Source of the DNA: a virus
Reading direction: 5' to 3' (one strand)
DNA length: 64,000 nt
Virus record (IMG/VR): IMGVR_UViG_3300000239_000002
Span: 1 to 64,000 of that record
Part shown: piece by piece, positions 1 through 64,000 of the stretch
How positions within the stretch are numbered: the first letter of the stretch is position 1
How the letters are laid out: every line of letters begins with the position of its first letter
The notes under the pieces: generated by a model
The model's input: only the letters and a program-made list of their open reading frames with translations
What the model was told of the DNA's origin: nothing
Database searches by the model: none
Translations under genes and position numbers: made by a program

Positions 1-2
1 TT

Positions 3-500
3 TTTAGCGATATACCTGGTTCATTAGTTTGGACTGCGTTATTAGTATCATTAGGCGGCATTGTTATCTCTTGGTTTGTAGGTTGGAAACTGCCAGGACT
101 TGAATACAACAACCAGAAAGTAGAAGCGGCGTTTAGAAAAGACCTTGTATTGGGTGAGGATGACAAACAAAATTATGCACAACCAGAAACGCTTTGGAGT
201 TTGTTCACCGGTATACGTTTTAACTATCAAAGACTATATCTTCATTATGGTTATTTTGACACTTGGATGATTACATACGACCAATTTATGGTCATTGTTC
301 CGTATCTTATTATGGGACCAGGTTTGTTTACTGGTGCAATAATGTTAGGAGTATTAGTACAAGTTAGTAATGCGTTTAGTAAAGTACATGGTGGATTTGC
401 ATTATTCTTACATAACTGGACTACAATTACAGAACTAAGAAGCATATGGAAACGTTTGCATGAATTTGAACGAAACCTTGACAAGTACGCTAAGATCTAG
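3..500 (+). CDS. SbmA/BacA-family peptide transporter, C-terminal part
   Basis: C-terminal 165 residues of an SbmA/BacA-like inner-membrane protein; the 5' part lies outside the window. These proteins import peptide antibiotics and related substrates using the proton gradient. Family landmarks: a KLPGLEYNNQKVEAAFRK block in the reading frame open from base 3, a GEDD segment, a YxRLYxHYGYF segment, a membrane stretch around PYLIMGPGLF, and the closing WTTxTELxSIWKRLHEFE region typical of the SbmA C-terminus. The last 41 bases overlap the next gene. Such a transporter is rare in a phage. Its family is clear; what it would import during infection is not. Confidence 0.85.
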   Translation, partial: FSDIPGSLVWTALLVSLGGIVISWFVGWKLPGLEYNNQKVEAAFRKDLVLGEDDKQNYAQPETLWSLFTGIRFNYQRLYLHYGYFDTWMITYDQFMVIVPYLIMGPGLFTGAIMLGVLVQVSNAFSKVHGGFALFLHNWTTITELRSIWKRLHEFERNLDKYAKI

Positions 501-1059
501 TATAGGAAATATTGTAGAAAAATATCCAAATGCTAGATGGAAAGATGTTTTCAGAGAAAATCAACTTGAAAGTAAAAGTTGGTTAGTAAAACAATTACAG
601 CATTGGGATATAGATTTAGGTACTGTGTATATATGCGGCGGATGGTACGGCGTATTGGCTTCTATGTTGTTTATTAGTAAACTTCCTATCATTAAAATTC
701 ACTCATATGATATAGATCCTACTAGTACACAGATAGCAAATGATATAAACTCTTTCAAATACGTTAATAAGTTTATGGCGTTAACAGAAGATATACACAA
801 TTTAGATTATAATAAGTGTGACACTATTATTAATACGTCTTGTGAGCATATAAAAAACTTTAGTGATTGGTATGATAATATTCCAGATAACAAATTATTA
901 GTATTGCAAAGTAATAATTTTAGCGAATTAGAAGAGCACGTTAATTGTGTTACTAGTTTGGATGAATTTAAACAACAATGTTATATAAGTAATATCTTAT
1001 ATAGTGGAGAATTAGAGAACGATGAATTTACTCGTTATATGTTGATAGGCAGAAAATGA
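460..1059 (+). CDS. class I SAM-dependent methyltransferase-like protein
   Basis: 199 residues. A glycine-rich motif (ICGGWYGVLASM, about residue 58) followed about 25 residues later by an acidic strand end (SYDIDPTSTQIAN) matches motifs I and II of class I methyltransferases; an NTSCEHI segment stands where the motif IV region falls. The substrate is unknown. It starts inside the transporter gene and its stop is one base from the next start, so it is probably co-transcribed with the aminotransferase-like gene. First gene of the left-hand tailoring cassette. Confidence 0.6.
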   Translation: MNLNETLTSTLRSSIGNIVEKYPNARWKDVFRENQLESKSWLVKQLQHWDIDLGTVYICGGWYGVLASMLFISKLPIIKIHSYDIDPTSTQIANDINSFKYVNKFMALTEDIHNLDYNKCDTIINTSCEHIKNFSDWYDNIPDNKLLVLQSNNFSELEEHVNCVTSLDEFKQQCYISNILYSGELENDEFTRYMLIGRK

Positions 1060-1060
1060 A

Positions 1061-1897
1061 ATGACAACATGGAGTTTTTGCCCTAATCAAGTTAAACAAA
1101 TTATTGAAACAGTTACATTAAAAAATAAAGGCAATCATCTCGATTTAAAAGTGTATAAAGATCTTTGGTTAAAATGGACTAAGGATTTTAGTGGTAGTGA
1201 AAAATATCAGCAATGGGCTATTTGTAATGGAATACATGATGCTTTAATTCAACAAATTGCTTACCGATCTAAAACAGTTGAGACATTTTATATATTTAAA
1301 ACTGATTATAGATTTTATAAGGTAATTTTAAATCCATATAATTTTATAGAAATAGATAAAGAATTAATACATACTATTTTACCAAATAGTTATGTGATTG
1401 TTAGTCAACCAAATCATGAAGGTGGAATTACGCAATGGTTTAAAGAACTAGTTGAGCATTGTACAAAAGTTAAAACAAAAATATTTCTTGATTGTGCATT
1501 TTTTGGTACTACATTAGATAAGATGAATGTATATAATGATAGATTTGATTGTGTAGCATTTAGTCTTAGTAAGAATTTTATGTTAGGTGGGTTTAGAGCA
1601 GGTATAGTGTTTGGCAATGATTTAGCAAAGACATTGACAGTACCAATAGATCATTGGTATAATTATAGTTATTATAATTCATGTGCTGTAGAGTTAGCAA
1701 AAGTAATAATGCCTAAATTTAAAGCAACATATATTACTGAAATTGCTAAATCAATACAGATTGAGCATTGTAAGATTGTTGATTTAGAGCCTTGTGATAT
1801 TTGGATGATGGGCAAGAACAAACAAGGTGAAAGAATAAATTTAATTGATCAATTACAACATAAGGTACAATATGAGCTTGATAACAAGGAAAGTTAA
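1061..1897 (+). CDS. PLP-dependent aminotransferase-fold protein (class I/II-like)
   Basis: 278 residues, shorter than the usual 370-400 of fold-type I aminotransferases. The recognisable part is the PLP site: an aspartate in FLDCAFFG (pyridine-nitrogen partner) and, about 30 residues later, SLSKNFMLGGFRAG, where the Lys would form the Schiff base and the downstream Arg fits phosphate contact. The small C-terminal domain looks reduced. The stop overlaps the next gene by 26 bases. It may act on an amino acid handled by the neighbouring methyltransferase and oxygenases; that link is inferred from proximity only. Confidence 0.6.
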   Translation: MTTWSFCPNQVKQIIETVTLKNKGNHLDLKVYKDLWLKWTKDFSGSEKYQQWAICNGIHDALIQQIAYRSKTVETFYIFKTDYRFYKVILNPYNFIEIDKELIHTILPNSYVIVSQPNHEGGITQWFKELVEHCTKVKTKIFLDCAFFGTTLDKMNVYNDRFDCVAFSLSKNFMLGGFRAGIVFGNDLAKTLTVPIDHWYNYSYYNSCAVELAKVIMPKFKATYITEIAKSIQIEHCKIVDLEPCDIWMMGKNKQGERINLIDQLQHKVQYELDNKES

Positions 1898-2360
1898 ATC
1901 CGGTATTATAGAAATAAAAAATTCTACAATAAAGAAAATATTTTCGGAACAAAAACAATTTGAGAAGGATGCATATTGGCTAGATAAGTTAAACAGCAAA
2001 TGGACTCCTAAAGTTCTTAAAATTGGCAATAATTATATATTGTCTGAATATTATGGTCCAGATTTATTAATTTCTTACGATAGAAATACTTTATGGGATG
2101 ATATTCCAAATATTACAGAGCAAATTTGTGAAATGTATAGTTTCTTTAAAGAGAATGATTTATATAAGTTTAATGGTGCTTTATCTAATTTAACATCTAA
2201 TAAGAAACAAGTCGTGGCTTTTGATTTTAAATATGCTAGGCACAGAACAGAGCCTGCTTGTAGTCTTGGAGAATGTTTAGAGTGGGAAATAAAAAGTTTT
2301 GATAAGTGGTTAATAAAAATAGATCCAACATTGCCGGAAAAGTTACGGGAAATAGTATAA
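1872..2360 (+). CDS. small kinase-like (possibly pseudokinase) protein
   Basis: 162 residues from the ATG at 1872; an in-frame upstream start at 1845 lies deeper in the previous gene. The layout resembles a minimal protein-kinase/aminoglycoside-phosphotransferase fold: an IEIKNS strand with a candidate ATP lysine, a hinge-like ILSEYYGPDL, a catalytic-loop-like NGALSNLT and a metal-binding-like VVAFDFKYA. In active enzymes the loop reads HGDL; here His and Asp are Asn and Ala, so it may be a pseudokinase. Sandwiched between the aminotransferase-like gene and an oxygenase. Confidence 0.45.
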   Translation: MSLITRKVKSGIIEIKNSTIKKIFSEQKQFEKDAYWLDKLNSKWTPKVLKIGNNYILSEYYGPDLLISYDRNTLWDDIPNITEQICEMYSFFKENDLYKFNGALSNLTSNKKQVVAFDFKYARHRTEPACSLGECLEWEIKSFDKWLIKIDPTLPEKLREIV

Positions 2361-2361
2361 T

Positions 2362-2874
2362 ATGTTAGTAAAAAAAATTGATCATAAAATAGATTTAGAT
2401 AAATTAGTAGATGCTATACATAATATACCAGTAGATTATAAAGGTAACCAAATATCATTGCAAATGCGAGAAGAATCAGAAGATCCGTGGTATGAAAGTT
2501 GTGGGAGATTAAGGTCAATATCGGGGAAAGAAAGTGATTATAATTTAATTGTACCAATTCTTAAGGGAACTTATATAGAAGAAATGTTTCAGTCTTTTCC
2601 TTTTAAACCTACACGAGCGAGATTAATGAATATGTCTCCCAGAACATGTTATAGTATACACAAAGATCCTTCCGCTCGTTATCATATTGCTGTTACTACT
2701 AATCCTCTTGCTAAATTTATTTTTACTGACAAGGAAAAAATTTTTCATATTCCAGCAGATGGTTATTTATATTGGGTGGACACACGTGAAGTTCATACAT
2801 TTATTAACGGCAACATCGCCAAAGGCTCATTAAACGAAGATAGACTTCATTTACTAGTAGGATATGATGAATAG
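2362..2874 (+). CDS. 2-oxoglutarate/Fe(II) oxygenase, aspartyl/asparaginyl hydroxylase-like
   Basis: 170 residues. An HxD motif (IHKD, about residue 98) and a distal His (REVHTF) with a following Arg (NEDRLHLL) make up the Fe(II) facial triad and the 2OG carboxylate contact of the cupin-fold oxygenases. Spacing and length resemble the AspH-like subgroup. It begins two bases after the kinase-like gene and overlaps the next oxygenase by 11 bases, so translational coupling is likely. It would hydroxylate a protein side chain or a small molecule; the substrate cannot be read from sequence. Confidence 0.75.
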   Translation: MLVKKIDHKIDLDKLVDAIHNIPVDYKGNQISLQMREESEDPWYESCGRLRSISGKESDYNLIVPILKGTYIEEMFQSFPFKPTRARLMNMSPRTCYSIHKDPSARYHIAVTTNPLAKFIFTDKEKIFHIPADGYLYWVDTREVHTFINGNIAKGSLNEDRLHLLVGYDE

Positions 2875-3343
2875 TTTTAAAATAGATAATTTTCCATCAG
2901 TAAACGTGGAAAAATTCATAAGCATAGGTAATAATATAATAGAACCCGCATGGACTATACGTCCAAGTCTAATAGATAATATTTTAGTACAAGAAGAATT
3001 AGATTGGCTAGAGCAATATAAATTATATCCATGCTATACAGCAATTATAATGACGCCGGCTTTAACAATCTGTAAAACACATGTAGATGGTAAAGCATCA
3101 GATGCTGGATTAAAACAAAGAAGAACTGCTATTAATATACCTATACAAGGTTGGGATAATAGTTCATTTCAATTTATGTCGGATGAAGAAAACATTATAG
3201 AAACTATATGTACAGATGCAGTTATGTGTTGGGATGTAACTCAACCTCATAGAATAGATAATTTTAAAAGTAAATTAAATAGAATTACGTTGAGTTTTGG
3301 GTTTGTTGAATCGGTAGACAATATTTACGACAAATTGTCTTAA
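2864..3343 (+). CDS. 2-oxoglutarate/Fe(II) oxygenase
   Basis: 159 residues. The HVD motif in ICKTHVDGK (about residue 70) and the distal His/Arg pair in TQPHRID...LNRITLSF complete the triad. It starts inside the preceding oxygenase gene, and its 3' end overlaps the 3' end of the convergent oxygenase on the opposite strand by 59 bases. Last gene of the rightward half of the cassette. Substrate unknown. Confidence 0.72.
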   Translation: MMNSFKIDNFPSVNVEKFISIGNNIIEPAWTIRPSLIDNILVQEELDWLEQYKLYPCYTAIIMTPALTICKTHVDGKASDAGLKQRRTAINIPIQGWDNSSFQFMSDEENIIETICTDAVMCWDVTQPHRIDNFKSKLNRITLSFGFVESVDNIYDKLS

Positions 3344-3905
3344 TTTCATTCCAAGAATATTTAGGGTCAAATCTAAGAGATATCATAGCTCTTTCTTCTT
3401 CTTGTGGTAATGGATTAAAAACAGAATGATATTCACCATTGTTAAATAATACTGGTGTGTCTGTTAAAGAAAATTCTACTGCTAATTTTAATTCACCACT
3501 TTCATATGCTGTAGATTTAGGCATTTGAATACTAGTATGCTTGCCTATAGGTAACCAAAAATTAGTTCTAACTTTTTTTGTACAATTATATACTGGCAAA
3601 TTAATTGAACCAGTAAATTTTGTTTTAGAATGATCTTTATGTATTGGTATAAACAAATTAGATCTTCTTTTACTGTGGAAATATATAACAAATAACTTGT
3701 CCATATAAAGGTGTGATATTATTTCATCTGGAATCATATTTAATATAATATCATTAAATTCAAAACTATTAAGAAATTTATCATGCTTTATAGCATAGTT
3801 CTCCCAAAAGCATTCTTCTATAGCTTCTTTATTGTATTTTTCAAAACATAACGGAAGGACATAATCGTCTACATTTACGCCTTCGCTAACAGAAAATAAT
3901 TTCAC
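3285..3905 (-). CDS. 2-oxoglutarate/Fe(II) oxygenase
   Basis: 206 residues, leftward. HKD in LFIPIHKDHS (about residue 110) and a distal His/Arg pair in GEYHSVFNP...EERAMISLRF mark the metal and co-substrate sites. The gene overlaps its upstream neighbour (sulfotransferase-like) by four bases, so these two are coupled, and runs antisense into the end of the rightward oxygenase gene. Promoter-distal end of the leftward half of the cassette. Confidence 0.7.
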   Translation of the reverse strand: MKLFSVSEGVNVDDYVLPLCFEKYNKEAIEECFWENYAIKHDKFLNSFEFNDIILNMIPDEIISHLYMDKLFVIYFHSKRRSNLFIPIHKDHSKTKFTGSINLPVYNCTKKVRTNFWLPIGKHTSIQMPKSTAYESGELKLAVEFSLTDTPVLFNNGEYHSVFNPLPQEEERAMISLRFDPKYSWNEIKTICRKYCLPIQQTQNST

Positions 3906-4330
3906 GTAAAATACTCTTCAAAAATAATTGTTTCATGTATCTTCCAATCTTTTTTTGCCGTTAAAGTTTTATAAAGTGTTTCAAAATATATATCTAGTAT
4001 CTCTTGTTCATCTTTATCTATTATCTTAATTAAACTTTGTATGACATCTATAGGCCTTCTAATGATATCTATTATTTTATAGTTGTTCTTAATTTCTTCT
4101 TTAACATCATCTTCTAAATCATTAATGGTATGCCAATGTCCATGTAATACATATTCATGACTAAAAACTATTTCCTTAACATTGTAATTGTTTTCTCCGA
4201 GATGTTCGGGCGTATGTAAAACACCTAAGGCCGGTTGTTTGTTTAATTCTTTAGCAATATTTTTTGTTAAAGTTTTGGAACCGGATCTAGGAAAAGAAAT
4301 TACTGCTATATTAGAAATTGTGTCCGCCAT
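3902..4330 (-). CDS. sulfotransferase-family P-loop protein
   Basis: 142 residues, about half the usual sulfotransferase length. A PAPS 5'-phosphosulfate-binding-like loop, SFPRSGSKTL (about residue 10), and a 3'-phosphate-binding-like segment, IIRRPIDVIQSL, are both present. If active it would move sulfate from PAPS to a hydroxyl or amine, conceivably one made by a neighbouring hydroxylase. The start overlaps the end of the TauD-like gene upstream and the end overlaps the downstream oxygenase. Confidence 0.6.
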   Translation of the reverse strand: MADTISNIAVISFPRSGSKTLTKNIAKELNKQPALGVLHTPEHLGENNYNVKEIVFSHEYVLHGHWHTINDLEDDVKEEIKNNYKIIDIIRRPIDVIQSLIKIIDKDEQEILDIYFETLYKTLTAKKDWKIHETIIFEEYFT

Positions 4331-5034
4331 AATAATCTTTCTCCGGTAAACGCATCACGTTTGTGCATTACTCTAATGTTGTCATACACTATAATATCAT
4401 TATCCTCCCATTCATGTTGCCATGCAAATTTGAGACAATGTTCTAACAGTTTATCTACATCGATGGGTCTACTTGTTTTGTGCAATGTGCCGGGACTAAA
4501 ATAAAGCACCTTTTCACCTGTTACATGATGTTCAAATATAAAAGGTCTGTGTATATTTTGCTTTGCTAACAATTTAAGTTGTTTTTCTGTAAAACAATAG
4601 TGTAGATCTTCTGGCGGATAGTAATATCCAATTATATCTTTTAGATCATCTTTATTATTGTATCTATCTAATGCAAGTTTCATATCAATAAATTGTGTTG
4701 GACATATATCTCCATTGGATTTATTATATAAAACTACACCAAAATAATTTCCTCTGCCATAACTCCAATCATTGTGCCAGTCTACATCACTATTCTTAAA
4801 CAATTCTGTATTTGCTACTGCTTGCACAGTGCGGTCTTCATTTAAAATATGTTTTTCAGTTACTAAAGGTTTCCCCAAGAATGAAGAAAAATTAGCAAAC
4901 TCATCTATAGTTAAGTTTCTTTTGTTCTTTATGTGAACAAACCCATCTTTTAAAACTAAATTAATTAATGGTTGTCGCAGTATCGTGGATGTTATGCACC
5001 CAGATTCCACTTCGGAATAATTCACGGTTGCCAT
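4306..5034 (-). CDS. TauD/TfdA-family 2OG-Fe(II) oxygenase (canonical triad)
   Basis: 242 residues from the ATG at 5034; that start lies 73 bases inside the upstream gene, and no later ATG precedes the conserved LKDGFVHIK segment. HND in VDWHNDWSYG is the first part of the triad; VMHKRDAFTGER with a downstream Arg gives the distal His and 2OG contact. Paralogue of the gene just upstream, which lacks the acidic ligand, so the pair makes an internal comparison. TauD-type enzymes hydroxylate small molecules such as taurine or amino acids. Confidence 0.75.
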   Translation of the reverse strand: MATVNYSEVESGCITSTILRQPLINLVLKDGFVHIKNKRNLTIDEFANFSSFLGKPLVTEKHILNEDRTVQAVANTELFKNSDVDWHNDWSYGRGNYFGVVLYNKSNGDICPTQFIDMKLALDRYNNKDDLKDIIGYYYPPEDLHYCFTEKQLKLLAKQNIHRPFIFEHHVTGEKVLYFSPGTLHKTSRPIDVDKLLEHCLKFAWQHEWEDNDIIVYDNIRVMHKRDAFTGERLLWRTQFLI

Positions 5035-5839
5035 AATATTTGTCTCGTCTATGCAGGCTATGATGTTGATCACTTAAAATAATGTCATAAGGATCCCAGG
5101 TATGTGTATACACATACTTGTCTTGCATAGTATGTTCTTTTAAATGAAAATATAGTTCTTTCTGTTGTTCTTTTGGCATACCTGTAAACCCTCTTATCAC
5201 ACTCCAAGGAAAATGCAATCCTTTTTTATTGTTGATAGGATGTGTTGTTACTAACATTTTTCTATTAACTTGCTTTTCAAATGAAGGAGTACCATCAATA
5301 TCTTTAAATGTCATTAATGATTCTGTATCATAAAAAATATTTTTATGTAAAGACGACAGGCCCAATTTTTCACCTACTTTATATGTAAGAGTTTTACTTT
5401 TTATTTCATTAATACTATTTTTTATATCTATGCCTAGATCATTGTAAGCTGATTGTCCATCACTAAAGTATGTATTGCCCCCAGTATCAGATGTTATATT
5501 CATATACATTGCTACGATGTCTTCACTACCAGTTCGGTTCATACCAGCACTATGCCATTCTAATTCACCATCGTCAGCACCCGCAAATAATGATGTACTT
5601 GTAACTCTGACTAGTTCATTATAACCATCTACACCAACACCTGCTACAGTGTCTGCTTGTGCTACTACACTACCTAATGTCTTATAAAATTCTACTAAAA
5701 CAGTAGGATTAACAGGAGAAGTATTTTTAATAACTACTATTCTGCCGTCTCCCACTAATTGTAGTAGTTGTGACGGATCTTCTTTAAAAGATATATTAGT
5801 AATTTTGTATCCAAAATTACCTAATTTTGTAACTTCCAT
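4961..5839 (-). CDS. TauD/TfdA-like 2OG-Fe(II) enzyme with HxA in place of HxD (halogenase-like site)
   Basis: 292 residues. A TauD-type core is recognisable: VVIKN near the N-terminus, a glycine-rich SDTGGNTYFSDG, and distal LHRRDKYYGNRELFR supplying the second His and Arg. At the metal motif the sequence is ELEWHSAGMNR, so the usual HxD/E reads H-S-A. In this superfamily Ala or Gly at that position opens a coordination site for halide and is the signature of radical halogenases such as SyrB2. Family knowledge therefore allows halogenase, nitration-like or dead-enzyme readings. The start overlaps the upstream gene by 23 bases. Confidence 0.7.
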   Translation of the reverse strand: MEVTKLGNFGYKITNISFKEDPSQLLQLVGDGRIVVIKNTSPVNPTVLVEFYKTLGSVVAQADTVAGVGVDGYNELVRVTSTSLFAGADDGELEWHSAGMNRTGSEDIVAMYMNITSDTGGNTYFSDGQSAYNDLGIDIKNSINEIKSKTLTYKVGEKLGLSSLHKNIFYDTESLMTFKDIDGTPSFEKQVNRKMLVTTHPINNKKGLHFPWSVIRGFTGMPKEQQKELYFHLKEHTMQDKYVYTHTWDPYDIILSDQHHSLHRRDKYYGNRELFRSGIWVHNIHDTATTIN

Positions 5840-6413
5840 TTTTAAATTCCTCTAAAGTAATAGATTCCATTGTTAAGGATGCATTATTATTTAACTTTTT
5901 ATAGATTATTGATTGCCAACATTGATATGAATTTTGGTTCTCACAGACTAAATGAAAGTCAGGACTTAAAATCCAATCTTTTAAGAATTTTTGAGGATAA
6001 TGCTTTAGTGAGGTTTGGCCGGTTTTTGTTTCTCTACTCATAAAAACAATATCGTAATTATAGTGTTTTGCTATATCACTTTGTTGTTGTATCATTTGTT
6101 GAGTTTCTGGAGTAACATTTTTTATAGATGTGGCAAATCTGTAATGCGGTGATTTATAAAATCTATTTAAACAACGCACAGCATTGCCAAATATATCTCG
6201 ATGAAGTAATGTACTAAATCCAATAATTTTATTTTTACTTGTAATTAGAGTAATAGCAATGCTTTCTTCTAATTTTAATTTTTCTGGAGTATAATTTTTA
6301 GCAAGAGATTCAGTTAGTGGTTCATATTTTAAAAAATTATATATACTTCCCGCACTTATGTAAAAATTTGACTGACTATTGTGTATAGTTACTACGTTAG
6401 TATCCAAATTCAT
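5817..6413 (-). CDS. probable GNAT-like acyltransferase
   Basis: 198 residues from the ATG at 6413; a longer version would need a TTG at 6443. A central strand pair, IAITLITSKNKIIGFSTL, followed by a long basic segment and helix is reminiscent of a GNAT core, but the acetyl-CoA pyrophosphate loop (Q/RxxGxG/A) is not obvious. It overlaps both flanking genes, so it belongs to the same leftward transcript as the radical SAM and TauD-like genes. Treat the family as tentative. Confidence 0.4.
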   Translation of the reverse strand: MNLDTNVVTIHNSQSNFYISAGSIYNFLKYEPLTESLAKNYTPEKLKLEESIAITLITSKNKIIGFSTLLHRDIFGNAVRCLNRFYKSPHYRFATSIKNVTPETQQMIQQQSDIAKHYNYDIVFMSRETKTGQTSLKHYPQKFLKDWILSPDFHLVCENQNSYQCWQSIIYKKLNNNASLTMESITLEEFKNGSYKIR

Positions 6414-7368
6414 TTCTTTTAAGATGTTCGAAGAATGGAGCAATTTTAAAATTAGGGGTTAGTCGTCCTCTATTGGGGTTATCCGGATCTACTACACCAT
6501 CATCATCTATACCCCAATCAATTAATCTAATATATAATTTACCTAATTCTGTTTCGTATGGAAATACTAAACTGGAACATTCTTCTTGTACAACAGTTTT
6601 ATTTTTATAATGTTTATCTTTTTGAACAGCAATAACAGTTCCACTGGCGGCTTTATGATTCAATATCCATTCTTTACTGAGATTTAGTTGTTCAGCAACT
6701 ACGCCTGCTAATTCTTCTAAAGCATACGCATGATTTTTGCCCATGTTGCGTCCAATGGAGCCTACACTTTTCATTCTTAATACTGGTGTTATTCGACGAT
6801 ATATTTTTGTTGTTTTAAAATCGACTCCTGCTTCCTTAGCACAATTTACTACGGTTTGTATTTGCCTCATTATTGTATGTTCATTGACATTTCTTGCAAT
6901 TATTGTTCCAGTATTAATAGCAAATTGTTGTCTGAATAAGTTAGTTAATGCTCTAGTTTTTGCTGTTGCCCATTTGCCATTGTCGAGAATTTTATAAATT
7001 TCATCGTCATCAGCACCATTCATACTTGTTAATACAAGATTTAATCCTGCTTCTTTTAGTTTTTGGCAATATTCTTGTCGTGCTAATTTTAAACCATTAG
7101 TAGTTAATGTTGTTTGGTGTCCTCGTTTTTTTATATTATAAATAATATCCGCAAGGTCATCGCGCATTGTGGGTTCAGCGCCAATTAATCTGATATATGT
7201 TCTAAATGGTAATCGATCAACAACATCGTAAAGTTTTGTTACATCTAAATCGGGTATATGACGGTTTGGAATATAGCAATTTGAACATTCCATATTACAC
7301 CGATGAGTTAAATCAACAACTAAATTAGAAAATATATTATTTTCAGGTTCTAGTTCGTAGTAGTGCAT
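6397..7368 (-). CDS. radical SAM enzyme
   Basis: 323 residues. The CxxxCxxC cluster motif is in THRCNMECSNCYIP (about residue 24), followed by a GAEP version of the SAM-binding GGEP motif and a TTNGLKLAR strand. The C-terminus has a single further Cys pair region around EECSSL, without a clear SPASM domain. It follows the small gene at 7369-7680 with no gap and leads the leftward cassette. The reaction and substrate are unknown; the neighbours suggest peptide or amino-acid modification. Confidence 0.8.
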   Translation of the reverse strand: MHYYELEPENNIFSNLVVDLTHRCNMECSNCYIPNRHIPDLDVTKLYDVVDRLPFRTYIRLIGAEPTMRDDLADIIYNIKKRGHQTTLTTNGLKLARQEYCQKLKEAGLNLVLTSMNGADDDEIYKILDNGKWATAKTRALTNLFRQQFAINTGTIIARNVNEHTIMRQIQTVVNCAKEAGVDFKTTKIYRRITPVLRMKSVGSIGRNMGKNHAYALEELAGVVAEQLNLSKEWILNHKAASGTVIAVQKDKHYKNKTVVQEECSSLVFPYETELGKLYIRLIDWGIDDDGVVDPDNPNRGRLTPNFKIAPFFEHLKRNEFGY

Positions 7369-7680
7369 TTAACTAATTTCTTCAGTTATAGTCCATCCAT
7401 TGTTTTCTAAAAATGATTTGCCAGTTGAAATACCGGATAAATTTGTATATTCAGCATAATCACCATTATTTGTCCAAACTCTAGTTTCTACAAGTACTGA
7501 ATTAGAATCTAATTCAGATGTAATAGATAAGTTGCCACCTTTTGATTCGCAAAATGCCATAACTTCGCCTTGGCCAGTCTTGCCTTCGAGTTTATCAGTC
7601 CATAATTCGTCATATGCTTCTTCTATAGTATCAAAAGGAACACCATCTTTAGTATATGTAACTTTTTGTGTAACTGCCAT
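7369..7680 (-). CDS. small protein of unknown function
   Basis: 103 residues, unrecognised. The N-terminus (MAVTQKVTYTKDG) and alternating polar/hydrophobic pattern suggest a small beta-rich domain; the end (FLENNGWTITEEIS) is acidic. No Cys cluster, signal or membrane segment. It abuts the radical SAM gene and may be its substrate or partner, but nothing in the sequence proves this. It starts opposite the duplicated promoter at 7697, so the intergenic space is divergent. Confidence 0.6.
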   Translation of the reverse strand: MAVTQKVTYTKDGVPFDTIEEAYDELWTDKLEGKTGQGEVMAFCESKGGNLSITSELDSNSVLVETRVWTNNGDYAEYTNLSGISTGKSFLENNGWTITEEIS

Positions 7681-7696
7681 TATAATTCCTCTTTTC

Positions 7697-7725
7697 TTGA
7701 CAATATTGTCGAAATATAATATAAT
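7697..7725 (+). promoter_or_regulatory. sigma70-like promoter, copy 1 of a duplicated cassette
   Basis: TTGACA at 7697-7702, a 17-base spacer and TATAAT at 7720-7725. From the -10 region to base 7774 the sequence is almost identical to 8231-8290, including the first codons of the nucleotidyltransferase gene. Drives the oxygenase gene at 7776. Confidence 0.8.
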
Positions 7726-7775
7726 ATTATATGTTTAAGTATATTTATAGTTAAATATTAATATGTCAAAGATTA

Positions 7776-8225
7776 ATGAGCTTTATTGAAATAGACCCAT
7801 TTCTAACCGATGAAGAAAAAAATTTCTTTCTATCAAAAATAGATGATGATGGTTGGATTCAACATAGAAATACAAAATCAGGAACACTGTCTCCTTTAAA
7901 TTTTAAAGGACCTTTTGTTTTAAGAAAACATGAAGTATTCTTAATGAAAATGTATCCAAATACTGTTCAGGATTGGCATATTGATGGTGTTCAATTTAAA
8001 CGTAATACGTTAATTATACATCCTCTTACAGATAACTATGCTCCGTTTCAATGTGAGGCGGGTCAATCTGATAAGGTAATAATAGCAGATACACAAAGCA
8101 AACATGCTGTGTTTAATAACGAAGAAACTAGATTAAATTTACAAATATTTTTTGATATTGATTATTCAGAAGCAATTAAGGATAATAGTATAGTTTGGAA
8201 GACATTAAAATCATTGACAAACTAG
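7776..8225 (+). CDS. 2-oxoglutarate/Fe(II) oxygenase
   Basis: 149 residues. HID in VQDWHIDGVQF (about residue 69) and SKHAVFNNEETRLN give His-x-Asp, distal His and Arg of the triad. The compact size suits a minimal double-stranded beta-helix domain. The gene lies between two near-identical promoter-leader copies, as if inserted into the leader of the nucleotidyltransferase gene; the ATG used is just 3' of a relic of that gene's start. Its own end carries the -35 box of the next promoter. Confidence 0.75.
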   Translation: MSFIEIDPFLTDEEKNFFLSKIDDDGWIQHRNTKSGTLSPLNFKGPFVLRKHEVFLMKMYPNTVQDWHIDGVQFKRNTLIIHPLTDNYAPFQCEAGQSDKVIIADTQSKHAVFNNEETRLNLQIFFDIDYSEAIKDNSIVWKTLKSLTN

Positions 8226-8242
8226 TGAGAATATAATATAAT
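8214..8242 (+). promoter_or_regulatory. sigma70-like promoter, copy 2 of a duplicated cassette
   Basis: TTGACA at 8214-8219, inside the last codons of the oxygenase gene, then 17 bases and TATAAT at 8237-8242. The leader after it matches copy 1 almost base for base up to ATGTCAAAGATTA, the start of the nucleotidyltransferase gene. Confidence 0.8.
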
Positions 8243-8278
8243 AGTATATGTTAAGTATATTTATAGTTAAATATTAAC

Positions 8279-9097
8279 ATGTCAAAGATTATAGTAGTCT
8301 CAGGCGGTTTCGACCCTATTCACAAAGGGCATATCGCACTATTTGAATCAGCAAAAGCACTAGGAGATACACTTATAGTAGCGTTAAACAGTGATAAGTG
8401 GCTTCAGCGTAAAAAAGGCAGGTCTTTTATGTTGTTTGAAGAACGCCGTCTTATTACACGCAATTTACGTATGGTTGATGAAGTTTTCTCGTTTAATGAT
8501 AATGACAATACTGCTATAGACGCATTAAAGAAAGTTAAAAGGCATTTCCCTGACGACACTATTGTATTTGCCAATGGTGGAGATCGTGGTAAAAACAATG
8601 TTCCAGAGCAAGAAGTAGAAGGTGTAGAGTTCGTGTTTAGTGTTGGTGGTAATGATAAAAAGAATTCCTCAAGTGACTTAATAAAGAATTATAAATTTGG
8701 TATGGCGTATGAAGATTTTGGTTATTATAACATATTATACAATGACACAACATGTCGTGTAAAAGAAGTACATATTGATCCATACGAATCCATGCAAATG
8801 GAACGACATTTAAAGAAAAGCGAATTTTGGTTTGTTGCTAAAGGTGATTGCGAGGTAGAATATGCTTGGCCAGATAATATTGATAAATTAAAACATCGAT
8901 CACTCACAAAGTATATGCATTTTTATGTTCCAGCAGGACAATTTCACCGTTTATACAATGAAACAAAGCAACCTTGTAAAATATTAGTAATGGAATACAG
9001 TCCTACAGCAGACGTTAGATTTGATGATGACTGCGAACCAATTGAAACCTATCGTAACCCTATCCCTATCCCTATTACTAGTACAGCATTTTTATGA
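8279..9097 (+). CDS. nucleotidyltransferase (HldE/TagD-like) fused to a cupin domain
   Basis: 272 residues in two domains. Residues 1-135 carry the cytidylyl/adenylyltransferase signature GGFDPIHKGHIAL and an SSSDLIKN closing motif, as in heptose-1-phosphate adenylyltransferases and glycerol-3-phosphate cytidylyltransferases. Residues 140-260 form a cupin (ERHLKKSEFWFVAKGDCEVE ... VPAGQFHRLYNE) resembling the type II mannose-6-phosphate isomerase cupin. It probably activates or isomerises a sugar phosphate for surface glycan or DNA/virion decoration. Preceded by the duplicated promoter. Confidence 0.8.
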   Translation: MSKIIVVSGGFDPIHKGHIALFESAKALGDTLIVALNSDKWLQRKKGRSFMLFEERRLITRNLRMVDEVFSFNDNDNTAIDALKKVKRHFPDDTIVFANGGDRGKNNVPEQEVEGVEFVFSVGGNDKKNSSSDLIKNYKFGMAYEDFGYYNILYNDTTCRVKEVHIDPYESMQMERHLKKSEFWFVAKGDCEVEYAWPDNIDKLKHRSLTKYMHFYVPAGQFHRLYNETKQPCKILVMEYSPTADVRFDDDCEPIETYRNPIPIPITSTAFL

Positions 9098-9110
9098 AAC
9101 TAAATAGTGT

Positions 9111-9404
9111 ATGCGTTGGACACAAGAAACAAGAGAAGAACGAGCAAAGAGATTGAGCCAATGGCATAAATGGTTTGCTTGGCGCCCTGTCCGTGTATGG
9201 AAATTAAATCCAAGAAAATCTCACAGAACACATAAAGAAATGCAGATGTTAGAACATTCTAATCAAGTTATATGGTTAGAGCGTATTATGCGAAAGTTTG
9301 AAGATGATACTAGAATTTACGCAAGTTCACAAGAAGAAGTAACAATGATACAACTAGCAGACCCATTAATTAGACATAGAATAATTATTCGAGAGGATGA
9401 TTGA
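9111..9404 (+). CDS. small basic protein of unknown function
   Basis: 97 residues, rich in Trp, Arg and Lys in its first half (WHKWFAWRPVRVWKL) and more acidic near the end. No recognised family. A TAAATA box ends four bases before the ATG. The stop overlaps the ATG of the zinc-ribbon gene. Confidence 0.6.
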   Translation: MRWTQETREERAKRLSQWHKWFAWRPVRVWKLNPRKSHRTHKEMQMLEHSNQVIWLERIMRKFEDDTRIYASSQEEVTMIQLADPLIRHRIIIREDD

Positions 9405-9607
9405 TGCCAACATATGAATATAAATGTGATAATGAAAATTGCGAACATACTTTAGAAATAACACAATCCATTAAGGATGAACCATTGGAATTTTGCCCAA
9501 ATTGTGGTGAAAACACATTTAAAAGAGTACCCTCGTTATCAGCATTTATTTTAAAAGGAGATGGTTGGTATAAAAACACCACTAAACCTTCAGATAAAGA
9601 CTCGTAA
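9404..9607 (+). CDS. FmdB-family zinc ribbon protein
   Basis: 67 residues. It starts MPTYEYKC, the hallmark of FmdB-type putative regulators, with two Cys pairs (CDNENC and CPNCG) forming a zinc ribbon and the closing FILKGDGWY motif. A GAGAGG ribosome site at 9391 favours the ATG at 9404 over a TTG three bases earlier. Function of the family is poorly defined; regulatory or metal-related roles have been proposed. Confidence 0.8.
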   Translation: MPTYEYKCDNENCEHTLEITQSIKDEPLEFCPNCGENTFKRVPSLSAFILKGDGWYKNTTKPSDKDS

Positions 9608-9610
9608 ATA
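9605..9610 (+). promoter_or_regulatory. late-promoter-like box
   Basis: TAAATA followed by exactly five bases and the ATG at 9616. Confidence 0.55.
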
Positions 9611-9615
9611 CGAGT

Positions 9616-10263
9616 ATGGTTACCTTAGAAGAAAATTCTTTGGCAACACTACTCACAAGTCACTCAACAATGAAAAAAGATAGAATCATATTAACAGATG
9701 TAGATGGTGTCTTGCTAGACTGGGAATTCGCGTTTCATACGTGGATGGAAGAACATGGTCACACGGCAGGAAACGGACATAAACTAGTTTATAGCGTAGC
9801 AAAGCGTTTTAGTATAACTGGTAACAATGCTAAAAAATTAGTAGAATTTTTTAATGAGAGTGCTTCAATAGGCTTCCTCCCCCCATTGCGTGATGCTATG
9901 TATTACGTAAAAAAACTACATGAGCAACATGGTTACGCATTTCACGCAATCACGTCATTAAGTTTGAATAGACACGCGATACGTTTAAGAGAACAAAATT
10001 TGTCTAAACTGTTTGGTGACACAGCATTTGAAAAAGTAGTTTGTTTAGATACTGGCGTTGATAAAGATGACGCATTAGAACCTTATAGAGATTCAGGATG
10101 TTGGTGGGTAGAAGACAAAATGAAAAATGTAGATACTGGCGAAAAAATGGGGTTACGCGGTATACTAATGGAACATGGACATAATATGGATTATGAAGGC
10201 CCTGCTTTAGTTGCTAAAAATTGGAAGGATATTTACAACTATATTACTAATCCTTCATCGTAA
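9616..10263 (+). CDS. HAD-superfamily phosphatase
   Basis: 215 residues. The nucleophile motif ILTDVDGVLLDWEF (about residue 27), an ITSLS motif II and a WVEDKMKN acidic motif IV fit a C1-capped HAD hydrolase of the 5'-nucleotidase/phosphatase type. The start at 9616 is preferred over an internal ATG at 9670 because a TAAATA box lies five bases upstream. The 3' end overlaps the convergent Fe-S carrier gene by 17 bases. The substrate could be a nucleotide or sugar phosphate. Confidence 0.75.
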   Translation: MVTLEENSLATLLTSHSTMKKDRIILTDVDGVLLDWEFAFHTWMEEHGHTAGNGHKLVYSVAKRFSITGNNAKKLVEFFNESASIGFLPPLRDAMYYVKKLHEQHGYAFHAITSLSLNRHAIRLREQNLSKLFGDTAFEKVVCLDTGVDKDDALEPYRDSGCWWVEDKMKNVDTGEKMGLRGILMEHGHNMDYEGPALVAKNWKDIYNYITNPSS

Positions 10264-10576
10264 AGGATTCACCACATCCACAAGATGTAGTATCTGGGAT
10301 CATAACCTTAAATGCTGGCATAAAATCACCAGTATAATCAATTGTTGCGCCAGTCATATGTGTAATTGTAAATTTATCTATAAGGAATTGTTTGCTTTCT
10401 CCTAATTCGAAAGTAATATCACCATCTTCTAACTCTGTAGAATTTTCCCATTTGCCAATCAACCCCGAGCATCCGCCGCCATCAAGTAAATAGCGGACGT
10501 AAGGCACGTCATTCTTAGTAGCAATTGTTAATAACTGCTTTTTTGCTGTTTCAGTTAGTGTTATATTGTATTCCAT
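10247..10576 (-). CDS. A-type iron-sulfur carrier (IscA/ErpA/HesB-like)
   Basis: 109 residues, the normal family size. Three conserved Cys are present: one in GGGCSGLIG and two in the C-terminal SCGCGES. These proteins pass Fe-S clusters to apo-enzymes. The ATG at 10576 has a GAGAGAG ribosome site just upstream. Overlaps the upstream glycosyltransferase-like gene. With four radical SAM genes in the window, a cluster-delivery role is plausible. A second, more divergent copy is at 38018. Confidence 0.85.
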   Translation of the reverse strand: MEYNITLTETAKKQLLTIATKNDVPYVRYLLDGGGCSGLIGKWENSTELEDGDITFELGESKQFLIDKFTITHMTGATIDYTGDFMPAFKVMIPDTTSCGCGESFTMKD

Positions 10577-11468
10577 ATTCTCTCTCAAAAGTTTTCTTTA
10601 ACCAATCATAATTGTCGGAAGTATTTCTGTATTCTTCTATCCAATTATTACATATTGTAGCACATTTTATGCCGTATGTCACTCCTTCTATACAGTATTT
10701 ACCATTTTTTTGCTCCTCGCCCACAGTTGCCCAATGATTTAATCTTTCTTCAGTTTCTTTCAAATTTGAATTTAAATTTAATAAACGAAATGTAAGCCTA
10801 TTTCCCATCCTGAATCCAGTTTTCCAAGCATCATACGGAGAGGAATTAAAAAAGTCTACACTAGCAATTGCATTCGGTCGAATTCCTTCGCATTTGAATG
10901 AATCTGCCTCGATTGATTTTATCGACTCTTTACTGTCTATATCGTTTATATAATTATATGGTATATTAAAATTAGTATCACACTTCCAATTGTATAGACT
11001 ATCAGATTTAAATGCTAAACCGATTGGGCTATGAGTGCCAATTTCTCCATTAACAGGATTTATAGAATTCCAAGTAATGCAATGTCTTGCTTTAACATAA
11101 TCGTAATTAAGTTCGTTGTGATCTAATGATGCTATACTTTGCAACCATTCTTGCGGTGGTTTAAAGTTAAAATCCTTACATATCATTGAATCTCCCTCTA
11201 CAATAAAATAAAAAGGAGTTTCTGCTAATTCTCTGCAAGCATTATACGCATTGAGTATTCCTTTAACCCCATTTACACGTTTAGCACTAGGCACACGCTT
11301 TTTTAATAATTCATAATGTTTATCAGCAGCTTTTTCATTATAACTCATAAACACTACGTCTAAATGTGGTTCTGGTATAGGTTTTACATCAGATAAATCA
11401 GAATTATATTCAATAAACTTATTAACAGTTTCTAAGTCAATATATTGTTTGGTTAAATCTAACTTCAT
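10551..11468 (-). CDS. glycosyltransferase-like (GT-A type) protein
   Basis: 305 residues from an ATG that sits five bases after a TAAATA box on the minus strand. VVFMSYNEKAADKHYELL resembles a nucleotide-sugar-binding start and YFIVEGDSMICKDF a DxD-like metal motif. A shorter paralogue at 55295 shares the GVxGIxxA, FYxVxGDSxIxxDF and FFNSSP/YNTSPF-xxW blocks. A role in decorating virion or host glycans is possible; the family assignment is from pattern only. Confidence 0.5.
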   Translation of the reverse strand: MKLDLTKQYIDLETVNKFIEYNSDLSDVKPIPEPHLDVVFMSYNEKAADKHYELLKKRVPSAKRVNGVKGILNAYNACRELAETPFYFIVEGDSMICKDFNFKPPQEWLQSIASLDHNELNYDYVKARHCITWNSINPVNGEIGTHSPIGLAFKSDSLYNWKCDTNFNIPYNYINDIDSKESIKSIEADSFKCEGIRPNAIASVDFFNSSPYDAWKTGFRMGNRLTFRLLNLNSNLKETEERLNHWATVGEEQKNGKYCIEGVTYGIKCATICNNWIEEYRNTSDNYDWLKKTFEREYGIQYNTN

Positions 11469-11473
11469 ACTGA

Positions 11474-11479
11474 TATTTA
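11474..11479 (-). promoter_or_regulatory. late-promoter-like box
   Basis: TAAATA on the minus strand, five bases upstream of the ATG at 11468. Confidence 0.55.
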
Positions 11480-11507
11480 ATAAATACATATAAACGGAAG
11501 CACTATT

Positions 11508-12494
11508 ATGAGCACGATGAAAAGTTTTATAACAACATTAGATCTGGTTATGCAGGATAAAGTTGAGCCTGAAACAGTAGTAGAAGAGGATGAGATAGAA
11601 GAAACTCTTACTATTAATGAAGATGGTGAAATTGTAGATGAAAATTTGTTAACTGATAAACTTAAAGCTGCTGAATCAGCGGTTTTGAGCGCGACGGACA
11701 TCATTATGGGTGGCAAATATGATGAAAGTGTAGAACAAGAGTGGAAAGCCTTTGATGATCTATATGAAAATATTAAACAAACAAATAAACTCAAAGTTAT
11801 GTCTGGCCAACAATTAGACGAGGCATTTACCAGGCAACATTTTGAATTATTTGCTGGTATGTTAAAAAATATTAGTGATGATGGTGCTCGTAATGATTAC
11901 GCGGGTCGTTTAGTAGCAATGTTTGAGAAGGATAATCCTCGTTTTAATAAAGAACAGTTCCTACAAGCCGCAGGTATTGATACTGCTGATGAGAAAACAG
12001 AACTTGTATATGATGAAACTGGGAAGGTACATCAAATTAGACCATCTGAAGTAGATGCTTTCTTACAAGGGCATCCTGGCCGTGGTTTGGCCGAAGGAGC
12101 AGTCAATGAAATTTGGGCACCAAGTAAAGAAATAGATGATATGGAATTCCCCACTACAGGTGTAAAGGACGGTTGGAAGAAAGGAGATAGTGAAGAATTA
12201 GTTTCATCAGATTGGGGCTCATCAGATTGGACTGTTGCAATGGAAGCAATGTGGGATTCACTTCTTAGACAGCATGATGGCAAAGTAACTCCTGAAACAA
12301 TGGAGGCGGCCGCTGAAGAAGTTATTATGGCGCATGGTGAACAAATGGGTTATGATGAAGGTTCATTTGGTGAAGGTGTTTCACAAGTTATTTCTATGTT
12401 TTTAAATAGACAAGATGGTATAAAAGATTCGAATATGATCGGCCTAGCAAATGATACTCATAGATATGCTGGCAAAACAAAATATATGAAATAA
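11508..12494 (+). CDS. acidic phage protein of unknown function
   Basis: 328 residues, strongly acidic, with a Glu/Asp-rich low-complexity stretch at residues 17-45 (EPETVVEEDEIEE) and mostly helical composition after it. No catalytic motif or signal. An Ala-Ala-Ala run here is written GCGGCCGC (12306). It follows a TAAATA-containing leader, so late expression and a structural or scaffold role are possible but unproven. Confidence 0.6.
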   Translation: MSTMKSFITTLDLVMQDKVEPETVVEEDEIEETLTINEDGEIVDENLLTDKLKAAESAVLSATDIIMGGKYDESVEQEWKAFDDLYENIKQTNKLKVMSGQQLDEAFTRQHFELFAGMLKNISDDGARNDYAGRLVAMFEKDNPRFNKEQFLQAAGIDTADEKTELVYDETGKVHQIRPSEVDAFLQGHPGRGLAEGAVNEIWAPSKEIDDMEFPTTGVKDGWKKGDSEELVSSDWGSSDWTVAMEAMWDSLLRQHDGKVTPETMEAAAEEVIMAHGEQMGYDEGSFGEGVSQVISMFLNRQDGIKDSNMIGLANDTHRYAGKTKYMK

Positions 12495-12519
12495 AAACAT
12501 TAATTAAGGGAGATAGTTA

Positions 12520-12792
12520 ATGGCTGGACACTTAAAAAATGCCGCAATCGCGGCAAATCGTAAATGTAATTTTTCTTATTACTGCTATCACGCATGGATA
12601 GCAAGTAGAGCAGGTGCTTTATTGGGTTATTTGTCAATCATGTCATTTGTTCATGCTTTTTTCCCATTCATATATGCTAAATTTGGATTAGCAAAATTAA
12701 TTGTCCGTAATACTAACAATATACGCAGATCTATCCCAGATTGGGAAGGTTGGAAAGAGTTAGACAACTGGAATGACGAGAAATACAAATAA
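12520..12792 (+). CDS. small membrane protein, DUF6356-like
   Basis: 90 residues. A central hydrophobic segment (ALLGYLSIMSFVHAFFPFIY) with a His followed by FFPF, then a short amphipathic tail. The same pattern (FIHSIFPFWF) appears in the protein at 59391, so the two are probably paralogues of the small DUF6356-type family. Has a GGGAG ribosome site. Function unknown; probably inner-membrane. Confidence 0.55.
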   Translation: MAGHLKNAAIAANRKCNFSYYCYHAWIASRAGALLGYLSIMSFVHAFFPFIYAKFGLAKLIVRNTNNIRRSIPDWEGWKELDNWNDEKYK

Positions 12793-12793
12793 C

Positions 12794-12822
12794 TTGACAT
12801 TTTACCCAAATTGTTATACAAT
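12794..12822 (+). promoter_or_regulatory. sigma70-like promoter placed for a leaderless transcript
   Basis: TTGACA at 12794-12799, 17 bases, TACAAT at 12817-12822. The ATG at 12829 is seven bases after the -10 box, where transcription should begin. No ribosome site fits between. Confidence 0.7.
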
Positions 12823-12828
12823 TATAAC

Positions 12829-13299
12829 ATGACTAAAAAATATATTTACCTTGCTGGCCCGATAGCGCAATGCAATTATCAGGAAGCAAACGATTGGCGT
12901 GGTTATGTTCGTGACAAATTACATACAAACATAATTGGAATTTCCCCACTACGTTGTGAGCCTATGGAAGGCGAAACATACGGCCCAGGTAACGACCCGC
13001 GTTACAATTCCCCTGGAGCAATAGCGGCTAAGAATTGGTATGACACAGAAAAGTGTGATTTAATTCTTGCGTATATGCCACGTGAATTAAATGAACGCAG
13101 GCCATCTTATGGTACAACTATTGAAATTGGTTGGGCCATTGGTTTGAAAAAACCTATTATACTGGTCACAGATGACGCATACTTGACAGAGCATCCTTTA
13201 ATTAGAGCAAATGTAAATTGGGTGTTTGAAGATTTTGAAAATGCTATAGATGTTATACATGGATTATTTGACGATTACGTAGGCAATGGATATAACTGA
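12829..13299 (+). CDS. nucleoside 2-deoxyribosyltransferase-like protein
   Basis: 156 residues. YLAGPI at the N-terminus, NDWRGYV, an Asp in KCDLILAYMP and EIGWAIGLKKPIILV fit the nucleoside deoxyribosyltransferase/DUF4406 fold, where a Glu acts as nucleophile on the deoxyribosyl bond. In phages such enzymes serve nucleotide salvage or modified-base metabolism. The ATG at 12829 sits directly behind a strong promoter, so the message is probably leaderless. The 3' end overlaps the next gene by 14 bases. Confidence 0.7.
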   Translation: MTKKYIYLAGPIAQCNYQEANDWRGYVRDKLHTNIIGISPLRCEPMEGETYGPGNDPRYNSPGAIAAKNWYDTEKCDLILAYMPRELNERRPSYGTTIEIGWAIGLKKPIILVTDDAYLTEHPLIRANVNWVFEDFENAIDVIHGLFDDYVGNGYN

Positions 13300-13492
13300 A
13301 ATACATTGTGTAGATAATGGGCAAATTGCTCCAGCAGATATATTGCATAAAAATGATAGAATGTTGGAAGTTGCTATTGTAGGCACCAACACCCCCATAA
13401 AATTATTTAAAAAAACTCCTGATGCAAAAGTATATTATGGTAGATATGCTGGCCTAGAGTTTACTTCTACAGGCGAACCACCTAAAACGTAG
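13286..13492 (+). CDS. small protein of unknown function
   Basis: 68 residues, beta-rich by pattern (MLEVAIVGTNTPIKLFKK, KVYYGRYAGLEF). It starts within the end of the deoxyribosyltransferase-like gene, so translation is probably coupled. No recognised motif. Confidence 0.55.
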   Translation: MDITEIHCVDNGQIAPADILHKNDRMLEVAIVGTNTPIKLFKKTPDAKVYYGRYAGLEFTSTGEPPKT

Positions 13493-13567
13493 AGTTCTTG
13501 CAAGTAGTATTATTGGTATTTAACTAAATACTGGTAGATATTACTTTAATGGAGCACACCACGTTTA

Positions 13568-14341
13568 ATGAACGATTTTTACGATTTCGCTACACTTCTA
13601 ATTGATAAAGAAAAGATTGAAAAAGTAATTCAGCGAAAGGCTTCTATAATTCAAAGAGCATTTGAAGAAAAACACAAATCTCCAGAAAGAATTATAAGCC
13701 TTGAATTTCACAGTATACTAGTAGATTTTGCCTTGCAAGGGTTAGATGTGAGCTATATCTCTGAAAATGAAAAACTTATCAAATATGTAGATAGTTTGTG
13801 TAAAGAATTTGATGTTAAAATTAAAAACCACAATATGCCATTAGATGCATTTTGTGTTAAATATCATATAAGTAAAGATGATCATCCACCATATGATGCT
13901 GTATTAGCATTAGATCAATATTTTACATATGCAACTAGTGAAGATGAGCAAAGAACTAACTTGCATAATGCTTTATCTTTATTACATTCAGACGGTATTC
14001 TATTAACATCCTTGATGGATTATAAAAATATTAAATTTAATAATAAAATGTTTACTGAACCATTTTATATAAGCACTGGTGGAGTAGAACATATTCTAGT
14101 GTCTTACAGAAAATGGAATCAAGAGGACAGAAAAAAATGGATGCATTATTCATATGCTATTAACCAAACAGATAAAACAATGATAGCATTTGAACCACAA
14201 GAACGACAAGCAATGTTTTTTAAACAATTGGCATATCATACTGCTACCGCAGGTTGGACTAATTTCACAGTTCATAAGAAACTGTTATATAAACCGATAT
14301 ATAGTAATAGCGGACAATATATTATATCAGTAACACAATAG
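13568..14341 (+). CDS. methyltransferase-fold-like phage protein
   Basis: 257 residues. A segment DAVLALDQYFTYAT followed by a helix and LSLLHSDGILLTSLMDY has the look of the motif IV to motif VI region of class I methyltransferases, but a glycine-rich SAM loop is not clear (IISLEFHSILVDFALQGL stands in its place). It lies eight bases before the tail-fibre-like gene, and may belong to the virion module rather than metabolism. Tentative. Confidence 0.4.
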   Translation: MNDFYDFATLLIDKEKIEKVIQRKASIIQRAFEEKHKSPERIISLEFHSILVDFALQGLDVSYISENEKLIKYVDSLCKEFDVKIKNHNMPLDAFCVKYHISKDDHPPYDAVLALDQYFTYATSEDEQRTNLHNALSLLHSDGILLTSLMDYKNIKFNNKMFTEPFYISTGGVEHILVSYRKWNQEDRKKWMHYSYAINQTDKTMIAFEPQERQAMFFKQLAYHTATAGWTNFTVHKKLLYKPIYSNSGQYIISVTQ

Positions 14342-14349
14342 GAAAAAAT

Positions 14350-15240
14350 ATGGCCATTGCAACATTTGAAACATTATTATCACCAAGTTCTATTAGAATA
14401 GAGCATGTTAATTTTGACACTAATGATTTAAGTGGTGATTATATAGATGGTGGTACAATAACACATTTTTCTAGTACTGGTATTAAAGATGACGCAACTA
14501 ATCTTGTATTACATATTGATGATAATGGTTTAAGTGTCGAAAGTCTTACTAGTAATGATATAGAAGTTACCAATATTACAGTTAGTGGTACAATGACCGT
14601 AGAAAATCTTAAATATAATTTTACACAAGAAGAAATAGTAGATAGTATCCACTTAGGTAAGCAAGGGTTAATTCATATGGGACATGATACAGTGTTATCT
14701 CGTAGTGAATTAGGTTCAGGTGTTGCATATAGTAATTTAAGAACAGTAGGACATTTAGAGAAGTTAATAGTAATTGGCAATCTAGATGCAGGTTACAGTT
14801 TACACGTTAACTCGTTATCTAATCGAGTTGGTATTAATACTTCTGAACCCGTTGCCGCATTACACATACAGAATGATAGTGGTGCTGAATTAGTAGTTGA
14901 TGGTGTTGGAGACAAAAGTTATATAGGTACTGCTCGAAATACTGATTTGGTATTTGGTACTAATATGCTTGGAAGTGAAAAAGCAGTACACATGACAGTA
15001 TGTACTAATGGTAATGTTGGTATAGGTACTCGTGAGCCCACTGCTACATTAGAAGTACATGGTGATATTAAGTTTGACGGTGTTGCAATGTCTTCAGGCT
15101 ATGCTACACCAAAACCAGGCTGGCATAACAAAAGTGAGATTATTTGGAATCAAGAGCCAGCAATTGGCCAGCCAATTGGTTGGGTCTGTATAGAGTCAGG
15201 CGACCCAGGATCATGGGCATTGTTTGGTCTAATCGAATAG
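14350..15240 (+). CDS. tail fibre / appendage-like protein
   Basis: 296 residues, rich in Gly, Thr, Asn and Ser with short beta repeats. Two copies of the trimeric-fibre signature are seen: RVGINTSEPVAALHI (about residue 158) and NVGIGTREPTATLEVHGDI (about residue 225), each a VGIxTxEPxAxLxI element typical of phage fibres and other elongated beta structures. The C-terminus is Trp- and Pro-rich, suggesting a tip domain. Likely a virion fibre that contacts the host. Confidence 0.7.
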   Translation: MAIATFETLLSPSSIRIEHVNFDTNDLSGDYIDGGTITHFSSTGIKDDATNLVLHIDDNGLSVESLTSNDIEVTNITVSGTMTVENLKYNFTQEEIVDSIHLGKQGLIHMGHDTVLSRSELGSGVAYSNLRTVGHLEKLIVIGNLDAGYSLHVNSLSNRVGINTSEPVAALHIQNDSGAELVVDGVGDKSYIGTARNTDLVFGTNMLGSEKAVHMTVCTNGNVGIGTREPTATLEVHGDIKFDGVAMSSGYATPKPGWHNKSEIIWNQEPAIGQPIGWVCIESGDPGSWALFGLIE

Positions 15241-15299
15241 TCACTCTTTAAAATTCACTCTTTTATAATAAATATAATCATAATTCGGAGGTATCGATT

Positions 15300-16373
15300 A
15301 TGAAAAAGTATTTATTAGTAATGGTACTTTGTATTATATGCTCGCCCAATATCTATGCATATGATACAAACTTTTCACTACACGGATCCCGTGCTAGTTT
15401 TCTAATGATGGATAGTAAGTGGATGACACTTAACTATCTCCATCCAAACGCAAATAAAAATGGCATGAGAGCGGCCGCCAAAGCAAATGGCGACACCCAC
15501 ATTTATCTGTATAGTCGTAATGCTGGAGACAATGGCGGCGGATTTAATTTAGGACAAATAAGTCCACAGGCAGATTGGGAAACACAACTAGATGTTCTAA
15601 ACGCCTCAGGTTTAAAACCAGTTATGTGGTTAACCCCAGACGATAGCAGAGCGATTACTGTCCAATCTTTGGATGAACAAAAGGCGCATTTCAATGAAGT
15701 AGTGCGTAGGTTTGATAATAAGGTAACAGGATATGTCGCTTGTTTGGAATGCGATGAATATTGGTCTCCGGCAATGGTTAATGCGTTAGTTATACACTTA
15801 AAGTCAATTACTGATAAACCAGTTGGGGTTCATTTAACATCAGGCATTGGCGGCCACAAGGGCAAAAACGAGTATTATGCTAATGCAGATTATGTCTTCC
15901 TTCAAACAGGATGGAATAAGACTCCCGCAGAAATTACTGCAATGGTTAAACAAGCAATGGCTGTTACAGGCAAACCTGTTGTTGCTTCTGAATATGCAAC
16001 AGAAAGCAGAACAGCGGCCGCCAGAGCATTAGGTGATGCGGCGTGTCGTGCTGGTGCAATAGGCACAGGCAATGGCAGAAGTGTTACACTATGTGGATAC
16101 GAAGCACCACCGCCACCAAAGAAAAAATATGACAATTACTATTATGCAGTTGGAGCACTTGTTATAGTTGCTATAGCAACTTATGTTAATTATGATTATG
16201 ATGCAACTGGAATTGAACTTAGATTTGATGCAACAGATAATTATTCCAGGTTTGGTGTTAAAAAAACATTTCAATTAACTGAGCAGAGTTCATTTAGTCT
16301 AGAGGTAGAAAATTATGAACAAGATTACAATGATGATAACCGGCTTCTTGTTAGTTATCAGTTTAGTTGGTAA
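15300..16373 (+). CDS. exported glycosidase-like protein with outer-membrane-type C-terminus
   Basis: 357 residues. A Sec signal (MKKYLLVMVLC..., cleavage near YAYD) precedes a 230-residue domain with TIM-barrel-like strands: HIYLYSR, PVMWLTPDD, GYVACLECDEYW, PVGVHLTSG and KPVVASEYAT, the last two acidic strand ends resembling glycosidase catalytic Glu positions. Then come a PPPPKKK linker, a hydrophobic stretch (AVGALVIVAIATYV) and about 55 residues of alternating beta strands ending in YQFSW, the aromatic end expected of outer-membrane barrels. A GGAGG ribosome site precedes it. Function unknown. Confidence 0.6.
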   Translation: MKKYLLVMVLCIICSPNIYAYDTNFSLHGSRASFLMMDSKWMTLNYLHPNANKNGMRAAAKANGDTHIYLYSRNAGDNGGGFNLGQISPQADWETQLDVLNASGLKPVMWLTPDDSRAITVQSLDEQKAHFNEVVRRFDNKVTGYVACLECDEYWSPAMVNALVIHLKSITDKPVGVHLTSGIGGHKGKNEYYANADYVFLQTGWNKTPAEITAMVKQAMAVTGKPVVASEYATESRTAAARALGDAACRAGAIGTGNGRSVTLCGYEAPPPPKKKYDNYYYAVGALVIVAIATYVNYDYDATGIELRFDATDNYSRFGVKKTFQLTEQSSFSLEVENYEQDYNDDNRLLVSYQFSW

Positions 16374-16385
16374 GGCACATTGTAG

Positions 16386-16414
16386 TTGACTTATTAATGT
16401 AATTATGCTATAGT
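16386..16414 (+). promoter_or_regulatory. sigma70-like promoter placed for a leaderless transcript
   Basis: TTGACT at 16386-16391, 17 bases, TATAGT at 16409-16414 with an extended TGC just before. The ATG at 16421 is seven bases after the start of the expected initiation region. Confidence 0.7.
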
Positions 16415-16420
16415 AATACT

Positions 16421-16639
16421 ATGCAATATGAAATTAAATCCGGAAGAACTTTGTATATGACTAATGCAAGTTCTTCCATTCAAGCAGTTCAAAATTTTAA
16501 AGTATCTGTTGGGAATTTACCCGTTGATTCAGTTCATTATATAGGAAATATTTCAGTATTAGATAATGTTATAAATAATTTTGAGAAGGAAAAAGAATCC
16601 TATTTCGATTACTGGACATTTAATAATGGCAAGCATTGA
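16421..16639 (+). CDS. small protein of unknown function
   Basis: 72 residues, unrecognised, with an acidic C-terminal helix (NNFEKEKESYFDYW). Expressed from the promoter at 16386, probably without a leader. Its end overlaps the next gene by 14 bases. Confidence 0.55.
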   Translation: MQYEIKSGRTLYMTNASSSIQAVQNFKVSVGNLPVDSVHYIGNISVLDNVINNFEKEKESYFDYWTFNNGKH

Positions 16640-17681
16640 CATTAAAACTACTGTTGGCATTACACATATAGAATTACTAGACAATCCATTTGTTAAAAAA
16701 TGGACAGATCATTTCTGTAAAATGTTAGATAGTTATAGTATAAAATATACAGTTCCGCCCACTCCAGTATATGAGATTGAACCCAGATCAATTCCAGATA
16801 CATTACAAGATATACAAAATTTAAAAAATGAAATTTATTCAATTAATAATTTAATAACAGATGGAGCAAAATTCCCATTTGATCCAGAAAGAATAACTAT
16901 TAATTCTATTCGTGATGATCATGATGAAGGACAGAAAATATTAAATGAAGTTCATCGTTATTTTACTACTGCTGGTAGATCGATGAATGAATTTAGAAAT
17001 CAAGGCACACATACTCGAGGATTATGGTCAGATAGTTTCCCTTCAGAATTTTCATGGGATGTTTCTTATGAATCAGAATTTTTTCATTCTCATGCTTTAG
17101 TTAATGATTACGTACATGCATTAGATAGATATCAAGCAACATCTAGAAAAAAACAAGGATATGATAAACAAGTAGTTAATCTTAGGTTTAGTTTTGATAA
17201 TAAAATAGGTGATTGTCGATTTGAAGAAGGAGCATTCCATCATATTTCATCACAGGATTATGCGTATGCTGATGATAATGAAGATCTTGATGTTTGGGTA
17301 AGTAATGCCATATTAGGAAAAGATTATATAGAAGCATGGTATGATCAAGATGATCCTTCTCAATGGGATGTCACACCTATTAATGGGCATAGTGGATGTT
17401 TTAAAATTAACGTATACAATCGTTGGCATTATCATAGAAGTGAAGAAGGTCGCTTGATACAACATTTAGTAAAAAGTAATGAGTTTCAAAATTGGTTAAA
17501 AGAACATAATGTTGAATACCATCCTTCTATGTGCGGTATGCCATTGGGTAAGGTAACACGTGGTAAAAATTTACTTAATTGGATGAAAATACCTCCACGA
17601 GATTGTCCATTATCTCCTTGGATTACAAATAATAATAATCAATGGATAAACAGATCTTTCGAGGTAATTTTAAATGTATAG
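16626..17681 (+). CDS. phage protein of unknown family (paralogue of 34478)
   Basis: 351 residues. Shares with the protein at 34478 a start motif around NPFVKKW, LHRYFTTA (here VHRYFTTA), a DxWV..A/LLGKDYI block, a DDPSQWDV block and the C-terminal FQNWLKE...MCGMPLGKVTRGKNLL. Many His and acidic residues are conserved between the two, compatible with an enzyme, but no known catalytic motif is visible. Followed by a SET protein and a radical SAM enzyme in overlapping order, suggesting joint function. Confidence 0.6.
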   Translation: MASIDIKTTVGITHIELLDNPFVKKWTDHFCKMLDSYSIKYTVPPTPVYEIEPRSIPDTLQDIQNLKNEIYSINNLITDGAKFPFDPERITINSIRDDHDEGQKILNEVHRYFTTAGRSMNEFRNQGTHTRGLWSDSFPSEFSWDVSYESEFFHSHALVNDYVHALDRYQATSRKKQGYDKQVVNLRFSFDNKIGDCRFEEGAFHHISSQDYAYADDNEDLDVWVSNAILGKDYIEAWYDQDDPSQWDVTPINGHSGCFKINVYNRWHYHRSEEGRLIQHLVKSNEFQNWLKEHNVEYHPSMCGMPLGKVTRGKNLLNWMKIPPRDCPLSPWITNNNNQWINRSFEVILNV

Positions 17682-17994
17682 ACCTTTACCAAATGGAATA
17701 ACAATAGGACAGTCCAAAATTGAAGGAATTGGTTTAATTGCAACCAGAAATTTTGATAAGGACATTGTATTGGGCATCGCTCATATTGCGAATAAGAATT
17801 TTCCACATGGGTATATACGCACTGCATTAGGAGCTTTTTATAATCATAATAATAATCCAAATTGTAAAACAATGAATGGATTTTGGCATCAAATTCCTGT
17901 TAAGTATCTCGTTACGATTAAAAAAATTCAACCTAATGATGAATTAACAGCAGAATATTCTTTATATGTAGTAGAGGAAGATAATTGGGAATGA
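17674..17994 (+). CDS. SET-domain protein (lysine methyltransferase-like)
   Basis: 106 residues, a minimal SET domain. SKIEGIGLIATRNF corresponds to the N-terminal GxG segment, GAFYNHNNNPNC to the RFxNHxCxPN signature, and IQPNDELTAEYSLY to the closing GEELTxDY motif with its catalytic Tyr. SET enzymes methylate lysines on proteins; a phage copy could modify host ribosomal proteins or virion proteins. Overlaps the preceding gene by 8 bases and the radical SAM gene by an ATGA junction. Confidence 0.75.
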   Translation: MYRPLPNGITIGQSKIEGIGLIATRNFDKDIVLGIAHIANKNFPHGYIRTALGAFYNHNNNPNCKTMNGFWHQIPVKYLVTIKKIQPNDELTAEYSLYVVEEDNWE

Positions 17995-19070
17995 ACATAA
18001 TAGCTCTAAATAAAGAATTAAATATTGATGATTTAAATCAAACTACAGAAATAGAATTAACATTTGATAATATATGTAACTTATCTTGTAGTTATTGTGA
18101 TAGTTCCAAAAGTTCATCATGGGCCCTTAATATAAATTTGAATGGTGCTTTTAATTTACAAACAAGTAATTTATATAATGAAGTTTTTGAGTTTGATGGG
18201 CGGTTAATTCAAAAAAACTTAATTAAATTTATTAGTTGGTGGCATAATAATAGTAATCAAGTAACAGTACTCAAGATAAATGGTGGTGAACCAATATTAT
18301 CACAATATTTTTGGAAATTCATTCATAATATTTCAAAATCCCCTAATCCAGAATTAAATTTAATTATTGTATCCAATTTAGTCTATGATCCTGGCCAGCT
18401 TGATAAGTTATATGATGTAAGTGATAAATTTAAATCTATACAAATAATAGCAAGTATAGATGTCAATAATGGTATTTGCGATTTTTTAAGAGCAGGCGGC
18501 GGTTATTTAAGACAGAAAAATAATATTATGAGATCACTTGGTGCACCTATTAATTGTTTTCTTACATTGCAAAATGTTATTAGTGTATTTTCTGTTTGGT
18601 ATTATAGTTCATTTATAGAGTATAATATAGAATTAAGAAAACACAGTTCAACTTCAAGATTTGATAGTTTAGAAGCACTTTTAAATCCTAGTGAATGGTC
18701 ACGCTTTGCAACGATCCCAGGCAATCTTAGACCTTTTAGTAGTATTATATTAACATCTCCGTCTTTTCAAAGTATATTAATGTTACCTACACATTTAAGA
18801 GAATATTTGTATGAAGATATATTTACTACATATAGTTCTCTAAAAAGTGAGTTACATAAACCAGATAAAAATACCATTATTAGATGTTTAAATTATATCC
18901 AATCTGCTAAATTTCCAGATAATCTGGAATCAAATAGATTAAGTATGGAACGAGATCTTAAAAAATTTATAATCGAATATGAAAAAATAGTTCGTAATGA
19001 CGATAAAGAATTCACATCAATATCTTCTATATTTCCTAAAGTATTTGTAGATTGGCTGGATACTATATAA
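17991..19070 (+). CDS. radical SAM enzyme
   Basis: 359 residues. The cluster motif is in FDNICNLSCSYCDSS (about residue 25) and NGGEPIL is the SAM-binding motif. After residue 150 no further Cys cluster is seen, so a classical SPASM domain is absent. Coupled to the SET gene through ATGA. Substrate unknown; together with the SET and paralogue genes it forms a four-gene unit from 16421. Confidence 0.8.
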   Translation: MNIIALNKELNIDDLNQTTEIELTFDNICNLSCSYCDSSKSSSWALNINLNGAFNLQTSNLYNEVFEFDGRLIQKNLIKFISWWHNNSNQVTVLKINGGEPILSQYFWKFIHNISKSPNPELNLIIVSNLVYDPGQLDKLYDVSDKFKSIQIIASIDVNNGICDFLRAGGGYLRQKNNIMRSLGAPINCFLTLQNVISVFSVWYYSSFIEYNIELRKHSSTSRFDSLEALLNPSEWSRFATIPGNLRPFSSIILTSPSFQSILMLPTHLREYLYEDIFTTYSSLKSELHKPDKNTIIRCLNYIQSAKFPDNLESNRLSMERDLKKFIIEYEKIVRNDDKEFTSISSIFPKVFVDWLDTI

Positions 19071-19192
19071 TACGGTAATATATAATATATTATTTCTTTC
19101 TTAAATAACAAACTAGGGGTGGATGGTTATGGATCACATATATAGGGTATATAATCATCGCTGACTAGTTTAGCAACTTATTGGAGAATAAT

Positions 19193-19408
19193 ATGAAGGC
19201 AATAGTAATTGCAGCTTTAATTACAGGTTTTTCAATTAGTTCAGTTTATGCGTCGGATCACGGCGATGCCGCATGGCAAGCTCATGTCGGTACAGTTGGC
19301 ACTCCAGCACCATGTGAAATGGTAATGGATCGTGGTGGTCCAGTTGAAGTTTGCGGTACAATATTTCTAGGTCATGAGTTGACAAAGGAAGATTTACTAG
19401 CAAAGTAA
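19193..19408 (+). CDS. small exported protein
   Basis: 71 residues. Signal peptide MKAIVIAALITGFSISSVYAS with cleavage near YAS, then about 50 residues with two Cys (PCEMV, EVCGT) likely disulfide-bonded in the periplasm. A GGAG ribosome site favours the ATG at 19193. Followed by a strong terminator. Function unknown. Confidence 0.7.
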   Translation: MKAIVIAALITGFSISSVYASDHGDAAWQAHVGTVGTPAPCEMVMDRGGPVEVCGTIFLGHELTKEDLLAK

Positions 19409-19463
19409 ACTATATAGCATAATTGAATCATTCGACAATAATAATTAAACGCTAAAAACACGG

Positions 19464-19488
19464 AAAGGGCCCGCTATAGGGCCCTTTT
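19464..19488. terminator. intrinsic terminator
   Basis: Nine-base stem AAAGGGCCC / GGGCCCTTT with a six-base loop (GCTATA) and T-rich 3' flank. It separates the exported-protein gene from the convergent MscS-like gene and could serve both directions. Confidence 0.85.
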
Positions 19489-19519
19489 CACTTATTAAAT
19501 CCATAGACTTGGTTTTAAC

Positions 19520-19885
19520 TTACGAGTGTTTCTTTTTTTCCGAAGCACCATTTTTATGTACGTCTTTGCGTATTACTTTTTCAAGTTTTAAATATGCTAA
19601 TCTTTCGTTAGGAACATATCTCCAAACTACGCCTCTATCATTTACTTTTTCAAATACTGTTTTAGTAACACCAATTGCTATAATAACTGCTTCTTCATCA
19701 TCCAATATTACAATGTCACCGGGATTAAATGCGTTACTTAATTTAAATTTTATTCCTTTTGCTAAGGATGTTGCCCAATCTTTAATCATCATTGCCATAA
19801 TTATGCTTACTAGTATAGTAAGCCAAGGCATTAAAAATGTTGTAAGTTGCATACTAGTTGTTAGAGATAGTTCTTCAATATTCAT
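19520..19885 (-). CDS. small MscS-like membrane protein
   Basis: 121 residues. One or two N-terminal membrane segments (LTTFLMPWLTILVSIIMAMM) lead into an MscS-type middle beta domain: KFKLSNAFNPGDIVIL...GVTKTVFEKVNDRG...VPNERL. This matches the pore-lining helix and beta domain of mechanosensitive channels, but the cytoplasmic vestibule domain is missing, so it is far shorter than MscS (about 280). May form a reduced channel or act as a regulator. Confidence 0.65.
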   Translation of the reverse strand: MNIEELSLTTSMQLTTFLMPWLTILVSIIMAMMIKDWATSLAKGIKFKLSNAFNPGDIVILDDEEAVIIAIGVTKTVFEKVNDRGVVWRYVPNERLAYLKLEKVIRKDVHKNGASEKKKHS

Positions 19886-19918
19886 ATACAAATTTTCCTA
19901 TTTGTGTAAATATTATTT

Positions 19919-20566
19919 ATGGTAAAGAAGGTAGCATTTTGTATAGGCAATGGTCAATCTCGTAAGGGGTATGATCTAGAGAAATTACGGGACGTTGGTC
20001 CATTATATGGCTGTGGCGCAATTTGGCGTGACCATCACGTGGATAATTTAATTTGTTGTGATAAATTTAGAGCAAAAGATGCCGCAGAGCATCACGTAGA
20101 AATGCGTTCAAATTTTTATACGCGAGTAGATTATATCCCACATTTAGAGGCAGTAGGTATTAAACCACTGCCATCACTTCCTTATTTTGGATTAGAACCG
20201 CATGAACAACCTTCAGGTTGGGATAGTGGTTTATATGCTGTACATACCGCTATACACGAAAAAGCAGATGTAATAATGTTGCTTGGTTATGACTTTTATG
20301 GTTGGGGTAAAAATCAAAGTAGAGTTAACAACATATACAAGAGAACAAAACATTATAATAAAGAGAAAAAACCACGTGATCCAATTACGTGGATTAACCA
20401 ATTTCAATTGTTGTTTAAAACGCATTATACAGTAACATTTATTTTTATTAAACCTGAAAATTATCCACATCCGCCAGAGTTTGACTCGTGGAGGTATGTA
20501 TTGTTTGATACGTATGAGGGATTGGATAGGTTTGCTAGTAAAAAACTAGACGATATACACAATTAA
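19919..20566 (+). CDS. DUF115/MptE-like Rossmann-fold protein
   Basis: 215 residues. FCIGNGQSRKGYDLEKL at the start, YGCGAIWRDH and NLICCDKF, then SGWDSGLYAVHTA and IMLLGYDFYGWG fit the fold shared by DUF115/MptE-like and some glycan-related transferases. Phages often carry this family; its role is not established. A TAAATA box lies six bases before the ATG. The end overlaps the convergent gene by four bases. Confidence 0.55.
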   Translation: MVKKVAFCIGNGQSRKGYDLEKLRDVGPLYGCGAIWRDHHVDNLICCDKFRAKDAAEHHVEMRSNFYTRVDYIPHLEAVGIKPLPSLPYFGLEPHEQPSGWDSGLYAVHTAIHEKADVIMLLGYDFYGWGKNQSRVNNIYKRTKHYNKEKKPRDPITWINQFQLLFKTHYTVTFIFIKPENYPHPPEFDSWRYVLFDTYEGLDRFASKKLDDIHN

Positions 20567-22194
20567 AGTTGTGGTGTAGTTTCTTCTTGATCAGCAGGTA
20601 TTTCGTGTTTTGCGGCCGCTTGTTCCTTATCAAGTTTTTCCCAATCAGCAAGCTCTTTAAGTAATGGACCCATTTCTACAACATTACGTATAGCGGTTTC
20701 GGCCCAGTTAGTTCTAAATCTGACCAATCTTTCTTTTGTTGTAAACCCTGGTGGGTTACCACCAACAGGGGCACCATATATAATAAGTTCGTGCATTTTA
20801 GCACCAATTTTACTGTTTATTTTTAAATTATATCCTTTAAGTGCTTTCAGTAAAGGTTCACCAAATTGTAATTCGTAATATGCTTTTTTAGCAGATGGAC
20901 TTAAAATAACCATATAAACGCCTTCTTCTCTTCTAGTGGCATGATAATTTATTGCATCCCATAGTTGTTCAATAAATTTTGCTTCTTTTGTTTCATTATC
21001 GCCCGCTAACATTGCATTTATTTGAGTTACTGCTTCACTATATGCTTGCCCAATTGGAGAATTGGTACCTTTATTAGCACCATAATTATAATTTCTAATT
21101 TCAGTAGCACTCATATTTGGACGATTTCCTGAATCTGCAAATTGCCACTTTTGCTTTTTATCGTCTGAAAATTGAACTCCTACATGGTTAAAGAATTCTT
21201 GTATTTTTTCAAATGAAGCACCACTTACTTGACCAAATTGCTCAACTGTTTGTGCTTTAAGACTGATTAAGTTCAAATATTTTATTTGTTGTCCACCATA
21301 GTAAATTTTCAAATCTACTTTTGTAGATTTTTGATTTGATGCATCTGCTCCATCACTTGCTACTAGTATTTGTTTTTTTACTTGATCGCTGTATGCATGT
21401 TCAATAGCTTGTTTAACTCTAGGAGAAGATAATCCATAAAGTGCCGCATCTAACCACATTTGATTCAGAACCTTTAGTCTTTCTTTAGCTACACCTAGTT
21501 TACTTAATGCGTTTCCTTCTTCTAATACGCCACCTGTCTCCACTAATGCTTTAAATACCATACCATCAGCTCTAGGTAAAGATAAGTTAAATTTTAAAGG
21601 ATCCATTGGTTTTGCATCTGTTTGTATTTCTATTTCTAAGTTTTCATTTTGAATTAGTTTTTTTGCAAGTTTTTGTGATTCTGATGCTAATTGTTCTTGA
21701 CTCCAAGTCGGATTACCTTGTTCATCATGTAATTTTGTGCCTTGTTTAAAACAAACAGACATTACACAACCCATAATTGCTTCTGCTACAGATCCTATAG
21801 TCCATTTAAGTGACCCAGTAGAATGTTCATCTTTTACTATATTGCTAATATAGATATTTTGCCACCCACCTTGGTCGTTTTGGGCGGTAAGTGCTTCTTC
21901 TCCAGAGTCTGTTTGTACTTCAAGTTTAACTTCAGCTGCTTGTGCTAAATCACCTGAGTCAAGTATTGCATTTAAGTCTCTTCTAACTCTTTTGGGATTT
22001 AGAATTCTGCCGTGTATAATATGCGGAGGAATCTTACCACTCCATTTACCACCACCTATATTAAAATTATACGTTTGATTAGCACCAATGCCTTTAATGA
22101 GATTTTTAATGTATTGACCATCGTGTTTTTTTACTTCAGACGCCGTCATTGTTTTGACCATGTCTGCTTCAATTAAAAATTCATGATACTTCAT
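20563..22194 (-). CDS. large protein with T4-type capsid-targeting leader (candidate internal head protein)
   Basis: 543 residues. The N-terminus, MKYHEFLIEADMVKTM, closely resembles the T4 capsid-targeting peptide (MKTYQEFIAEA in internal protein III) and ends in LIE|A, a fit to the (L/I)xE prohead protease site. The body is helical and Lys/Gln-rich, with no motif I can name. Known precedent: T4 proteins with this leader are packed in the head and injected. The gene follows the 22194-22502 gene directly; both carry the leader. An Ala triplet is coded by GCGGCCGC. Confidence 0.6.
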   Translation of the reverse strand: MKYHEFLIEADMVKTMTASEVKKHDGQYIKNLIKGIGANQTYNFNIGGGKWSGKIPPHIIHGRILNPKRVRRDLNAILDSGDLAQAAEVKLEVQTDSGEEALTAQNDQGGWQNIYISNIVKDEHSTGSLKWTIGSVAEAIMGCVMSVCFKQGTKLHDEQGNPTWSQEQLASESQKLAKKLIQNENLEIEIQTDAKPMDPLKFNLSLPRADGMVFKALVETGGVLEEGNALSKLGVAKERLKVLNQMWLDAALYGLSSPRVKQAIEHAYSDQVKKQILVASDGADASNQKSTKVDLKIYYGGQQIKYLNLISLKAQTVEQFGQVSGASFEKIQEFFNHVGVQFSDDKKQKWQFADSGNRPNMSATEIRNYNYGANKGTNSPIGQAYSEAVTQINAMLAGDNETKEAKFIEQLWDAINYHATRREEGVYMVILSPSAKKAYYELQFGEPLLKALKGYNLKINSKIGAKMHELIIYGAPVGGNPPGFTTKERLVRFRTNWAETAIRNVVEMGPLLKELADWEKLDKEQAAAKHEIPADQEETTPQL

Positions 22195-22502
22195 TAATTC
22201 TTTGCGCCTTGTTGTGCTTTATTCAATTTATCTTTCAAATCCTTAGCATAGTCTTTACCAGACTGTTCTAAATTAGGATCTACTTTTCCGGTAGTAATAG
22301 TTGTGCCCAATGCTTTGTTAAATTTTGTTTCATCACTTGGTTCTGCTTTATCAGGACCTTGCTCTGTATTTTGTTCTGCTTTATTCACTAGTTGTTGCCC
22401 GGCGTCACGCACTTGTTTATTCAAAGGACTAACAGCCTTAGGACGGTTATGAGAAATCGTGCCTTGTGGTGTTTCTTCTATAAGAATTTCAGAAATTTTC
22501 AT
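22194..22502 (-). CDS. small polar protein with capsid-targeting-like leader
   Basis: 102 residues, highly polar (Lys, Gln, Glu, Asn), probably disordered. It starts MKISEILIEETP, again with an LIE|E prohead-protease-like site. Its stop overlaps the start of the 543-residue protein by one base. Size and composition resemble T4 internal proteins or scaffold elements. Confidence 0.55.
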   Translation of the reverse strand: MKISEILIEETPQGTISHNRPKAVSPLNKQVRDAGQQLVNKAEQNTEQGPDKAEPSDETKFNKALGTTITTGKVDPNLEQSGKDYAKDLKDKLNKAQQGAKN

Positions 22503-22613
22503 AATACTACCATATTTGTTTTCTATATTTATACTATCTGTTAGTTAAAAATAGTTTTGCTATTAAGTCGGAGGGATTGTAAACTAAATATACATAACAC
22601 AGGAGCGTGATAC

Positions 22614-24554
22614 ATGGTAAGCAAATTACTTAAAGAGTATTCTTCTAACTATCAAAGTAAAAAAGAGATAGAAATAACATTAGAAGAATATTTAACATTA
22701 TGTAAGAAAGATCCATTGGCTTATGCTACATCTGCTGAACGCATGTTAGCAGCTATCGGAGACCCAGAACACGTCGATACTTCAGAAGATTCAAGATTGT
22801 CTCGTATATTCTTGAATAGAACATTAAGAGTTTTCCCAGCATTTAAAGATTTTTATGGATTAGAAGATACAGTTGAACGAATTGTAGGCTTCTTTAAACA
22901 CGCCGCGCAAGGATTGGAAGAACGCAAACAAATATTATATTTGCTTGGTCCAGTAGGTGGCGGCAAGAGTTCTTTAGCAGAACGACTAAAAGAACTAATG
23001 GAAACATATCCAATATATGTTCTTAAAGCAGGCGATACAATTAGTCCTGTGTATGAAAGTCCGTTATCATTATTTGATCCAGAAGTATATGGTGACCAAC
23101 TTGAAAAAGAATATAAAGTGCCAAAACGTTATCTCACCGGCTTGTTAAGTCCGTGGGCAATTAAACGTTTGGACGAATTTGACGGAGATATTACTAAATT
23201 TTCCGTAGTTAAATTACAGCCTAGCAAATTAAAGCAAATTGCTGTAGTAAAAACAGAACCAGGTGATGAAAATAACCAAGATATAAGTGCTCTAGTAGGC
23301 AAAACAGACATTCGCCAATTAGAATACTTTTCACAACATGATCCAGATTCATATGCATTTAGTGGTGCATTGTGTAAGGGCAACCAAGGCCTTATGGAGT
23401 TTGTAGAAATGTTTAAAGCACCAATTAAAGTGCTACATCCACTATTAACTGCTACACAAGAAGGCAACTACATGGGCACAGAAGGTATTAGTGCTATCCC
23501 ATTTAGTGGCACAATTTTAGCACATAGTAATGAATCAGAATGGACATCATTTAAAAACAACAAAAATAACGAAGCGTTTTTAGATCGTGTATATGTTGTT
23601 AAAGTTCCTTATTGTTTGCGTATAGATGAGGAAATTAAGATTTATGATAAGATGCTAACATCTAGTGGATTAGCAAATCATGCGTGTGCCCCACAAACAC
23701 TAGATATGTTAGGACAGTTTTCAATTTTAAGCAGATTACTTGAGCATGAAAACAGCAATTTGTTTTCCAAAATGCAAGTGTATAATGGTAAGAACTTAAA
23801 GGATACGGATCCGCAAGCAAAGAGTCTACAGGAGTATAAAGATACTGCTGGAGTAGACGAAGGCATGTCAGGTTCATCGACACGTTTTGCTTTTAAGATT
23901 TTATCTCAGACATTCAACTTTGACACAGCGGAGATAGCCGCTGATCCAGTACATCTAATGTTTGTATTGGAACAAGCGATAAAACGCGAGCAATTTGGTG
24001 AGGAAAAAGAAAAAGCACTCATTTATTATATTAAAGAGTGGCTCTCGCCAAAGTATGCTGATTTTATCGGCAATGAAATACAGAAAGCATATTTAGAAAG
24101 TTATAGTGATTATGGACAAAACTTGTTTGATCGTTATATTCAATATGCTGACCATTGGATACAAGAGATAGATTTTAAGGATCCTGATACAGGCAACCTC
24201 TTTAATCGTGACGTATTAAACGACGAACTAGAGAAAATAGAAAAGCCAGCAGGCATTGCTAACCCTAAAGACTTCCGTAGTGAAGTAGTCAACTTTGTTC
24301 TACGCGCTAAAGCAAAGAACAAAGGTAAAAATCCAAAATGGTCAAGTTACGAGAAACTACGTGAAATTATAGAGAAGAAAATGTTTGCGTCTACAGAGGA
24401 ATTACTTCCAATTATTTCCTTTGGTAATAAGCAAAATAAAGATGATCAACAAAAGCATGACGATTTTGTAGAGCGTATGGAGTCAAAAGGCTATACAGAA
24501 CGTCAAGTGCGCCGCCTCGTGGAGTGGTTTATGCGGACCCAGAAGTCAAGTTAA
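22614..24554 (+). CDS. prkA: PrkA serine protein kinase (AAA+ type)
   Basis: 646 residues, full family length. Walker A (GPVGGGKSSLAERL, about residue 105) sits in the N-terminal AAA+ PrkA domain; the C-terminal half carries the kinase-like region with GMSGSSTRFAFKILS and WLSPKYADFIGNEIQKAYLE. In bacteria PrkA (YeaG in E. coli) acts with YeaH and SpoVR/YcgB in starvation and stress adaptation; its activity has been described both as a kinase and as an AAA+ protease. Here all three partners follow in order. Good ribosome site (AGGAGCG). Confidence 0.92.
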   Translation: MVSKLLKEYSSNYQSKKEIEITLEEYLTLCKKDPLAYATSAERMLAAIGDPEHVDTSEDSRLSRIFLNRTLRVFPAFKDFYGLEDTVERIVGFFKHAAQGLEERKQILYLLGPVGGGKSSLAERLKELMETYPIYVLKAGDTISPVYESPLSLFDPEVYGDQLEKEYKVPKRYLTGLLSPWAIKRLDEFDGDITKFSVVKLQPSKLKQIAVVKTEPGDENNQDISALVGKTDIRQLEYFSQHDPDSYAFSGALCKGNQGLMEFVEMFKAPIKVLHPLLTATQEGNYMGTEGISAIPFSGTILAHSNESEWTSFKNNKNNEAFLDRVYVVKVPYCLRIDEEIKIYDKMLTSSGLANHACAPQTLDMLGQFSILSRLLEHENSNLFSKMQVYNGKNLKDTDPQAKSLQEYKDTAGVDEGMSGSSTRFAFKILSQTFNFDTAEIAADPVHLMFVLEQAIKREQFGEEKEKALIYYIKEWLSPKYADFIGNEIQKAYLESYSDYGQNLFDRYIQYADHWIQEIDFKDPDTGNLFNRDVLNDELEKIEKPAGIANPKDFRSEVVNFVLRAKAKNKGKNPKWSSYEKLREIIEKKMFASTEELLPIISFGNKQNKDDQQKHDDFVERMESKGYTERQVRRLVEWFMRTQKSS

Positions 24555-24570
24555 GTATTATAATGCGAGT

Positions 24571-24576
24571 TAAATA
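24571..24576 (+). promoter_or_regulatory. late-promoter-like box
   Basis: TAAATA followed by five bases and the ATG at 24582 of the HNH gene. Confidence 0.5.
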
Positions 24577-24581
24577 CTATC

Positions 24582-25103
24582 ATGCATAAACATCATATTA
24601 TACCAAAACATATGGGTGGCACTGATGATTCCTCTAATATAGTTAAGCTGTCTGTGGAAGATCATTCACTTGCTCATAAAGCACTATATGAACAACACGG
24701 CCACTGGGAAGATAAACTTGCTTGGCGGGCGTTATCTGGTATTATTGCTAAAGAAGACGTTATACTTGAGCTACAACGCGAAGCAGGGCGTAGAGTAAAA
24801 TCCCCTGAAGAGCGAGCAAAGTTAAGTAAAAGTTTAACGGGCAGAACAGCATCTTTAGAGCATAGGGCAAATATAAGTAAAGGCTTGAGACTCAAGCATA
24901 GCCTACGCCCAACATCTGCTGAAACAAAAGCAAAGATGGTAAAGGCTCATACTGGATATAAACACACACCCGAAACAAAAGAAAAGCTCAGCCTAATTGC
25001 TTCAAAAAGAATACCATCAGAATCAACTAAGAAAAAAATCAGTGAATCAATGAAAGCCTATAGAAAATCGCAACGAGATGATTCATGCCCAAGCATATTA
25101 TAG
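24582..25103 (+). CDS. HNH homing endonuclease with NUMOD3-type repeats
   Basis: 173 residues. The N-terminus MHKHHIIPKHMGG...NIVKLSVEDHSLAHKAL is an HNH nuclease core. The rest holds short repeated DNA-binding modules of NUMOD3 type (SPEERAKLSKSLTG, SLEHRANISKGL, TSAETKAKMVKAHTG, TPETKEKLSLIA). Such free-standing genes spread by cutting near their insertion site. It sits between prkA and yeaH and its end overlaps the yeaH-like start, with its own late-type box. Confidence 0.8.
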   Translation: MHKHHIIPKHMGGTDDSSNIVKLSVEDHSLAHKALYEQHGHWEDKLAWRALSGIIAKEDVILELQREAGRRVKSPEERAKLSKSLTGRTASLEHRANISKGLRLKHSLRPTSAETKAKMVKAHTGYKHTPETKEKLSLIASKRIPSESTKKKISESMKAYRKSQRDDSCPSIL

Positions 25104-26470
25104 ATAGGCGGCAGAATCCTAAAGGTAAAAACTTATCTAATAGACAGAGATTCATAAAACGCTCTAAAAAGCATCTTAAAGAGAGCATGGATGAAGCCAT
25201 GAAGACTCGTTCTGTAAAGGATTTAAAGTCTGGCAGCCGTGTTCGTGTGCCTTCCAAAAGTATTAAAGAGCCACAGTTTAATTATGATCCTAAATCAGGA
25301 CAGAAAGATTATATACTGCCAGGTAATCAAGAATACTTACAAGGTGATAAAATACGTAAACCATCCTCTGGGCAAGGCGGTAGCGGCGGCCAAGAAGGAT
25401 CTGATGATGCGTATGGGGAAGACGATTTTGTTTTTTCTATTAGTAGAGATGAATTTCTAGACATATTATTTGAGGATTTGGAACTACCAAACCTCAAAGA
25501 AAAGAAAAAGAAAAGTATAGAGGAGTTTACTACTCGTCGTTCTGGCTATGTTAATGAGGGTTCTCCTAATAATTTAAATCTTGAGCAAAGTATGATACGC
25601 AGTATTGGTAGACGTATTGCTCTTAAAAAACCTAAAGGAAAACGTATAAAGGAACTTGAAAAACGATTAGAAGAACTTATAGAGGAAAGAAAACCGCTTG
25701 TTGCTATTATAGAGAAGTATTCTTTTAATAAACAGGCAAGATGTAAAGAAGCATCTTTATTAAAAGAAATTGATGATGAGATTGTAGAGATAGAGGCAGA
25801 GATTAAAAAAATAAGAGCACGTTATAATGCTATCTCTTTTATTGACCCAATTGACTTAAAATTTAATAACTTTACTAAAGTTCCAAATCCTAAAAATGCC
25901 GCTGTTATGTTTTGTATATTGGATGTATCAATATCGATGCAAGAGCGTGAGAAAGATTTAGCAAAACGCTTCTTTATTTTATTACACTTGTTTCTTAGTA
26001 TGAAGTATGATTTAGTAGAAGTAGTGTTTATACGACACCACACAACTGCTAAAGAATGCACAGAGGAAGAATTTTTTACTAGTAAAGAAAGTGGCGGTAC
26101 TGTAGTATCTACTGCACTAGATTTAGCATATGATATTATTAGAAAGAGATATGATTTGGAATATTGGAATGTTTATGTAAGTCAAGCAAGTGATGGTGAT
26201 AACTTTACTACTGATAATCAGCAAGTACATAATACTATGGAAACTAAATTATTACCATTAGTTCAGTTTTTTGCGTATGTTAGTATTGTAACACATCAAC
26301 ACCAAGTCAATAATGATATAGGTTTATCTGTAGGAAGTGGTTTAGAAAAAATATATAAAGTATTAATGGATGCTTTTGAGTATGTGCAAATACGTAGAGT
26401 GTATGAACCAAAAGATATATATCCTGTGTTTAGAAAATTCTTTGCGCCGAAAGGAGAAAATGATGAGTAA
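25085..26470 (+). CDS. yeaH: YeaH/DUF444 family stress protein
   Basis: 461 residues. Basic N-terminus with RQRFIKRSKKHLKESM, a glycine-rich linker (residues 95-105), a coiled-coil part around residue 190-245, and a von Willebrand A-like domain with a DxSxS metal motif in CILDVSISMQERE (about residue 277) and the SGGTVVSTAL loop. DUF444 proteins accompany PrkA and SpoVR in bacterial stress operons. Overlaps the HNH gene upstream and the SpoVR gene downstream. Confidence 0.9.
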   Translation: MPKHIIDRRQNPKGKNLSNRQRFIKRSKKHLKESMDEAMKTRSVKDLKSGSRVRVPSKSIKEPQFNYDPKSGQKDYILPGNQEYLQGDKIRKPSSGQGGSGGQEGSDDAYGEDDFVFSISRDEFLDILFEDLELPNLKEKKKKSIEEFTTRRSGYVNEGSPNNLNLEQSMIRSIGRRIALKKPKGKRIKELEKRLEELIEERKPLVAIIEKYSFNKQARCKEASLLKEIDDEIVEIEAEIKKIRARYNAISFIDPIDLKFNNFTKVPNPKNAAVMFCILDVSISMQEREKDLAKRFFILLHLFLSMKYDLVEVVFIRHHTTAKECTEEEFFTSKESGGTVVSTALDLAYDIIRKRYDLEYWNVYVSQASDGDNFTTDNQQVHNTMETKLLPLVQFFAYVSIVTHQHQVNNDIGLSVGSGLEKIYKVLMDAFEYVQIRRVYEPKDIYPVFRKFFAPKGENDE

Positions 26471-28106
26471 ACCTTTATATGAACCAAAAAGTGACTGGAG
26501 TTTTGATCTTATTTCTAAAATATATGATGCGTGTGAAGAAATAGCAATTAATGAACTTGGTTGTGATTGTTATATTAACCAATTAGAAGTAGTAACATTT
26601 GAACAAATGTTAGATGCTTATGCTAGTATTGGTATGCCGTTATCTTATAATCACTGGAGTAATGGTAAAGCATGGGCACATTATGAGAACCAATATAGAA
26701 AAGGTAGAACAAGTTTAGCATATGAGTTGGTTATTAATAGTAATCCTTGTATTAATTATTTGATGGAAGAAAACTCGATGACTACACAAACGTTAGTCAT
26801 TGCACATGCCGCGTTTGGACATAATCATTTCTTTAAGAATAATTATTTGTTTAAAACATGGACAAGTGCTGACAGTATTATTGACTATCTATTATTTGCT
26901 AAAAATTATATACAAAAGTGTGAGGAAAAGTATGGACTTGATGAAGTAGAACTTTTCTTAGATTCCCTACATGCAATACGCAATTACGGAATAAACAAAT
27001 ATAAACGTCCTGACAAATTAAATGTCACCGTAGAAGCAGAGAAAGCACAAGAACGAGCAACATATTTACGTAAACAAGTAAATGAACTATGGGATACTAC
27101 AGTTATTCCAAATAAAAAAAATACAGAAGAAAAAGAACAAAGAGTTAGTATGGCAAAGCCGGAAGAAAATATAATTTACTTTTTAGAAAAACATGCTCCT
27201 AATTTAACTGATTGGCAACGCGAATTATGCCGCATAGTGCGTAAAATTGCTCAATATTTTTATCCACAAGGGCAAACAAAAGTAATGAACGAGGGATTTG
27301 CTTGTTTTGTGCATTATTACTCAATGAATAGATTGCATGAGAAAGGATTAATTACTGATGCGGCAATGTTTGAGTTTTTAAGATTACATACTAATGTATT
27401 AAATCAACCAACATTTGATAAAAAATGGTATAATGGTATGAATCCTTATTCACTAGGTTTTGCTATGTTTATGGATATTAAACGTATGTGCGAACATCCG
27501 ACAGCAGAAGATAAGGAATGGTTTCCTGATATTGCTGGTGGTGATTGGAAAGAAATTATTTTAGATGCTGTTGCTAATTACAGAGATGAAAGTTTTATAC
27601 TGCAATTTCTATCACCTAAAGTAATTAGAGATTTTAGATTATTCCAACTCGGGGATAACAAGTCAGATCCACATTATAAGGTTAAAGCAATTCATAATGA
27701 TAAAGGATATAAAAGTATACGCAAAGAGATGGCACGTCAGTATGATTATAATTATCGTATACCTGATATACAAGTTGTTGATTATGATCATGATGAGAAG
27801 CGTTCATTACTATTGCATCATTATAAAGGACCAAGTCAAAGAGAGTTGTCAAAGGACACAACAATTGAAGTATTAAATTATATTGCTTACATTTGGGGTT
27901 ATGAGATACAATTAGATGTATATAGTAAGCAAGAAAAATTTATTGATGGTGAGTCAGTAGGTGATCCATTTCAGAAAGTAAATGGATATAAATCTACTTC
28001 TACTGACGGGACATCGCCACCACCAGAAAAAGTTCCTGCAAAGAATTTTGGTTACTGGGGAATGTGTTTAACATCAGACAACTCTGAAACCATTGACAAA
28101 TCATAA
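26463..28106 (+). CDS. spoVR: SpoVR family protein (YcgB-like)
   Basis: 547 residues from the ATG at 26463; an ATG three bases earlier is also possible. Signature segments: YEPKSDWSFDLI, GMPLSYNHWSNGKAW, SLAYELVINSNPCINYLMEEN, AHAAFGHNHFFKNN, MNEGFACFVHYY and LLLHHYKGPSQRELS. This is the third member of the PrkA-YeaH-SpoVR set. The ribosome site AAAGGAG lies within the end of yeaH. The C-terminus carries a short polar extension. Confidence 0.92.
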   Translation: MSKPLYEPKSDWSFDLISKIYDACEEIAINELGCDCYINQLEVVTFEQMLDAYASIGMPLSYNHWSNGKAWAHYENQYRKGRTSLAYELVINSNPCINYLMEENSMTTQTLVIAHAAFGHNHFFKNNYLFKTWTSADSIIDYLLFAKNYIQKCEEKYGLDEVELFLDSLHAIRNYGINKYKRPDKLNVTVEAEKAQERATYLRKQVNELWDTTVIPNKKNTEEKEQRVSMAKPEENIIYFLEKHAPNLTDWQRELCRIVRKIAQYFYPQGQTKVMNEGFACFVHYYSMNRLHEKGLITDAAMFEFLRLHTNVLNQPTFDKKWYNGMNPYSLGFAMFMDIKRMCEHPTAEDKEWFPDIAGGDWKEIILDAVANYRDESFILQFLSPKVIRDFRLFQLGDNKSDPHYKVKAIHNDKGYKSIRKEMARQYDYNYRIPDIQVVDYDHDEKRSLLLHHYKGPSQRELSKDTTIEVLNYIAYIWGYEIQLDVYSKQEKFIDGESVGDPFQKVNGYKSTSTDGTSPPPEKVPAKNFGYWGMCLTSDNSETIDKS

Positions 28107-28139
28107 ATTATATAGTAGAATTAACGTTAACTATAAATA
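28093..28139 (+). promoter_or_regulatory. probable EF-G promoter region (early-type and late-type boxes)
   Basis: TTGACA at 28093-28098 with a weak TAGAAT at 28116-28121 after 17 bases, then TATAAATA at 28132-28139, the full T4 late word, within the near-palindrome TTAACTATAAATAGTTAA. It suggests transcription of EF-G at more than one stage. Confidence 0.5.
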
Positions 28140-28164
28140 GTTAAACCTTTCGTGGAGCAGAAAC

Positions 28165-30264
28165 TTGTCTTTAAACAATTATAGAAACATTGGTATCTTC
28201 GCACATGTGGACGCGGGTAAAACTACGACTACTGAGAGGATCCTTAAGCTCACAGGAAAGATACACAAAATTGGTGAGGTACATGATGGCGCCGCAACCA
28301 CAGACTTTATGGAGCAAGAGCAAGAGCGAGGCATTACAATACAAAGTGCCGCGACTACTTGCTACTGGAAAGACCACCAATTAAACATCATCGACACCCC
28401 TGGGCATGTAGACTTCACTATTGAAGTCTATCGTTCCCTTAAGGTGTTGGATGGTGGCGTTGGTGTATTTTGTGCAAGCGGTGGCGTAGAGCCACAATCC
28501 GAAACTAACTGGCGTTATGCTAACGACAGCGAAGTAGCACGTATTATATACATTAACAAGATGGATAGAGTAGGTGCTGATTTTAATCGTGTTGTAGCAC
28601 AAATAAGAACACGACTTGGTGCGAAGCCGTTAATTATGACATATCCAATTGGAGCGGAAGATAAATTCGTAGGTGTAGTTGATATACTTACTCAAAAGGC
28701 TTGGATATGGTCAGATTCTACTGACCCAACTTCTTACACTATAACTGACATCCCAGATGATAAAGTACCTAGTGAGAAAATAGGTGACAAGTATACATAT
28801 AAAGAAATGGCAAAACAACATTATGATATATTAGTTGAGACAGTTGTTGAGCAAGACGATGAAGTTATGATGCAATGGATAGATGATCCAGATAGCATTA
28901 GTGAAGAAGATCTTAAAATGTGTATACGTAAAGGTACTAATACTTGTGAGTTCTTTCCAACGTATTGCGGCAGTTCATTTAAAAACAAAGGCGTACAAAA
29001 CATATTAAATGCTATTGTAGATTATTTGCCCAATCCTACCGAAGTTGACCCACAACCAATAGTAGATGACACTGGTGTAGAAACAGGTGAAGTTGCTACG
29101 GTAGATGCAGAAGGGCCGTTGCGGGCACTTGCATTTAAGATTATGGAAGACAAATATGGCGCACTAACATTTACACGCATTTATTCAGGCAACATGAAGA
29201 AAGGTGACTCCATATACAATAGTACAAATGGTAAAACAGAACGTGTTGGGCGTATATTGGAAATGCATGCCGACTCGCGTGAGGAATTGGACAGTGCATC
29301 AGCAGGTGACATTGTTGCATTGCTTGGTATGAAGTCTGTACAAACAGGCCATACATTGTGTGATAAAAAGAACCAAGCAATACTTGAACCAATGGTATTC
29401 CCAGATCCAGTTATTAGCATAGCAATTGAACCAAAGACACAAAGTGATATGGACAAGTTAGGAACTGCTATTGGTAAAATGGTAGCAGAGGATCCTTCCT
29501 TCCATGTAGAGACAGACCAAGAAACTGGCCAAACAATACTTAAAGGCATGGGCGAGTTGCATTTAGATGTTAAGTGCGATATACTAAAACGCACATACGG
29601 TGTGGAAGTAAGCATAGGTAAACCACAAGTAGCATATAGGGAAACAATTACTAAAACAGTCAGTGATAGGTATACCCATAAAAAGCAAACAGGTGGTGCA
29701 GGCCAGTTTGCTGATATTGAATATACTGTAGAACCTCTTGAAGCAGGAGAGGGATTCCAATTTGAAAGCAAGGTAGTTGGCGGCAATGTTCCAAGAGAGT
29801 TTTGGACTTCTATAGAGAAGGGATTTGCAGGCTCCAGTGCAGATGGTATACTTGCAAGTTACCCAGTGCTTGATTACAAAGTAACATTAACAGATGGTTC
29901 CAGTCACGCAGTAGATAGTAGTGCTGTGGCATTTGAGCTGGCGGCTCGCGGAGCATTTAGACAAACAATGCCCAAAGCAGGTCCGAAGTTATTAGAGCCA
30001 ATTATGAAACTAGACGTTACTTGCCCCGGAGACAAAGTAGGTGATGTTATAGGTGATATAAATAGGCGTAGAGGCATGATACACAATCAAGAAATGGCTG
30101 GCACAACGGTTCGTATATACGCAGAAGCACCAATTGGTGAAATGTTTGGGTATATAGGAGACTTACGCAGTCAAACAAGTGGTCGTGGTCAATTTAGTAT
30201 GGAATTTAGTCATTATGCGCCGTGTCCTAATAGCATTACTGAGGTTATCTTAAAGAAAACTTAA
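28165..30264 (+). CDS. fusA: translation elongation factor G
   Basis: 699 residues, full length (E. coli 704). GTPase motifs: [14 protein letters not shown] (P-loop), DTPGHVDF and NKMDR; the domain IV region with [18 protein letters not shown] and [19 protein letters not shown] is intact. The start is TTG, chosen because [10 protein letters not shown] matches the family N-terminus; GGAG lies just upstream. EF-G drives ribosome translocation and recycling. No ribosomal protein or EF-Tu gene neighbours it, unlike the bacterial str operon. Huge phages are known to carry translation factors, but a complete EF-G is uncommon. Confidence 0.95.
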
Positions 30265-30294
30265 AACACCATATATCTCCCTCTTAAATCACTC

Positions 30295-30300
30295 TAAATA
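30295..30300 (+). promoter_or_regulatory. late-promoter-like box
   Basis: TAAATA followed by five bases and the ATG at 30306. Confidence 0.55.
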
Positions 30301-30305
30301 TAGTG

Positions 30306-30527
30306 ATGAAATGGAGGATTTATATGATTCATTGTAAATCGTTGATTAAGACTATAAGTTGGAGATGTATCGCTACTACAGATACATTTCTTATTGCCTG
30401 GTTAATTACTGGAGAGTATACTTTCGCAGGCGCAATAGCAGGACTAGAAGTATGTACTAAAATGGTACTCTATTACCTCCACGAGAGAGGATGGGCTAGA
30501 ATCAAGTTAGCGAAAAATGGAACATAG
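30306..30527 (+). CDS. DUF2061 small membrane protein
   Basis: 73 residues from the ATG at 30306; a second ATG at 30324, behind a GGAGG site, would give 67. The pattern CKSLIKTISWRCIATTDTFLIAW then GAIAGLEVCTKMVLYYLHERGW is that of DUF2061, a two-helix inner-membrane family of unknown role. The late box five bases before 30306 and the ribosome site before 30324 could give two forms. Overlaps the next gene by 11 bases. Confidence 0.75.
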   Translation: MKWRIYMIHCKSLIKTISWRCIATTDTFLIAWLITGEYTFAGAIAGLEVCTKMVLYYLHERGWARIKLAKNGT

Positions 30528-31119
30528 AACCTGTCACAGACGAGGATACGAACTTTTGACTCCCAACATTTGGGAATTATATGATGGAATGGAGTCAAAA
30601 GGTTTCGTAAAAAATTTTAAAAATGACGAATCGGTTCCACCGAAGTATAAAGTTGTTGGGCATCCTGATTTAGATAGAACGGTACTGCCTAAAGGTAGCG
30701 TTATACAAATGCACACTATAGAGGACGAGTTCCCACTAGGCCTAGAAGGTCCTGAAGTACATGAGATATTGGATACCAAAGAAGAAACAATTCAAACCTT
30801 ATATGAAAAAATACAAACATTGCGCGACGAATGTGGCGAAATGGATATACAAATAAAACAATTACAACATGAACTAAAACATAAAAAGCCAGGTGGTTCC
30901 ATACGATGGAAGCTTACTTATACTTGGTGTGATAATGTAACAGAAGTATATTGGGATTTTAGAACTAAGAAACAAGCTGTAGCATATATGGAAGACAACA
31001 TAAAAGGTTTCTTCGGCATTAAGGTAGTTGAATCAATTAAGGATGTAAAATATGACAAATACATATATGGAACACGTGGAGTAAAACAAGATGAAACTAG
31101 CATTACACAAAAGAAGTAA
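30517..31119 (+). CDS. protein of unknown function with central coiled coil
   Basis: 200 residues. Residues 90-122 (KEETIQTLYEKIQTLRDECG and onward) are predicted coiled coil by heptad pattern; a beta-rich C-terminal part (WKLTYTWCDNVTEVYWDF) follows. No catalytic motif. Overlaps the DUF2061 gene upstream and a tiny basic gene downstream. Confidence 0.55.
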   Translation: MEHRTCHRRGYELLTPNIWELYDGMESKGFVKNFKNDESVPPKYKVVGHPDLDRTVLPKGSVIQMHTIEDEFPLGLEGPEVHEILDTKEETIQTLYEKIQTLRDECGEMDIQIKQLQHELKHKKPGGSIRWKLTYTWCDNVTEVYWDFRTKKQAVAYMEDNIKGFFGIKVVESIKDVKYDKYIYGTRGVKQDETSITQKK

Positions 31120-31204
31120 ATATTTTGCTGTTACTAGGCGAAATAAACGTCGTGGTAAGAATCGCCTTAAGACTAAAAGTCGTAACAGTAGATCTACTAC
31201 ATAA
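31091..31204 (+). CDS. very small, highly basic protein
   Basis: 37 residues, 16 of them Lys, Arg or His (KRSKYFAVTRRNKRRGKNRL). It overlaps the end of the previous gene in another frame and its stop lies in the next late-promoter box. Resembles the short basic nucleic-acid-binding proteins of large phages; similar character to the gene at 43286. Confidence 0.4.
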   Translation: MKLALHKRSKYFAVTRRNKRRGKNRLKTKSRNSRSTT

Positions 31205-31207
31205 ATA
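31202..31207 (+). promoter_or_regulatory. late-promoter-like box
   Basis: CATAAATA context; TAAATA followed by five bases and the ATG at 31213. Confidence 0.55.
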
Positions 31208-31212
31208 TTTTA

Positions 31213-31737
31213 ATGAACGTCAAAATTAGCTTATCTGGCTTCTTTTGTAATACATGGCCAGATTGTGTTGTAGTTTGTAATGGTCATACAATATTCCAGG
31301 ATAAAATTATCAATGATAATATAATAGATTTTACTATTGATTTTTCTGCTGACAATTTATTAACAATAGGTATGACTAATAAGTTAATGGGTGAAAATAG
31401 TGTATATGATATTTTGTTAGATGCACATAATAATATTATCGAGGACAAGTATATTAAAGTAAATGATATACTTTTTGATGATGTTAGCGTGGATAACTTA
31501 ATACATGAATTTGTTTTTATTAAAGATTCTAATGAAAAAATATCAACATCTGGTAATATTAATTATAATGGTAGTATACATATCCCATTTCAACAACCAA
31601 TTTATGATTGGTTAATACAAGAAAAATATATTAAAAAAGAAATACAAGAAACTAATTATCAAGGTTTTGGTAGTTGGAATAATAAATTTAATTATGATGT
31701 ACAGGATTTAATTAAAAAGTTAGAAACAATTGTATGA
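31213..31737 (+). CDS. beta-rich protein of unknown function
   Basis: 174 residues. Repeated beta pattern with Asn/Asp/Ile-rich strands (MNVKISLSGFFCNTWPDCVVV, IIDFTIDFSADNLLTIGM) like a carbohydrate-binding or immunoglobulin-type sandwich. The last part is helical. The stop overlaps the radical SAM start by four bases, so it may be the partner or substrate of that enzyme. Confidence 0.5.
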   Translation: MNVKISLSGFFCNTWPDCVVVCNGHTIFQDKIINDNIIDFTIDFSADNLLTIGMTNKLMGENSVYDILLDAHNNIIEDKYIKVNDILFDDVSVDNLIHEFVFIKDSNEKISTSGNINYNGSIHIPFQQPIYDWLIQEKYIKKEIQETNYQGFGSWNNKFNYDVQDLIKKLETIV

Positions 31738-33107
31738 AGATTGCACTTGTACAACTCCCCAAATATTCTATAGATAGACCCCCTATGACACTTGCTGTTT
31801 TAACCAGTGTTATTAAAAATAATTTTGATTATGATATTGAGTGCTATGATTTATCATTAAAACTTTATCAAGATATTGAAAGAGAAGATTTCTATGAGAT
31901 TGAAGACTATTTAGAACATAATATATATAAATCTTCTGTAGATATATTGACAGATAACTTTTCTATATATGCTATAGAGATAAAAAATTGTGATTTAATA
32001 GCAATAAGTGTTTTTAGTGATGCATCATGTCGAGCATGTGAAGTGCTGTGTAAGGAATTAAAAAAGTATAATTGCAAAATTGTTATTGGTGGACAAGGTT
32101 TGGCTAACGAAAACTGGTGTAAAAATATGTCTGATGCCAAGTTAATAGATGATTATATAGTAGGGGAAGGAGAATATACATTTGTAAATTATTTAAATGG
32201 TTTACAAGGACCTGGTATAAACAATCATAATAATGAACAAATAGATGATTTAGATTTATTGCCTATTCCTGATTATAGTTTATTAAATTTGAATGATTAT
32301 AATCTTAAGGAATTATATGTTACTGGTTCTCGTGGATGTGTACGCAAATGTACTTACTGTGATGTTCCTTTTTTATGGAAAAAATATAGATATCGCTCTG
32401 GCCAACATATTGCTAATGAGTTAATACGACATTATGAGAAAAGTGGTATTACTGGCTTCTGGTTTACTGATAGTTTGGTCAATGGCAGTCTTAAACATTT
32501 TAGAGAATTTTGCTATGCTTTAGAGAAATACTATGAAAATAATAACGTAAGATTTACTTGGAAGGGACAGTATATTTTTAGACGTATGAATCAGTTAAAT
32601 GAAGAATATTTTAGAATGATATCAGCAGCTGGTGGTAGTGAATTTTATGTAGGATTAGAAACTGGTAGTGACAAAATACGTTGGGAAATGGATAAAAAAT
32701 TTACTAATGAAGATGCAACCTATCATTTAGAGATGTTTAAAAAATATAAAATAACTTGTTTATTGCTTATGATTAGTGGTTATATAACAGAAACAAATCA
32801 AGATCATTTAGATACAATGGCTATGTTTAAAAAATGGCAGAAATTTGTTGCATCAGGAACAATTACTGGCATAGAGTTAGGCAATACGTTAAGTATACTA
32901 GAAAATACTCCTTTAGAAGAAGAAAATTTAGAGTTTGTTATACCAGGTGACAAGCATAGTTGGCACATTAAAGATAATACATATCAAGTACGTGTTAGAA
33001 ATAGGTTAGAAATAACTAAAGAAGCGATGAAGTATCATTGGCCAATTACCAATAATCGTTTTAGATTAAAAACCTTTATTGCTAAATTAGAGCAATATTA
33101 TATATAA
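31734..33107 (+). CDS. B12-binding-domain radical SAM enzyme
   Basis: 457 residues. N-terminal 160 residues form a cobalamin-binding-like Rossmann domain (MKIALVQLPKYSIDRPPM, CDLIAISVFSDAS, IVIGGQGLAN, DYIVGEGEYTFVNYL). The radical SAM core follows with the cluster motif in SRGCVRKCTYCDVPF (about residue 201), then FWFTDSLVNG and EFYVGLETGSD. This architecture fits B12-dependent methylases and related enzymes; B12 use is inferred from architecture. Coupled to the beta-rich protein upstream. Confidence 0.82.
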   Translation: MKIALVQLPKYSIDRPPMTLAVLTSVIKNNFDYDIECYDLSLKLYQDIEREDFYEIEDYLEHNIYKSSVDILTDNFSIYAIEIKNCDLIAISVFSDASCRACEVLCKELKKYNCKIVIGGQGLANENWCKNMSDAKLIDDYIVGEGEYTFVNYLNGLQGPGINNHNNEQIDDLDLLPIPDYSLLNLNDYNLKELYVTGSRGCVRKCTYCDVPFLWKKYRYRSGQHIANELIRHYEKSGITGFWFTDSLVNGSLKHFREFCYALEKYYENNNVRFTWKGQYIFRRMNQLNEEYFRMISAAGGSEFYVGLETGSDKIRWEMDKKFTNEDATYHLEMFKKYKITCLLLMISGYITETNQDHLDTMAMFKKWQKFVASGTITGIELGNTLSILENTPLEEENLEFVIPGDKHSWHIKDNTYQVRVRNRLEITKEAMKYHWPITNNRFRLKTFIAKLEQYYI

Positions 33108-33113
33108 ATATCC

Positions 33114-33142
33114 TTGACTTTACCTTAAGGTTAGTCTATAAT
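33114..33142 (+). promoter_or_regulatory. sigma70-like promoter
   Basis: TTGACT at 33114-33119, 17 bases, TATAAT at 33137-33142. It has a conventional leader with AAAGGAG ahead of the ATG at 33172. Confidence 0.8.
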
Positions 33143-33171
33143 AGTAGTATATCAATCAAAGGAGATATAAA

Positions 33172-33774
33172 ATGAAGAAGTTATTAATTGCCTTGGCGTT
33201 CAGTGGACTCTTAATTGGGTGTGTTGATCAGGAGGCAGAAGCCATGGAATGGGAAAGTGGTGTTAGTGTTTCTGCAGGAGACTCTAATGTATCTTTTACC
33301 CAAGATGGTAATGAGTTTGCCGTAGGTTTTGGAGGCGCATCAGTTTATCATAGTGACTCAACTGATTTCGGCGTATCATTTGGTATGAATATTTTAGGGC
33401 CACTTTCTGGTACATTTTCATACGATTATACTAGTGACGAAGATAGTGTTGTAGGTATTGAAACACCAATTACATTACTTGGTTTAACTACGACCCCTTC
33501 AGTAGACTGGAACATTAATGATTCAGATATTGATGGCGCATTAGAAAACACATTTAGTTTACTAGGTGGTGGTGTTCGTTCAAAATTTATGTTTGATGTA
33601 GATGACACAGATTTTACTGGATCAGAGTTTGAAGTTAATTATACTTGGGACCTGTCAAGCAATTTCGCAGTACAACCATATGTCGAAGTACCTATGGATG
33701 ATGACTGGGGTCGTGGCGACACAGTTGCAGGTTTAAGAATTACTATGAATTGGGCCGGTAATAGTTCAGAGTAA
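33172..33774 (+). CDS. predicted outer-membrane lipoprotein, beta-rich
   Basis: 200 residues. Lipoprotein signal MKKLLIALAFSGLLIGC with the lipobox Cys at residue 17. The mature part alternates Gly, Ser, Asp and aromatic residues in strands (VSVSAGDSNVSFTQ, FGVSFGMNILGPLSGTFSYDY, FEVNYTWDLSSNFAVQPYVE), consistent with a small barrel or sheet at the cell surface. Strong own promoter and ribosome site suggest high, early expression. A receptor-masking role is possible but speculative. Confidence 0.65.
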   Translation: MKKLLIALAFSGLLIGCVDQEAEAMEWESGVSVSAGDSNVSFTQDGNEFAVGFGGASVYHSDSTDFGVSFGMNILGPLSGTFSYDYTSDEDSVVGIETPITLLGLTTTPSVDWNINDSDIDGALENTFSLLGGGVRSKFMFDVDDTDFTGSEFEVNYTWDLSSNFAVQPYVEVPMDDDWGRGDTVAGLRITMNWAGNSSE

Positions 33775-33775
33775 A

Positions 33776-33781
33776 TAAATA
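33776..33781 (+). promoter_or_regulatory. late-promoter-like box
   Basis: AATAAATA context; TAAATA followed by five bases and the GTG start at 33787. Confidence 0.55.
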
Positions 33782-33786
33782 CCTAT

Positions 33787-34089
33787 GTGGCAGTCACTCG
33801 TAAAGTTAGAACTAAAGAAGAATATATTTACGAATCTCGGGATAACGGGGTTACCGTGTCTCGACGACTGCCTTTAGGTGAACAAAAAGAATATCTTATC
33901 ACAGAAGAAACTGTAGATAAAGTAAATGCGTTTAAGAAGAAGAAATTTGGTTGGCTATCCCATGATGAATTAATGGATTTGGGCCGAGAGAAATATCAAC
34001 AACAAGAATTGCGTGAAAAATATCCTGCGTTGAAAGAGGCATGGGAAAAATATCTTGTATTGTTAAACCTAGTTAAATCGGGTAAATAG
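33787..34089 (+). CDS. small basic protein of unknown function
   Basis: 100 residues from a GTG start, supported by the late box five bases upstream. Mostly helical, Lys/Glu-rich (FKKKKFGWLSHDELMDLGREKY). No recognised family. Confidence 0.55.
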   Translation: MAVTRKVRTKEEYIYESRDNGVTVSRRLPLGEQKEYLITEETVDKVNAFKKKKFGWLSHDELMDLGREKYQQQELREKYPALKEAWEKYLVLLNLVKSGK

Positions 34090-34093
34090 TATT

Positions 34094-34438
34094 ATGCGTT
34101 ACACTGAACTAAATGAAAGCGGCTCCATACACTGGGAAGATGAGAAATTTGATGCAGATAATCCAACTGTATTAATACGCGGGTATGGTACACTAACCTA
34201 TAAAACTCTCCAACAAGCGATCGCTAGAGATTTAGCAGAGATGTCCCAGCGGGTGGCAGATGGTAGTTTAGAAGTTGTAGCAAATCACCAATTATTTGAT
34301 AGTAAAAGCGCATTCAATGGCAAAGTTCAAGCATATTTAGATGTTACTAAAGAACTAGCAAAGCCAACAATCAAGCGAAAACTCACACTTCACAAGAAAA
34401 ATAGTCTATTTAATACCATAAAAAATAGTGATCAATAA
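34094..34438 (+). CDS. small protein with capsid-targeting-like N-terminus
   Basis: 114 residues. It starts MRYTELNESGS, with LNE|S matching the (L/I)xE prohead-protease pattern, as in the leaders at 22194 and 50889. The rest is helical with a Lys-rich C-terminus (IKRKLTLHKKNSLF). Possibly packaged in the head; otherwise unknown. Confidence 0.5.
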   Translation: MRYTELNESGSIHWEDEKFDADNPTVLIRGYGTLTYKTLQQAIARDLAEMSQRVADGSLEVVANHQLFDSKSAFNGKVQAYLDVTKELAKPTIKRKLTLHKKNSLFNTIKNSDQ

Positions 34439-34441
34439 TTC

Positions 34442-34470
34442 TTGACAATTTCTTAATATCTTAGTATAAT
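34442..34470 (+). promoter_or_regulatory. sigma70-like promoter placed for a leaderless transcript
   Basis: TTGACA at 34442-34447, 17 bases, TATAAT at 34465-34470; the ATG at 34478 lies seven bases after the -10 box. Confidence 0.78.
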
Positions 34471-34477
34471 TAAGAAT

Positions 34478-35437
34478 ATGTCATATTTAATATTTCATAA
34501 TGATAATATTAATTTTTTTACAATACAATTGCGGGAAGATCCATTTGTTGAAAAATGGGCAAATCATCTTCAATATATTTTAGATAATTATAATTGTCGC
34601 TTATACAAATCAAAATATCCAAGATATGAAAAATTAGAAGAAAATGAAATTAAACAACATGTAGATAATCTACACACCGCTATTAGAAATCTAAATAATT
34701 TAGGCACTTGTTTTCCATTATTAAGAATAGATATTCCTTATATACGATTTTTAACTTTAGACTTAGATACACAGAAAATTTTAAATAAGTTACATAGATA
34801 TTTTACTACTGCTAATTGTTCTCTTAATGACATTGGTGATCAAGTAACTTATTCATATAAAGATAATAATTATTTTACAATTGATTATACCAAAAAAGAA
34901 GAATTTCGTAAACTCATACAAGACATAAATCAAATAGTACACAATTTAGATAATTCTATATTGTTGCCTAGAGTACGTGATGCAATAGACAATGATGAAT
35001 TAATAGAACAAGTAACAATAATGTTTGATCTATATGGAACAAGAGAACATAGTTTATTACCTAATACATTTAAGTTTATGGATAAAGAGGATGAATCAAG
35101 TATAATAGATAATGATGAATATGATGTGTGGATGGGAGTAGATTTGTTAGGTAAAGATTATATTACAGGATATTATAATCATGATGATCCGACAGAATGG
35201 GATATTAAAACATTAAATTGCTATACAGGTAAGATGGAAATAATATTGGGGTCAAATACTATTCCTAAAATAATTAAAGGAGATAAGTTTCAAAATTGGT
35301 TGAAAGAATATGGTATGACATATATTCCAGCAATGTGTGGCATACCATTAGGTAAGGTAATATCTGGTAAAGATCTTCTAAACGATAAAACTTTACAACA
35401 ACAGATGTCAGTGTTTAATATTAAAATAGAGGAATAA
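34478..35437 (+). CDS. phage protein of unknown family (paralogue of 16626)
   Basis: 319 residues. Shares DPFVEKW, LHRYFTTA, DVWMGVDLLGKDYI, DDPTEWDI and FQNWLKE...MCGIPLGKVISGKDLL with the protein at 16626, also expressed just behind a sigma70-like promoter. Conserved His, Asp and Trp residues suggest an enzyme or binding protein; nothing further can be read. The stop overlaps the next start (TAATG). Confidence 0.6.
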   Translation: MSYLIFHNDNINFFTIQLREDPFVEKWANHLQYILDNYNCRLYKSKYPRYEKLEENEIKQHVDNLHTAIRNLNNLGTCFPLLRIDIPYIRFLTLDLDTQKILNKLHRYFTTANCSLNDIGDQVTYSYKDNNYFTIDYTKKEEFRKLIQDINQIVHNLDNSILLPRVRDAIDNDELIEQVTIMFDLYGTREHSLLPNTFKFMDKEDESSIIDNDEYDVWMGVDLLGKDYITGYYNHDDPTEWDIKTLNCYTGKMEIILGSNTIPKIIKGDKFQNWLKEYGMTYIPAMCGIPLGKVISGKDLLNDKTLQQQMSVFNIKIEE

Positions 35438-36048
35438 TGCAAATGTTTATCAGTTTCACAATTCATGGTTACGGTGGAGAAGTTGTTCTCGGTAAAATAT
35501 CTAAAAAGGCGGCTGAATTTTGGCAATCTGAAGAAATGCAAGAATACTTGCATGGTTATGTTTTTAGTCCAGAATGGTTTGAAGAAGAAAACCCAAACAT
35601 CAAAATACCCAAGTATGCCCAAATAGGTGTGTGGCATGATATGGAAGATCGCGGGCACGAGTGGGGAGCGGCACAAGGCGGTGCGTATCTTACTATAAAT
35701 GAAGTGAGCGATGATGCATGGGATGCTAATCATGTACGCGACATTTTTTATGGTGAATTAATGGATTATGTGAATGAACACGAAGTAGAAATTCATTCTG
35801 ATGAACAACATCCTAAACCAAAAGAATATACATTCTGTGGTGTTAACTCTGAGAAAGGTACATTTTACGACGGCACTATAGAAATTGAAGGAGACTTTGA
35901 TCCTAAAAAAGTCTCTTTTGGTAGCACAGAAATCCATCAAGATACTCTTATTACACAAATTTTTTATGGTGATGAAACCATAGATAATTCTGGTGGAGGT
36001 ACTGATGGCAAAGCCATGGATTTTGAAATTATAGAGCCGTGGGAGTAA
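35437..36048 (+). CDS. acidic phage protein of unknown function
   Basis: 203 residues, acidic and Trp/His-rich. MFISFTIHGYGGEVVLGKIS at the start and repeated strand-turn patterns in the second half suggest a two-domain beta protein. Translationally coupled to the preceding gene. No recognised motif. Confidence 0.55.
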   Translation: MQMFISFTIHGYGGEVVLGKISKKAAEFWQSEEMQEYLHGYVFSPEWFEEENPNIKIPKYAQIGVWHDMEDRGHEWGAAQGGAYLTINEVSDDAWDANHVRDIFYGELMDYVNEHEVEIHSDEQHPKPKEYTFCGVNSEKGTFYDGTIEIEGDFDPKKVSFGSTEIHQDTLITQIFYGDETIDNSGGGTDGKAMDFEIIEPWE

Positions 36049-36051
36049 ATA
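36046..36051 (+). promoter_or_regulatory. late-promoter-like box
   Basis: TAAATA, overlapping the stop of the preceding gene, followed by five bases and the ATG at 36057. Confidence 0.55.
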
Positions 36052-36056
36052 CATAT

Positions 36057-36407
36057 ATGAGCCTTAAACTTGATCCAGTTGATTTGATGGTATACGCTGA
36101 CGTTGCCGAAGCTTTTGAAGGATGGATTATTAATAATCCTGAAATAAAAGATGAGTCTACTGGTATTCGGCAGTCAAGAGTATTTGCTAAAACATATTTA
36201 AATCTTTATATTACATTTTTACAAATGCTTAGGTATGTTCCTAAAGAAGAGATGGAATATGAATCAACTACCGAGGAGGGAGTTAAACGTAAATTTGCCG
36301 CTATAGATGATATATATGTTAATTTAAAAGCATCTACAGAATTATCAGATGAAGATAAAGCACATATGGATTTAATTAAATCTAAAATAAAACCAACATT
36401 ACACTAA
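36057..36407 (+). CDS. small helical protein of unknown function
   Basis: 116 residues, helical, acidic C-terminal half. The start at 36057 is supported by the late box five bases upstream rather than by a ribosome site. No known family. Confidence 0.55.
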   Translation: MSLKLDPVDLMVYADVAEAFEGWIINNPEIKDESTGIRQSRVFAKTYLNLYITFLQMLRYVPKEEMEYESTTEEGVKRKFAAIDDIYVNLKASTELSDEDKAHMDLIKSKIKPTLH

Positions 36408-36411
36408 TATT

Positions 36412-36825
36412 ATGAATACAGAAATGAAAAAAGCGTTAGGAACATTAACAGATTGTCAATTAATTCATGTTGTAAGTGAAATAATGAGTTATGGTTATCC
36501 CGAAACATATAAACTTGCCCATGAGCAAGCTCATGTTGAAGGTGATCCATGGGAAAGATGGTCACATAATTTTAGTTTAGTTGTTGATGGCGGCAATAAA
36601 TTGCCAATACCTGTACGCAATGAATTAGAAGAAGCAATGGAGAAATTCCATACTGAGGACAGAATTAAACCAGGATATTTTAAAAGTATACATCGTGCTA
36701 ACCGTAAGATTAGTACATCTGATACAATGTTTGGTTCCAGTGCTGGTACTATTTTAAAATGGATGGCTTGGCTATGGTTTGGTTATTTTATATTAGGGTT
36801 TATTTCTAGTTGTGGTGGTCCATAA
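36412..36825 (+). CDS. small protein with C-terminal membrane anchor
   Basis: 137 residues. A soluble helical part is followed by a single C-terminal membrane segment (ILKWMAWLWFGYFILGFIS), ending SSCGGP. Tail-anchored topology. A terminator begins inside its last codons. Function unknown. Confidence 0.55.
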   Translation: MNTEMKKALGTLTDCQLIHVVSEIMSYGYPETYKLAHEQAHVEGDPWERWSHNFSLVVDGGNKLPIPVRNELEEAMEKFHTEDRIKPGYFKSIHRANRKISTSDTMFGSSAGTILKWMAWLWFGYFILGFISSCGGP

Positions 36826-36850
36826 ACCTCCAAAAAGGAGGTTTATTTTT
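36823..36850 (+). terminator. intrinsic terminator
   Basis: Nine-base stem TAAACCTCC / GGAGGTTTA, loop AAAAA, followed by TTTTT. Confidence 0.85.
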
Positions 36851-36859
36851 GAGTCTTAA

Positions 36860-36865
36860 TAAATA
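36860..36865 (+). promoter_or_regulatory. late-promoter-like box
   Basis: AATAAATA context; TAAATA followed by five bases and the ATG at 36871, immediately behind a terminator. Confidence 0.6.
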
Positions 36866-36870
36866 ATGAC

Positions 36871-37062
36871 ATGAAGAGATTGTTCGATAAGTTTAAGAAA
36901 AATGAACCGCCTCCTCAGAAAAGAAAGTTTGTAGCAGAAATTAGAGACACGTTTAATGAAAAGAAAATCTACAGAGCAAGGTGGGTATGGTATCATACAA
37001 TCCTTGCCGCGGAATTGTTTTTAATTATTATTTTGTTGATTGGGATATTGATAAAAATTTAG
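36871..37062 (+). CDS. small membrane protein
   Basis: 63 residues. Basic N-terminal half (KRLFDKFKKNEPPPQKRK) and one C-terminal membrane helix (ILAAELFLIIILLIGILIKI). Unknown function; starts right after the terminator at 36823. Confidence 0.55.
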   Translation: MKRLFDKFKKNEPPPQKRKFVAEIRDTFNEKKIYRARWVWYHTILAAELFLIIILLIGILIKI

Positions 37063-37077
37063 GGAACATAGTTAGGC

Positions 37078-37530
37078 GTGGCCACAACACCTATACACAA
37101 GCACTTAATTATAAGAGCAGAAGTAGCAAATCCACCCGGAAAAGACGATATTCAACGAATGATCGATTGGACTACAGAGTTAATCGATGATATAGATATG
37201 AAACTCCTCGATGGTCCTTTTTGTAAATATGTGGACATCGAAGGAAACTCCGGACTCACCGTTGTAGCAATTATAGAAACCAGTCATATTGCGATGCACG
37301 TATGGGATGAAATATCACCAGCGTTAATGCAATTGGATGTGTATACCTGTGGCCCATTTAAACCAATTTTAGTATTTGAGAAATTGCGAGATTTTGGATT
37401 AACTAAACTTGAATGGAAGTATTTGGACCGAGAAACAAAATTAAAATTAGAGCATATAGGACAATGGAACAATCCTGAAAATGATCCTTTTGAGCAATTG
37501 CCTAATCATGCAACCCTTAACAACGGATAA
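37078..37530 (+). CDS. speD: S-adenosylmethionine decarboxylase-like protein (SpeD)
   Basis: 150 residues from a GTG start. IIETSHIAMHVWDE followed by LDVYTCGPFKP matches the SpeD core: the Ser-His pair is the self-cleavage site that generates the pyruvoyl cofactor, and the Cys in YTCGP is the catalytic acid. AdoMet decarboxylase supplies aminopropyl groups for spermidine. Several marine phages encode SpeD. The end overlaps the zinc-ribbon gene. Confidence 0.8.
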   Translation: MATTPIHKHLIIRAEVANPPGKDDIQRMIDWTTELIDDIDMKLLDGPFCKYVDIEGNSGLTVVAIIETSHIAMHVWDEISPALMQLDVYTCGPFKPILVFEKLRDFGLTKLEWKYLDRETKLKLEHIGQWNNPENDPFEQLPNHATLNNG

Positions 37531-37828
37531 AGAAAAAGAATATAAACCGACTCTAATACAATGCCCAAGGTGTACTGCGTCTGGATTTGCTATACATGAC
37601 GATGAAACACATTGGAAGTGTCTTGTCTGCGGACACATTATGCCACATAAAGGAGCAAATGGAAATAATATGAGCCACTGGCCATACACTACGGAAGAAT
37701 GGGATATGGTTTCACAAGCAAGTCATGTTCACATCAAGGATCCAGATATGGGTCCAACTCAATTAAAAGAATCAATAATTACAAATTTATACCAGCAGAC
37801 TAAAGACTGGTTATACAAGAGGTGGTAA
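37508..37828 (+). CDS. zinc ribbon protein
   Basis: 106 residues from the internal ATG at 37508. Cys pairs CPRC (about residue 18) and CLVCG (about residue 38) form one zinc ribbon; the remaining part is helical. Overlaps SpeD. Possibly a nucleic-acid-binding regulator. Confidence 0.55.
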   Translation: MQPLTTDKEKEYKPTLIQCPRCTASGFAIHDDETHWKCLVCGHIMPHKGANGNNMSHWPYTTEEWDMVSQASHVHIKDPDMGPTQLKESIITNLYQQTKDWLYKRW

Positions 37829-37829
37829 T

Positions 37830-38009
37830 ATGTCAGATACCGCCGACTGGGAGGCCCTAAAGAAGAAAGCATTCGATAGGGAGTTAGCAAACGATATATG
37901 GGTAAAACTAAAAGGACACGAATTACTTGACACTTGGGATGAAGGACAAGTGCAATCAATTATAGAAAGATATTGGCACAGAGCAATAGCATATAGTGAA
38001 GGATATTAA
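37830..38009 (+). CDS. small helical protein
   Basis: 59 residues, Trp- and charge-rich (ADWEALKKKAFDRELANDIW), no motif. One base after the preceding stop and nine bases before the Fe-S carrier start, so it sits in the same transcript. Confidence 0.5.
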   Translation: MSDTADWEALKKKAFDRELANDIWVKLKGHELLDTWDEGQVQSIIERYWHRAIAYSEGY

Positions 38010-38017
38010 ATGAGTTT

Positions 38018-38407
38018 TTGGAAAAAGTAGGATTGAAAAAGAAAAAAGTAATTCAATATAATCCAACAGGAGTTACAGTAACACCTTCAGCATTAGAAAA
38101 GATTAAAGAAATGTGTGAAGAGGCCGCAATGCCTGCCGTACGTCCATTTGTAGTAGGAGGTAGTTGTGCAGGCATGGCTCATTCAATGACATTTGCAGAT
38201 ACAAAAGAAAGATTAGATGTTGAAATTGCCTCACATGTTTATATAGACCCAGTGGCATATTCATTTATGAATGGTGCTACTATAGATTATGAAGATGATG
38301 GGATACACGCAAGTTTTGTATTTCGTGATGTATTCAAAGCACAAGGTGGTAGTGGTGTTTGTGGAGGATGTGGCGCGGCCACAGGGCCAGGCTATTCACC
38401 CCATTAA
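38018..38407 (+). CDS. A-type iron-sulfur carrier-like protein (divergent IscA/ErpA)
   Basis: 129 residues, probably from a TTG start. The fold pattern is that of HesB/IscA: VTVTPSALEKIKEM, GGSCAGMAHSMTF, VYIDPVAYSFMNGATIDY and a terminal CGGCGAATGPG. The final motif is CxxCxxCG-like (GVCGGCG), differing from the usual CGC, and the C-terminus has a short Gly/Pro tail. Its neighbour is the diiron-enzyme candidate. Confidence 0.78.
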   Translation: MEKVGLKKKKVIQYNPTGVTVTPSALEKIKEMCEEAAMPAVRPFVVGGSCAGMAHSMTFADTKERLDVEIASHVYIDPVAYSFMNGATIDYEDDGIHASFVFRDVFKAQGGSGVCGGCGAATGPGYSPH

Positions 38408-38434
38408 ATAAATACATTAACTGGGAGAGTAGTT

Positions 38435-39217
38435 ATGATTAGTGATGCAGAAGCATTCGAGTATCTTAAATTAGAACTAAAAGAAACAGTTCTATCTCAT
38501 CCAATCATTAAGAGAAACAGATATCTTTGGTGGTTTTCTCAAACCCTAGATTTAACCAAAGAAGATCTTATTATCTTAACAAAAGAGTTTTCAGTATTTT
38601 CAAATCAATTTATAGTTGCTCAACTACACAAAACACTTAATGCTAATAGTTTGGAACAGATGCATGACGCCAAAGAAATATTAGTAAATGAATTGGGTGT
38701 ACTTTTTACAAACGAAACAGTAAACGATAGCACATTTAGATTTAAGGCCGCTCATTTTGAGTGGCTCGTTCATTTTGCAAGCAAGTTAGGTTTGGAATTT
38801 AATGATATTGGCAAACGCAAACATGGCAGTCCATCTACATTATTTTATTGTGATGAACTAATACGTTTATATGGTAATGAAGATTTTAATGTGGGTGCAG
38901 GTGCTAGTTTTGCTGTAGAGAATTGGGCCAATGCAGGATTTTGGAAACAGTTAATGGAAGGCATAGAAAATTTTAATGCGTATAATGAAGAAGATATTAC
39001 ATTGCCATTACAATTTTTCTCATTTCACGATAAATTAGAAGCACAACATGCACAACATACGTGGGATGAATTACGTGAATTACATGACAATGTTAAAGAA
39101 TTTGATAAAGATAAGTTTATTGCCGCTGGTATGGAAATGCTAAATGGTGTTAATGCTTTTTGGAATGGATTAGACCAAGATCGCATAGCACGTTATTGGC
39201 ATTCTACTAGAGGTTAA
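38435..39217 (+). CDS. haem-oxygenase-like diiron protein candidate (TENA/CADD-like fold)
   Basis: 260 residues, all helical. The order of potential ligands is that of haem-oxygenase-like diiron oxidases: a Glu in FAVENWANAGFWKQLM (about residue 166), and His/Asp/Glu/His in FFSFHDKLEAQHAQHTWDEL (about residue 198). Members of this fold include N-oxygenases, fatty-acid decarboxylases and the CADD-type pABA synthase. A TAAATA box and GGGAGAG site precede it. It follows an Fe-S carrier gene. Family fit is by pattern only. Confidence 0.55.
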   Translation: MISDAEAFEYLKLELKETVLSHPIIKRNRYLWWFSQTLDLTKEDLIILTKEFSVFSNQFIVAQLHKTLNANSLEQMHDAKEILVNELGVLFTNETVNDSTFRFKAAHFEWLVHFASKLGLEFNDIGKRKHGSPSTLFYCDELIRLYGNEDFNVGAGASFAVENWANAGFWKQLMEGIENFNAYNEEDITLPLQFFSFHDKLEAQHAQHTWDELRELHDNVKEFDKDKFIAAGMEMLNGVNAFWNGLDQDRIARYWHSTRG

Positions 39218-39233
39218 AGATAAATAATATATT

Positions 39234-40067
39234 ATGAGACTTAAAGAACTTCAAATTAAAGAAGCCGCAACTGCTGGTGCAACAGCCAGTGGTAATATTG
39301 CCGCTGTTGTAAACCCACATGTTGCTAATCCTTCACGTAATTCAGTAGCATATACTGGCACACCTGGCGTATCAGGCAAAGGCCCTGTTAAACAAGTAAA
39401 GGGTGGCACATACAATACTGGTAAAAACGCTTTAGATGGTGATAAAATGTTAATGTCTAGCAAAGAACCACAAATGATTAGACGTCATATTAAAGAAGGC
39501 TCATTATATGAAGAACAACTCAATGAATGGTTACCAGCACTTGCTATAGGTGCAGGCGTTGTAGCCGCAGGTGGTTGGGTTTTAAACAAATTCGGTAAGT
39601 GGATTAAAAAAGAACGAGGTAAAACTCAAGCTGCACTTGATGACAGTATAGCAAAAGCCACTGATGGATATTACGCAAAGCCAAAAGTAAAAGCTGATGA
39701 AGGACATATTACATTACCATCAATAGACACAGAACGTTATGCTGAACGTCCTGGACTAGAAGGTCCAATACGAGCACGTAATGGTAGGGTAGTTTACTAT
39801 GATCCTAAGGAAGGCCAGTATTACGATCCAGATACAGACATATATATTTCTAATGATGACTGGAAAGCAATGAACGAAGGTCTAAAAATTGAACCGCGTG
39901 GCGAAGCAGGGAAAGCAAATGCGTTTAAAGGAATGATGGCGAATGCATCTAAAAATAAAGAAACGCGAGCAATTAATACAGAAAAATCCAAGAGACAAAC
40001 TGCTCAAGCCGCTGGATATAGAGCAATTGTAGGCGGAAAAGACGTATCTCAAATAGCCAAAGGCTAA
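39234..40067 (+). CDS. structural-type protein with capsid-targeting-like leader and membrane segment
   Basis: 277 residues. It starts MRLKELQIKEAATAG, with an IKE|A prohead-protease-like site. A short hydrophobic stretch (LPALAIGAGVVAAGGWVLNKF, about residue 100) is followed by a basic, Tyr-rich region (RVVYYDPKEGQYYDPDTD). No catalytic motif. It is plausibly a head-internal or injected protein. A TAAATA box lies seven bases before the ATG. Confidence 0.55.
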   Translation: MRLKELQIKEAATAGATASGNIAAVVNPHVANPSRNSVAYTGTPGVSGKGPVKQVKGGTYNTGKNALDGDKMLMSSKEPQMIRRHIKEGSLYEEQLNEWLPALAIGAGVVAAGGWVLNKFGKWIKKERGKTQAALDDSIAKATDGYYAKPKVKADEGHITLPSIDTERYAERPGLEGPIRARNGRVVYYDPKEGQYYDPDTDIYISNDDWKAMNEGLKIEPRGEAGKANAFKGMMANASKNKETRAINTEKSKRQTAQAAGYRAIVGGKDVSQIAKG

Positions 40068-40072
40068 CTCAC

Positions 40073-40114
40073 TGATTTCATTGACTTTTTAACCCATTGA
40101 TTTCATTGACCTTT
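40073..40114 (+). repeat. short direct repeat
   Basis: Two copies of TGATTTCATTGAC-N-TTT, at 40073-40089 and 40098-40114, 25 bases apart, in the gap before the GC-rich gene block. Each contains a TTGAC word. Confidence 0.7.
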
Positions 40115-40164
40115 AAACTTTTTCACTAATCCTTTAAAATCAAGCATTTAGAGCACAAAAATGA

Positions 40165-40192
40165 GTGACAATTCTGCTTGATATGCTATAAT
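40165..40192 (+). promoter_or_regulatory. extended -10 promoter
   Basis: GTGACA at 40165-40170, 16 bases and TATAAT at 40187-40192 preceded by TGC (extended -10). Drives the gene block from 40228. Confidence 0.65.
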
Positions 40193-40227
40193 GTATGTAT
40201 AGTTAAGTAAACCCAAGTACAGAAATT

Positions 40228-40578
40228 ATGTCAAAAACTCTTACATTCGCACCCGGTTGGACCCAAACCATCAATACTTCAAATGAAGTTGATGAGCGGA
40301 ATGACCTCCTCTCATACATCTCGGACACGTACAAGGGGTTGTACGGTTTCCGTCCCCGAGGTGATACTTCCAACATGACGATCGAGGACCTGCGCGAACA
40401 AGCCGCAGGCCTCGAACGTGATGTATTGCGCGAAATGGAATACATTAAGAAGGAGTACCTCCGCGAAAAGCGTGAGAAGGTTGCCCACAAGCGGGCAGTG
40501 AAGTATTATATGAATCTCAAACCGCGTAGCAATGTCATGGAAGTGGCAATGCTTGACGCAATGGATAAGGTAGCTTAA
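40228..40578 (+). CDS. helical protein of unknown function, GC-rich codons
   Basis: 116 residues, charged and helical in its second half (LREQAAGLERDVLREMEYIK). The base composition is visibly higher in G+C than the neighbours, with CTC, CGC, GAC and AAG codons favoured, suggesting recent acquisition or high expression. No recognised motif. Confidence 0.6.
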   Translation: MSKTLTFAPGWTQTINTSNEVDERNDLLSYISDTYKGLYGFRPRGDTSNMTIEDLREQAAGLERDVLREMEYIKKEYLREKREKVAHKRAVKYYMNLKPRSNVMEVAMLDAMDKVA

Positions 40579-40806
40579 ATGGAAGATTACGCAATGTTTA
40601 CCAGCAAAGGTAATAACGCAGTGGCTAAGGTAGTTGCAACTGCTATTGATAATAAACATACATGGCCATGGGTACTAGCCAAACTGGATGCACTTGGCAA
40701 CCGCAAGGGTACGGAAGAAGCATATGATACAGATGTCCGGGAACATGCGTTCGATGCTATGGATCAAGCAGGTGCTCTACCTGCAGGACAATCATTCTGG
40801 GGATAA
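40579..40806 (+). CDS. small protein of unknown function
   Basis: 75 residues, starting directly after the preceding stop (TAAATGG). Slightly Ala/Asp-rich, no motif. The TAA of the previous gene and the ATG overlap by no base, so coupling is likely. Confidence 0.5.
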   Translation: MEDYAMFTSKGNNAVAKVVATAIDNKHTWPWVLAKLDALGNRKGTEEAYDTDVREHAFDAMDQAGALPAGQSFWG

Positions 40807-40810
40807 CATT

Positions 40811-40933
40811 ATGAAGAACCTTGAAGCACTTCGACTTAAACGACATAACAATAGCCTTAAGGATCCTTGGATCTATGCTAGTGGTGTTGCTCTTGTAGTC
40901 TTTATTTACTTTCTACACTATGGAGCGTTATGA
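40811..40933 (+). CDS. tiny membrane protein
   Basis: 40 residues with one membrane helix (WIYASGVALVVFIYFLHY). Its stop overlaps the next start. Function unknown. Confidence 0.5.
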   Translation: MKNLEALRLKRHNNSLKDPWIYASGVALVVFIYFLHYGAL

Positions 40934-41262
40934 TGTCATACGCAGAACATTTGGAAAAATACGACGACTACTCACCTAAGTTACCGATTAGTAAAGATAA
41001 TCGGTATAAGGGATACTATCTTGTACAACATAGTGAAGAAGAGCCGGATGGTGATTGCTCGAAAATTTACCATGTTGCTCGCGCATGGCCCTCTGGTGAT
41101 GTTCATATTGATTGGACTCCATATGAGTTTATGACGGATGAAGAATTCAAATTGTGGATCGAACTTAAAATGCCGGGTCGCATATCCGCTGGCCCACTTC
41201 GTACAGAAGATCTTTGGTACCTCGCAAAAGAGTATATGAACAATGATGGTATACCAGCATAA
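40930..41262 (+). CDS. small protein of unknown function
   Basis: 110 residues (109 if the second ATG at 40933 is used). Acidic, Trp/Tyr-rich; no motif. Overlaps both neighbours. Confidence 0.5.
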   Translation: MMSYAEHLEKYDDYSPKLPISKDNRYKGYYLVQHSEEEPDGDCSKIYHVARAWPSGDVHIDWTPYEFMTDEEFKLWIELKMPGRISAGPLRTEDLWYLAKEYMNNDGIPA

Positions 41263-41452
41263 ACAAGACAAAAATCTTATAGTTTGTGGTGAGTGTGCTG
41301 AAACGCATACTGCTATAGACTTGAATAATTACAACGAGAGTCCATTTAGTGAATGCTCTATATGTGGCTATGTGGATGAACAAGCACGTGAAGAATATAT
41401 GTGGTGGTCTTATAAACTTGACACCGAAATGAGAGATTGGGAAGACGTATAG
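41243..41452 (+). CDS. zinc ribbon protein
   Basis: 69 residues. Two Cys pairs, VCGECAET and ECSICGYV, define a zinc ribbon; the C-terminal tail is acidic and Trp-rich. Immediately precedes DNA ligase. Confidence 0.6.
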   Translation: MMVYQHKQDKNLIVCGECAETHTAIDLNNYNESPFSECSICGYVDEQAREEYMWWSYKLDTEMRDWEDV

Positions 41453-41454
41453 TA

Positions 41455-42594
41455 ATGGTTAAGATGAAAAATATTGTAAGTTTAAAGCCGCTATATAAGC
41501 GAGATAGCAAAGGCAAAATCCGCATTTGGACTGTAGAAGTTGGCTATAACAATGAAGGCGTAGCTGGCATTCGTAGTATAAGTGGATTGGTTGATGGTGA
41601 AAAAGTCACCAGCGTTTGGAATATGAGCCGGGCCAAAAACGTAGGCAGGGCGAACGCAACAACTGCTAAAGGCCAGGCTGAGTTTGAAGCACAGGCACAA
41701 TGGACAAAGAAAGCAGACAAAGAGTACTTTGCGAAGAAAAAGGACGTTGATAGTTACGAGTTGTTCAAGCCTATGTTGGCGCACGACTTTACAAAGACGC
41801 CAGTTGTAAGTGGCTATACTCAGCCCAAACTAGATGGTATTCGTTGTGTTGTTGATAAGAACGGTATGCATACTCGCGGCGGAAAGCCTATTAATAGTTG
41901 TCCGCATATCTGGGAGAGTGTAAAGCATATAATCAAAGACAATCCAAATATTGTATTGGACGGCGAACTTTACAACCATAAATTGAAAGCAGACTTCCAA
42001 AAGATTATTAGTCTGGTTAGAAAAGTAAAATGCCGCCCAGAGGAGATTGCTGAAAGTGCTGAATTAGTTGAGTATCATATCTACGATATGTTTGATCGTG
42101 ACAGTGAAGATATGCTTTTCACCGACCGAGCACAATGGCTTAAAGACCATATCGGAAATGTATCACGATACACTTCTGTTGTTTTGGTAAAGACTACCAA
42201 ATGTAAAGACATTGCCAAGATTGATGAAATGTATGGCAAGTATACAGAGGCAGGGTTTGAAGGTCAAATGGTTAGGCAGAATAACAAATATGAATGTAAA
42301 CGTAGTAAAGGTTTGCTTAAAAGAAAAGAATTCATTACCGAAGAGTTTGATGTGGTTGGCGTAGAGGAAGGACAAGGTGCATGGACAGGCTATGCTAAAA
42401 AGTTCACTCTCAAATTGCCAGATGGTAGAACGTTTAGTAGTGGAGTTCGAGGTTCCCAGGCACAATTGAAAGCATTGCTCAAAGCAAAGCAAAAGCCAAA
42501 TTGGGCAACTTGCAGATTTTTTGAATTAAGCAACGACGGCGTACCACGTTTTCCCGTAGTTATTGATTATGGGGTTGGGGTACGTGACGATTAA
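41455..42594 (+). CDS. ATP-dependent DNA ligase with N-terminal WGR-like domain
   Basis: 379 residues from the ATG at 41455. The first ~100 residues (KIRIWTVEVGYNNEGVAGI) resemble a WGR-like DNA-binding module. The ligase core follows: motif I QPKLDGIRC with the adenylated Lys (about residue 123), motif III VLDGELYNH, motif IV AGFEGQMVR and motif V LLKRKEF, then an OB fold (GAWTGYAKKFTLKLPDG). It seals nicks in DNA during replication and repair. Compact, phage-type ligase. Confidence 0.88.
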   Translation: MVKMKNIVSLKPLYKRDSKGKIRIWTVEVGYNNEGVAGIRSISGLVDGEKVTSVWNMSRAKNVGRANATTAKGQAEFEAQAQWTKKADKEYFAKKKDVDSYELFKPMLAHDFTKTPVVSGYTQPKLDGIRCVVDKNGMHTRGGKPINSCPHIWESVKHIIKDNPNIVLDGELYNHKLKADFQKIISLVRKVKCRPEEIAESAELVEYHIYDMFDRDSEDMLFTDRAQWLKDHIGNVSRYTSVVLVKTTKCKDIAKIDEMYGKYTEAGFEGQMVRQNNKYECKRSKGLLKRKEFITEEFDVVGVEEGQGAWTGYAKKFTLKLPDGRTFSSGVRGSQAQLKALLKAKQKPNWATCRFFELSNDGVPRFPVVIDYGVGVRDD

Positions 42595-42601
42595 TAAGAA
42601 T

Positions 42602-42685
42602 GCCCCCGTGGCGGAACGGCAGACGCTGTTGACTTAAAATCAATTTCCGATAGGAGTGCTGGTTCGAATCCAGCCGGGGGCACCA
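42602..42685 (+). tRNA. tRNA-Leu (UAA)
   Basis: Acceptor GCCCCCG/CGGGGGC, anticodon loop with TAA, long variable arm, encoded CCA. Confidence 0.93.
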
Positions 42686-42692
42686 AATTAAT

Positions 42693-43037
42693 ATGAAAAG
42701 AATACTAACATTATATTTCACGTATAAAGGACTCAGTGGTTTTGAGATTGACCAATACGTGCCATTTACTACTGCGGTGGTAAATGATGATTCAGAATAC
42801 GAATTCACACAACAATGGCTTGCTAATATTTTGGATGCTCGCCTTAAATGTGACCAGGATATATCAAGTTTTGTTATAACTGAAACAGAAGAAACTGACG
42901 AAGAAGCCGCGAAGCAAACAGAAAACCTTGGTGTTTTTGTTGAGCACCAAAAGAAAGTAATCCCTAAACCCGAAGGTAACATTGTTACCGTAGATTTTGG
43001 AAAGAGAAATGGACCCGACGACACAAAAGATAATTGA
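42693..43037 (+). CDS. small acidic protein of unknown function
   Basis: 114 residues. N-terminal beta part (RILTLYFTYKGLSGFEI), then acidic helices (TETEETDEEAAKQTENL). It begins eight bases after tRNA-Leu. No recognised motif. Confidence 0.5.
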   Translation: MKRILTLYFTYKGLSGFEIDQYVPFTTAVVNDDSEYEFTQQWLANILDARLKCDQDISSFVITETEETDEEAAKQTENLGVFVEHQKKVIPKPEGNIVTVDFGKRNGPDDTKDN

Positions 43038-43242
43038 TCATTACAGAGCCATTAGCAAAGAGATGATGGATCGTGTTGCGGCAAGTCAGGTTAAAGTAGT
43101 TCCGCCTGAATTATTTGCAACATATGAATCAGGATCAGTGCAGGGACTTATGTATAAAGTATATAAGGATTGGAAGGATAATTTAACTTGTAATTGTCCG
43201 GGTTTTGTTTACAGGAGAAAGTGCAAGCATATAAGCAGTTGA
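43009..43242 (+). CDS. SWIM-type zinc-finger protein
   Basis: 77 residues from the ATG at 43009. The C-terminus CNCPGFVYRRKCKHIS is a CxCxnCxH SWIM motif, found in DNA- or protein-binding contexts. Overlaps the end of the preceding gene. Confidence 0.65.
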   Translation: MDPTTQKIIDHYRAISKEMMDRVAASQVKVVPPELFATYESGSVQGLMYKVYKDWKDNLTCNCPGFVYRRKCKHISS

Positions 43243-43250
43243 TTATATAC

Positions 43251-43279
43251 TTGACAAAATTAGTAAAATGCAGTATCAT
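43251..43279 (+). promoter_or_regulatory. sigma70-like promoter placed for a leaderless transcript
   Basis: TTGACA at 43251-43256, 17 bases, TATCAT at 43274-43279 (CATAAT overlapping). The ATG at 43286 is six bases after the -10 box. Confidence 0.65.
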
Positions 43280-43285
43280 AATAGT

Positions 43286-43441
43286 ATGAAGAACCCTCGC
43301 CGCAAGACGAGATTCGCTCGTGTTCTGTTTGAACGCGATAACCCTTACTCTCAGAAAGTTGAACGTAAGAAAACCGCTTATACTCGTCGTGCCAAGCACA
43401 ATCACGAATATAAGCAAGAACTAGGAGACTATAATGTCTGA
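43286..43441 (+). CDS. small basic protein
   Basis: 51 residues with a Lys/Arg-rich composition (NPRRKTRFARVLFERDN, YTRRAKHNHEYKQE), like the short basic proteins (DUF7230-type) seen in T4-like phages. Behind its own strong promoter with no leader. Overlaps the next gene by eight bases. Codon use is more GC-rich than average, as expected for a highly expressed product. Confidence 0.55.
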   Translation: MKNPRRKTRFARVLFERDNPYSQKVERKKTAYTRRAKHNHEYKQELGDYNV

Positions 43442-43820
43442 TCAAGGATTACTCAGTAGCGTTGGAACAGTTAATGCGATGAAAAAAGCGGAGGCCTTAC
43501 GTAAACAATATCATTCAGTCTTGCCAAGCATCAAGGAAGTTGGTGAAGTAGTGCGATGGGTTGGTGATTTGTCAGCCAAAGACAAAGAGCCCTTGCATAG
43601 TGGTTCATTTCGTTGGATGTTTACTGATATTGCCACGTGGCAGAGAAAAGTAACCCCCAGTGAAAGTTATATTATGGTTGAGAGTGCTCTGGAAGAGACT
43701 CGCTTTCCAACTTGGGGTGAAGCACGTGATTATTTGACTGCTGAAGATAACTTTCACGCCAAACGTTATTATAACGCAGAGGTTGAAGTGTCGTTGATGG
43801 ACGAAGACGAGGATGAATGA
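43434..43820 (+). CDS. acidic helical protein of unknown function
   Basis: 128 residues, ending in an acidic tail (SLMDEDEDE). No motif. Coupled to the basic protein upstream, giving an acidic/basic gene pair. Confidence 0.5.
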   Translation: MSDQGLLSSVGTVNAMKKAEALRKQYHSVLPSIKEVGEVVRWVGDLSAKDKEPLHSGSFRWMFTDIATWQRKVTPSESYIMVESALEETRFPTWGEARDYLTAEDNFHAKRYYNAEVEVSLMDEDEDE

Positions 43821-43974
43821 CTTATTTGATAAGTACGATGTAGTGGCTGATATGGTTGTTGTGTTTGGTGCTGACAAAGTGCTAGAAGCAATGGCCCATT
43901 ATTTCAGTGAAAAAGAAATCGACGAGTTGCATAGTTTTATATGCGATGAGTTCAATAAGAACCTTATGGGGTAA
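43813..43974 (+). CDS. small helical protein
   Basis: 53 residues, acidic, with GADKVLEAMAHYFSEKEIDE helices. Overlaps the acidic-tail gene by eight bases and ends three bases before the peptidase start. No recognised family. Confidence 0.45.
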   Translation: MNDLFDKYDVVADMVVVFGADKVLEAMAHYFSEKEIDELHSFICDEFNKNLMG

Positions 43975-43977
43975 GTT

Positions 43978-44487
43978 ATGATTATAACCACAAATGGTTA
44001 TAACACACAAAGTAAAAGGTTTAGAACTTTGTTAGAGGATTCCGCAGAGTTTTATGCCCAGAAGATGATGAGGTCTGACTTATGTAGAAACATACATTTG
44101 GATATCGTCGTAACGAAGGATTTAGCGAAAAAAGAAGGAGTAACGCAGATATATGGTTATTGCCATATATCAGATTATAGATTATCTCGTCCACGTGAAT
44201 TTGAAATTGAGCTAGATGCTAAAAAGCGTGTAACGAAAATGTTGCTAACATTAGCACATGAAATGACACATTTGAAGCAGTTTGCAAGGCTACAATTGCG
44301 AAATTATGATAATGGTAGCACAAAGTGGAAAGGTGAAACAGTTGGTCGTAAGAGGGAAAAGAAAATAGGTCATCGCCAACTTCCATGGGAAGTTGAGGCC
44401 TATAAGAAAGAGAAGGAATTATTTCTAGATTTGGTAAATAATACTGACATACTAGACGATTATATGGATGGAATTAAGAGAAATTGA
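43978..44487 (+). CDS. zinc metallopeptidase-like protein (HExxH)
   Basis: 169 residues. A zincin motif LAHEMTHLKQFA (about residue 98) with HExxH and a downstream acidic WEVEAYKKEKEL that may give the third ligand fits an SprT-like or related small metallopeptidase. N-terminal beta strands (NIHLDIVVTKDL). Might cleave proteins bound to DNA or virion precursors; the substrate is unknown. Confidence 0.68.
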   Translation: MIITTNGYNTQSKRFRTLLEDSAEFYAQKMMRSDLCRNIHLDIVVTKDLAKKEGVTQIYGYCHISDYRLSRPREFEIELDAKKRVTKMLLTLAHEMTHLKQFARLQLRNYDNGSTKWKGETVGRKREKKIGHRQLPWEVEAYKKEKELFLDLVNNTDILDDYMDGIKRN

Positions 44488-44719
44488 TTTAGAATATCTC
44501 TTTATGTTAAATCGACAACAACAGGCAGAACAACTTTTTAATAAGTGGTGGTTATGCAAAATAAACGACAAATACTTTGCTGGGCAGTTTGACTATCCTA
44601 GTGGTCCATGGGGCGGTGGCGGTGGTGTAATCCACTTTAATCCAGTGCCATGGAATCCAAGTGGTCATACTTTTACGGTAATGACAGGTTGGCAAGGTCT
44701 TTGGGAAATACTCAACTAA
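44468..44719 (+). CDS. small protein with Gly/Trp-rich C-terminus
   Basis: 83 residues. The N-terminal helix is followed by a Gly- and Pro-rich aromatic region (PSGPWGGGGGVIHFNPVPW). Overlaps the peptidase gene by 20 bases. Unknown role. Confidence 0.45.
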   Translation: MELREIDLEYLFMLNRQQQAEQLFNKWWLCKINDKYFAGQFDYPSGPWGGGGGVIHFNPVPWNPSGHTFTVMTGWQGLWEILN

Positions 44720-44738
44720 TAACAAGAGACTAAAAAAA

Positions 44739-45689
44739 ATGAAACTTATTTCAGGTAACTCGAACCTGGAGTTGGCAAAACGAATATCCCAGTTTGCCGG
44801 TGTACCGCTAGTTAAGGCAAACATAGGGAGGTTTGCCGACGGCGAGGTTAGAGCAGAAATTCACGAAAACATCAGAGGTAAAGACGCATTCGTAATACAA
44901 AGTACTAGCACCCCAGTTAATGATAATGTAATGGAATTATTAGTTATGATTGACGCGCTCAAAAGAGCAAGTGCAAGGCGCATAACAGCAGTAATGCCAT
45001 ATTTTGGTTACGCGAGGCAAGACAGAAAAACAATGAGTAGAGCACCAATTAGTGCAAAACTCATGGCAGATTTAATAACAACGGCAGGCGCAGATCGTGT
45101 ATTAACACTCGATCTACACGCAGGTCAAATCCAAGGATTTTTTAATATCCCAGTAGACACTTTGATAGCACGACCTATCCTAGTCAATGATTTGCGGAAA
45201 AGAATAGATACAGAGAATCTTGTATTTGTCAGTCCAGACGCTGGCGGTACAGAACGAGCAAGAAGTTATGCTAAGAAGTTTGATACAGAGATTGCTGTAA
45301 TCGATAAAAGACGCCCAGAACCGGGCGCAAGTGAGGTTATGAATGTTGTTGGTGACGTTAAGGATAAACAATGTATTATTGTTGACGACATCATAGACAG
45401 TGGAGGCACTCTAGCCAACGCGGCCACGGCTTTGTTGGAACAAGGTGCTATTAAAGTAAGAGCATATATTACGCACGGAGTACTGACGCCTAAGGCAGAT
45501 GAAAAAATTGGTAATAGCGATTTAACTGAATTGATAGTAACAGATTCCATTAAAATTAGTAGGGAATCTAGTATAGCCCAACTCAGGTATGTAACAATTG
45601 CTCCACTAATTGGACGAGCGATAGTAAATGTTCATAATGAAGAAAGTGTAAGTAATCTACTTATAGAGGATAATTGGGATATATTATGA
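44739..45689 (+). CDS. prs: ribose-phosphate pyrophosphokinase (PRPP synthetase)
   Basis: 316 residues, full length. MPYFGYARQDRKTMSRAPIS and the PRPP-binding signature VDDIIDSGGTLANAA are clear; LDLHAGQIQGFF and SPDAGGTERARSYAK are also conserved. It makes PRPP from ribose-5-phosphate and ATP for nucleotide and NAD synthesis. Several large phages pair prs with a nicotinamide gene (nadV); none is next to it here. Its stop overlaps the next start. Confidence 0.94.
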   Translation: MKLISGNSNLELAKRISQFAGVPLVKANIGRFADGEVRAEIHENIRGKDAFVIQSTSTPVNDNVMELLVMIDALKRASARRITAVMPYFGYARQDRKTMSRAPISAKLMADLITTAGADRVLTLDLHAGQIQGFFNIPVDTLIARPILVNDLRKRIDTENLVFVSPDAGGTERARSYAKKFDTEIAVIDKRRPEPGASEVMNVVGDVKDKQCIIVDDIIDSGGTLANAATALLEQGAIKVRAYITHGVLTPKADEKIGNSDLTELIVTDSIKISRESSIAQLRYVTIAPLIGRAIVNVHNEESVSNLLIEDNWDIL

Positions 45690-46153
45690 AGAAGTATCAA
45701 AAATTCCTAGCGATAGGTTTGGCGTCAATATCATTGATAGGCTGTGCCAATATGACTCGCGAAGAGTCAGGAAATATGATAGGTGCATTGCTGGGCGGCG
45801 CATTAGCATATGAACTTGCCGGAGACAGTTCAAATAAAGAAATTTGGGTTGCGACTGGTTTAATTGGTGGTGCTCTTGCAGGAGGCCATTATGCTGTATT
45901 GACGCAGAAAGGCCAACTTATGCATCAATCTGCGATTCATTCCAACTTGGAAACTGCTCAAGATAATTCAACAACGTCTTGGAACAATCCTAACAACAAT
46001 GAGCATGGCTCAGTTACCGTTAGAAATACTAACGTGAGCAATGGAACTCCTTGTAGGGAATTTACCCAAACAATTTATGTTGGTGGTAAAGCAGTCGAAG
46101 GATATGGCACCGCTTGTAGAATGGCAGATGGGAGTTGGAAAATCATACAATAA
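45686..46153 (+). CDS. 17-kDa-surface-antigen-like outer-membrane lipoprotein
   Basis: 155 residues. Lipobox ASISLIGC (Cys at residue 19), a glycine-zipper stretch (GALLGGALAYELAG, LIGGALAGGHYAV), then a C-terminal domain with two Cys (TPCREFTQTIYVGGKAVEGY, TACRMADGSWK) as in RT0821/17-kDa surface antigens of Gram-negative bacteria. Coupled to prs by an ATGA overlap. A phage-encoded outer-membrane lipoprotein could block superinfection. Confidence 0.75.
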   Translation: MKKYQKFLAIGLASISLIGCANMTREESGNMIGALLGGALAYELAGDSSNKEIWVATGLIGGALAGGHYAVLTQKGQLMHQSAIHSNLETAQDNSTTSWNNPNNNEHGSVTVRNTNVSNGTPCREFTQTIYVGGKAVEGYGTACRMADGSWKIIQ

Positions 46154-46161
46154 TTAACAAC

Positions 46162-46236
46162 GCACCGGTCGTCTAATGGTTAGGACATCGGCCTTTCACG
46201 CCGACAACCGGGGTTCGATCCCCCGTCGGTGTACCA
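46162..46236 (+). tRNA. tRNA-Glu (UUC)
   Basis: Anticodon TTC; acceptor GCACCGG with G-T wobble pairs, CCA encoded. Confidence 0.9.
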
Positions 46237-46252
46237 AAGAGGAAATAAAATA

Positions 46253-46522
46253 ATGGCAGATATATATCAAAAAGTAGAAAGAAGCACACAAAGTCTTGCA
46301 ATGAAAATTGCTAATGCTGGTAAAGCAAGATTAAAGGGCATGGCTCGTCAATTGTATCTTGAAGGGTTCGCCAGTTTAAAAAACTGCGAAAAAGTTGCTC
46401 AGAATGGTAATCAAGGCAGAGGATTTTATATTGCTAAAGTAGTAAACAAGGAATTTGCTGAGAAAGAAAAAGAGAACGAAAAGAAGAAGCGAAATAAGGG
46501 CAAGAAAACACAGAGCAAATAA
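46253..46522 (+). CDS. small basic protein of unknown function
   Basis: 89 residues from the ATG at 46253. A helical body, then a Lys/Glu-rich low-complexity tail (KEKENEKKKRNKGKKTQSK). Lies between tRNA-Glu and tRNA-Pro with GAGG before the start. It may bind RNA; unproven. Confidence 0.5.
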   Translation: MADIYQKVERSTQSLAMKIANAGKARLKGMARQLYLEGFASLKNCEKVAQNGNQGRGFYIAKVVNKEFAEKEKENEKKKRNKGKKTQSK

Positions 46523-46525
46523 TCT

Positions 46526-46603
46526 CTCGGTGTAGGAAAGTCTGGTTAATCCGCTTCGTTTGGGACGAAGAAATCGCTGGTTCAACTCCAGCCACCGAGA
46601 CCA
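46526..46603 (+). tRNA. tRNA-Pro (UGG)
   Basis: Anticodon stem CTTCG/CGAAG with loop TTTGGGA; acceptor CTCGGTG/CACCGAG; CCA encoded. Confidence 0.88.
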
Positions 46604-46608
46604 TATTG

Positions 46609-46692
46609 GGACAGGCTGAACAATGGTGAGTTCACCGGATTGTAAATCCGACGCCTCAGGCTGTGCTGGTTCGAGCCCAGCCCTGTCCACCA
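46609..46692 (+). tRNA. tRNA-Tyr (GUA)
   Basis: Acceptor GGACAGG/CCTGTCC, anticodon GTA in loop TTGTAAA, long variable arm; CCA encoded. Confidence 0.88.
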
Positions 46693-46695
46693 AAT

Positions 46696-46769
46696 TGGGA
46701 CATAGTGTAACGGTAGCACTACAGATTTTGATTCTGTCAGTTGGGGTTCGAATCCCTGTGTCCCAGCCA
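46696..46769 (+). tRNA. tRNA-Gln (UUG)
   Basis: Acceptor TGGGACA/TGTCCCA, loop TTTTGAT with TTG; CCA encoded. Confidence 0.92.
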
Positions 46770-46770
46770 T

Positions 46771-46846
46771 GGGCCTGTAACTCAGCGGTGAGAGTGCCGG
46801 TCTTATATGCCGGTGGTCGATGGTTCGAATCCATCCAGGCCCACCA
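46771..46846 (+). tRNA. tRNA-Ile (UAU)
   Basis: Complete cloverleaf: acceptor GGGCCTG/CAGGCCC, D stem ACTC/GAGT, anticodon stem CCGGT/GCCGG with loop CTTATAT, T stem GATGG/CCATC; CCA encoded. The unmodified UAU anticodon reads AUA without lysidine and is rare in bacteria. Confidence 0.9.
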
Positions 46847-46889
46847 AAATAGGTTAGTTCTGATAAATAGTCCGAGGGAGGACTAACTA

Positions 46890-47369
46890 ATGATAGGAAC
46901 ATGTAAAGTTTGTAGTAAAGAGTTTAAATATTTCCCTAGTCAATCTAAAGGACAATATTGCTCAAATAAGTGCCAAGGTGCGTTAAGGGCAGAAGTTACT
47001 AAAGCGAAGTGGCGTGTCCATTACGAAGAAGGTGCTGATATAGGGAGACCGAGACAGCGTCAGATGTTAACAGAAGATCATGGGTATAATTGTAGTGTAT
47101 GTAAGTTAAGTGAATGGCAAGATAAGCCTATTACATTACAAGTAGATCATATAGATGGTAATGCTGATAACAACGATAAGAAAAATTTACGACTTATATG
47201 TCCAAATTGCCATAGCCAAACAGATACATTTGCTGGAGGTAATAGAGGACAAGGTCGTTGGAGTAAGGGTTTGAAAGACAGATACAAAGGACAATCTTTT
47301 ACGCATGGTAAGATCCGGGTCCGGCCGGGATCCTTCGGGAACAAGAATGGCTCCCTCTCCACCAAATAA
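46890..47369 (+). CDS. HNH endonuclease inside the tRNA array
   Basis: 159 residues. N-terminal zinc-binding Cys pairs (CKVCSKEF, CSNKCQ), then the HNH core CSVCKLSEW...LQVDHIDGNADNNDKKNLRLICPNCHSQT. The likely homing endonuclease breaks the tRNA array. The last 20 codons are unusually GC-rich (CCGGGTCCGGCCGGGATCC), and the gene ends in CCCTCTCCACCA-like sequence reminiscent of a tRNA 3' end. GGGAGG ribosome site. Confidence 0.82.
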   Translation: MIGTCKVCSKEFKYFPSQSKGQYCSNKCQGALRAEVTKAKWRVHYEEGADIGRPRQRQMLTEDHGYNCSVCKLSEWQDKPITLQVDHIDGNADNNDKKNLRLICPNCHSQTDTFAGGNRGQGRWSKGLKDRYKGQSFTHGKIRVRPGSFGNKNGSLSTK

Positions 47370-47379
47370 ATAATATTAC

Positions 47380-47453
47380 GCCTCTATAGTTAAACGGTAT
47401 AACAATACCCTTGTAAGGTTTAGTTGTTGGTTCGATTCCATCTAGAGGCTCCA
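47380..47453 (+). tRNA. tRNA-Thr (UGU)
   Basis: Acceptor GCCTCTA/TAGAGGC, anticodon TGT in loop CTTGTAA; CCA encoded. One weak pair in the anticodon stem. Confidence 0.85.
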
Positions 47454-47463
47454 ATTTTTTATG

Positions 47464-47536
47464 GGGGATTGGTGAAATGGGATCACGTGGCCTTTGCAAG
47501 GCTAAATTAAGAGTTCGACTCTCTTATTCTCCACCA
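47464..47536 (+). tRNA. tRNA-Ala (UGC)
   Basis: Anticodon TGC in loop TTTGCAA; acceptor GGGGATT/ATTCTCC with one wobble and one mismatch; CCA encoded. Confidence 0.82.
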
Positions 47537-47539
47537 GAT

Positions 47540-47614
47540 GGGCCCTTAATTCAGCGGTAGAATGCTGTCTTTACATGGCAGAAGTCGGAAGTTCGAATCT
47601 TCCAGGGCCCACCA
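47540..47614 (+). tRNA. tRNA-Val (UAC)
   Basis: Acceptor GGGCCCT/AGGGCCC, loop TTTACAT; CCA encoded. Confidence 0.92.
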
Positions 47615-47619
47615 AATTC

Positions 47620-47695
47620 GGTCCCATGGTGTAATTGGTTAACACGCTAGCCTGTCACGCTGGTATTAGGGGTTCGAGTCCCCTTGGGACCGCCA
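47620..47695 (+). tRNA. tRNA-Asp (GUC)
   Basis: Acceptor GGTCCCA/TGGGACC, loop CTGTCAC; CCA encoded. Confidence 0.92.
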
Positions 47696-47699
47696 ATTT

Positions 47700-47774
47700 T
47701 CCCTAGAGCGCGCAAGGTGTGCGAGGTGACTGTTAATCACTTGTGGGTTGGTTCGATTCCAACCTAGGGAGCCA
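47700..47774 (+). tRNA. tRNA-Asn (GUU)
   Basis: Acceptor TCCCTAG/CTAGGGA, loop CTGTTAA; CCA encoded. Confidence 0.9.
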
Positions 47775-47777
47775 AAT

Positions 47778-47852
47778 GCGGGTGTAGCTCAGCGGTAGAG
47801 CCTCTCGTTGCCAACGAGAATGTCGTCAGTTCGAATCCCACCCTCTCCGCCA
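47778..47852 (+). pseudogene. tRNA-Gly (GCC)-like gene with non-matching 3' part
   Basis: The D arm (GCTC/GAGC) and anticodon arm (TCTCG-TTGCCAA-CGAGA) are perfect for Gly-GCC, but the T stem (GTCAG versus CCCAC) has two mismatches and the acceptor GCGGGTG cannot pair with CCTCTCC. The 3' end (CCCACCCTCTCCGCCA) looks like that of a serine-type tRNA, suggesting a chimera from recombination in the array. May be non-functional. Confidence 0.7.
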
Positions 47853-47858
47853 TAAATA
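47853..47858 (+). promoter_or_regulatory. late-promoter-like box
   Basis: CATAAATA context immediately after the last tRNA of the array; five bases separate it from the ATG at 47864. Confidence 0.6.
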
Positions 47859-47863
47859 TTGAT

Positions 47864-48856
47864 ATGAGTTATTCTACAATTATAAAATATATTCCTGAAG
47901 AATATACACAATATCTTATTCAATATCACAAAGAAAATAAACATAATTATGATATCTTTGATTGGGAAGAAGATGACCTTTTTTTACAGATGTGGGGATT
48001 AACTGAAAAAAGTAAAATATCTGGCCGTAGTAAAATATCTGGCCGTTACGGTGCTACAAATTGGCAATCCAATCATGCTATGGATGATCCACTAGCACGC
48101 TCATCAGCCGGTGTCTTATCAATTGGAAGCATCATTTGGACGTTCGTGCGGCGGATTACGTCACCAATTCCTACAAGAAAAGGTGAGGTATATGACAAAT
48201 GCGAGATTGAAATGAATCTAATAGTAAAGAAAATTTTAGATTTATTTAACGTAGAATATACTGAATTTGAAGCATTTATTAAAACTTCTTATTTACCAAT
48301 TTCTTTACACGTTGATGCGAATCGTTATGAAGGGCCCACTACTTCACATAATAATTGGGATGGTAAAGTACCTTCTCAGCGTCAGGATGGAAGTGATTCA
48401 AAACAAGGAATATCTATTATAATACCACTAACATTTAATAAAGATATCCATACTATAATATTTAAAAATATCGCAGAAGATAATGATTATGTTCAAGATT
48501 TTCAAGATGTAGTTTCTGGTCTTTATGAAGAACCCAATCCCAAAGAGCACCAAGCGTTGACGCGAGCCATTGGCGGGCCTGATAGAGCCAATCTTCCAAT
48601 ATATGAACATAATTTAGATTATAGAGATTATATTCCCAATATTTGGAATAAACAAATGATTGAATTTTATCTAGATCCAGAAAATAAACCATATGCTAGG
48701 GGTGATCAGATATTAGATTATCTTGAAGTAGATGAGATAATCCCGTGGGAGAAAAATGTTGCTTGTATGTTTGATAAACAAAAAATGCATATGAGTAATA
48801 ATTTTAAAAAACTTGGTATAGAAAGTAAAGATTTTCTTTTAATACATACACACTAA
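47864..48856 (+). CDS. 2OG-Fe(II) oxygenase-like protein
   Basis: 330 residues, larger than the other oxygenases. An HVD motif in LPISLHVDANRYEG (about residue 150), an insert of about 110 residues, then KQKMHMSNNFKK with the probable distal His. A tandem SKISGR repeat (residues 50-61) is encoded by an exact 18-base duplication. The stop overlaps the next ATG. Directly behind a late box. Confidence 0.62.
   Translation: MSYSTIIKYIPEEYTQYLIQYHKENKHNYDIFDWEEDDLFLQMWGLTEKSKISGRSKISGRYGATNWQSNHAMDDPLARSSAGVLSIGSIIWTFVRRITSPIPTRKGEVYDKCEIEMNLIVKKILDLFNVEYTEFEAFIKTSYLPISLHVDANRYEGPTTSHNNWDGKVPSQRQDGSDSKQGISIIIPLTFNKDIHTIIFKNIAEDNDYVQDFQDVVSGLYEEPNPKEHQALTRAIGGPDRANLPIYEHNLDYRDYIPNIWNKQMIEFYLDPENKPYARGDQILDYLEVDEIIPWEKNVACMFDKQKMHMSNNFKKLGIESKDFLLIHTH
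48011..48046 (+). repeat. 18-base tandem duplication within a coding region
   Basis: Two exact copies of an 18-base unit (48011-48028, 48029-48046) encoding SKISGR twice; in frame, so a recent slip or duplication. Confidence 0.85.
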
Positions 48857-49548
48857 TGGATTCAAAAATACAAGAGTTTTACTTACAGCACAAAGATAAA
48901 GTATGGAATTATGAACGAATTCCAGACAATAAAACTCCTAGGCATTGGGCAACTTGGGAAAGCAAATATCCGTGGTTAAAACTTATGATAGATGCTCCGT
49001 TTAAGGAAATGCTTGAAGAAGCCAAAAATATAAAGCATTTATTTGTTGAGCATAGAACAGATTATTCACAAGGATGGAAAAGTGTATGCATTCATGGCAT
49101 TGGTGATCATGTTACATCTATACCTGAAGATCATGGATTTAGCAAAGATGCAAAAAGAGATTGGACCAATGCCTCTGTAGAATGCCCAATTACAACGAAT
49201 TATTTTAAAAATGAATATCCAATTAATGTTTATGATAGAATTAGATTTATGTTAATTGAACCAGGTGGGTATATTGATGTTCATGTTGATGGAAGTAGAG
49301 ATGATAATCCTAGTCGTGCTGTTAATATGAGTCTTAATAATCCTGATAAGTGTTTTTTAATAACTGAAAATGGAATAGTTCCTTACGATAATAATGGTAG
49401 CGTTTTTTATTTTAATATTGCTTATGAGCATGGGGTAATAAATAATAGCAATAAAGATAGATATCATATTATTGTACATGGTGCTGAAACAGTAGAGTTT
49501 GAAGATATTGTATTAAAAAGTTATGAAGATCAAGTTATTAATCGATAA
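48856..49548 (+). CDS. 2OG-Fe(II) oxygenase, aspartyl hydroxylase-like
   Basis: 230 residues. HVD in GGYIDVHVDGSRDDNPSRAV and a distal AYEHGVINNSNKDRYHII supply His, Asp, His and Arg; the order of strands matches AspH-like beta-hydroxylases. Starts on the last base of the preceding oxygenase and overlaps the next gene by 26 bases. Confidence 0.72.
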   Translation: MDSKIQEFYLQHKDKVWNYERIPDNKTPRHWATWESKYPWLKLMIDAPFKEMLEEAKNIKHLFVEHRTDYSQGWKSVCIHGIGDHVTSIPEDHGFSKDAKRDWTNASVECPITTNYFKNEYPINVYDRIRFMLIEPGGYIDVHVDGSRDDNPSRAVNMSLNNPDKCFLITENGIVPYDNNGSVFYFNIAYEHGVINNSNKDRYHIIVHGAETVEFEDIVLKSYEDQVINR

Positions 49549-50719
49549 AATAAATGATAAAAACTGCTCTAAAATTGCACAAAGATTGTATGAGTTTACA
49601 AGATTCTGTGGCCAAGGATTTTTTGAGGATGATTTTAGTCATGATTATTATGATCATGATGCAAGCCTCGACATTGAAAATTACGATTATATTTTTGTAA
49701 TTAAAGCAGGGCATTTGTTTTGGGATAGATTAATTTTTGATCAATGTTTAGAAGAAAAGATAACAAAACTTTCTAATGAACCTGTGGTTGGAGATGAGAA
49801 TTGGTTTTTAATTGATTGTAAAAAGATTAATACAAAAATATTCAATAAGGCCTTGAGGAGCGAGCGGGCCCGCTCACTCCTTAAAGAAGAATATAATATT
49901 AAGCCGTTTAGTGACTCTATAAACGAACAAATAATATTTTCATTTCCAGAAACAATGTATCCTTACATCGAAGAATTAATGTTAGATCTCAAAAGTAATG
50001 TTCCTGATAAATTAAAACCTTTTGCGGATGAATTGAAGATGTCAGCTAGAACTTTAGAAAGATGTTATTATATTCTAAACACAGAACATGTTAATATAAC
50101 CAAAACCTTTGAAAATAAATTTGATAATTATATTGGAGTCTGTGGTGGGTTAAAGACATATATTTTATTAGGACAAGAGTATTTTAGTGAAAATACCAAT
50201 GTTTTAATGTTTGATATAAGTCCCGCGGCGATTAGATGGCAACAATTTCTTAAAGAAACTTGGAATGGTGAGGTGGAACATTTATCATCAATAGCACAAC
50301 TGTTTAAAGAAGAGGTGTATAAGTTGGGTTTACCTTTTAATCCTATCGGTCGTCGAGCTGATGGAAGAATGACCAAGAGCGAGCGTGCTCATCATCTTAA
50401 TATCGACTTATGTAACTATTTAGAAGATAATAACATTGATTCTCAGCAACTAAAACACAACTGGAAACGTTTTCATAATATGAATGTTACTTATGAACAA
50501 GTAGATCTTTTTAATACTGCGGATGTCGATAAATTAATTCAACATACGAAACTTGGAACTAATACTTATTTTTGGCTCAGTAATTGTTTTCAAATGGATA
50601 GACTTATATTTAAATATGGTACAAAGTGGACTTGGGATTCAGAAGCTTCTTTTAAAAAAGACTTTAGAAGTAAATCATATACACCTTGTACTTTTGATGT
50701 TGATGATGAAATAACCTAA
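49523..50719 (+). CDS. large protein with methyltransferase-like C-terminal half
   Basis: 398 residues. The N-terminal half has no clear family. From residue 205, IGVCGGLKTYILLGQEY, NVLMFDISPAAIRWQQFLKETW and NTYFWLSNCFQMD resemble motifs I, II and IV of class I SAM-binding proteins. Coupled to two oxygenases as a three-gene unit, so a shared substrate is possible. Confidence 0.45.
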   Translation: MKIKLLIDKINDKNCSKIAQRLYEFTRFCGQGFFEDDFSHDYYDHDASLDIENYDYIFVIKAGHLFWDRLIFDQCLEEKITKLSNEPVVGDENWFLIDCKKINTKIFNKALRSERARSLLKEEYNIKPFSDSINEQIIFSFPETMYPYIEELMLDLKSNVPDKLKPFADELKMSARTLERCYYILNTEHVNITKTFENKFDNYIGVCGGLKTYILLGQEYFSENTNVLMFDISPAAIRWQQFLKETWNGEVEHLSSIAQLFKEEVYKLGLPFNPIGRRADGRMTKSERAHHLNIDLCNYLEDNNIDSQQLKHNWKRFHNMNVTYEQVDLFNTADVDKLIQHTKLGTNTYFWLSNCFQMDRLIFKYGTKWTWDSEASFKKDFRSKSYTPCTFDVDDEIT

Positions 50720-50725
50720 TCATAA

Positions 50726-50731
50726 TAAATA
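50726..50731 (+). promoter_or_regulatory. late-promoter-like box
   Basis: AATAAATA context; TAAATA followed by five bases and the ATG at 50737. Confidence 0.55.
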
Positions 50732-50736
50732 TTGCT

Positions 50737-50889
50737 ATGAAAATAGTTGAGTTAATGGAAGCAGTTGGTATAGGACGCGGCTTAATGGAACTAATTACTA
50801 CTGGTGAGTACCAAACTATCAATTTATCGTGCTTCAACCCCACTCGAGTGTTAAATAAAGAAAAGCGGTTAGAACCTTACGTTATTTAA
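50737..50889 (+). CDS. short protein with capsid-targeting-like leader
   Basis: 50 residues starting MKIVELMEAVGIGRG, where LME|A fits the (L/I)xE prohead-protease pattern, then a second ELITTGE helix. It may be a small packaged protein. Late box upstream supports expression with virion genes. Confidence 0.5.
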   Translation: MKIVELMEAVGIGRGLMELITTGEYQTINLSCFNPTRVLNKEKRLEPYVI

Positions 50890-50903
50890 ATTGGAGCGAA
50901 ATA

Positions 50904-51353
50904 ATGCCTAGACTATACTGGCGCCAGAATAATTTTCTTGAGCGTCTAGAGCCTATGGATATGTGGCCACCGGGAACAAAGTGTGAAGACGATCCTGTTA
51001 GGCCAAATATAGGAGAAAGAGATAGATTTTTATATGGCAGAGAGGTATATGCTCTGTGGACACATGCCATTTGTTGTGTAGCATTTTGTGATGAAGTGCC
51101 AAGAACAGAAAAGCAATTAACAACTATGGCGGGATTAGACATAGCAGTTTTTTATACTGTGTGGAGTTACAGAAAAGGTAAAGGTAGTGAAATTTTAAAT
51201 TTACTATTACCATATTTTCAAGAGAAAAAACCTTGGGTTAAAAGATTTGTAACATTATCTCCCAAAACAGAAATGGCACACAATTTCCATATTAAAAATG
51301 GTGCGGAAGAATTTCGTAGAAATAAACTAACCGTAAATTACGAATACAAATAA
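50904..51353 (+). CDS. GNAT-family N-acetyltransferase-like protein
   Basis: 149 residues. VAFCDEVPRTEKQL then DIAVFYTVWSYRKGKGSEILNLLLPYF matches strand 4 and the acetyl-CoA-binding RKGKGxE turn (the Q/RxxGxG/A loop), followed by MAHNFHIKNGAEEF, the usual helix before the last strand. GNAT enzymes acetylate amines on small molecules or proteins. Just before two tRNAs. Substrate unknown. Confidence 0.6.
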   Translation: MPRLYWRQNNFLERLEPMDMWPPGTKCEDDPVRPNIGERDRFLYGREVYALWTHAICCVAFCDEVPRTEKQLTTMAGLDIAVFYTVWSYRKGKGSEILNLLLPYFQEKKPWVKRFVTLSPKTEMAHNFHIKNGAEEFRRNKLTVNYEYK

Positions 51354-51354
51354 T

Positions 51355-51439
51355 GCCCGCGTGGTGAAATTGGAATACACGATTGTTTTAGGGGCAATTG
51401 CCGCAAGGCGTGCTGGTTCGAGTCCAGCCGCGGGCACCA
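51355..51439 (+). tRNA. tRNA-Leu (UAG)
   Basis: Acceptor GCCCGCG/CGCGGGC, loop TTTAGGG with TAG, long variable arm; CCA encoded. Confidence 0.9.
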
Positions 51440-51444
51440 AAAAT

Positions 51445-51536
51445 GGTGGGTTGGCAGAGCCCGGTTGAATGCACCAGACTTGAAATCTGGCATACGTGTA
51501 AGCGTATCGAAGGTTCGAATCCTTCACCCACCGCCA
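51445..51536 (+). tRNA. tRNA-Ser (UGA)
   Basis: Acceptor GGTGGGT/ACCCACC, anticodon stem CCAGA/TCTGG with loop CTTGAAA, long variable arm; CCA encoded. Confidence 0.93.
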
Positions 51537-51570
51537 ACTTAATCAATAAATATTTTTAGAGGATCAAATT

Positions 51571-52083
51571 ATGAATGAAGATACATTATATAGCTCAAAT
51601 TGGGACAATATGTGGGACTGCCGAACTGCTTCTGGTGAAAAATTTAATTTACAAGAAGAATGTGAAGGTAAAGTTCTATTAGTAGTAAACACAGCAAGTG
51701 AATGTGGTTGGACACGACATTATGAACCCTTACAAACACTTTATGAAGAATTGAAAGAGAAAGGATTAATAGTTGTTGCTTTTCCATGTAATCAATTTGG
51801 AGAACAAGAACCTGGTACAGATGAGGAAATTTTAGAATTTTGTCAAACAAAATACAACGTAACTTTTCCTGTAATGCAAAAAGGTGATGTTGAAGGAGAT
51901 AACTGTCAACCACTTTATCAATGGCTTATAAGTGATCATGGTGAAGGGAAAAGTTGGATTGGCTGGAATTTTCATAAATTTTTAATTGACCGAACAGGCA
52001 ATGTTGTCGGTAATTGGGAAATGGAAGAAGAAATGGAACCAGTTATAGAAGCGGTTCAGTCATGCCTGCAGAAATCAAATTAG
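51571..52083 (+). CDS. glutathione peroxidase family protein
   Basis: 170 residues. VVNTASECGWTRHY contains the peroxidatic Cys (not selenocysteine), FPCNQFGEQEPG the second signature with catalytic Gln, and IGWNFHKFLIDRTG the Trp-Asn motif. Such proteins reduce hydroperoxides using glutathione or thioredoxin. Behind a TAAATA-containing leader with GAGG ribosome site. It might protect infected cells, or the iron enzymes, from oxidative damage. Confidence 0.9.
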   Translation: MNEDTLYSSNWDNMWDCRTASGEKFNLQEECEGKVLLVVNTASECGWTRHYEPLQTLYEELKEKGLIVVAFPCNQFGEQEPGTDEEILEFCQTKYNVTFPVMQKGDVEGDNCQPLYQWLISDHGEGKSWIGWNFHKFLIDRTGNVVGNWEMEEEMEPVIEAVQSCLQKSN

Positions 52084-52892
52084 ATTGGAATAAAGTATTA
52101 AACTGTTCTGCTATAATCAATAACAATATTGATAATGTTTATTTTGAATATATTTGGCATAGATATATTGACAATCAAGATATAGAGTATAAGGACTGGA
52201 AACCTTCCGGTTTAACATTTGATAGTCATTGGCTTGTTAAATACTATCTTAATTTTATACATTGTAAAGATCTATTAAAAGACTATAATGTTTTAGATTT
52301 GGGATGTGGGATTCCTTTTTATGCTAAATGGTTTTTAAATTCTGGTGCAAAATCTTATGATGGTATAGATTTAGATTTTAATAGAATTATTATTGGTGAT
52401 CAATTATTAGAATTACAAAATCTTAAAGATAAAGCAAATATTATTTCTGATGATATAGAAAGTTATGTGTATAAACCACAGTTTGTGGACTCGCGTCCGT
52501 GGATACCGCAATATTTAAAATCATATGATATTGTCTATCTAATAGAGTCACTATATTATATACATAATCAGCACGATTTACTAACTACGATTAAGCAAAA
52601 TATTAAACCAAAGAACTTAATTATAGAAAGTGTTGTAGTAGATGATATATTAGAACATCCAGAAGGAATTATTCGAGTAAAATATAGTTCAGAAGATTCA
52701 AAAGACTATGATGGGGTTAAATCAGACTTGCCTAGGTTAAAGATGCATAGTAGTCGTAAAGCATATGAAAAACTTTTTGAATCTACTGGTTGGAAAATTA
52801 AAGAATATTATGACTTTAAAAACTATAAGGGTCCTGATTTTCCAAGTGAAAATATTGCAAATGGCCGTAAGATGTTCTATGTTTTAGAATAA
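52062..52892 (+). CDS. class I SAM-dependent methyltransferase
   Basis: 276 residues from the ATG at 52062, 22 bases inside the peroxidase gene. Motif I VLDLGCGIPFYAKWF (about residue 80), motif II YDGIDLDFNRI and motif IV SYDIVYLIESLYY are clear. The C-terminal part has the usual helix-strand of small-molecule methyltransferases. Its 3' end overlaps the convergent radical SAM gene by 16 bases. Substrate unknown. Confidence 0.8.
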   Translation: MPAEIKLDWNKVLNCSAIINNNIDNVYFEYIWHRYIDNQDIEYKDWKPSGLTFDSHWLVKYYLNFIHCKDLLKDYNVLDLGCGIPFYAKWFLNSGAKSYDGIDLDFNRIIIGDQLLELQNLKDKANIISDDIESYVYKPQFVDSRPWIPQYLKSYDIVYLIESLYYIHNQHDLLTTIKQNIKPKNLIIESVVVDDILEHPEGIIRVKYSSEDSKDYDGVKSDLPRLKMHSSRKAYEKLFESTGWKIKEYYDFKNYKGPDFPSENIANGRKMFYVLE

Positions 52893-54205
52893 AAATCAGC
52901 AAATAATTCGTAGTATTCTGGCATAGTATTTTTAAAACTTTGTTTTCGATATCCGTCTATTTTGCCATTTATATCCCAAAATGTATCTCTATGTCGATCA
53001 TAATCATCAGGAGTATAATCTAAAGTATTAATTACTGTTTCCATATCTCGTGTATACATATGTTTTACAGCATGTGCGCCATTTTTTCCAGTTGGCGGAT
53101 CATAGTTTAATAACTTTTTTCTAATTACTTCTTTAATAGGTTCTGGAATGTACATAATGTTACATTCCTTTTTATCATATACTCTGTTAGCAAATGACAT
53201 AGAAACATTGCCAACACCATTGATATTAGCCAGTTTCTCCTCTTCTGATCGTTGAAAAATAGTAAACTCATTTTCTAGCCAGCCTTTTTCATGTACATAT
53301 TGACAAATTTCAGGAAGATAGAATACATTTAATATTTGAGTTGTAATTGAAAAATCAGGGAATATTGAAGGATGATTCATTGATGCTTTTAAAAACTTTT
53401 CTATATTTTCTTCAATTTGGTCCCATTTGCTTAAATGTCTAATATAATCATTATGTTTACCAATAGCATCAAAACTTAATCCTAATACAGCATGTTTGAA
53501 TTTTCCTAGTTTTTCAACTATTTCATTTGAGAAAATTGTACAATTTGTATGTATACCTAATACTTGTTCTTTTGCTACATCATTTTCTATACTCTTATCA
53601 ATTATTTCATATGTAAAAGGATTTAGGAGTGGTTCTCCACCATATAAGTCAATAACAGCAAATCCTTTATTCCAGTTAGATAAAACACGACGGAGTTCTT
53701 CATTACTTTCATGATAACTCAGTTCATAACTTTCCCATTTTTTAAGCCATTCTTTATATGGTTTTTTTATATTTTTTATTTTGTAAGAGTCTTTATACCA
53801 TTGAACACTAGTTGATGGATGACATGATCTGCAAGCATTATTACATTTATTACCGTGTTTTAATACTAAAACTCTGGGTTGATCTTCCATTGGTTCAATA
53901 CCAGCAAATACTTCATTTAACATTGTTCTATGACTTTTTGTGCCACTTTCTTCATTTACTCTACATTGTTTACAACCTTCCGGCCAGATACCTTGTTTAT
54001 GTTGTTCTAATAAACGATCCCGCATATCATTATTCCATGCTTTTTCCAAACTATCATGCTGTAGAATAATCATATGACTAGGTTCATTCTCTCCATGATT
54101 TGTCATTAAATGATAATCTAGTAATTGGTTACAGGGAGAAATATGGCCGCCCATATGTCCTGTTAAGCCTAATTGTGCGAGTTTACATACTATTTCTTTT
54201 GGCAT
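52877..54205 (-). CDS. radical SAM enzyme with additional Cys motifs
   Basis: 442 residues from an ATG five bases after a TAAATA box on the minus strand. The cluster motif is in LKHGNKCNNACRSCHPST (about residue 120), later than normal; an N-terminal extension carries further Cys (ISPCNQLL, GCKQCRVNEESG) resembling a twitch-like auxiliary site placed upstream. LYGGEPLLNP is the GGEP motif. These 'twitch-first' proteins recur in marine phages. Substrate unknown. Confidence 0.78.
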   Translation of the reverse strand: MPKEIVCKLAQLGLTGHMGGHISPCNQLLDYHLMTNHGENEPSHMIILQHDSLEKAWNNDMRDRLLEQHKQGIWPEGCKQCRVNEESGTKSHRTMLNEVFAGIEPMEDQPRVLVLKHGNKCNNACRSCHPSTSVQWYKDSYKIKNIKKPYKEWLKKWESYELSYHESNEELRRVLSNWNKGFAVIDLYGGEPLLNPFTYEIIDKSIENDVAKEQVLGIHTNCTIFSNEIVEKLGKFKHAVLGLSFDAIGKHNDYIRHLSKWDQIEENIEKFLKASMNHPSIFPDFSITTQILNVFYLPEICQYVHEKGWLENEFTIFQRSEEEKLANINGVGNVSMSFANRVYDKKECNIMYIPEPIKEVIRKKLLNYDPPTGKNGAHAVKHMYTRDMETVINTLDYTPDDYDRHRDTFWDINGKIDGYRKQSFKNTMPEYYELFADFYSKT

Positions 54206-54210
54206 ACCCG

Positions 54211-54216
54211 TATTTA
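54211..54216 (-). promoter_or_regulatory. late-promoter-like box
   Basis: CATAAATA on the minus strand; five bases upstream of the ATG at 54205. Confidence 0.6.
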
Positions 54217-54250
54217 TGAATTATACCTATTCTATGAATAAATATTTGTT

Positions 54251-54327
54251 TGGTCCATAGCTCAGTTAGTTAGAGCGCCGCTCTGATAAAGCGGAGGTCC
54301 CTGGTTCGAATCCAGGTGGACCAACCA
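54251..54327 (+). tRNA. tRNA-Ile (GAU)
   Basis: Acceptor TGGTCCA/TGGACCA, anticodon stem CCGCT/AGCGG, loop CTGATAA; CCA encoded. Second isoleucine tRNA in the window. Confidence 0.93.
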
Positions 54328-54336
54328 TTTATTAAA

Positions 54337-54342
54337 TAAATA
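54337..54342 (+). promoter_or_regulatory. late-promoter-like box
   Basis: AATAAATA context; TAAATA followed by five bases and the ATG at 54348. Confidence 0.6.
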
Positions 54343-54347
54343 TCAAC

Positions 54348-54902
54348 ATGCTCGGATTAAGAACATTAGTATTAAACGCATCATATATGCCAATTTCTTT
54401 ATTGCCATTACATACTATTCCCGTGGAAGATGCTGTTAATAGAATATTTAACGATAGTTGTCATGTAGTTTTTAGTTATAATAGATGGATTCAAACACCT
54501 AATTTACATATGAAATGGCCTAGTGTTATTGCTCGTAATAGTTATGTTAATGTCAAGTCTATTATGAAGTTAAAACGAGAATCTCTATACTATAGAGATC
54601 ACGGCATATGTGTATATTGTGAACAGCCGTTAACTGTAAGAGAAGTAACCTATGATCACGTTATCCCCAAACGTCTAGGTGGTCGAAAAGTGTGGGAAAA
54701 TGTAGTTTCGGCATGTTCACGATGTAATTCACTTAAAGGAAATCATAATCCAGTAGGCATATGGAAACCAAAATGGAAGCCATATAAGCCGAATTACTTT
54801 CAATTATTAGCAAGACGCAAGAAATTTCCTATTATGATTGATCATGAGAGTTGGAAACAGTTTTTTGGTGATTGGGAAAGTGACATTATTATTAGGACAT
54901 AA
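54348..54902 (+). CDS. HNH endonuclease (McrA/RecA-associated type)
   Basis: 184 residues. LVLNASYMPISLLPL at the start and RDHGICVYCEQPLTVREVTYDHVIPKRLGG ... NVVSACSRCNSLKGN give the Cys-Cys zinc site and HNH core of a widespread phage and bacterial family. Close to a tRNA, but unlike the other two HNH genes it lacks an obvious interrupted operon, so it may be a resident nuclease rather than a homing one. Confidence 0.82.
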   Translation: MLGLRTLVLNASYMPISLLPLHTIPVEDAVNRIFNDSCHVVFSYNRWIQTPNLHMKWPSVIARNSYVNVKSIMKLKRESLYYRDHGICVYCEQPLTVREVTYDHVIPKRLGGRKVWENVVSACSRCNSLKGNHNPVGIWKPKWKPYKPNYFQLLARRKKFPIMIDHESWKQFFGDWESDIIIRT

Positions 54903-54945
54903 TTACAATAACTAAATAATATTAGCATATTATGGAGAGATATTA

Positions 54946-55293
54946 ATGTTTGATTTTATTAAAGCATTGTTTGGTATTAAAACAATGCCTTCACCTAAAA
55001 CAGTTAAAACTGTACAAGAAGTTGCGGAAAAAATGGTAGAACCTGTTATCCAAGAAACCCTTAAAATAACAGAGGGAAATTGGAAAAGTAAGGAAGTAGC
55101 ACCAGCACCAGCACCAGCACCAGCACCAAAGCCAAAACGTTATACTAAAAAACAACTAACTGAAATGACAAAGAAAGAAGTTGATGAGTTGGGGTTAGAG
55201 TTGTTTAATGTAAAATTGGATAGACGCGTTCAAAAACAGGTTCTTATTCAGGCATTTATAAACGTTCAGCGTGATTTTCATAAAAAGAAATAA
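54946..55293 (+). CDS. protein with Ala-Pro linker and SAP/Rho-like C-terminal module
   Basis: 115 residues. N-terminal amphipathic helices, an (AP)n linker (residues 52-61) and a C-terminal module KKQLTEMTKKEVDELGLEL...RRVQKQVLIQAF that resembles a SAP/Rho N-terminal helix-turn pattern for nucleic-acid binding. GGAGAG ribosome site. Confidence 0.5.
   Translation: MFDFIKALFGIKTMPSPKTVKTVQEVAEKMVEPVIQETLKITEGNWKSKEVAPAPAPAPAPKPKRYTKKQLTEMTKKEVDELGLELFNVKLDRRVQKQVLIQAFINVQRDFHKKK
55099..55128 (+). repeat. hexamer repeat coding an Ala-Pro linker
   Basis: Five perfect copies of GCACCA in frame, coding alternating Ala and Pro; slippage-prone. Confidence 0.85.
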
Positions 55294-55294
55294 A

Positions 55295-55987
55295 ATGTAT
55301 GATGTATTTTTTCAATGCTTTGATGAACTCAATGCAGACGAAAATTTTGAAGTAATAAAACAAAAAGCACCCCACGCACAACGAATACAAGGTATAGTAG
55401 GTATACATAGTGCTCATAAATTTTGTGCTGAACAAAGTAAAACTAATTTATTTTATCTCGTAGATGGAGACTCTCGTATAAGAGATGATTTTGAGTTTAA
55501 ATATGAAGGATTTGATAACAAAGTATATCTTTGGAAGGCAATAGACGGAGTTTACGGATATGCTAGTTGGCACGGATGCCTCAAATTATTTCCTAAAAGT
55601 ATAGTGTTAAACGCCGGTGATTGGGGAGTAAAATATATTGATTCTACTATGACTATTAGTGATAAAAAACATATTGTTATAAATGAAATAGCAACCTCTC
55701 ATTTATATAATACTTCCCCGTTCCATACTTGGAGAGCAATTTTTAGGGAATATATGAAGCAAGTAATAAAAGATAATCCTAATAAGCAACAAGAAATACA
55801 AATGAAATTGTTTCTAACATATGGAAATCGCAATACTCCCGGGTATGCGTGGTATGCGAAAATGGGTGCGAATGCGGCGCATTCGTATTACGAAAAATAC
55901 AAGAATTCACCCGAAAAACTCATGATTATTAATGATTACGATAAACTTTCTGATATGTTCAACAAATTCAACTACTTAGACTCATGA
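55295..55987 (+). CDS. glycosyltransferase-like protein (paralogue of 10551)
   Basis: 230 residues. MYDVFFQCFDELNADENF, GIVGIHSAHKFCAEQ, LFYLVDGDSRIRDDFEFKY and YNTSPFHTWRAIFREY match the 305-residue protein encoded leftward at 10551-11468. The VDGDS motif may bind metal and nucleotide sugar. Starts two bases after the preceding stop. Function is inferred from fold-like pattern only. Confidence 0.5.
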   Translation: MYDVFFQCFDELNADENFEVIKQKAPHAQRIQGIVGIHSAHKFCAEQSKTNLFYLVDGDSRIRDDFEFKYEGFDNKVYLWKAIDGVYGYASWHGCLKLFPKSIVLNAGDWGVKYIDSTMTISDKKHIVINEIATSHLYNTSPFHTWRAIFREYMKQVIKDNPNKQQEIQMKLFLTYGNRNTPGYAWYAKMGANAAHSYYEKYKNSPEKLMIINDYDKLSDMFNKFNYLDS

Positions 55988-55992
55988 AAAGA

Positions 55993-56020
55993 TAGACAAA
56001 TCTGCTAGATATGTTATAAT
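55993..56020 (+). promoter_or_regulatory. extended -10 promoter
   Basis: TAGACA at 55993-55998, 16 bases and TATAAT at 56015-56020 with TGT before it. Drives the small-gene run that starts at 56053. Confidence 0.65.
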
Positions 56021-56052
56021 AGTATAGTAAATTAATTAACAGTCGAGAGTTT

Positions 56053-56220
56053 ATGTCCCTAGTAAAATGGAAAGCAATTACCCCAAATTCAGCCGTTTGT
56101 CGTGCCCTAGGAGAAGTAGTCCACGCACGTTTTAAAACATTACCCCAAGCAAGCAAATTTCTTAAAACACTTAATCAACCAGCATTTATCAAGCAAGATT
56201 TAAAAAATGTTAAACTCTAA
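56053..56220 (+). CDS. small basic protein
   Basis: 55 residues, Lys/Ala-rich (VCRALGEVVHARFKTLPQAS). GAGAG ribosome site at 56045. Overlaps the LysW-like gene by 14 bases. Unknown function. Confidence 0.5.
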   Translation: MSLVKWKAITPNSAVCRALGEVVHARFKTLPQASKFLKTLNQPAFIKQDLKNVKL

Positions 56221-56404
56221 TAAACTTGTGCCAAACTGTCCAACCTGCGGAAAGCATATCACTCTCAGAGTATATCCCGAAATCGGAGATATAGTTGTTT
56301 GTGAAGGATGCGGCTCAAAAGCAGAAATTGCTTATATAGACAGAATGGAGCCAGATTACTTAGATGTTGATTTCGGCAATGCACAAGAAAGAGGCACAGC
56401 ATAA
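56207..56404 (+). CDS. LysW/AmCP-like zinc ribbon protein
   Basis: 65 residues. VPNCPTCGKHITLRVYPEIG and DIVVCEGCGSKAEI follow the arrangement of LysW, the amino-group carrier protein of lysine/arginine biosynthesis: two CxxC pairs around a GDIVVC segment, then an acidic tail (MEPDYLDVDFG). In true carriers the tail ends in EDWGE with a terminal Glu that is modified; here the motif is degraded and followed by NAQERGTA. It may be a carrier relative, or a zinc ribbon of similar shape. Confidence 0.55.
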   Translation: MLNSNKLVPNCPTCGKHITLRVYPEIGDIVVCEGCGSKAEIAYIDRMEPDYLDVDFGNAQERGTA

Positions 56405-56511
56405 TGGCAACCTATAACAAGGAAGCGGTCGACAAGGCCATTAAGAAGAATCCAAAGATCAAACCCAAAGAGGCAAAACTGATCCACCGACTACTGAAAG
56501 GGAGAAAGTAA
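56404..56511 (+). CDS. very small basic protein
   Basis: 35 residues, more than a third Lys/Arg (KKNPKIKPKEAKLIHRLLKG). Its ATG overlaps the preceding stop and its stop overlaps the next ATG, a classic tight operon. Function unknown. Confidence 0.45.
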   Translation: MATYNKEAVDKAIKKNPKIKPKEAKLIHRLLKGRK

Positions 56512-56810
56512 TGTCCTACGGACTCAAACACGTTAAACTCAATTTAAGCGGCTCCCACGGAAACGTTTTTCATATATTGGGTGCCGCAAAAGGCCTAGTT
56601 AGGAAAGTTGAAGGATTCAAAGCGGCTAATGAATTTGCAAGGCAAGCAGATGGTACTGCGTGGCGTGAAATGGGTGGTGATTGGTCTTATAATGACGTTC
56701 TCCGCACTGTAAAAGACAAGATAGGGTTAACGTTTGTCGCTGATGGCGAATTAACAGACGTTGACAAAGATTTATATGAACTTAATGATCACAAAGAGGT
56801 ATGGATATGA
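56511..56810 (+). CDS. small protein of unknown function
   Basis: 99 residues. Short Gly-rich start (NLSGSHGNVFHILGAAKGL) and an acidic end. GGGAG site at 56499. No motif. Confidence 0.5.
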   Translation: MSYGLKHVKLNLSGSHGNVFHILGAAKGLVRKVEGFKAANEFARQADGTAWREMGGDWSYNDVLRTVKDKIGLTFVADGELTDVDKDLYELNDHKEVWI

Positions 56811-57001
56811 TAGATCCGAATAACATGACGTTTGAACAATTTAAAGGTGTAATGGCTTATCAGTTTCAGGGCATTGATCCTTTGTGTGACAAATACTACT
56901 GGAATTTATGGCAGGATAGCAGGCGTTATGGTTGCAAGAATACAGCCGCTAAACCTGTATGGGAAGACTTCTTAGAAGCAATTCGCACAGGAAAGATATA
57001 A
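56801..57001 (+). CDS. small protein of unknown function
   Basis: 66 residues, Trp/Tyr-rich (YYWNLWQDSRRYG). Overlaps both neighbours by a few bases. No motif. Confidence 0.5.
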   Translation: MDMIDPNNMTFEQFKGVMAYQFQGIDPLCDKYYWNLWQDSRRYGCKNTAAKPVWEDFLEAIRTGKI

Positions 57002-57084
57002 TGAGTAAAAAAGAATTCTTTATACCACTTTTCCTGCTGGTATTATTGATATTAGTATCGAGAGCATTTGCTGAAATAGTTTAA
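57001..57084 (+). CDS. tiny membrane peptide
   Basis: 27 residues, nearly all hydrophobic after KKEF (IPLFLLVLLILVSRAFA). Could be a single-pass membrane peptide. Starts on the last base of the previous stop. Confidence 0.45.
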   Translation: MSKKEFFIPLFLLVLLILVSRAFAEIV

Positions 57085-57097
57085 GAGGAAAGATATA

Positions 57098-57346
57098 ATG
57101 AGTATGATCAGAAGGCGGCCAAATACAGCAGTTTTTCCTACTGAAGAGGAAATGGATGTTTTTCTTACTGAAAATGTGAACCCTGGCTCTACAGTTATTA
57201 TTAAAGAGGATAAAGGTCAGTGGCGAGCCAGTTGGTGTCCAGGAACAGATATTGGAAAATATTTTCCTAATGGCGCATCAAGTGAAGATCAAATTTATTT
57301 TTACAACAGAGAAAGGTTATGGCTAGAAATTCCAGCATTTCAGTGA
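57098..57346 (+). CDS. small protein of unknown function
   Basis: 82 residues, beta pattern (STVIIKEDKGQWRASWCPG). GAGGAAAG ribosome site. Overlaps the next gene by 28 bases. Confidence 0.5.
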   Translation: MSMIRRRPNTAVFPTEEEMDVFLTENVNPGSTVIIKEDKGQWRASWCPGTDIGKYFPNGASSEDQIYFYNRERLWLEIPAFQ

Positions 57347-57489
57347 ATCCAAATACAGTAGTTACCCGCATTTGGTGGACAGTGATAGTTGTTTCAATGT
57401 GGGTTGGCATTGTTGTTGTAGCAGATCTTAACTGGCCCAGTCATATGGGTGAGCAAGGCGCATTGCTGAGGGCAATTGGCCTATTGTAA
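57319..57489 (+). CDS. small membrane protein
   Basis: 56 residues with one membrane helix (WWTVIVVSMWVGIVVVA), polar ends. Its stop and the pilin start overlap (TAATG), so the pilin is translated from the same message. Confidence 0.5.
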   Translation: MARNSSISVNPNTVVTRIWWTVIVVSMWVGIVVVADLNWPSHMGEQGALLRAIGLL

Positions 57490-58433
57490 TGAGCAAGGGG
57501 TTTACACTTATTGAATTGATGATGGTTGTTGCTATCATCGGCGTTACGGCGGCCATCGCATTGCCTGTTTATAATGGGTATGTTGCTAGGGCGCAAGTAA
57601 GCGAAGGAATTATTTTGGCATCACCAGCACGATATAGTGTAGAAGAAATGTGCCAAGTTGAAGGCAAATATCCAGCAGATAACATAGAAGCAGGATTACC
57701 AGAACCTAAACTTATAACAGGAGATTATACGGATAATATTGCAGTAAACGATGGCACTGTTATAGCAGAATTTGGCAAGGATGCGGTGAGTCAATTACAA
57801 GGGCATACAATATCATTTATACCCGATGGTTGTGGTTTGTGGAATTGTACAGCAGATGAATCTATTATGAAATATGCCCCTGCAATATGTACAGGTATAG
57901 GCAGTGGTACAATGTCTGCGGCAAGCATGTTATTGGATCCAGACAAAGGTGAAACATTTTGTAGTGCATTTTCTAAACCATTGCCGGCACGACCAGGGCA
58001 CGAAGAAGGTTGGACCCATCCGTGGGGAGCACCGGGTGCTTTTGCTTCTACATATTTGTCTAAGCCAAAAACAGGAATGACAGCAAGTGATGTTCTTAAA
58101 AGTCAATTAAACTTTGTAGGCTGTGATTCTAGTCGCGGATCTATGTATGTTAAACGCTCAGGTGATGGTGGTAAATGTCGACAAGCGAGTTGTAATAAGT
58201 CATATGACTATATGCCAGGTGGCAACGCCAAATGGGTTAGCGATTTATTAACTGAAACTCTAACAGAAATTGGTGTGGATAAAGATGATTTTAAGATTGA
58301 CATAATTTCACCCCCAGGCACAATATTGCGTGATCAAGAAGTAGAAATTGAGTATAAAGATAGTGATGGTGTATGGCAACTAGATATTATTAAAATCGGA
58401 GAACAAGGATTAGGTAAAGACTATGACTTATAA
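57489..58433 (+). CDS. type IV prepilin-like protein with C-terminal extension
   Basis: 314 residues. The N-terminus is a class III prepilin: MSKG|FTLIELMMVVAIIGVTA, with Gly before the peptidase site and Glu at mature position 5, then the PVYNGYVARAQVSEG helix. Residues 25-145 have the length and C-terminal Cys pattern (GCGLWNC...YAPAICTG) of a major pilin. A further ~165 residues, with extra Cys (FVGCDSSRG, GKCRQASC), extend beyond normal pilins. In a phage operon of tiny genes; the prepilin peptidase would be the host's. Confidence 0.82.
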   Translation: MSKGFTLIELMMVVAIIGVTAAIALPVYNGYVARAQVSEGIILASPARYSVEEMCQVEGKYPADNIEAGLPEPKLITGDYTDNIAVNDGTVIAEFGKDAVSQLQGHTISFIPDGCGLWNCTADESIMKYAPAICTGIGSGTMSAASMLLDPDKGETFCSAFSKPLPARPGHEEGWTHPWGAPGAFASTYLSKPKTGMTASDVLKSQLNFVGCDSSRGSMYVKRSGDGGKCRQASCNKSYDYMPGGNAKWVSDLLTETLTEIGVDKDDFKIDIISPPGTILRDQEVEIEYKDSDGVWQLDIIKIGEQGLGKDYDL

Positions 58434-58617
58434 AAAAAATGATTGTCCATTTCAAGTAAAAAGAAATATGGATTCTAAACAAAAAGCGTATGCTAATGAT
58501 TGGATTACTTATAATCAAAATTCTGGAAATGATGTTTACACTGGCGGCCTTTCCGTATGTCACGAGTTGGCGTCAACACTTAATACTGAATGGTTTTTCG
58601 AAAAGTACATAGGATAA
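58423..58617 (+). CDS. small protein of unknown function
   Basis: 64 residues, polar, Asn/Tyr-rich (NDWITYNQNSGNDVYTGG) with one Cys near each end. Overlaps the pilin gene by 11 bases. Confidence 0.45.
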   Translation: MTYKKNDCPFQVKRNMDSKQKAYANDWITYNQNSGNDVYTGGLSVCHELASTLNTEWFFEKYIG

Positions 58618-58623
58618 TAAATA
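58618..58623 (+). promoter_or_regulatory. late-promoter-like box
   Basis: AATAAATA context; TAAATA followed by five bases and the ATG at 58629. Confidence 0.6.
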
Positions 58624-58628
58624 CTACT

Positions 58629-58889
58629 ATGCTTATATACGCACAAATGGTAAACGCCCGTACGGAGGAAGTTTACGAAACTATCCACAAAGTGGATACG
58701 CTTAATAAAGCGATTCGTTTATGGTCAGAGTATTTTCCTAATGATGATGCAGAATACGAGATAGTTATTTCAGAATCAAGTTATGACTATATGTATGGTG
58801 ACAAGAAATTAGCGTCATTAATGAAAGTAGGAACTACGCCCGGCTATGTCTCTAAAGCATCATCCTGGTTATTACTACACGCCCAATGA
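58629..58889 (+). CDS. small protein of unknown function
   Basis: 86 residues; the start is fixed by the late box. Mixed alpha/beta pattern (YEIVISESSYDYMYG). Its end overlaps the next gene by 44 bases. Confidence 0.5.
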   Translation: MLIYAQMVNARTEEVYETIHKVDTLNKAIRLWSEYFPNDDAEYEIVISESSYDYMYGDKKLASLMKVGTTPGYVSKASSWLLLHAQ

Positions 58890-59220
58890 ATGGGCACGTT
58901 TAGGTATGACGGGCCCATTGCCAGATGAGCGCAATAAATTATTACAGAGAGAACTTGCTGAAATGAAACTTAATGAAGTAGAAGCCAAAAGAGGACCTGT
59001 TCGAAATCACGGTTGGTGTTGGAGAGTGACAGATTCAGATGGTAATGAAGGCTTTTTATGCACTAAAACTGTTGGTGTAGGTGAATGGTCACGATCTGCT
59101 CGAGGTAGAGAGCCTGGCAAACAAGTATTTTATTTTGTTAATAAGAATACTGGAAAAGAAATTGACTTTGAAAGTGAACAACAAGCGTTGGAAACATTAA
59201 CTAAAATACCTTGGGAGTAA
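58846..59220 (+). CDS. protein of unknown function
   Basis: 124 residues. Trp-rich centre (NHGWCWRVTDSDGNEGFLC) and a basic turn (SARGREPGKQVFYFV). The exact start within the overlap with the previous gene is uncertain. No recognised motif. Confidence 0.5.
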   Translation: MSLKHHPGYYYTPNEWARLGMTGPLPDERNKLLQRELAEMKLNEVEAKRGPVRNHGWCWRVTDSDGNEGFLCTKTVGVGEWSRSARGREPGKQVFYFVNKNTGKEIDFESEQQALETLTKIPWE

Positions 59221-59223
59221 TCC

Positions 59224-59409
59224 ATGAGTTGGTTATTAGTTGTAACTATGCTTGCCACTATAAACGGTGAGCAAAACGAAATGAGTATAGCAACAGAGTA
59301 CGCAAGTAGGGTAGAATGTGAGCAACAACTCACCTACCAGAAAAATACATCCATTAGTTTTATGGACATAAAATTAGAAGTTTCAGGTGAATGTGTGGAG
59401 AAAAACTAA
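59224..59409 (+). CDS. small protein with possible signal anchor
   Basis: 61 residues with a short hydrophobic N-terminus (SWLLVVTMLATI) and two Cys (VECEQ, GECVE), consistent with an exported disulfide-bonded peptide. Overlaps the next gene by 19 bases. Confidence 0.45.
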   Translation: MSWLLVVTMLATINGEQNEMSIATEYASRVECEQQLTYQKNTSISFMDIKLEVSGECVEKN

Positions 59410-59624
59410 ATAGTTGGATGGAAAATCCCTTTACCAAACATCCAAATAGCATTAACGAAACATATTTTGAGCATATGAAAAATGCTCTTAGGTTTGTTGT
59501 TGTATTGAAGTGTTTAGCATTTGCGGGATTTATTCACTCTATATTTCCATTCTGGTTTGAAAAAACTGTATCTGATGGCATTAAAGAGTTAAATCTTATT
59601 TTAGAAAAGCGGAACAAAACTTGA
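59391..59624 (+). CDS. DUF6356-family small membrane protein
   Basis: 77 residues. WMENPFTKHPNSINETYFEHMKNAL followed by a membrane stretch LAFAGFIHSIFPFWFEKT is the DUF6356 pattern (TxHP, YxxHMxxA, IHxxxPF). Paralogue-like to 12520. Inner-membrane, function unknown. Confidence 0.65.
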   Translation: MCGEKLNSWMENPFTKHPNSINETYFEHMKNALRFVVVLKCLAFAGFIHSIFPFWFEKTVSDGIKELNLILEKRNKT

Positions 59625-59649
59625 CTAAATACTAGTAATACTGTATAAT
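59621..59649 (+). promoter_or_regulatory. sigma70-like promoter
   Basis: TTGACT at 59621-59626 (overlapping the preceding stop), 17 bases, TATAAT at 59644-59649; an AGGAGG ribosome site precedes the ATG at 59682. Confidence 0.8.
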
Positions 59650-59681
59650 ATAGTACAGATTAAGACAATTAGGAGGTACCT

Positions 59682-59906
59682 ATGTATCATACTATAAATG
59701 ATGTCTTAAGTCTTGTAAATGTAATGCATACAAAGGCAAAAGAAGTAGAAAAGAAGCAATCAACAACTAAAGAAAGCAATAATGAGGCAGAAATAGACAT
59801 CTTAATGAGCGATATTGGTTATATGGCTAATTTATTAGCAGAAGAACTAAAAATCCAAGAAGAGAGTAAAAAGTGGTCACGTATCAAATCTTTAGGCAAA
59901 GACTAA
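59682..59906 (+). CDS. small helical protein
   Basis: 74 residues, charged, coiled-coil-like (KAKEVEKKQSTTKESNNEAE). Own strong promoter and ribosome site suggest abundant early product. No motif. The 158 bases after it hold no further gene; they end in a terminator. Confidence 0.55.
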   Translation: MYHTINDVLSLVNVMHTKAKEVEKKQSTTKESNNEAEIDILMSDIGYMANLLAEELKIQEESKKWSRIKSLGKD

Positions 59907-60033
59907 TAGAGAAATAACAATGAAGTATCCAAAATATAAATTTTAACAAATAGAACACTATACATAATGATAATATAGTCGACTGCGGAGGTCTTTAGGG
60001 CCTGGAAGACGTTAAAAGAGATTTACTTACATT

Positions 60034-60066
60034 AAAATGCCCGGCAACTAAACCCGGGCATTTTTT
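60034..60066. terminator. bidirectional intrinsic terminator
   Basis: Stem TGCCCGG / CCGGGCA flanked by AAAA and TTTTTT, loop of nine bases. Serves the rightward small gene and the leftward amidinotransferase gene. Confidence 0.85.
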
Positions 60067-61228
60067 ATCTAAAATAATCCTCACAATTGCCTTCTCTGTT
60101 CACGTCCAAGGTAATACAATGTAATCCACCATCCCAAAAGAAACGATGACGGAAAGGAGTAATGATATATTCTACTTTATGACGTTTAAATGCGTCTTTA
60201 ACTTGTTGTGGTGGTTCATTAGTGCAAAGTATTAGATTTTCGTTTATACTTAACATGTTGACATCAAATACTGTTTCTTCTATATAACCAACCCATTCGT
60301 CTAACCATCCTTCAACAAATTTAATCAACATGTCATTATTTTCTTCACCTTGCAACCACCATTTCCCTTTATTACTATATTTTATAGCTGTAAATCCTTT
60401 AATAACATTTGACTCGTGAGCTTGTTCTTCTAAATATATTCCTTCCCATCCAGGTACAGATTTTTTGTATTCGTTTTCCCAATCTTTCGTATGTACATAT
60501 AAACCTGGTTTAATGGGGCAAAATGCACCATCTGAATGTCCTCTTATGTCAGTATTAAATAAAGTATATTGACTAAATTCTTTATTGATCCATTTTTTTT
60601 GGAAAGATGGAAAATTATCAACTATTAATCGTTGTCCTAATCTTACTAAGCAAGGCGCGTCCATTAAATGTGTTCGTATAGTTTTAGTATGTTCTATATT
60701 CATTCCTGGTATAAATTTTCCATTGTCTTTTTTATATGCATTGTCTGTTGAATTTGATGATGTACATGGTAATACCATCTTAGTTAATTCTTTAAGTTCT
60801 TCTTTATTCATAGGTTCTAATGAATTAAAATCATCAGGGCGTTTATATGGATCGAATGTTTTGCCGTCAATTAGTAGACTAAAAATACTATCCATTTCTT
60901 CTTTATATACAAATCGATATAAGGTATTTGCTACAGTAATATATCCATCTCGTACTGCTAATGAAGGAATAGGTGGTTTTGCAGAATTGTCTATATATTC
61001 TTGTACTAATTCTACTGGAGGAGAGTCTGGTCTATATACTTTAACATTATGCTCCTCTAATACAGCACTTAAATTTAGTAAATCTTCTTCAGTTTCTGCT
61101 AGTATACGCTTCAAAGGATCACGAATGCGTAGTTCTTTTATAAAGTCAAACGATTTTTGATTATAAGAACGTCCTACTACAATTTCTTTTAATGGTTGGA
61201 AGTCGCTATGACAGTTTATTCTCATCAT
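60065..61228 (-). CDS. amidinotransferase-fold protein (AGAT-like)
   Basis: 387 residues. The catalytic set is visible: DIRGHSDGAFCPIKPG (His and Asp region) and the C-terminal nucleophile in WDGGLHCITLDVNREG (Cys near residue 373). EIVVGRSYN near the N-terminus and PCLVRLG fit the glycine amidinotransferase beta-propeller. Family members transfer an amidino group from arginine to glycine or another amine. Similar genes occur in marine cyanophages. The start overlaps the upstream gene by 23 bases. Confidence 0.85.
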   Translation of the reverse strand: MMRINCHSDFQPLKEIVVGRSYNQKSFDFIKELRIRDPLKRILAETEEDLLNLSAVLEEHNVKVYRPDSPPVELVQEYIDNSAKPPIPSLAVRDGYITVANTLYRFVYKEEMDSIFSLLIDGKTFDPYKRPDDFNSLEPMNKEELKELTKMVLPCTSSNSTDNAYKKDNGKFIPGMNIEHTKTIRTHLMDAPCLVRLGQRLIVDNFPSFQKKWINKEFSQYTLFNTDIRGHSDGAFCPIKPGLYVHTKDWENEYKKSVPGWEGIYLEEQAHESNVIKGFTAIKYSNKGKWWLQGEENNDMLIKFVEGWLDEWVGYIEETVFDVNMLSINENLILCTNEPPQQVKDAFKRHKVEYIITPFRHRFFWDGGLHCITLDVNREGNCEDYFR

Positions 61229-61898
61229 TGATAATTTTTAATAATTTTGGTGGAGTTATTTGTATGTATCTGTTTACTAATTTTTCTATTGCTTCTGTAT
61301 GAGCATCAGTTAAAGGATGATCTATTATTGTTTCTATTTCTCCAATATATTTTTCTGGAGCCTGAAAAATTGAATTATAATTAAAAAGATTATCTATTTT
61401 ATCAAATTCTCTAATAATTTTTAATTGTTTTTCTTTATATATTATTTTTTCATTTTTAATGACTTTGTGGTTAATATTATCATGAGTTCTAAAAGGCACA
61501 TTTCCCTTTTCATAACATGCTCTTGTTCTAGCTTTATTAGACATTAATAAAAATATATTAGTAGTATGTTTAGAAGAAAGTCTTGCCAAATTTTGTATAT
61601 TTCCAAATGCCACTGGTGTTGTTCTATTTTCTTCAGGTCCATGCATGTTTATCCACCATGCTGTGCAATATGGATTTTCTTTATATACATTTTCATGAAA
61701 TATCCATCCAGCCAGGGGTTGATTTTTTTCATTACGAATTGTGCAATAATTATCTTTTAATTTTTTCGGAAAACATGCTAATGCGGTAGGAAGTAGTGTA
61801 TAGTCATGAGCTAGTGCTAATAACCAACTAACAATAACACCTCCTGATCCAGGAAAATAAAAGATAGAATATTTGAGTTTATCTCTGTCTGACGACAT
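61206..61898 (-). CDS. sulfotransferase-like P-loop protein
   Basis: 230 residues. A P-loop-like start YFPGSGGVIVSWLLAL (about residue 14) resembles the PAPS site of sulfotransferases; IFLLMSNKARTRACYEKG may be the 3'-phosphate segment. Catalytic residues are unclear. Coupled to the amidinotransferase gene, so the pair may modify one product. Confidence 0.45.
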   Translation of the reverse strand: MSSDRDKLKYSIFYFPGSGGVIVSWLLALAHDYTLLPTALACFPKKLKDNYCTIRNEKNQPLAGWIFHENVYKENPYCTAWWINMHGPEENRTTPVAFGNIQNLARLSSKHTTNIFLLMSNKARTRACYEKGNVPFRTHDNINHKVIKNEKIIYKEKQLKIIREFDKIDNLFNYNSIFQAPEKYIGEIETIIDHPLTDAHTEAIEKLVNRYIQITPPKLLKIINDENKLS

Positions 61899-61904
61899 TT
61901 AAAA

Positions 61905-63092
61905 TTAGTCTTCTTGTAATTCTTCTAGTAATACAGTTATATTTAATGAAAATGTTTGTGGACCATCTCTATTTTCGGTTATGCGATCCACTTTGAATAC
62001 AACTTTGTCACCTGGCTTTTTTTGAGTAAACCAGATAAAGAAATCATATGTTGTATTAATTGGCACATCATCAGCATATGTGATAATGTCTTCTGGTAAT
62101 AAGTCTGAACGACTTGCTGGCGATTCGTCTGATAGTTCATCAACAATAATACCTATATCATCACCTGGCCGGTTTCTCACAGACATACCCATACGTGGAC
62201 GTCTTACACGTTTATATACGCGCAATTCTTCAACAACGTGTTTTGCTAGATCACTTCTAACTGCGAAATTAAGACCTGAATCTACAGGATTGCCTTCTTC
62301 TGATTGACCAATTAACATTACATTAACACCAACAACTTCACCATGCATATTAAACAACGGACCACCGCTGTTGCCTGGATTTACTGAAGTGTCAGTTTGG
62401 ATTAACCATTGCCATGGTGAAGAAATACGTCTGCGTGGATGACTCAATATGCCTTCAGTTACTGTCCAATATAAACCATGTGGATGTCCAATAGCAAATA
62501 GTTTTTCGCCTAGTGTCCAATTATCTGTATTAGTAAATTTTAATGGTTCAATTGCGTTAGAATTTTCATCAGGATCGATAATTTCTAGTATGGCAAGATC
62601 TGTTTTTTCATCAAATGCTATAACTCTTGCTTTATACTGTTTATATTTGAATGAATATAATGTAATAATATATTCATCTGCAACACCTTTTTCAATAACA
62701 TGGTGATTTGTTAAAATAACATTCTTACTAACAAAAAACCCAGTTCCTTGCCCCATAGGTGATAAATGGTTATTTATTTTTGTAAATTTAAGTGATCCTT
62801 CTTCTAGAAATTCATCTACTGAGTTATCATCTTCGGGAGTTTTTTCTTCTGGTTTAGGTGTGGTTCGTTCAACAGAGCCTGGTGCGGCTTCTTTTACACC
62901 CATTGATGTAATTATTACAACACTATTAATAACTTGTGGTACTAATTGTTCAGTTGTTTGATAACTTTGTGAAGTTAAATTAGTATTAGCTGCCCAGGAC
63001 CATGTAGCGTTACGGTCACCAGCACTAGACACGGAACCAAAAAATAACAAACTTGCTCCGATAATAGAATTGGCAATAGCGCGTAATAGCAT
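61905..63092 (-). CDS. DegP/HtrA-family periplasmic serine protease with one PDZ domain
   Basis: 395 residues. Signal-like N-terminus (ANSIIGASLLFFGSVSSAG). The trypsin-like core has His in ILTNHHVIEKG, Asp in KTDLAILEI and Ser in VNPGNSGGPLFN. A single PDZ domain follows (RMGMSVRNRPGDDIGIIVDELS). Length matches DegS/HtrA forms with one PDZ. It would act in the periplasm, either degrading misfolded envelope proteins or cutting a host regulator. GGGAG ribosome site in a TAAATA-containing leader. Confidence 0.9.
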   Translation of the reverse strand: MLLRAIANSIIGASLLFFGSVSSAGDRNATWSWAANTNLTSQSYQTTEQLVPQVINSVVIITSMGVKEAAPGSVERTTPKPEEKTPEDDNSVDEFLEEGSLKFTKINNHLSPMGQGTGFFVSKNVILTNHHVIEKGVADEYIITLYSFKYKQYKARVIAFDEKTDLAILEIIDPDENSNAIEPLKFTNTDNWTLGEKLFAIGHPHGLYWTVTEGILSHPRRRISSPWQWLIQTDTSVNPGNSGGPLFNMHGEVVGVNVMLIGQSEEGNPVDSGLNFAVRSDLAKHVVEELRVYKRVRRPRMGMSVRNRPGDDIGIIVDELSDESPASRSDLLPEDIITYADDVPINTTYDFFIWFTQKKPGDKVVFKVDRITENRDGPQTFSLNITVLLEELQED

Positions 63093-63174
63093 ATAAAAGC
63101 TCCCTTCTATATTTATTTACACTAAATCATACAGGTATTAAACTACGTGGTTAAATAATTCATGTATTTTTTAA

Positions 63175-63180
63175 TAAATA
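63175..63180 (+). promoter_or_regulatory. late-promoter-like box
   Basis: AATAAATA context; TAAATA followed by five bases and the ATG at 63186. Confidence 0.6.
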
Positions 63181-63185
63181 TGATT

Positions 63186-64000
63186 ATGGCAAAACAAGTA
63201 ATCAATATTGGTGCGTTAGCAAATGATGGCACTGGCGATACGCTAAGAGCGGCATTTGATAAAGTTAATGATAATTTTTCTGAAGCATATCTTTTTGATG
63301 TTAACCAATTATCCGATGTAGATACATCTGCTAATGGTGGTTTGGCGAATGGTAAAGTACTTGCCTATGATAGTTCATCTGGTAAATTTGAACCATCCTC
63401 ATTAGTTTACGCTTCTAATTTAACTGACTTAGCAGATGTAGTAATTACAGCAGGCGCCGCAGGCGAAGTAATAAGACACAATGGTACCAATTGGGTAGAT
63501 GCAGTATTAACAACTTCAGATGTTAATGAAGGTACTAATCTCTATTATACAGATGCAAGAGCAGATGCAAGAGCACAATTAAAGATAACTACTTTAATTG
63601 ATGGTGCTCCCGCCGCATTAGATACACTAAATGAACTAGCCGCCGCAGTTAATGATGATGCTGGTTATGCCGCAACAATAACATCAGCATTAGCAGGCAA
63701 AGAGTCAACAATTACAGCAGGATCCATAGCACAATACTGGAGAGGCGACAAATCCTTTCAACCATTAGACACAAGTAATGTAACAGAAAACACAAACCTT
63801 TATTATACAAATGTACGAGCAGACGCTCGCATTGCCGCCGCTAATATTGGTGATTTAAATAATGTAAACACAGCAGGTGTAGGTGCTAATAAGGCATTGA
63901 AATATAATAGTGGCACTAGTGTATTTGAAGTAGTTGATTATACATTAGCTGCATTAACTGATGTTACTATTACTTCCGCCGCCAGTGGTGATATTTTAAA
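63186..64000 (+). CDS. tail-fibre-like protein, N-terminal part (runs off the window)
   Basis: At least 271 residues. The start MAKQVINIGALANDGTGD then LRAAFDKVNDNF is the well-known N-terminus of marine myovirus fibre proteins. Repeat units follow: VNEGTNLYYTDARADARAQ, LDTLNELAAAVNDDAGY and VTENTNLYYTNVRADARI, typical of elongated trimeric fibres. The late-type box five bases upstream fits a virion gene. An ATG six bases earlier is in frame. Confidence 0.85.
   Translation, partial: MAKQVINIGALANDGTGDTLRAAFDKVNDNFSEAYLFDVNQLSDVDTSANGGLANGKVLAYDSSSGKFEPSSLVYASNLTDLADVVITAGAAGEVIRHNGTNWVDAVLTTSDVNEGTNLYYTDARADARAQLKITTLIDGAPAALDTLNELAAAVNDDAGYAATITSALAGKESTITAGSIAQYWRGDKSFQPLDTSNVTENTNLYYTNVRADARIAAANIGDLNNVNTAGVGANKALKYNSGTSVFEVVDYTLAALTDVTITSAASGDIL

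Follow-up and report, generated by a model that had tools for sequence, protein, structure and literature searches.

A viral TauD-fold protein with alanine at the place of the acidic iron ligand, encoded in a conserved phage gene cassette

The gene at positions 4961–5839 (minus strand) of the window, the 64,000-nucleotide stretch of IMG/VR record IMGVR_UViG_3300000239_000002 analysed here, encodes a TauD-fold protein in which an invariant alanine occupies the place of the acidic iron ligand, and it is probably a live acid-less Fe/2OG tailoring enzyme that belongs to the gene cassette in which it lies. This assignment draws on its fold family, the active-site residues retained, their conservation, the operon around the gene and the spread of its relatives among viruses. 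The gene, defined by its open reading frame, Pfam profile, viral relatives and fold match, and the codons of the predicted active site are located as follows:

4961–5839, minus strand: focal gene, putative acid-less (HxA) TauD-fold Fe(II)/2OG enzyme, 292 residues
5552–5554, minus strand: codon CAT of His96, the proximal iron ligand predicted from the sequence; invariant
5546–5548, minus strand: codon GCT of Ala98, at the position normally taken by the Asp/Glu iron ligand; invariant Ala
5471–5473, minus strand: codon of Thr123, the predicted 2OG-site Thr of the GGxT motif; invariant
5051–5053, minus strand: codon of His263, the predicted distal iron ligand; invariant
5012–5014, minus strand: codon of Arg276, the predicted anchor of the 2OG C5-carboxylate; invariant

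The focal protein matched the Pfam TauD family (PF02668) with an E-value of 2.4e-26 and a score of 93.7 bits (cut-off 27); this was its one Pfam match, the AspH (Asp_Arg_Hydrox) domain being absent. A TauD-like reading frame with HSA and with the distal His and the 2OG Arg kept, as proposed in the initial annotation, is thereby confirmed on the minus strand. The motif reads E92-L-E-W-H96-S-A98-G-M-N-R102, and all members found of the focal family carry HxA where PF02668 has the HxD/E...H iron triad; only its fold and profile make the protein a TauD/TfdA member, its active site having departed from that of the family. Foldseek comparison of the structural model with AAD-1/TauD gave E-values down to 6e-18 and TM-scores of 0.7–0.8 (about 0.75), the best PDB chains sharing only about 20% identity with the focal protein, and the pLDDT of the active-site loop (residues 86–103) was mostly below 50.

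Scans of IMG/VR yielded 21 contigs with the focal gene, 18 by similarity and 3 by motif scan (L037, L040 and L055), two near-identical pairs being among them. The alanine is kept in 21/21, within HSA, HCA or HNA, and His96, Ala98, Thr123, His263 and Arg276 are invariant across homologues at 48–60% identity. The codon of Ala98 varies between viruses (GCA, GCT, GCC), and a protein identical to the focal one is encoded on a second viral record (322,647 bases). A read error at the GCT codon, previously named as a possible refutation, is thus excluded by the synonymous codons, the uniform Ala and the identical second copy, and the claim that the Ala is not an alignment artefact holds as well, with Ala in every one of these contigs and H-N-D in the neighbour at 4306–5034. 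To judge from the dN/dS ratios among close pairs (0.04–0.12), the HxA genes are under strong purifying selection. They form one clade (support 97/99 to 100/100). Two members (L013 and L029) have no HxD neighbour and adjoin a large gene, which is DNA polymerase B in L029; in L013 (4375–6151) two HNA TauD genes stand in tandem downstream of the counterpart of that gene.

A chance origin of the WHxA motif was rejected, for the viral pattern scan yielded TauDs of the HxA clade only, the remaining matches lacking the family profile. The single WHxA match in cellular genomes was judged to be chance on inspection of its DNA, and no relatives were found among 84,980 cellular genomes by sequence patterns whose strictness makes this weak evidence; a cellular origin of the gene was set aside on that same weak evidence. 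None of the annotated phage records held a protein close to the focal one.

The neighbouring HxD gene (4306–5034) belongs to a separate, distant TauD clade (support 100/100), which rules out a recent duplication of that gene followed by a D-to-A change. Its earlier description as an adjacent paralogue with the normal motif was right about the motif, but the gene is no close paralogue. The position of the HxA clade relative to the HxN and HxD clades shifts between trees: two trees unite HxA with HxN clades (97/91 and 96/87), whereas in a third the HxA clade lies close to HxD clades, on a very short branch (92/89). On these phylogenies, acid loss may have had one origin or several.

The genes of the cassette around the focal gene, and its conserved neighbours, are as follows:

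6397–7368, minus strand: radical SAM protein, cassette core, motif CNMECSNC, 323 residues (Pfam Radical_SAM, 9.8e-17)
5817–6443, minus strand: GNAT-fold protein, 208 residues (AlphaFold pLDDT 87, Foldseek); conserved
4306–5034, minus strand: TauD-fold partner enzyme whose HxD triad is normal (WHNDWSYGRGNY), 242 residues (Pfam TauD, 2.2e-19)
3902–4330, minus strand: small sulfotransferase-like protein with P-loop-like motif SFPRSGSK, 142 residues; conserved in 10 loci
3285–3905, minus strand: conserved neighbour c3 with an H-x-D...H...R pattern, 206 residues; conserved in 11 loci, no Pfam match
2864–3343, plus strand (opposite): conserved neighbour c4, 159 residues; conserved in 11 loci, no Pfam match
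2362–2874, plus strand (opposite): conserved neighbour c6, 170 residues; conserved in 10 loci, no Pfam match

From the radical SAM gene through the GNAT-fold, HxA TauD, HxD TauD and sulfotransferase-like genes to c3, the genes run in a single direction with overlapping ends (74 nt between the HxD partner and the focal gene), so that the cassette is probably a co-translated operon. The same order, from the radical SAM to the sulfotransferase-like gene, is repeated in viral relatives, where the HxD partner keeps its cassette position. The radical SAM protein, in which no SPASM domain was seen, has a mean column identity of 74% over 13 viruses. GNAT acetyltransferases were the best PDB folds for the model of the next gene product (E-values down to 3e-7). 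The label "sulfotransferase-like" rests on the motif only, because 3902–4330 gave no Pfam match. By their sequences, c3 is possibly a small 2OG enzyme, and c4 and c6 are each a possible AspH-like 2OG enzyme; c6 also adjoins HxN TauDs in other loci.

Of the distinct contigs that carry the radical SAM gene together with the WHxDWSYG partner, 22/26 also have an acid-less TauD, against 0/38 radical SAM loci without this partner, some loci being cut at contig ends. The radical SAM family itself is widespread in viral contigs (L242–L319; 96/120 pattern matches confirmed), and these loci often hold other small 2OG-like genes instead of an acid-less TauD. A 103-residue reading frame at 7369–7680 was considered as a precursor peptide and rejected, as it showed no conservation in other cassettes. 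Several known HxA halogenases work on carrier-bound amino acids, and a carrier-protein partner would be expected of the SyrB2 type only; no carrier protein (PF00550) was found in 12 viral records, which may be fragments.

Beside the cassette, a methyltransferase-like reading frame (recognized from its sequence) is followed by one resembling class I/II aminotransferases (Pfam 3.5e-4) at 460–1897, and the two possibly share its pathway. Further along the window, a small reading frame at 10247–10588 on the cassette strand reads like an IscA/ErpA-type iron-sulfur carrier. Three adjacent genes at 22614–28106, with PHROG matches as well, are presumably similar to the bacterial PrkA (YeaG)-YeaH-SpoVR set. 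A full-length translation elongation factor G-like gene (699 residues; PHROG translation elongation factor) lies at 28165–30264, and fifteen tRNA genes, mostly in one array, at 42602–54327.

By analogy with the Fe/2OG superfamily, the retained residues of the focal protein would bind Fe(II) and 2OG and support ferryl chemistry; its activity and any halide at the site are likewise inferred. The iron would be held by two histidines alone (His96 and His263), Ala98 leaving the third position open. The focal enzyme would act in one phage operon with the radical SAM, GNAT-fold, HxD TauD and sulfotransferase-like proteins, whose genes point to the tailoring of a small molecule, so that the cassette products together would most likely modify such a molecule, whether amino acid, amine or lipid, in the course of infection. 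In a halogenation route, chloride would enter the open site, O2 and 2OG would generate a chloro-Fe(IV)-oxo species and, in the last step, the substrate radical would take the chlorine. The accepted hallmark of Fe/2OG halogenases is HxA/HxG, and halogenase calls made from the motif only are prone to false positives (PMC12871659). A PDB profile search up to E=10 matched the focal protein to TauD-type oxygenases only and to no known halogenase, and the first 50 fold matches of its model in the PDB included no halogenase. Halogenation by the HxA enzyme is plausible, if unproven, and we consider it the most likely single chemistry at somewhat under an even chance, with two-His oxygenation close behind.

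Such an oxygenase would operate as AspH does, with water or hydroxide at the open site and with the substrate hydroxylated, desaturated or otherwise oxidised, and we hold it to be a serious possibility. The precedent is AspH itself, a natural two-His HxG hydroxylase that does not halogenate and that retains water at its open site through catalysis (PMC8252765, PMC13168262). Hydroxylases are also the best fold matches of the focal model, and the Asn of HxN relatives would bind iron weakly or not at all at this position. Against an oxygenase, we know of no characterised natural HxA enzyme of this kind. Moreover, replacement of the Asp of FIH by Gly retains some activity, while replacement by Ala leaves none (PMC8252765).

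The exchange of enzymes within the cassette also bears on the choice between these two chemistries. The 146-kb record in which an HNA gene lies beside DNA polymerase B (L029) carries elsewhere a cassette (L241) in which an HxN TauD and an HxD partner accompany the same radical SAM gene, and two further loci (L284 and L285) show the same arrangement, with the HxN TauD in the slot of the HxA enzyme. The L241 cassette also holds genes that read, on sequence only, as desaturase-like, ATP-grasp-like and PhyH-like. Grouping of the cassette HxN enzymes with the HxA clade was rejected (p-AU 3e-5, in a test chosen after the cassettes had been seen); on this phylogenetic evidence, two different acid-less TauD clades have been recruited to one cassette slot. 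Lack of the acid therefore seems to be something that the pathway needs; that HxN and HxA enzymes of different clades share the slot also speaks for a two-His oxygenase. As far as we know, Asn is not a halogenase signature, and its presence in the slot for that reason weakens the case for an Ala-specific halide pocket; the enzymes of the slot seem to have in common that the acid is missing, and not that a halide pocket is present. Of the halogenase-type iron site put forward in the initial annotation, the Ala in place of the acid and the conserved iron and 2OG residues hold up, but the lack of detectable halogenase similarity, the AspH precedent and the HxN enzyme in the slot weigh against the halogenase part.

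The focal protein might alternatively be a non-catalytic or regulatory partner, binding 2OG or substrate as one subunit of the HxD enzyme encoded next to it. The two genes adjoin, with overlap, in cassettes, and loss of an iron ligand is a classical route to a pseudoenzyme. A decaying pseudoenzyme, however, should drift at its metal and 2OG residues, and here both His, Thr and Arg are invariant over 48–60% identity; in addition, the HxA genes of L013 and L029 have no HxD neighbour, and we regard a non-catalytic or regulatory role as unlikely. Glu92, four residues N-terminal of His96, does not vary within the HxA clade and is frequent in phage relatives; it could serve as an iron ligand or a substrate contact. 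That it, as the most likely other acid, supplies the carboxylate of a rearranged normal triad in an ordinary oxygenase is very improbable, since phage relatives with the normal Asp (GELNWHSD) also have this Glu, which so shows no apparent compensation for the lost acid.

Acid-less TauDs extend to other marine phages. The TauD of pelagiphage Mosig EXVC030M carries WHSNG; related TauDs on 42 contigs found with it also carry WHSNG, further types being WHANG and WHSNL, and those of cyanophages P-HM2 and MED4-213 read GELLWHSNES. Among the matches listed, 94 phage TauD reading frames had N (87), D (6) or A (1) at the third position, a sample of one pattern and one subgroup and not a census. HxN TauDs are common in marine phages (L073–L114, L122–L201, P-HM2 as L115, MED4-213 as L116 and Mosig as L069), which sometimes carry two acid-less TauDs close together, and they are annotated merely as taurine catabolism dioxygenase. 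The annotation of the Mosig cluster lists desaturase, aminotransferase, methylase and acetyltransferase genes. The one A among the 94 sampled frames is a second HxA TauD (L170, 3223–4290; WHSAEAGM), which is nested in phage HxD TauDs, and by this placement its Ala arose among HxD enzymes, independently of the focal HxA clade. We tentatively propose that marine phages hold a large unrecognised group of working acid-less TauDs, in which the HxA enzymes would mark the first appearance of Fe/2OG halogenases in viruses and the HxN enzymes would form a new neutral-ligand type.

In the literature searched, which covered few subscription journals, there was no report of a viral Fe/2OG halogenase or of HxA or HxN phage TauDs. 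Flavin-type halogenase-like genes occur in 20/153 cyanophages and a marine viral iodinase has been published (PMC10452541), so the earlier remark that a phage-encoded aliphatic halogenase would be unexpected does not apply to halogenation by phages in general, while for the Fe/2OG type the novelty stands as far as found.

Should the HxA protein prove to be a halogenase, marine bacteria would acquire radical C-H halogenation through phages, and unactivated carbon could be addressed with a new enzyme family; to our knowledge, these would be the first Fe/2OG halogenases in the TauD family. Should it be an oxygenase, nature would provide a clear example of an HxA site that does not signify a halogenase, which would matter for all motif-based halogenase mining. 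The three cassettes with an Asn enzyme in the slot of the Ala enzyme offer a direct test of the role of the third ligand, and phages with Asn relatives are in culture, Mosig with SAR11 as host and P-HM2 and MED4-213 with Prochlorococcus.

With the TauD/TfdA enzymes of PF02668 (AAD-1/RdpA, AAD-2 and TauD) the focal protein shares fold, profile, both His and the 2OG Arg and Thr, but these enzymes carry an acidic iron ligand where the focal family has its invariant Ala. The Fe/2OG halogenases (SyrB2, CytC3, WelO5, BesD, AdeV and DAH) have an HxA/G...H site with an open third position, as in the focal protein. The viral flavin halogenases (VirX1 and the cyanophage tryptophan-halogenase-like proteins) resemble it as phage candidates for halogenation, but their flavin class is unrelated to Fe/2OG enzymes. 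AspH has the same kind of acid-less two-His iron site, in a different domain family and with Gly instead of the focal Ala. The HxN TauDs of Mosig, P-HM2 and MED4-213, often near AspH-like genes, are like the focal protein in their TauD fold, in the missing acid, in keeping the distal His and the Arg and in their occurrence in marine phages; they differ in having Asn and in belonging to other clades, and HxN enzymes share the radical SAM/HxD cassette only at L241, L284 and L285.
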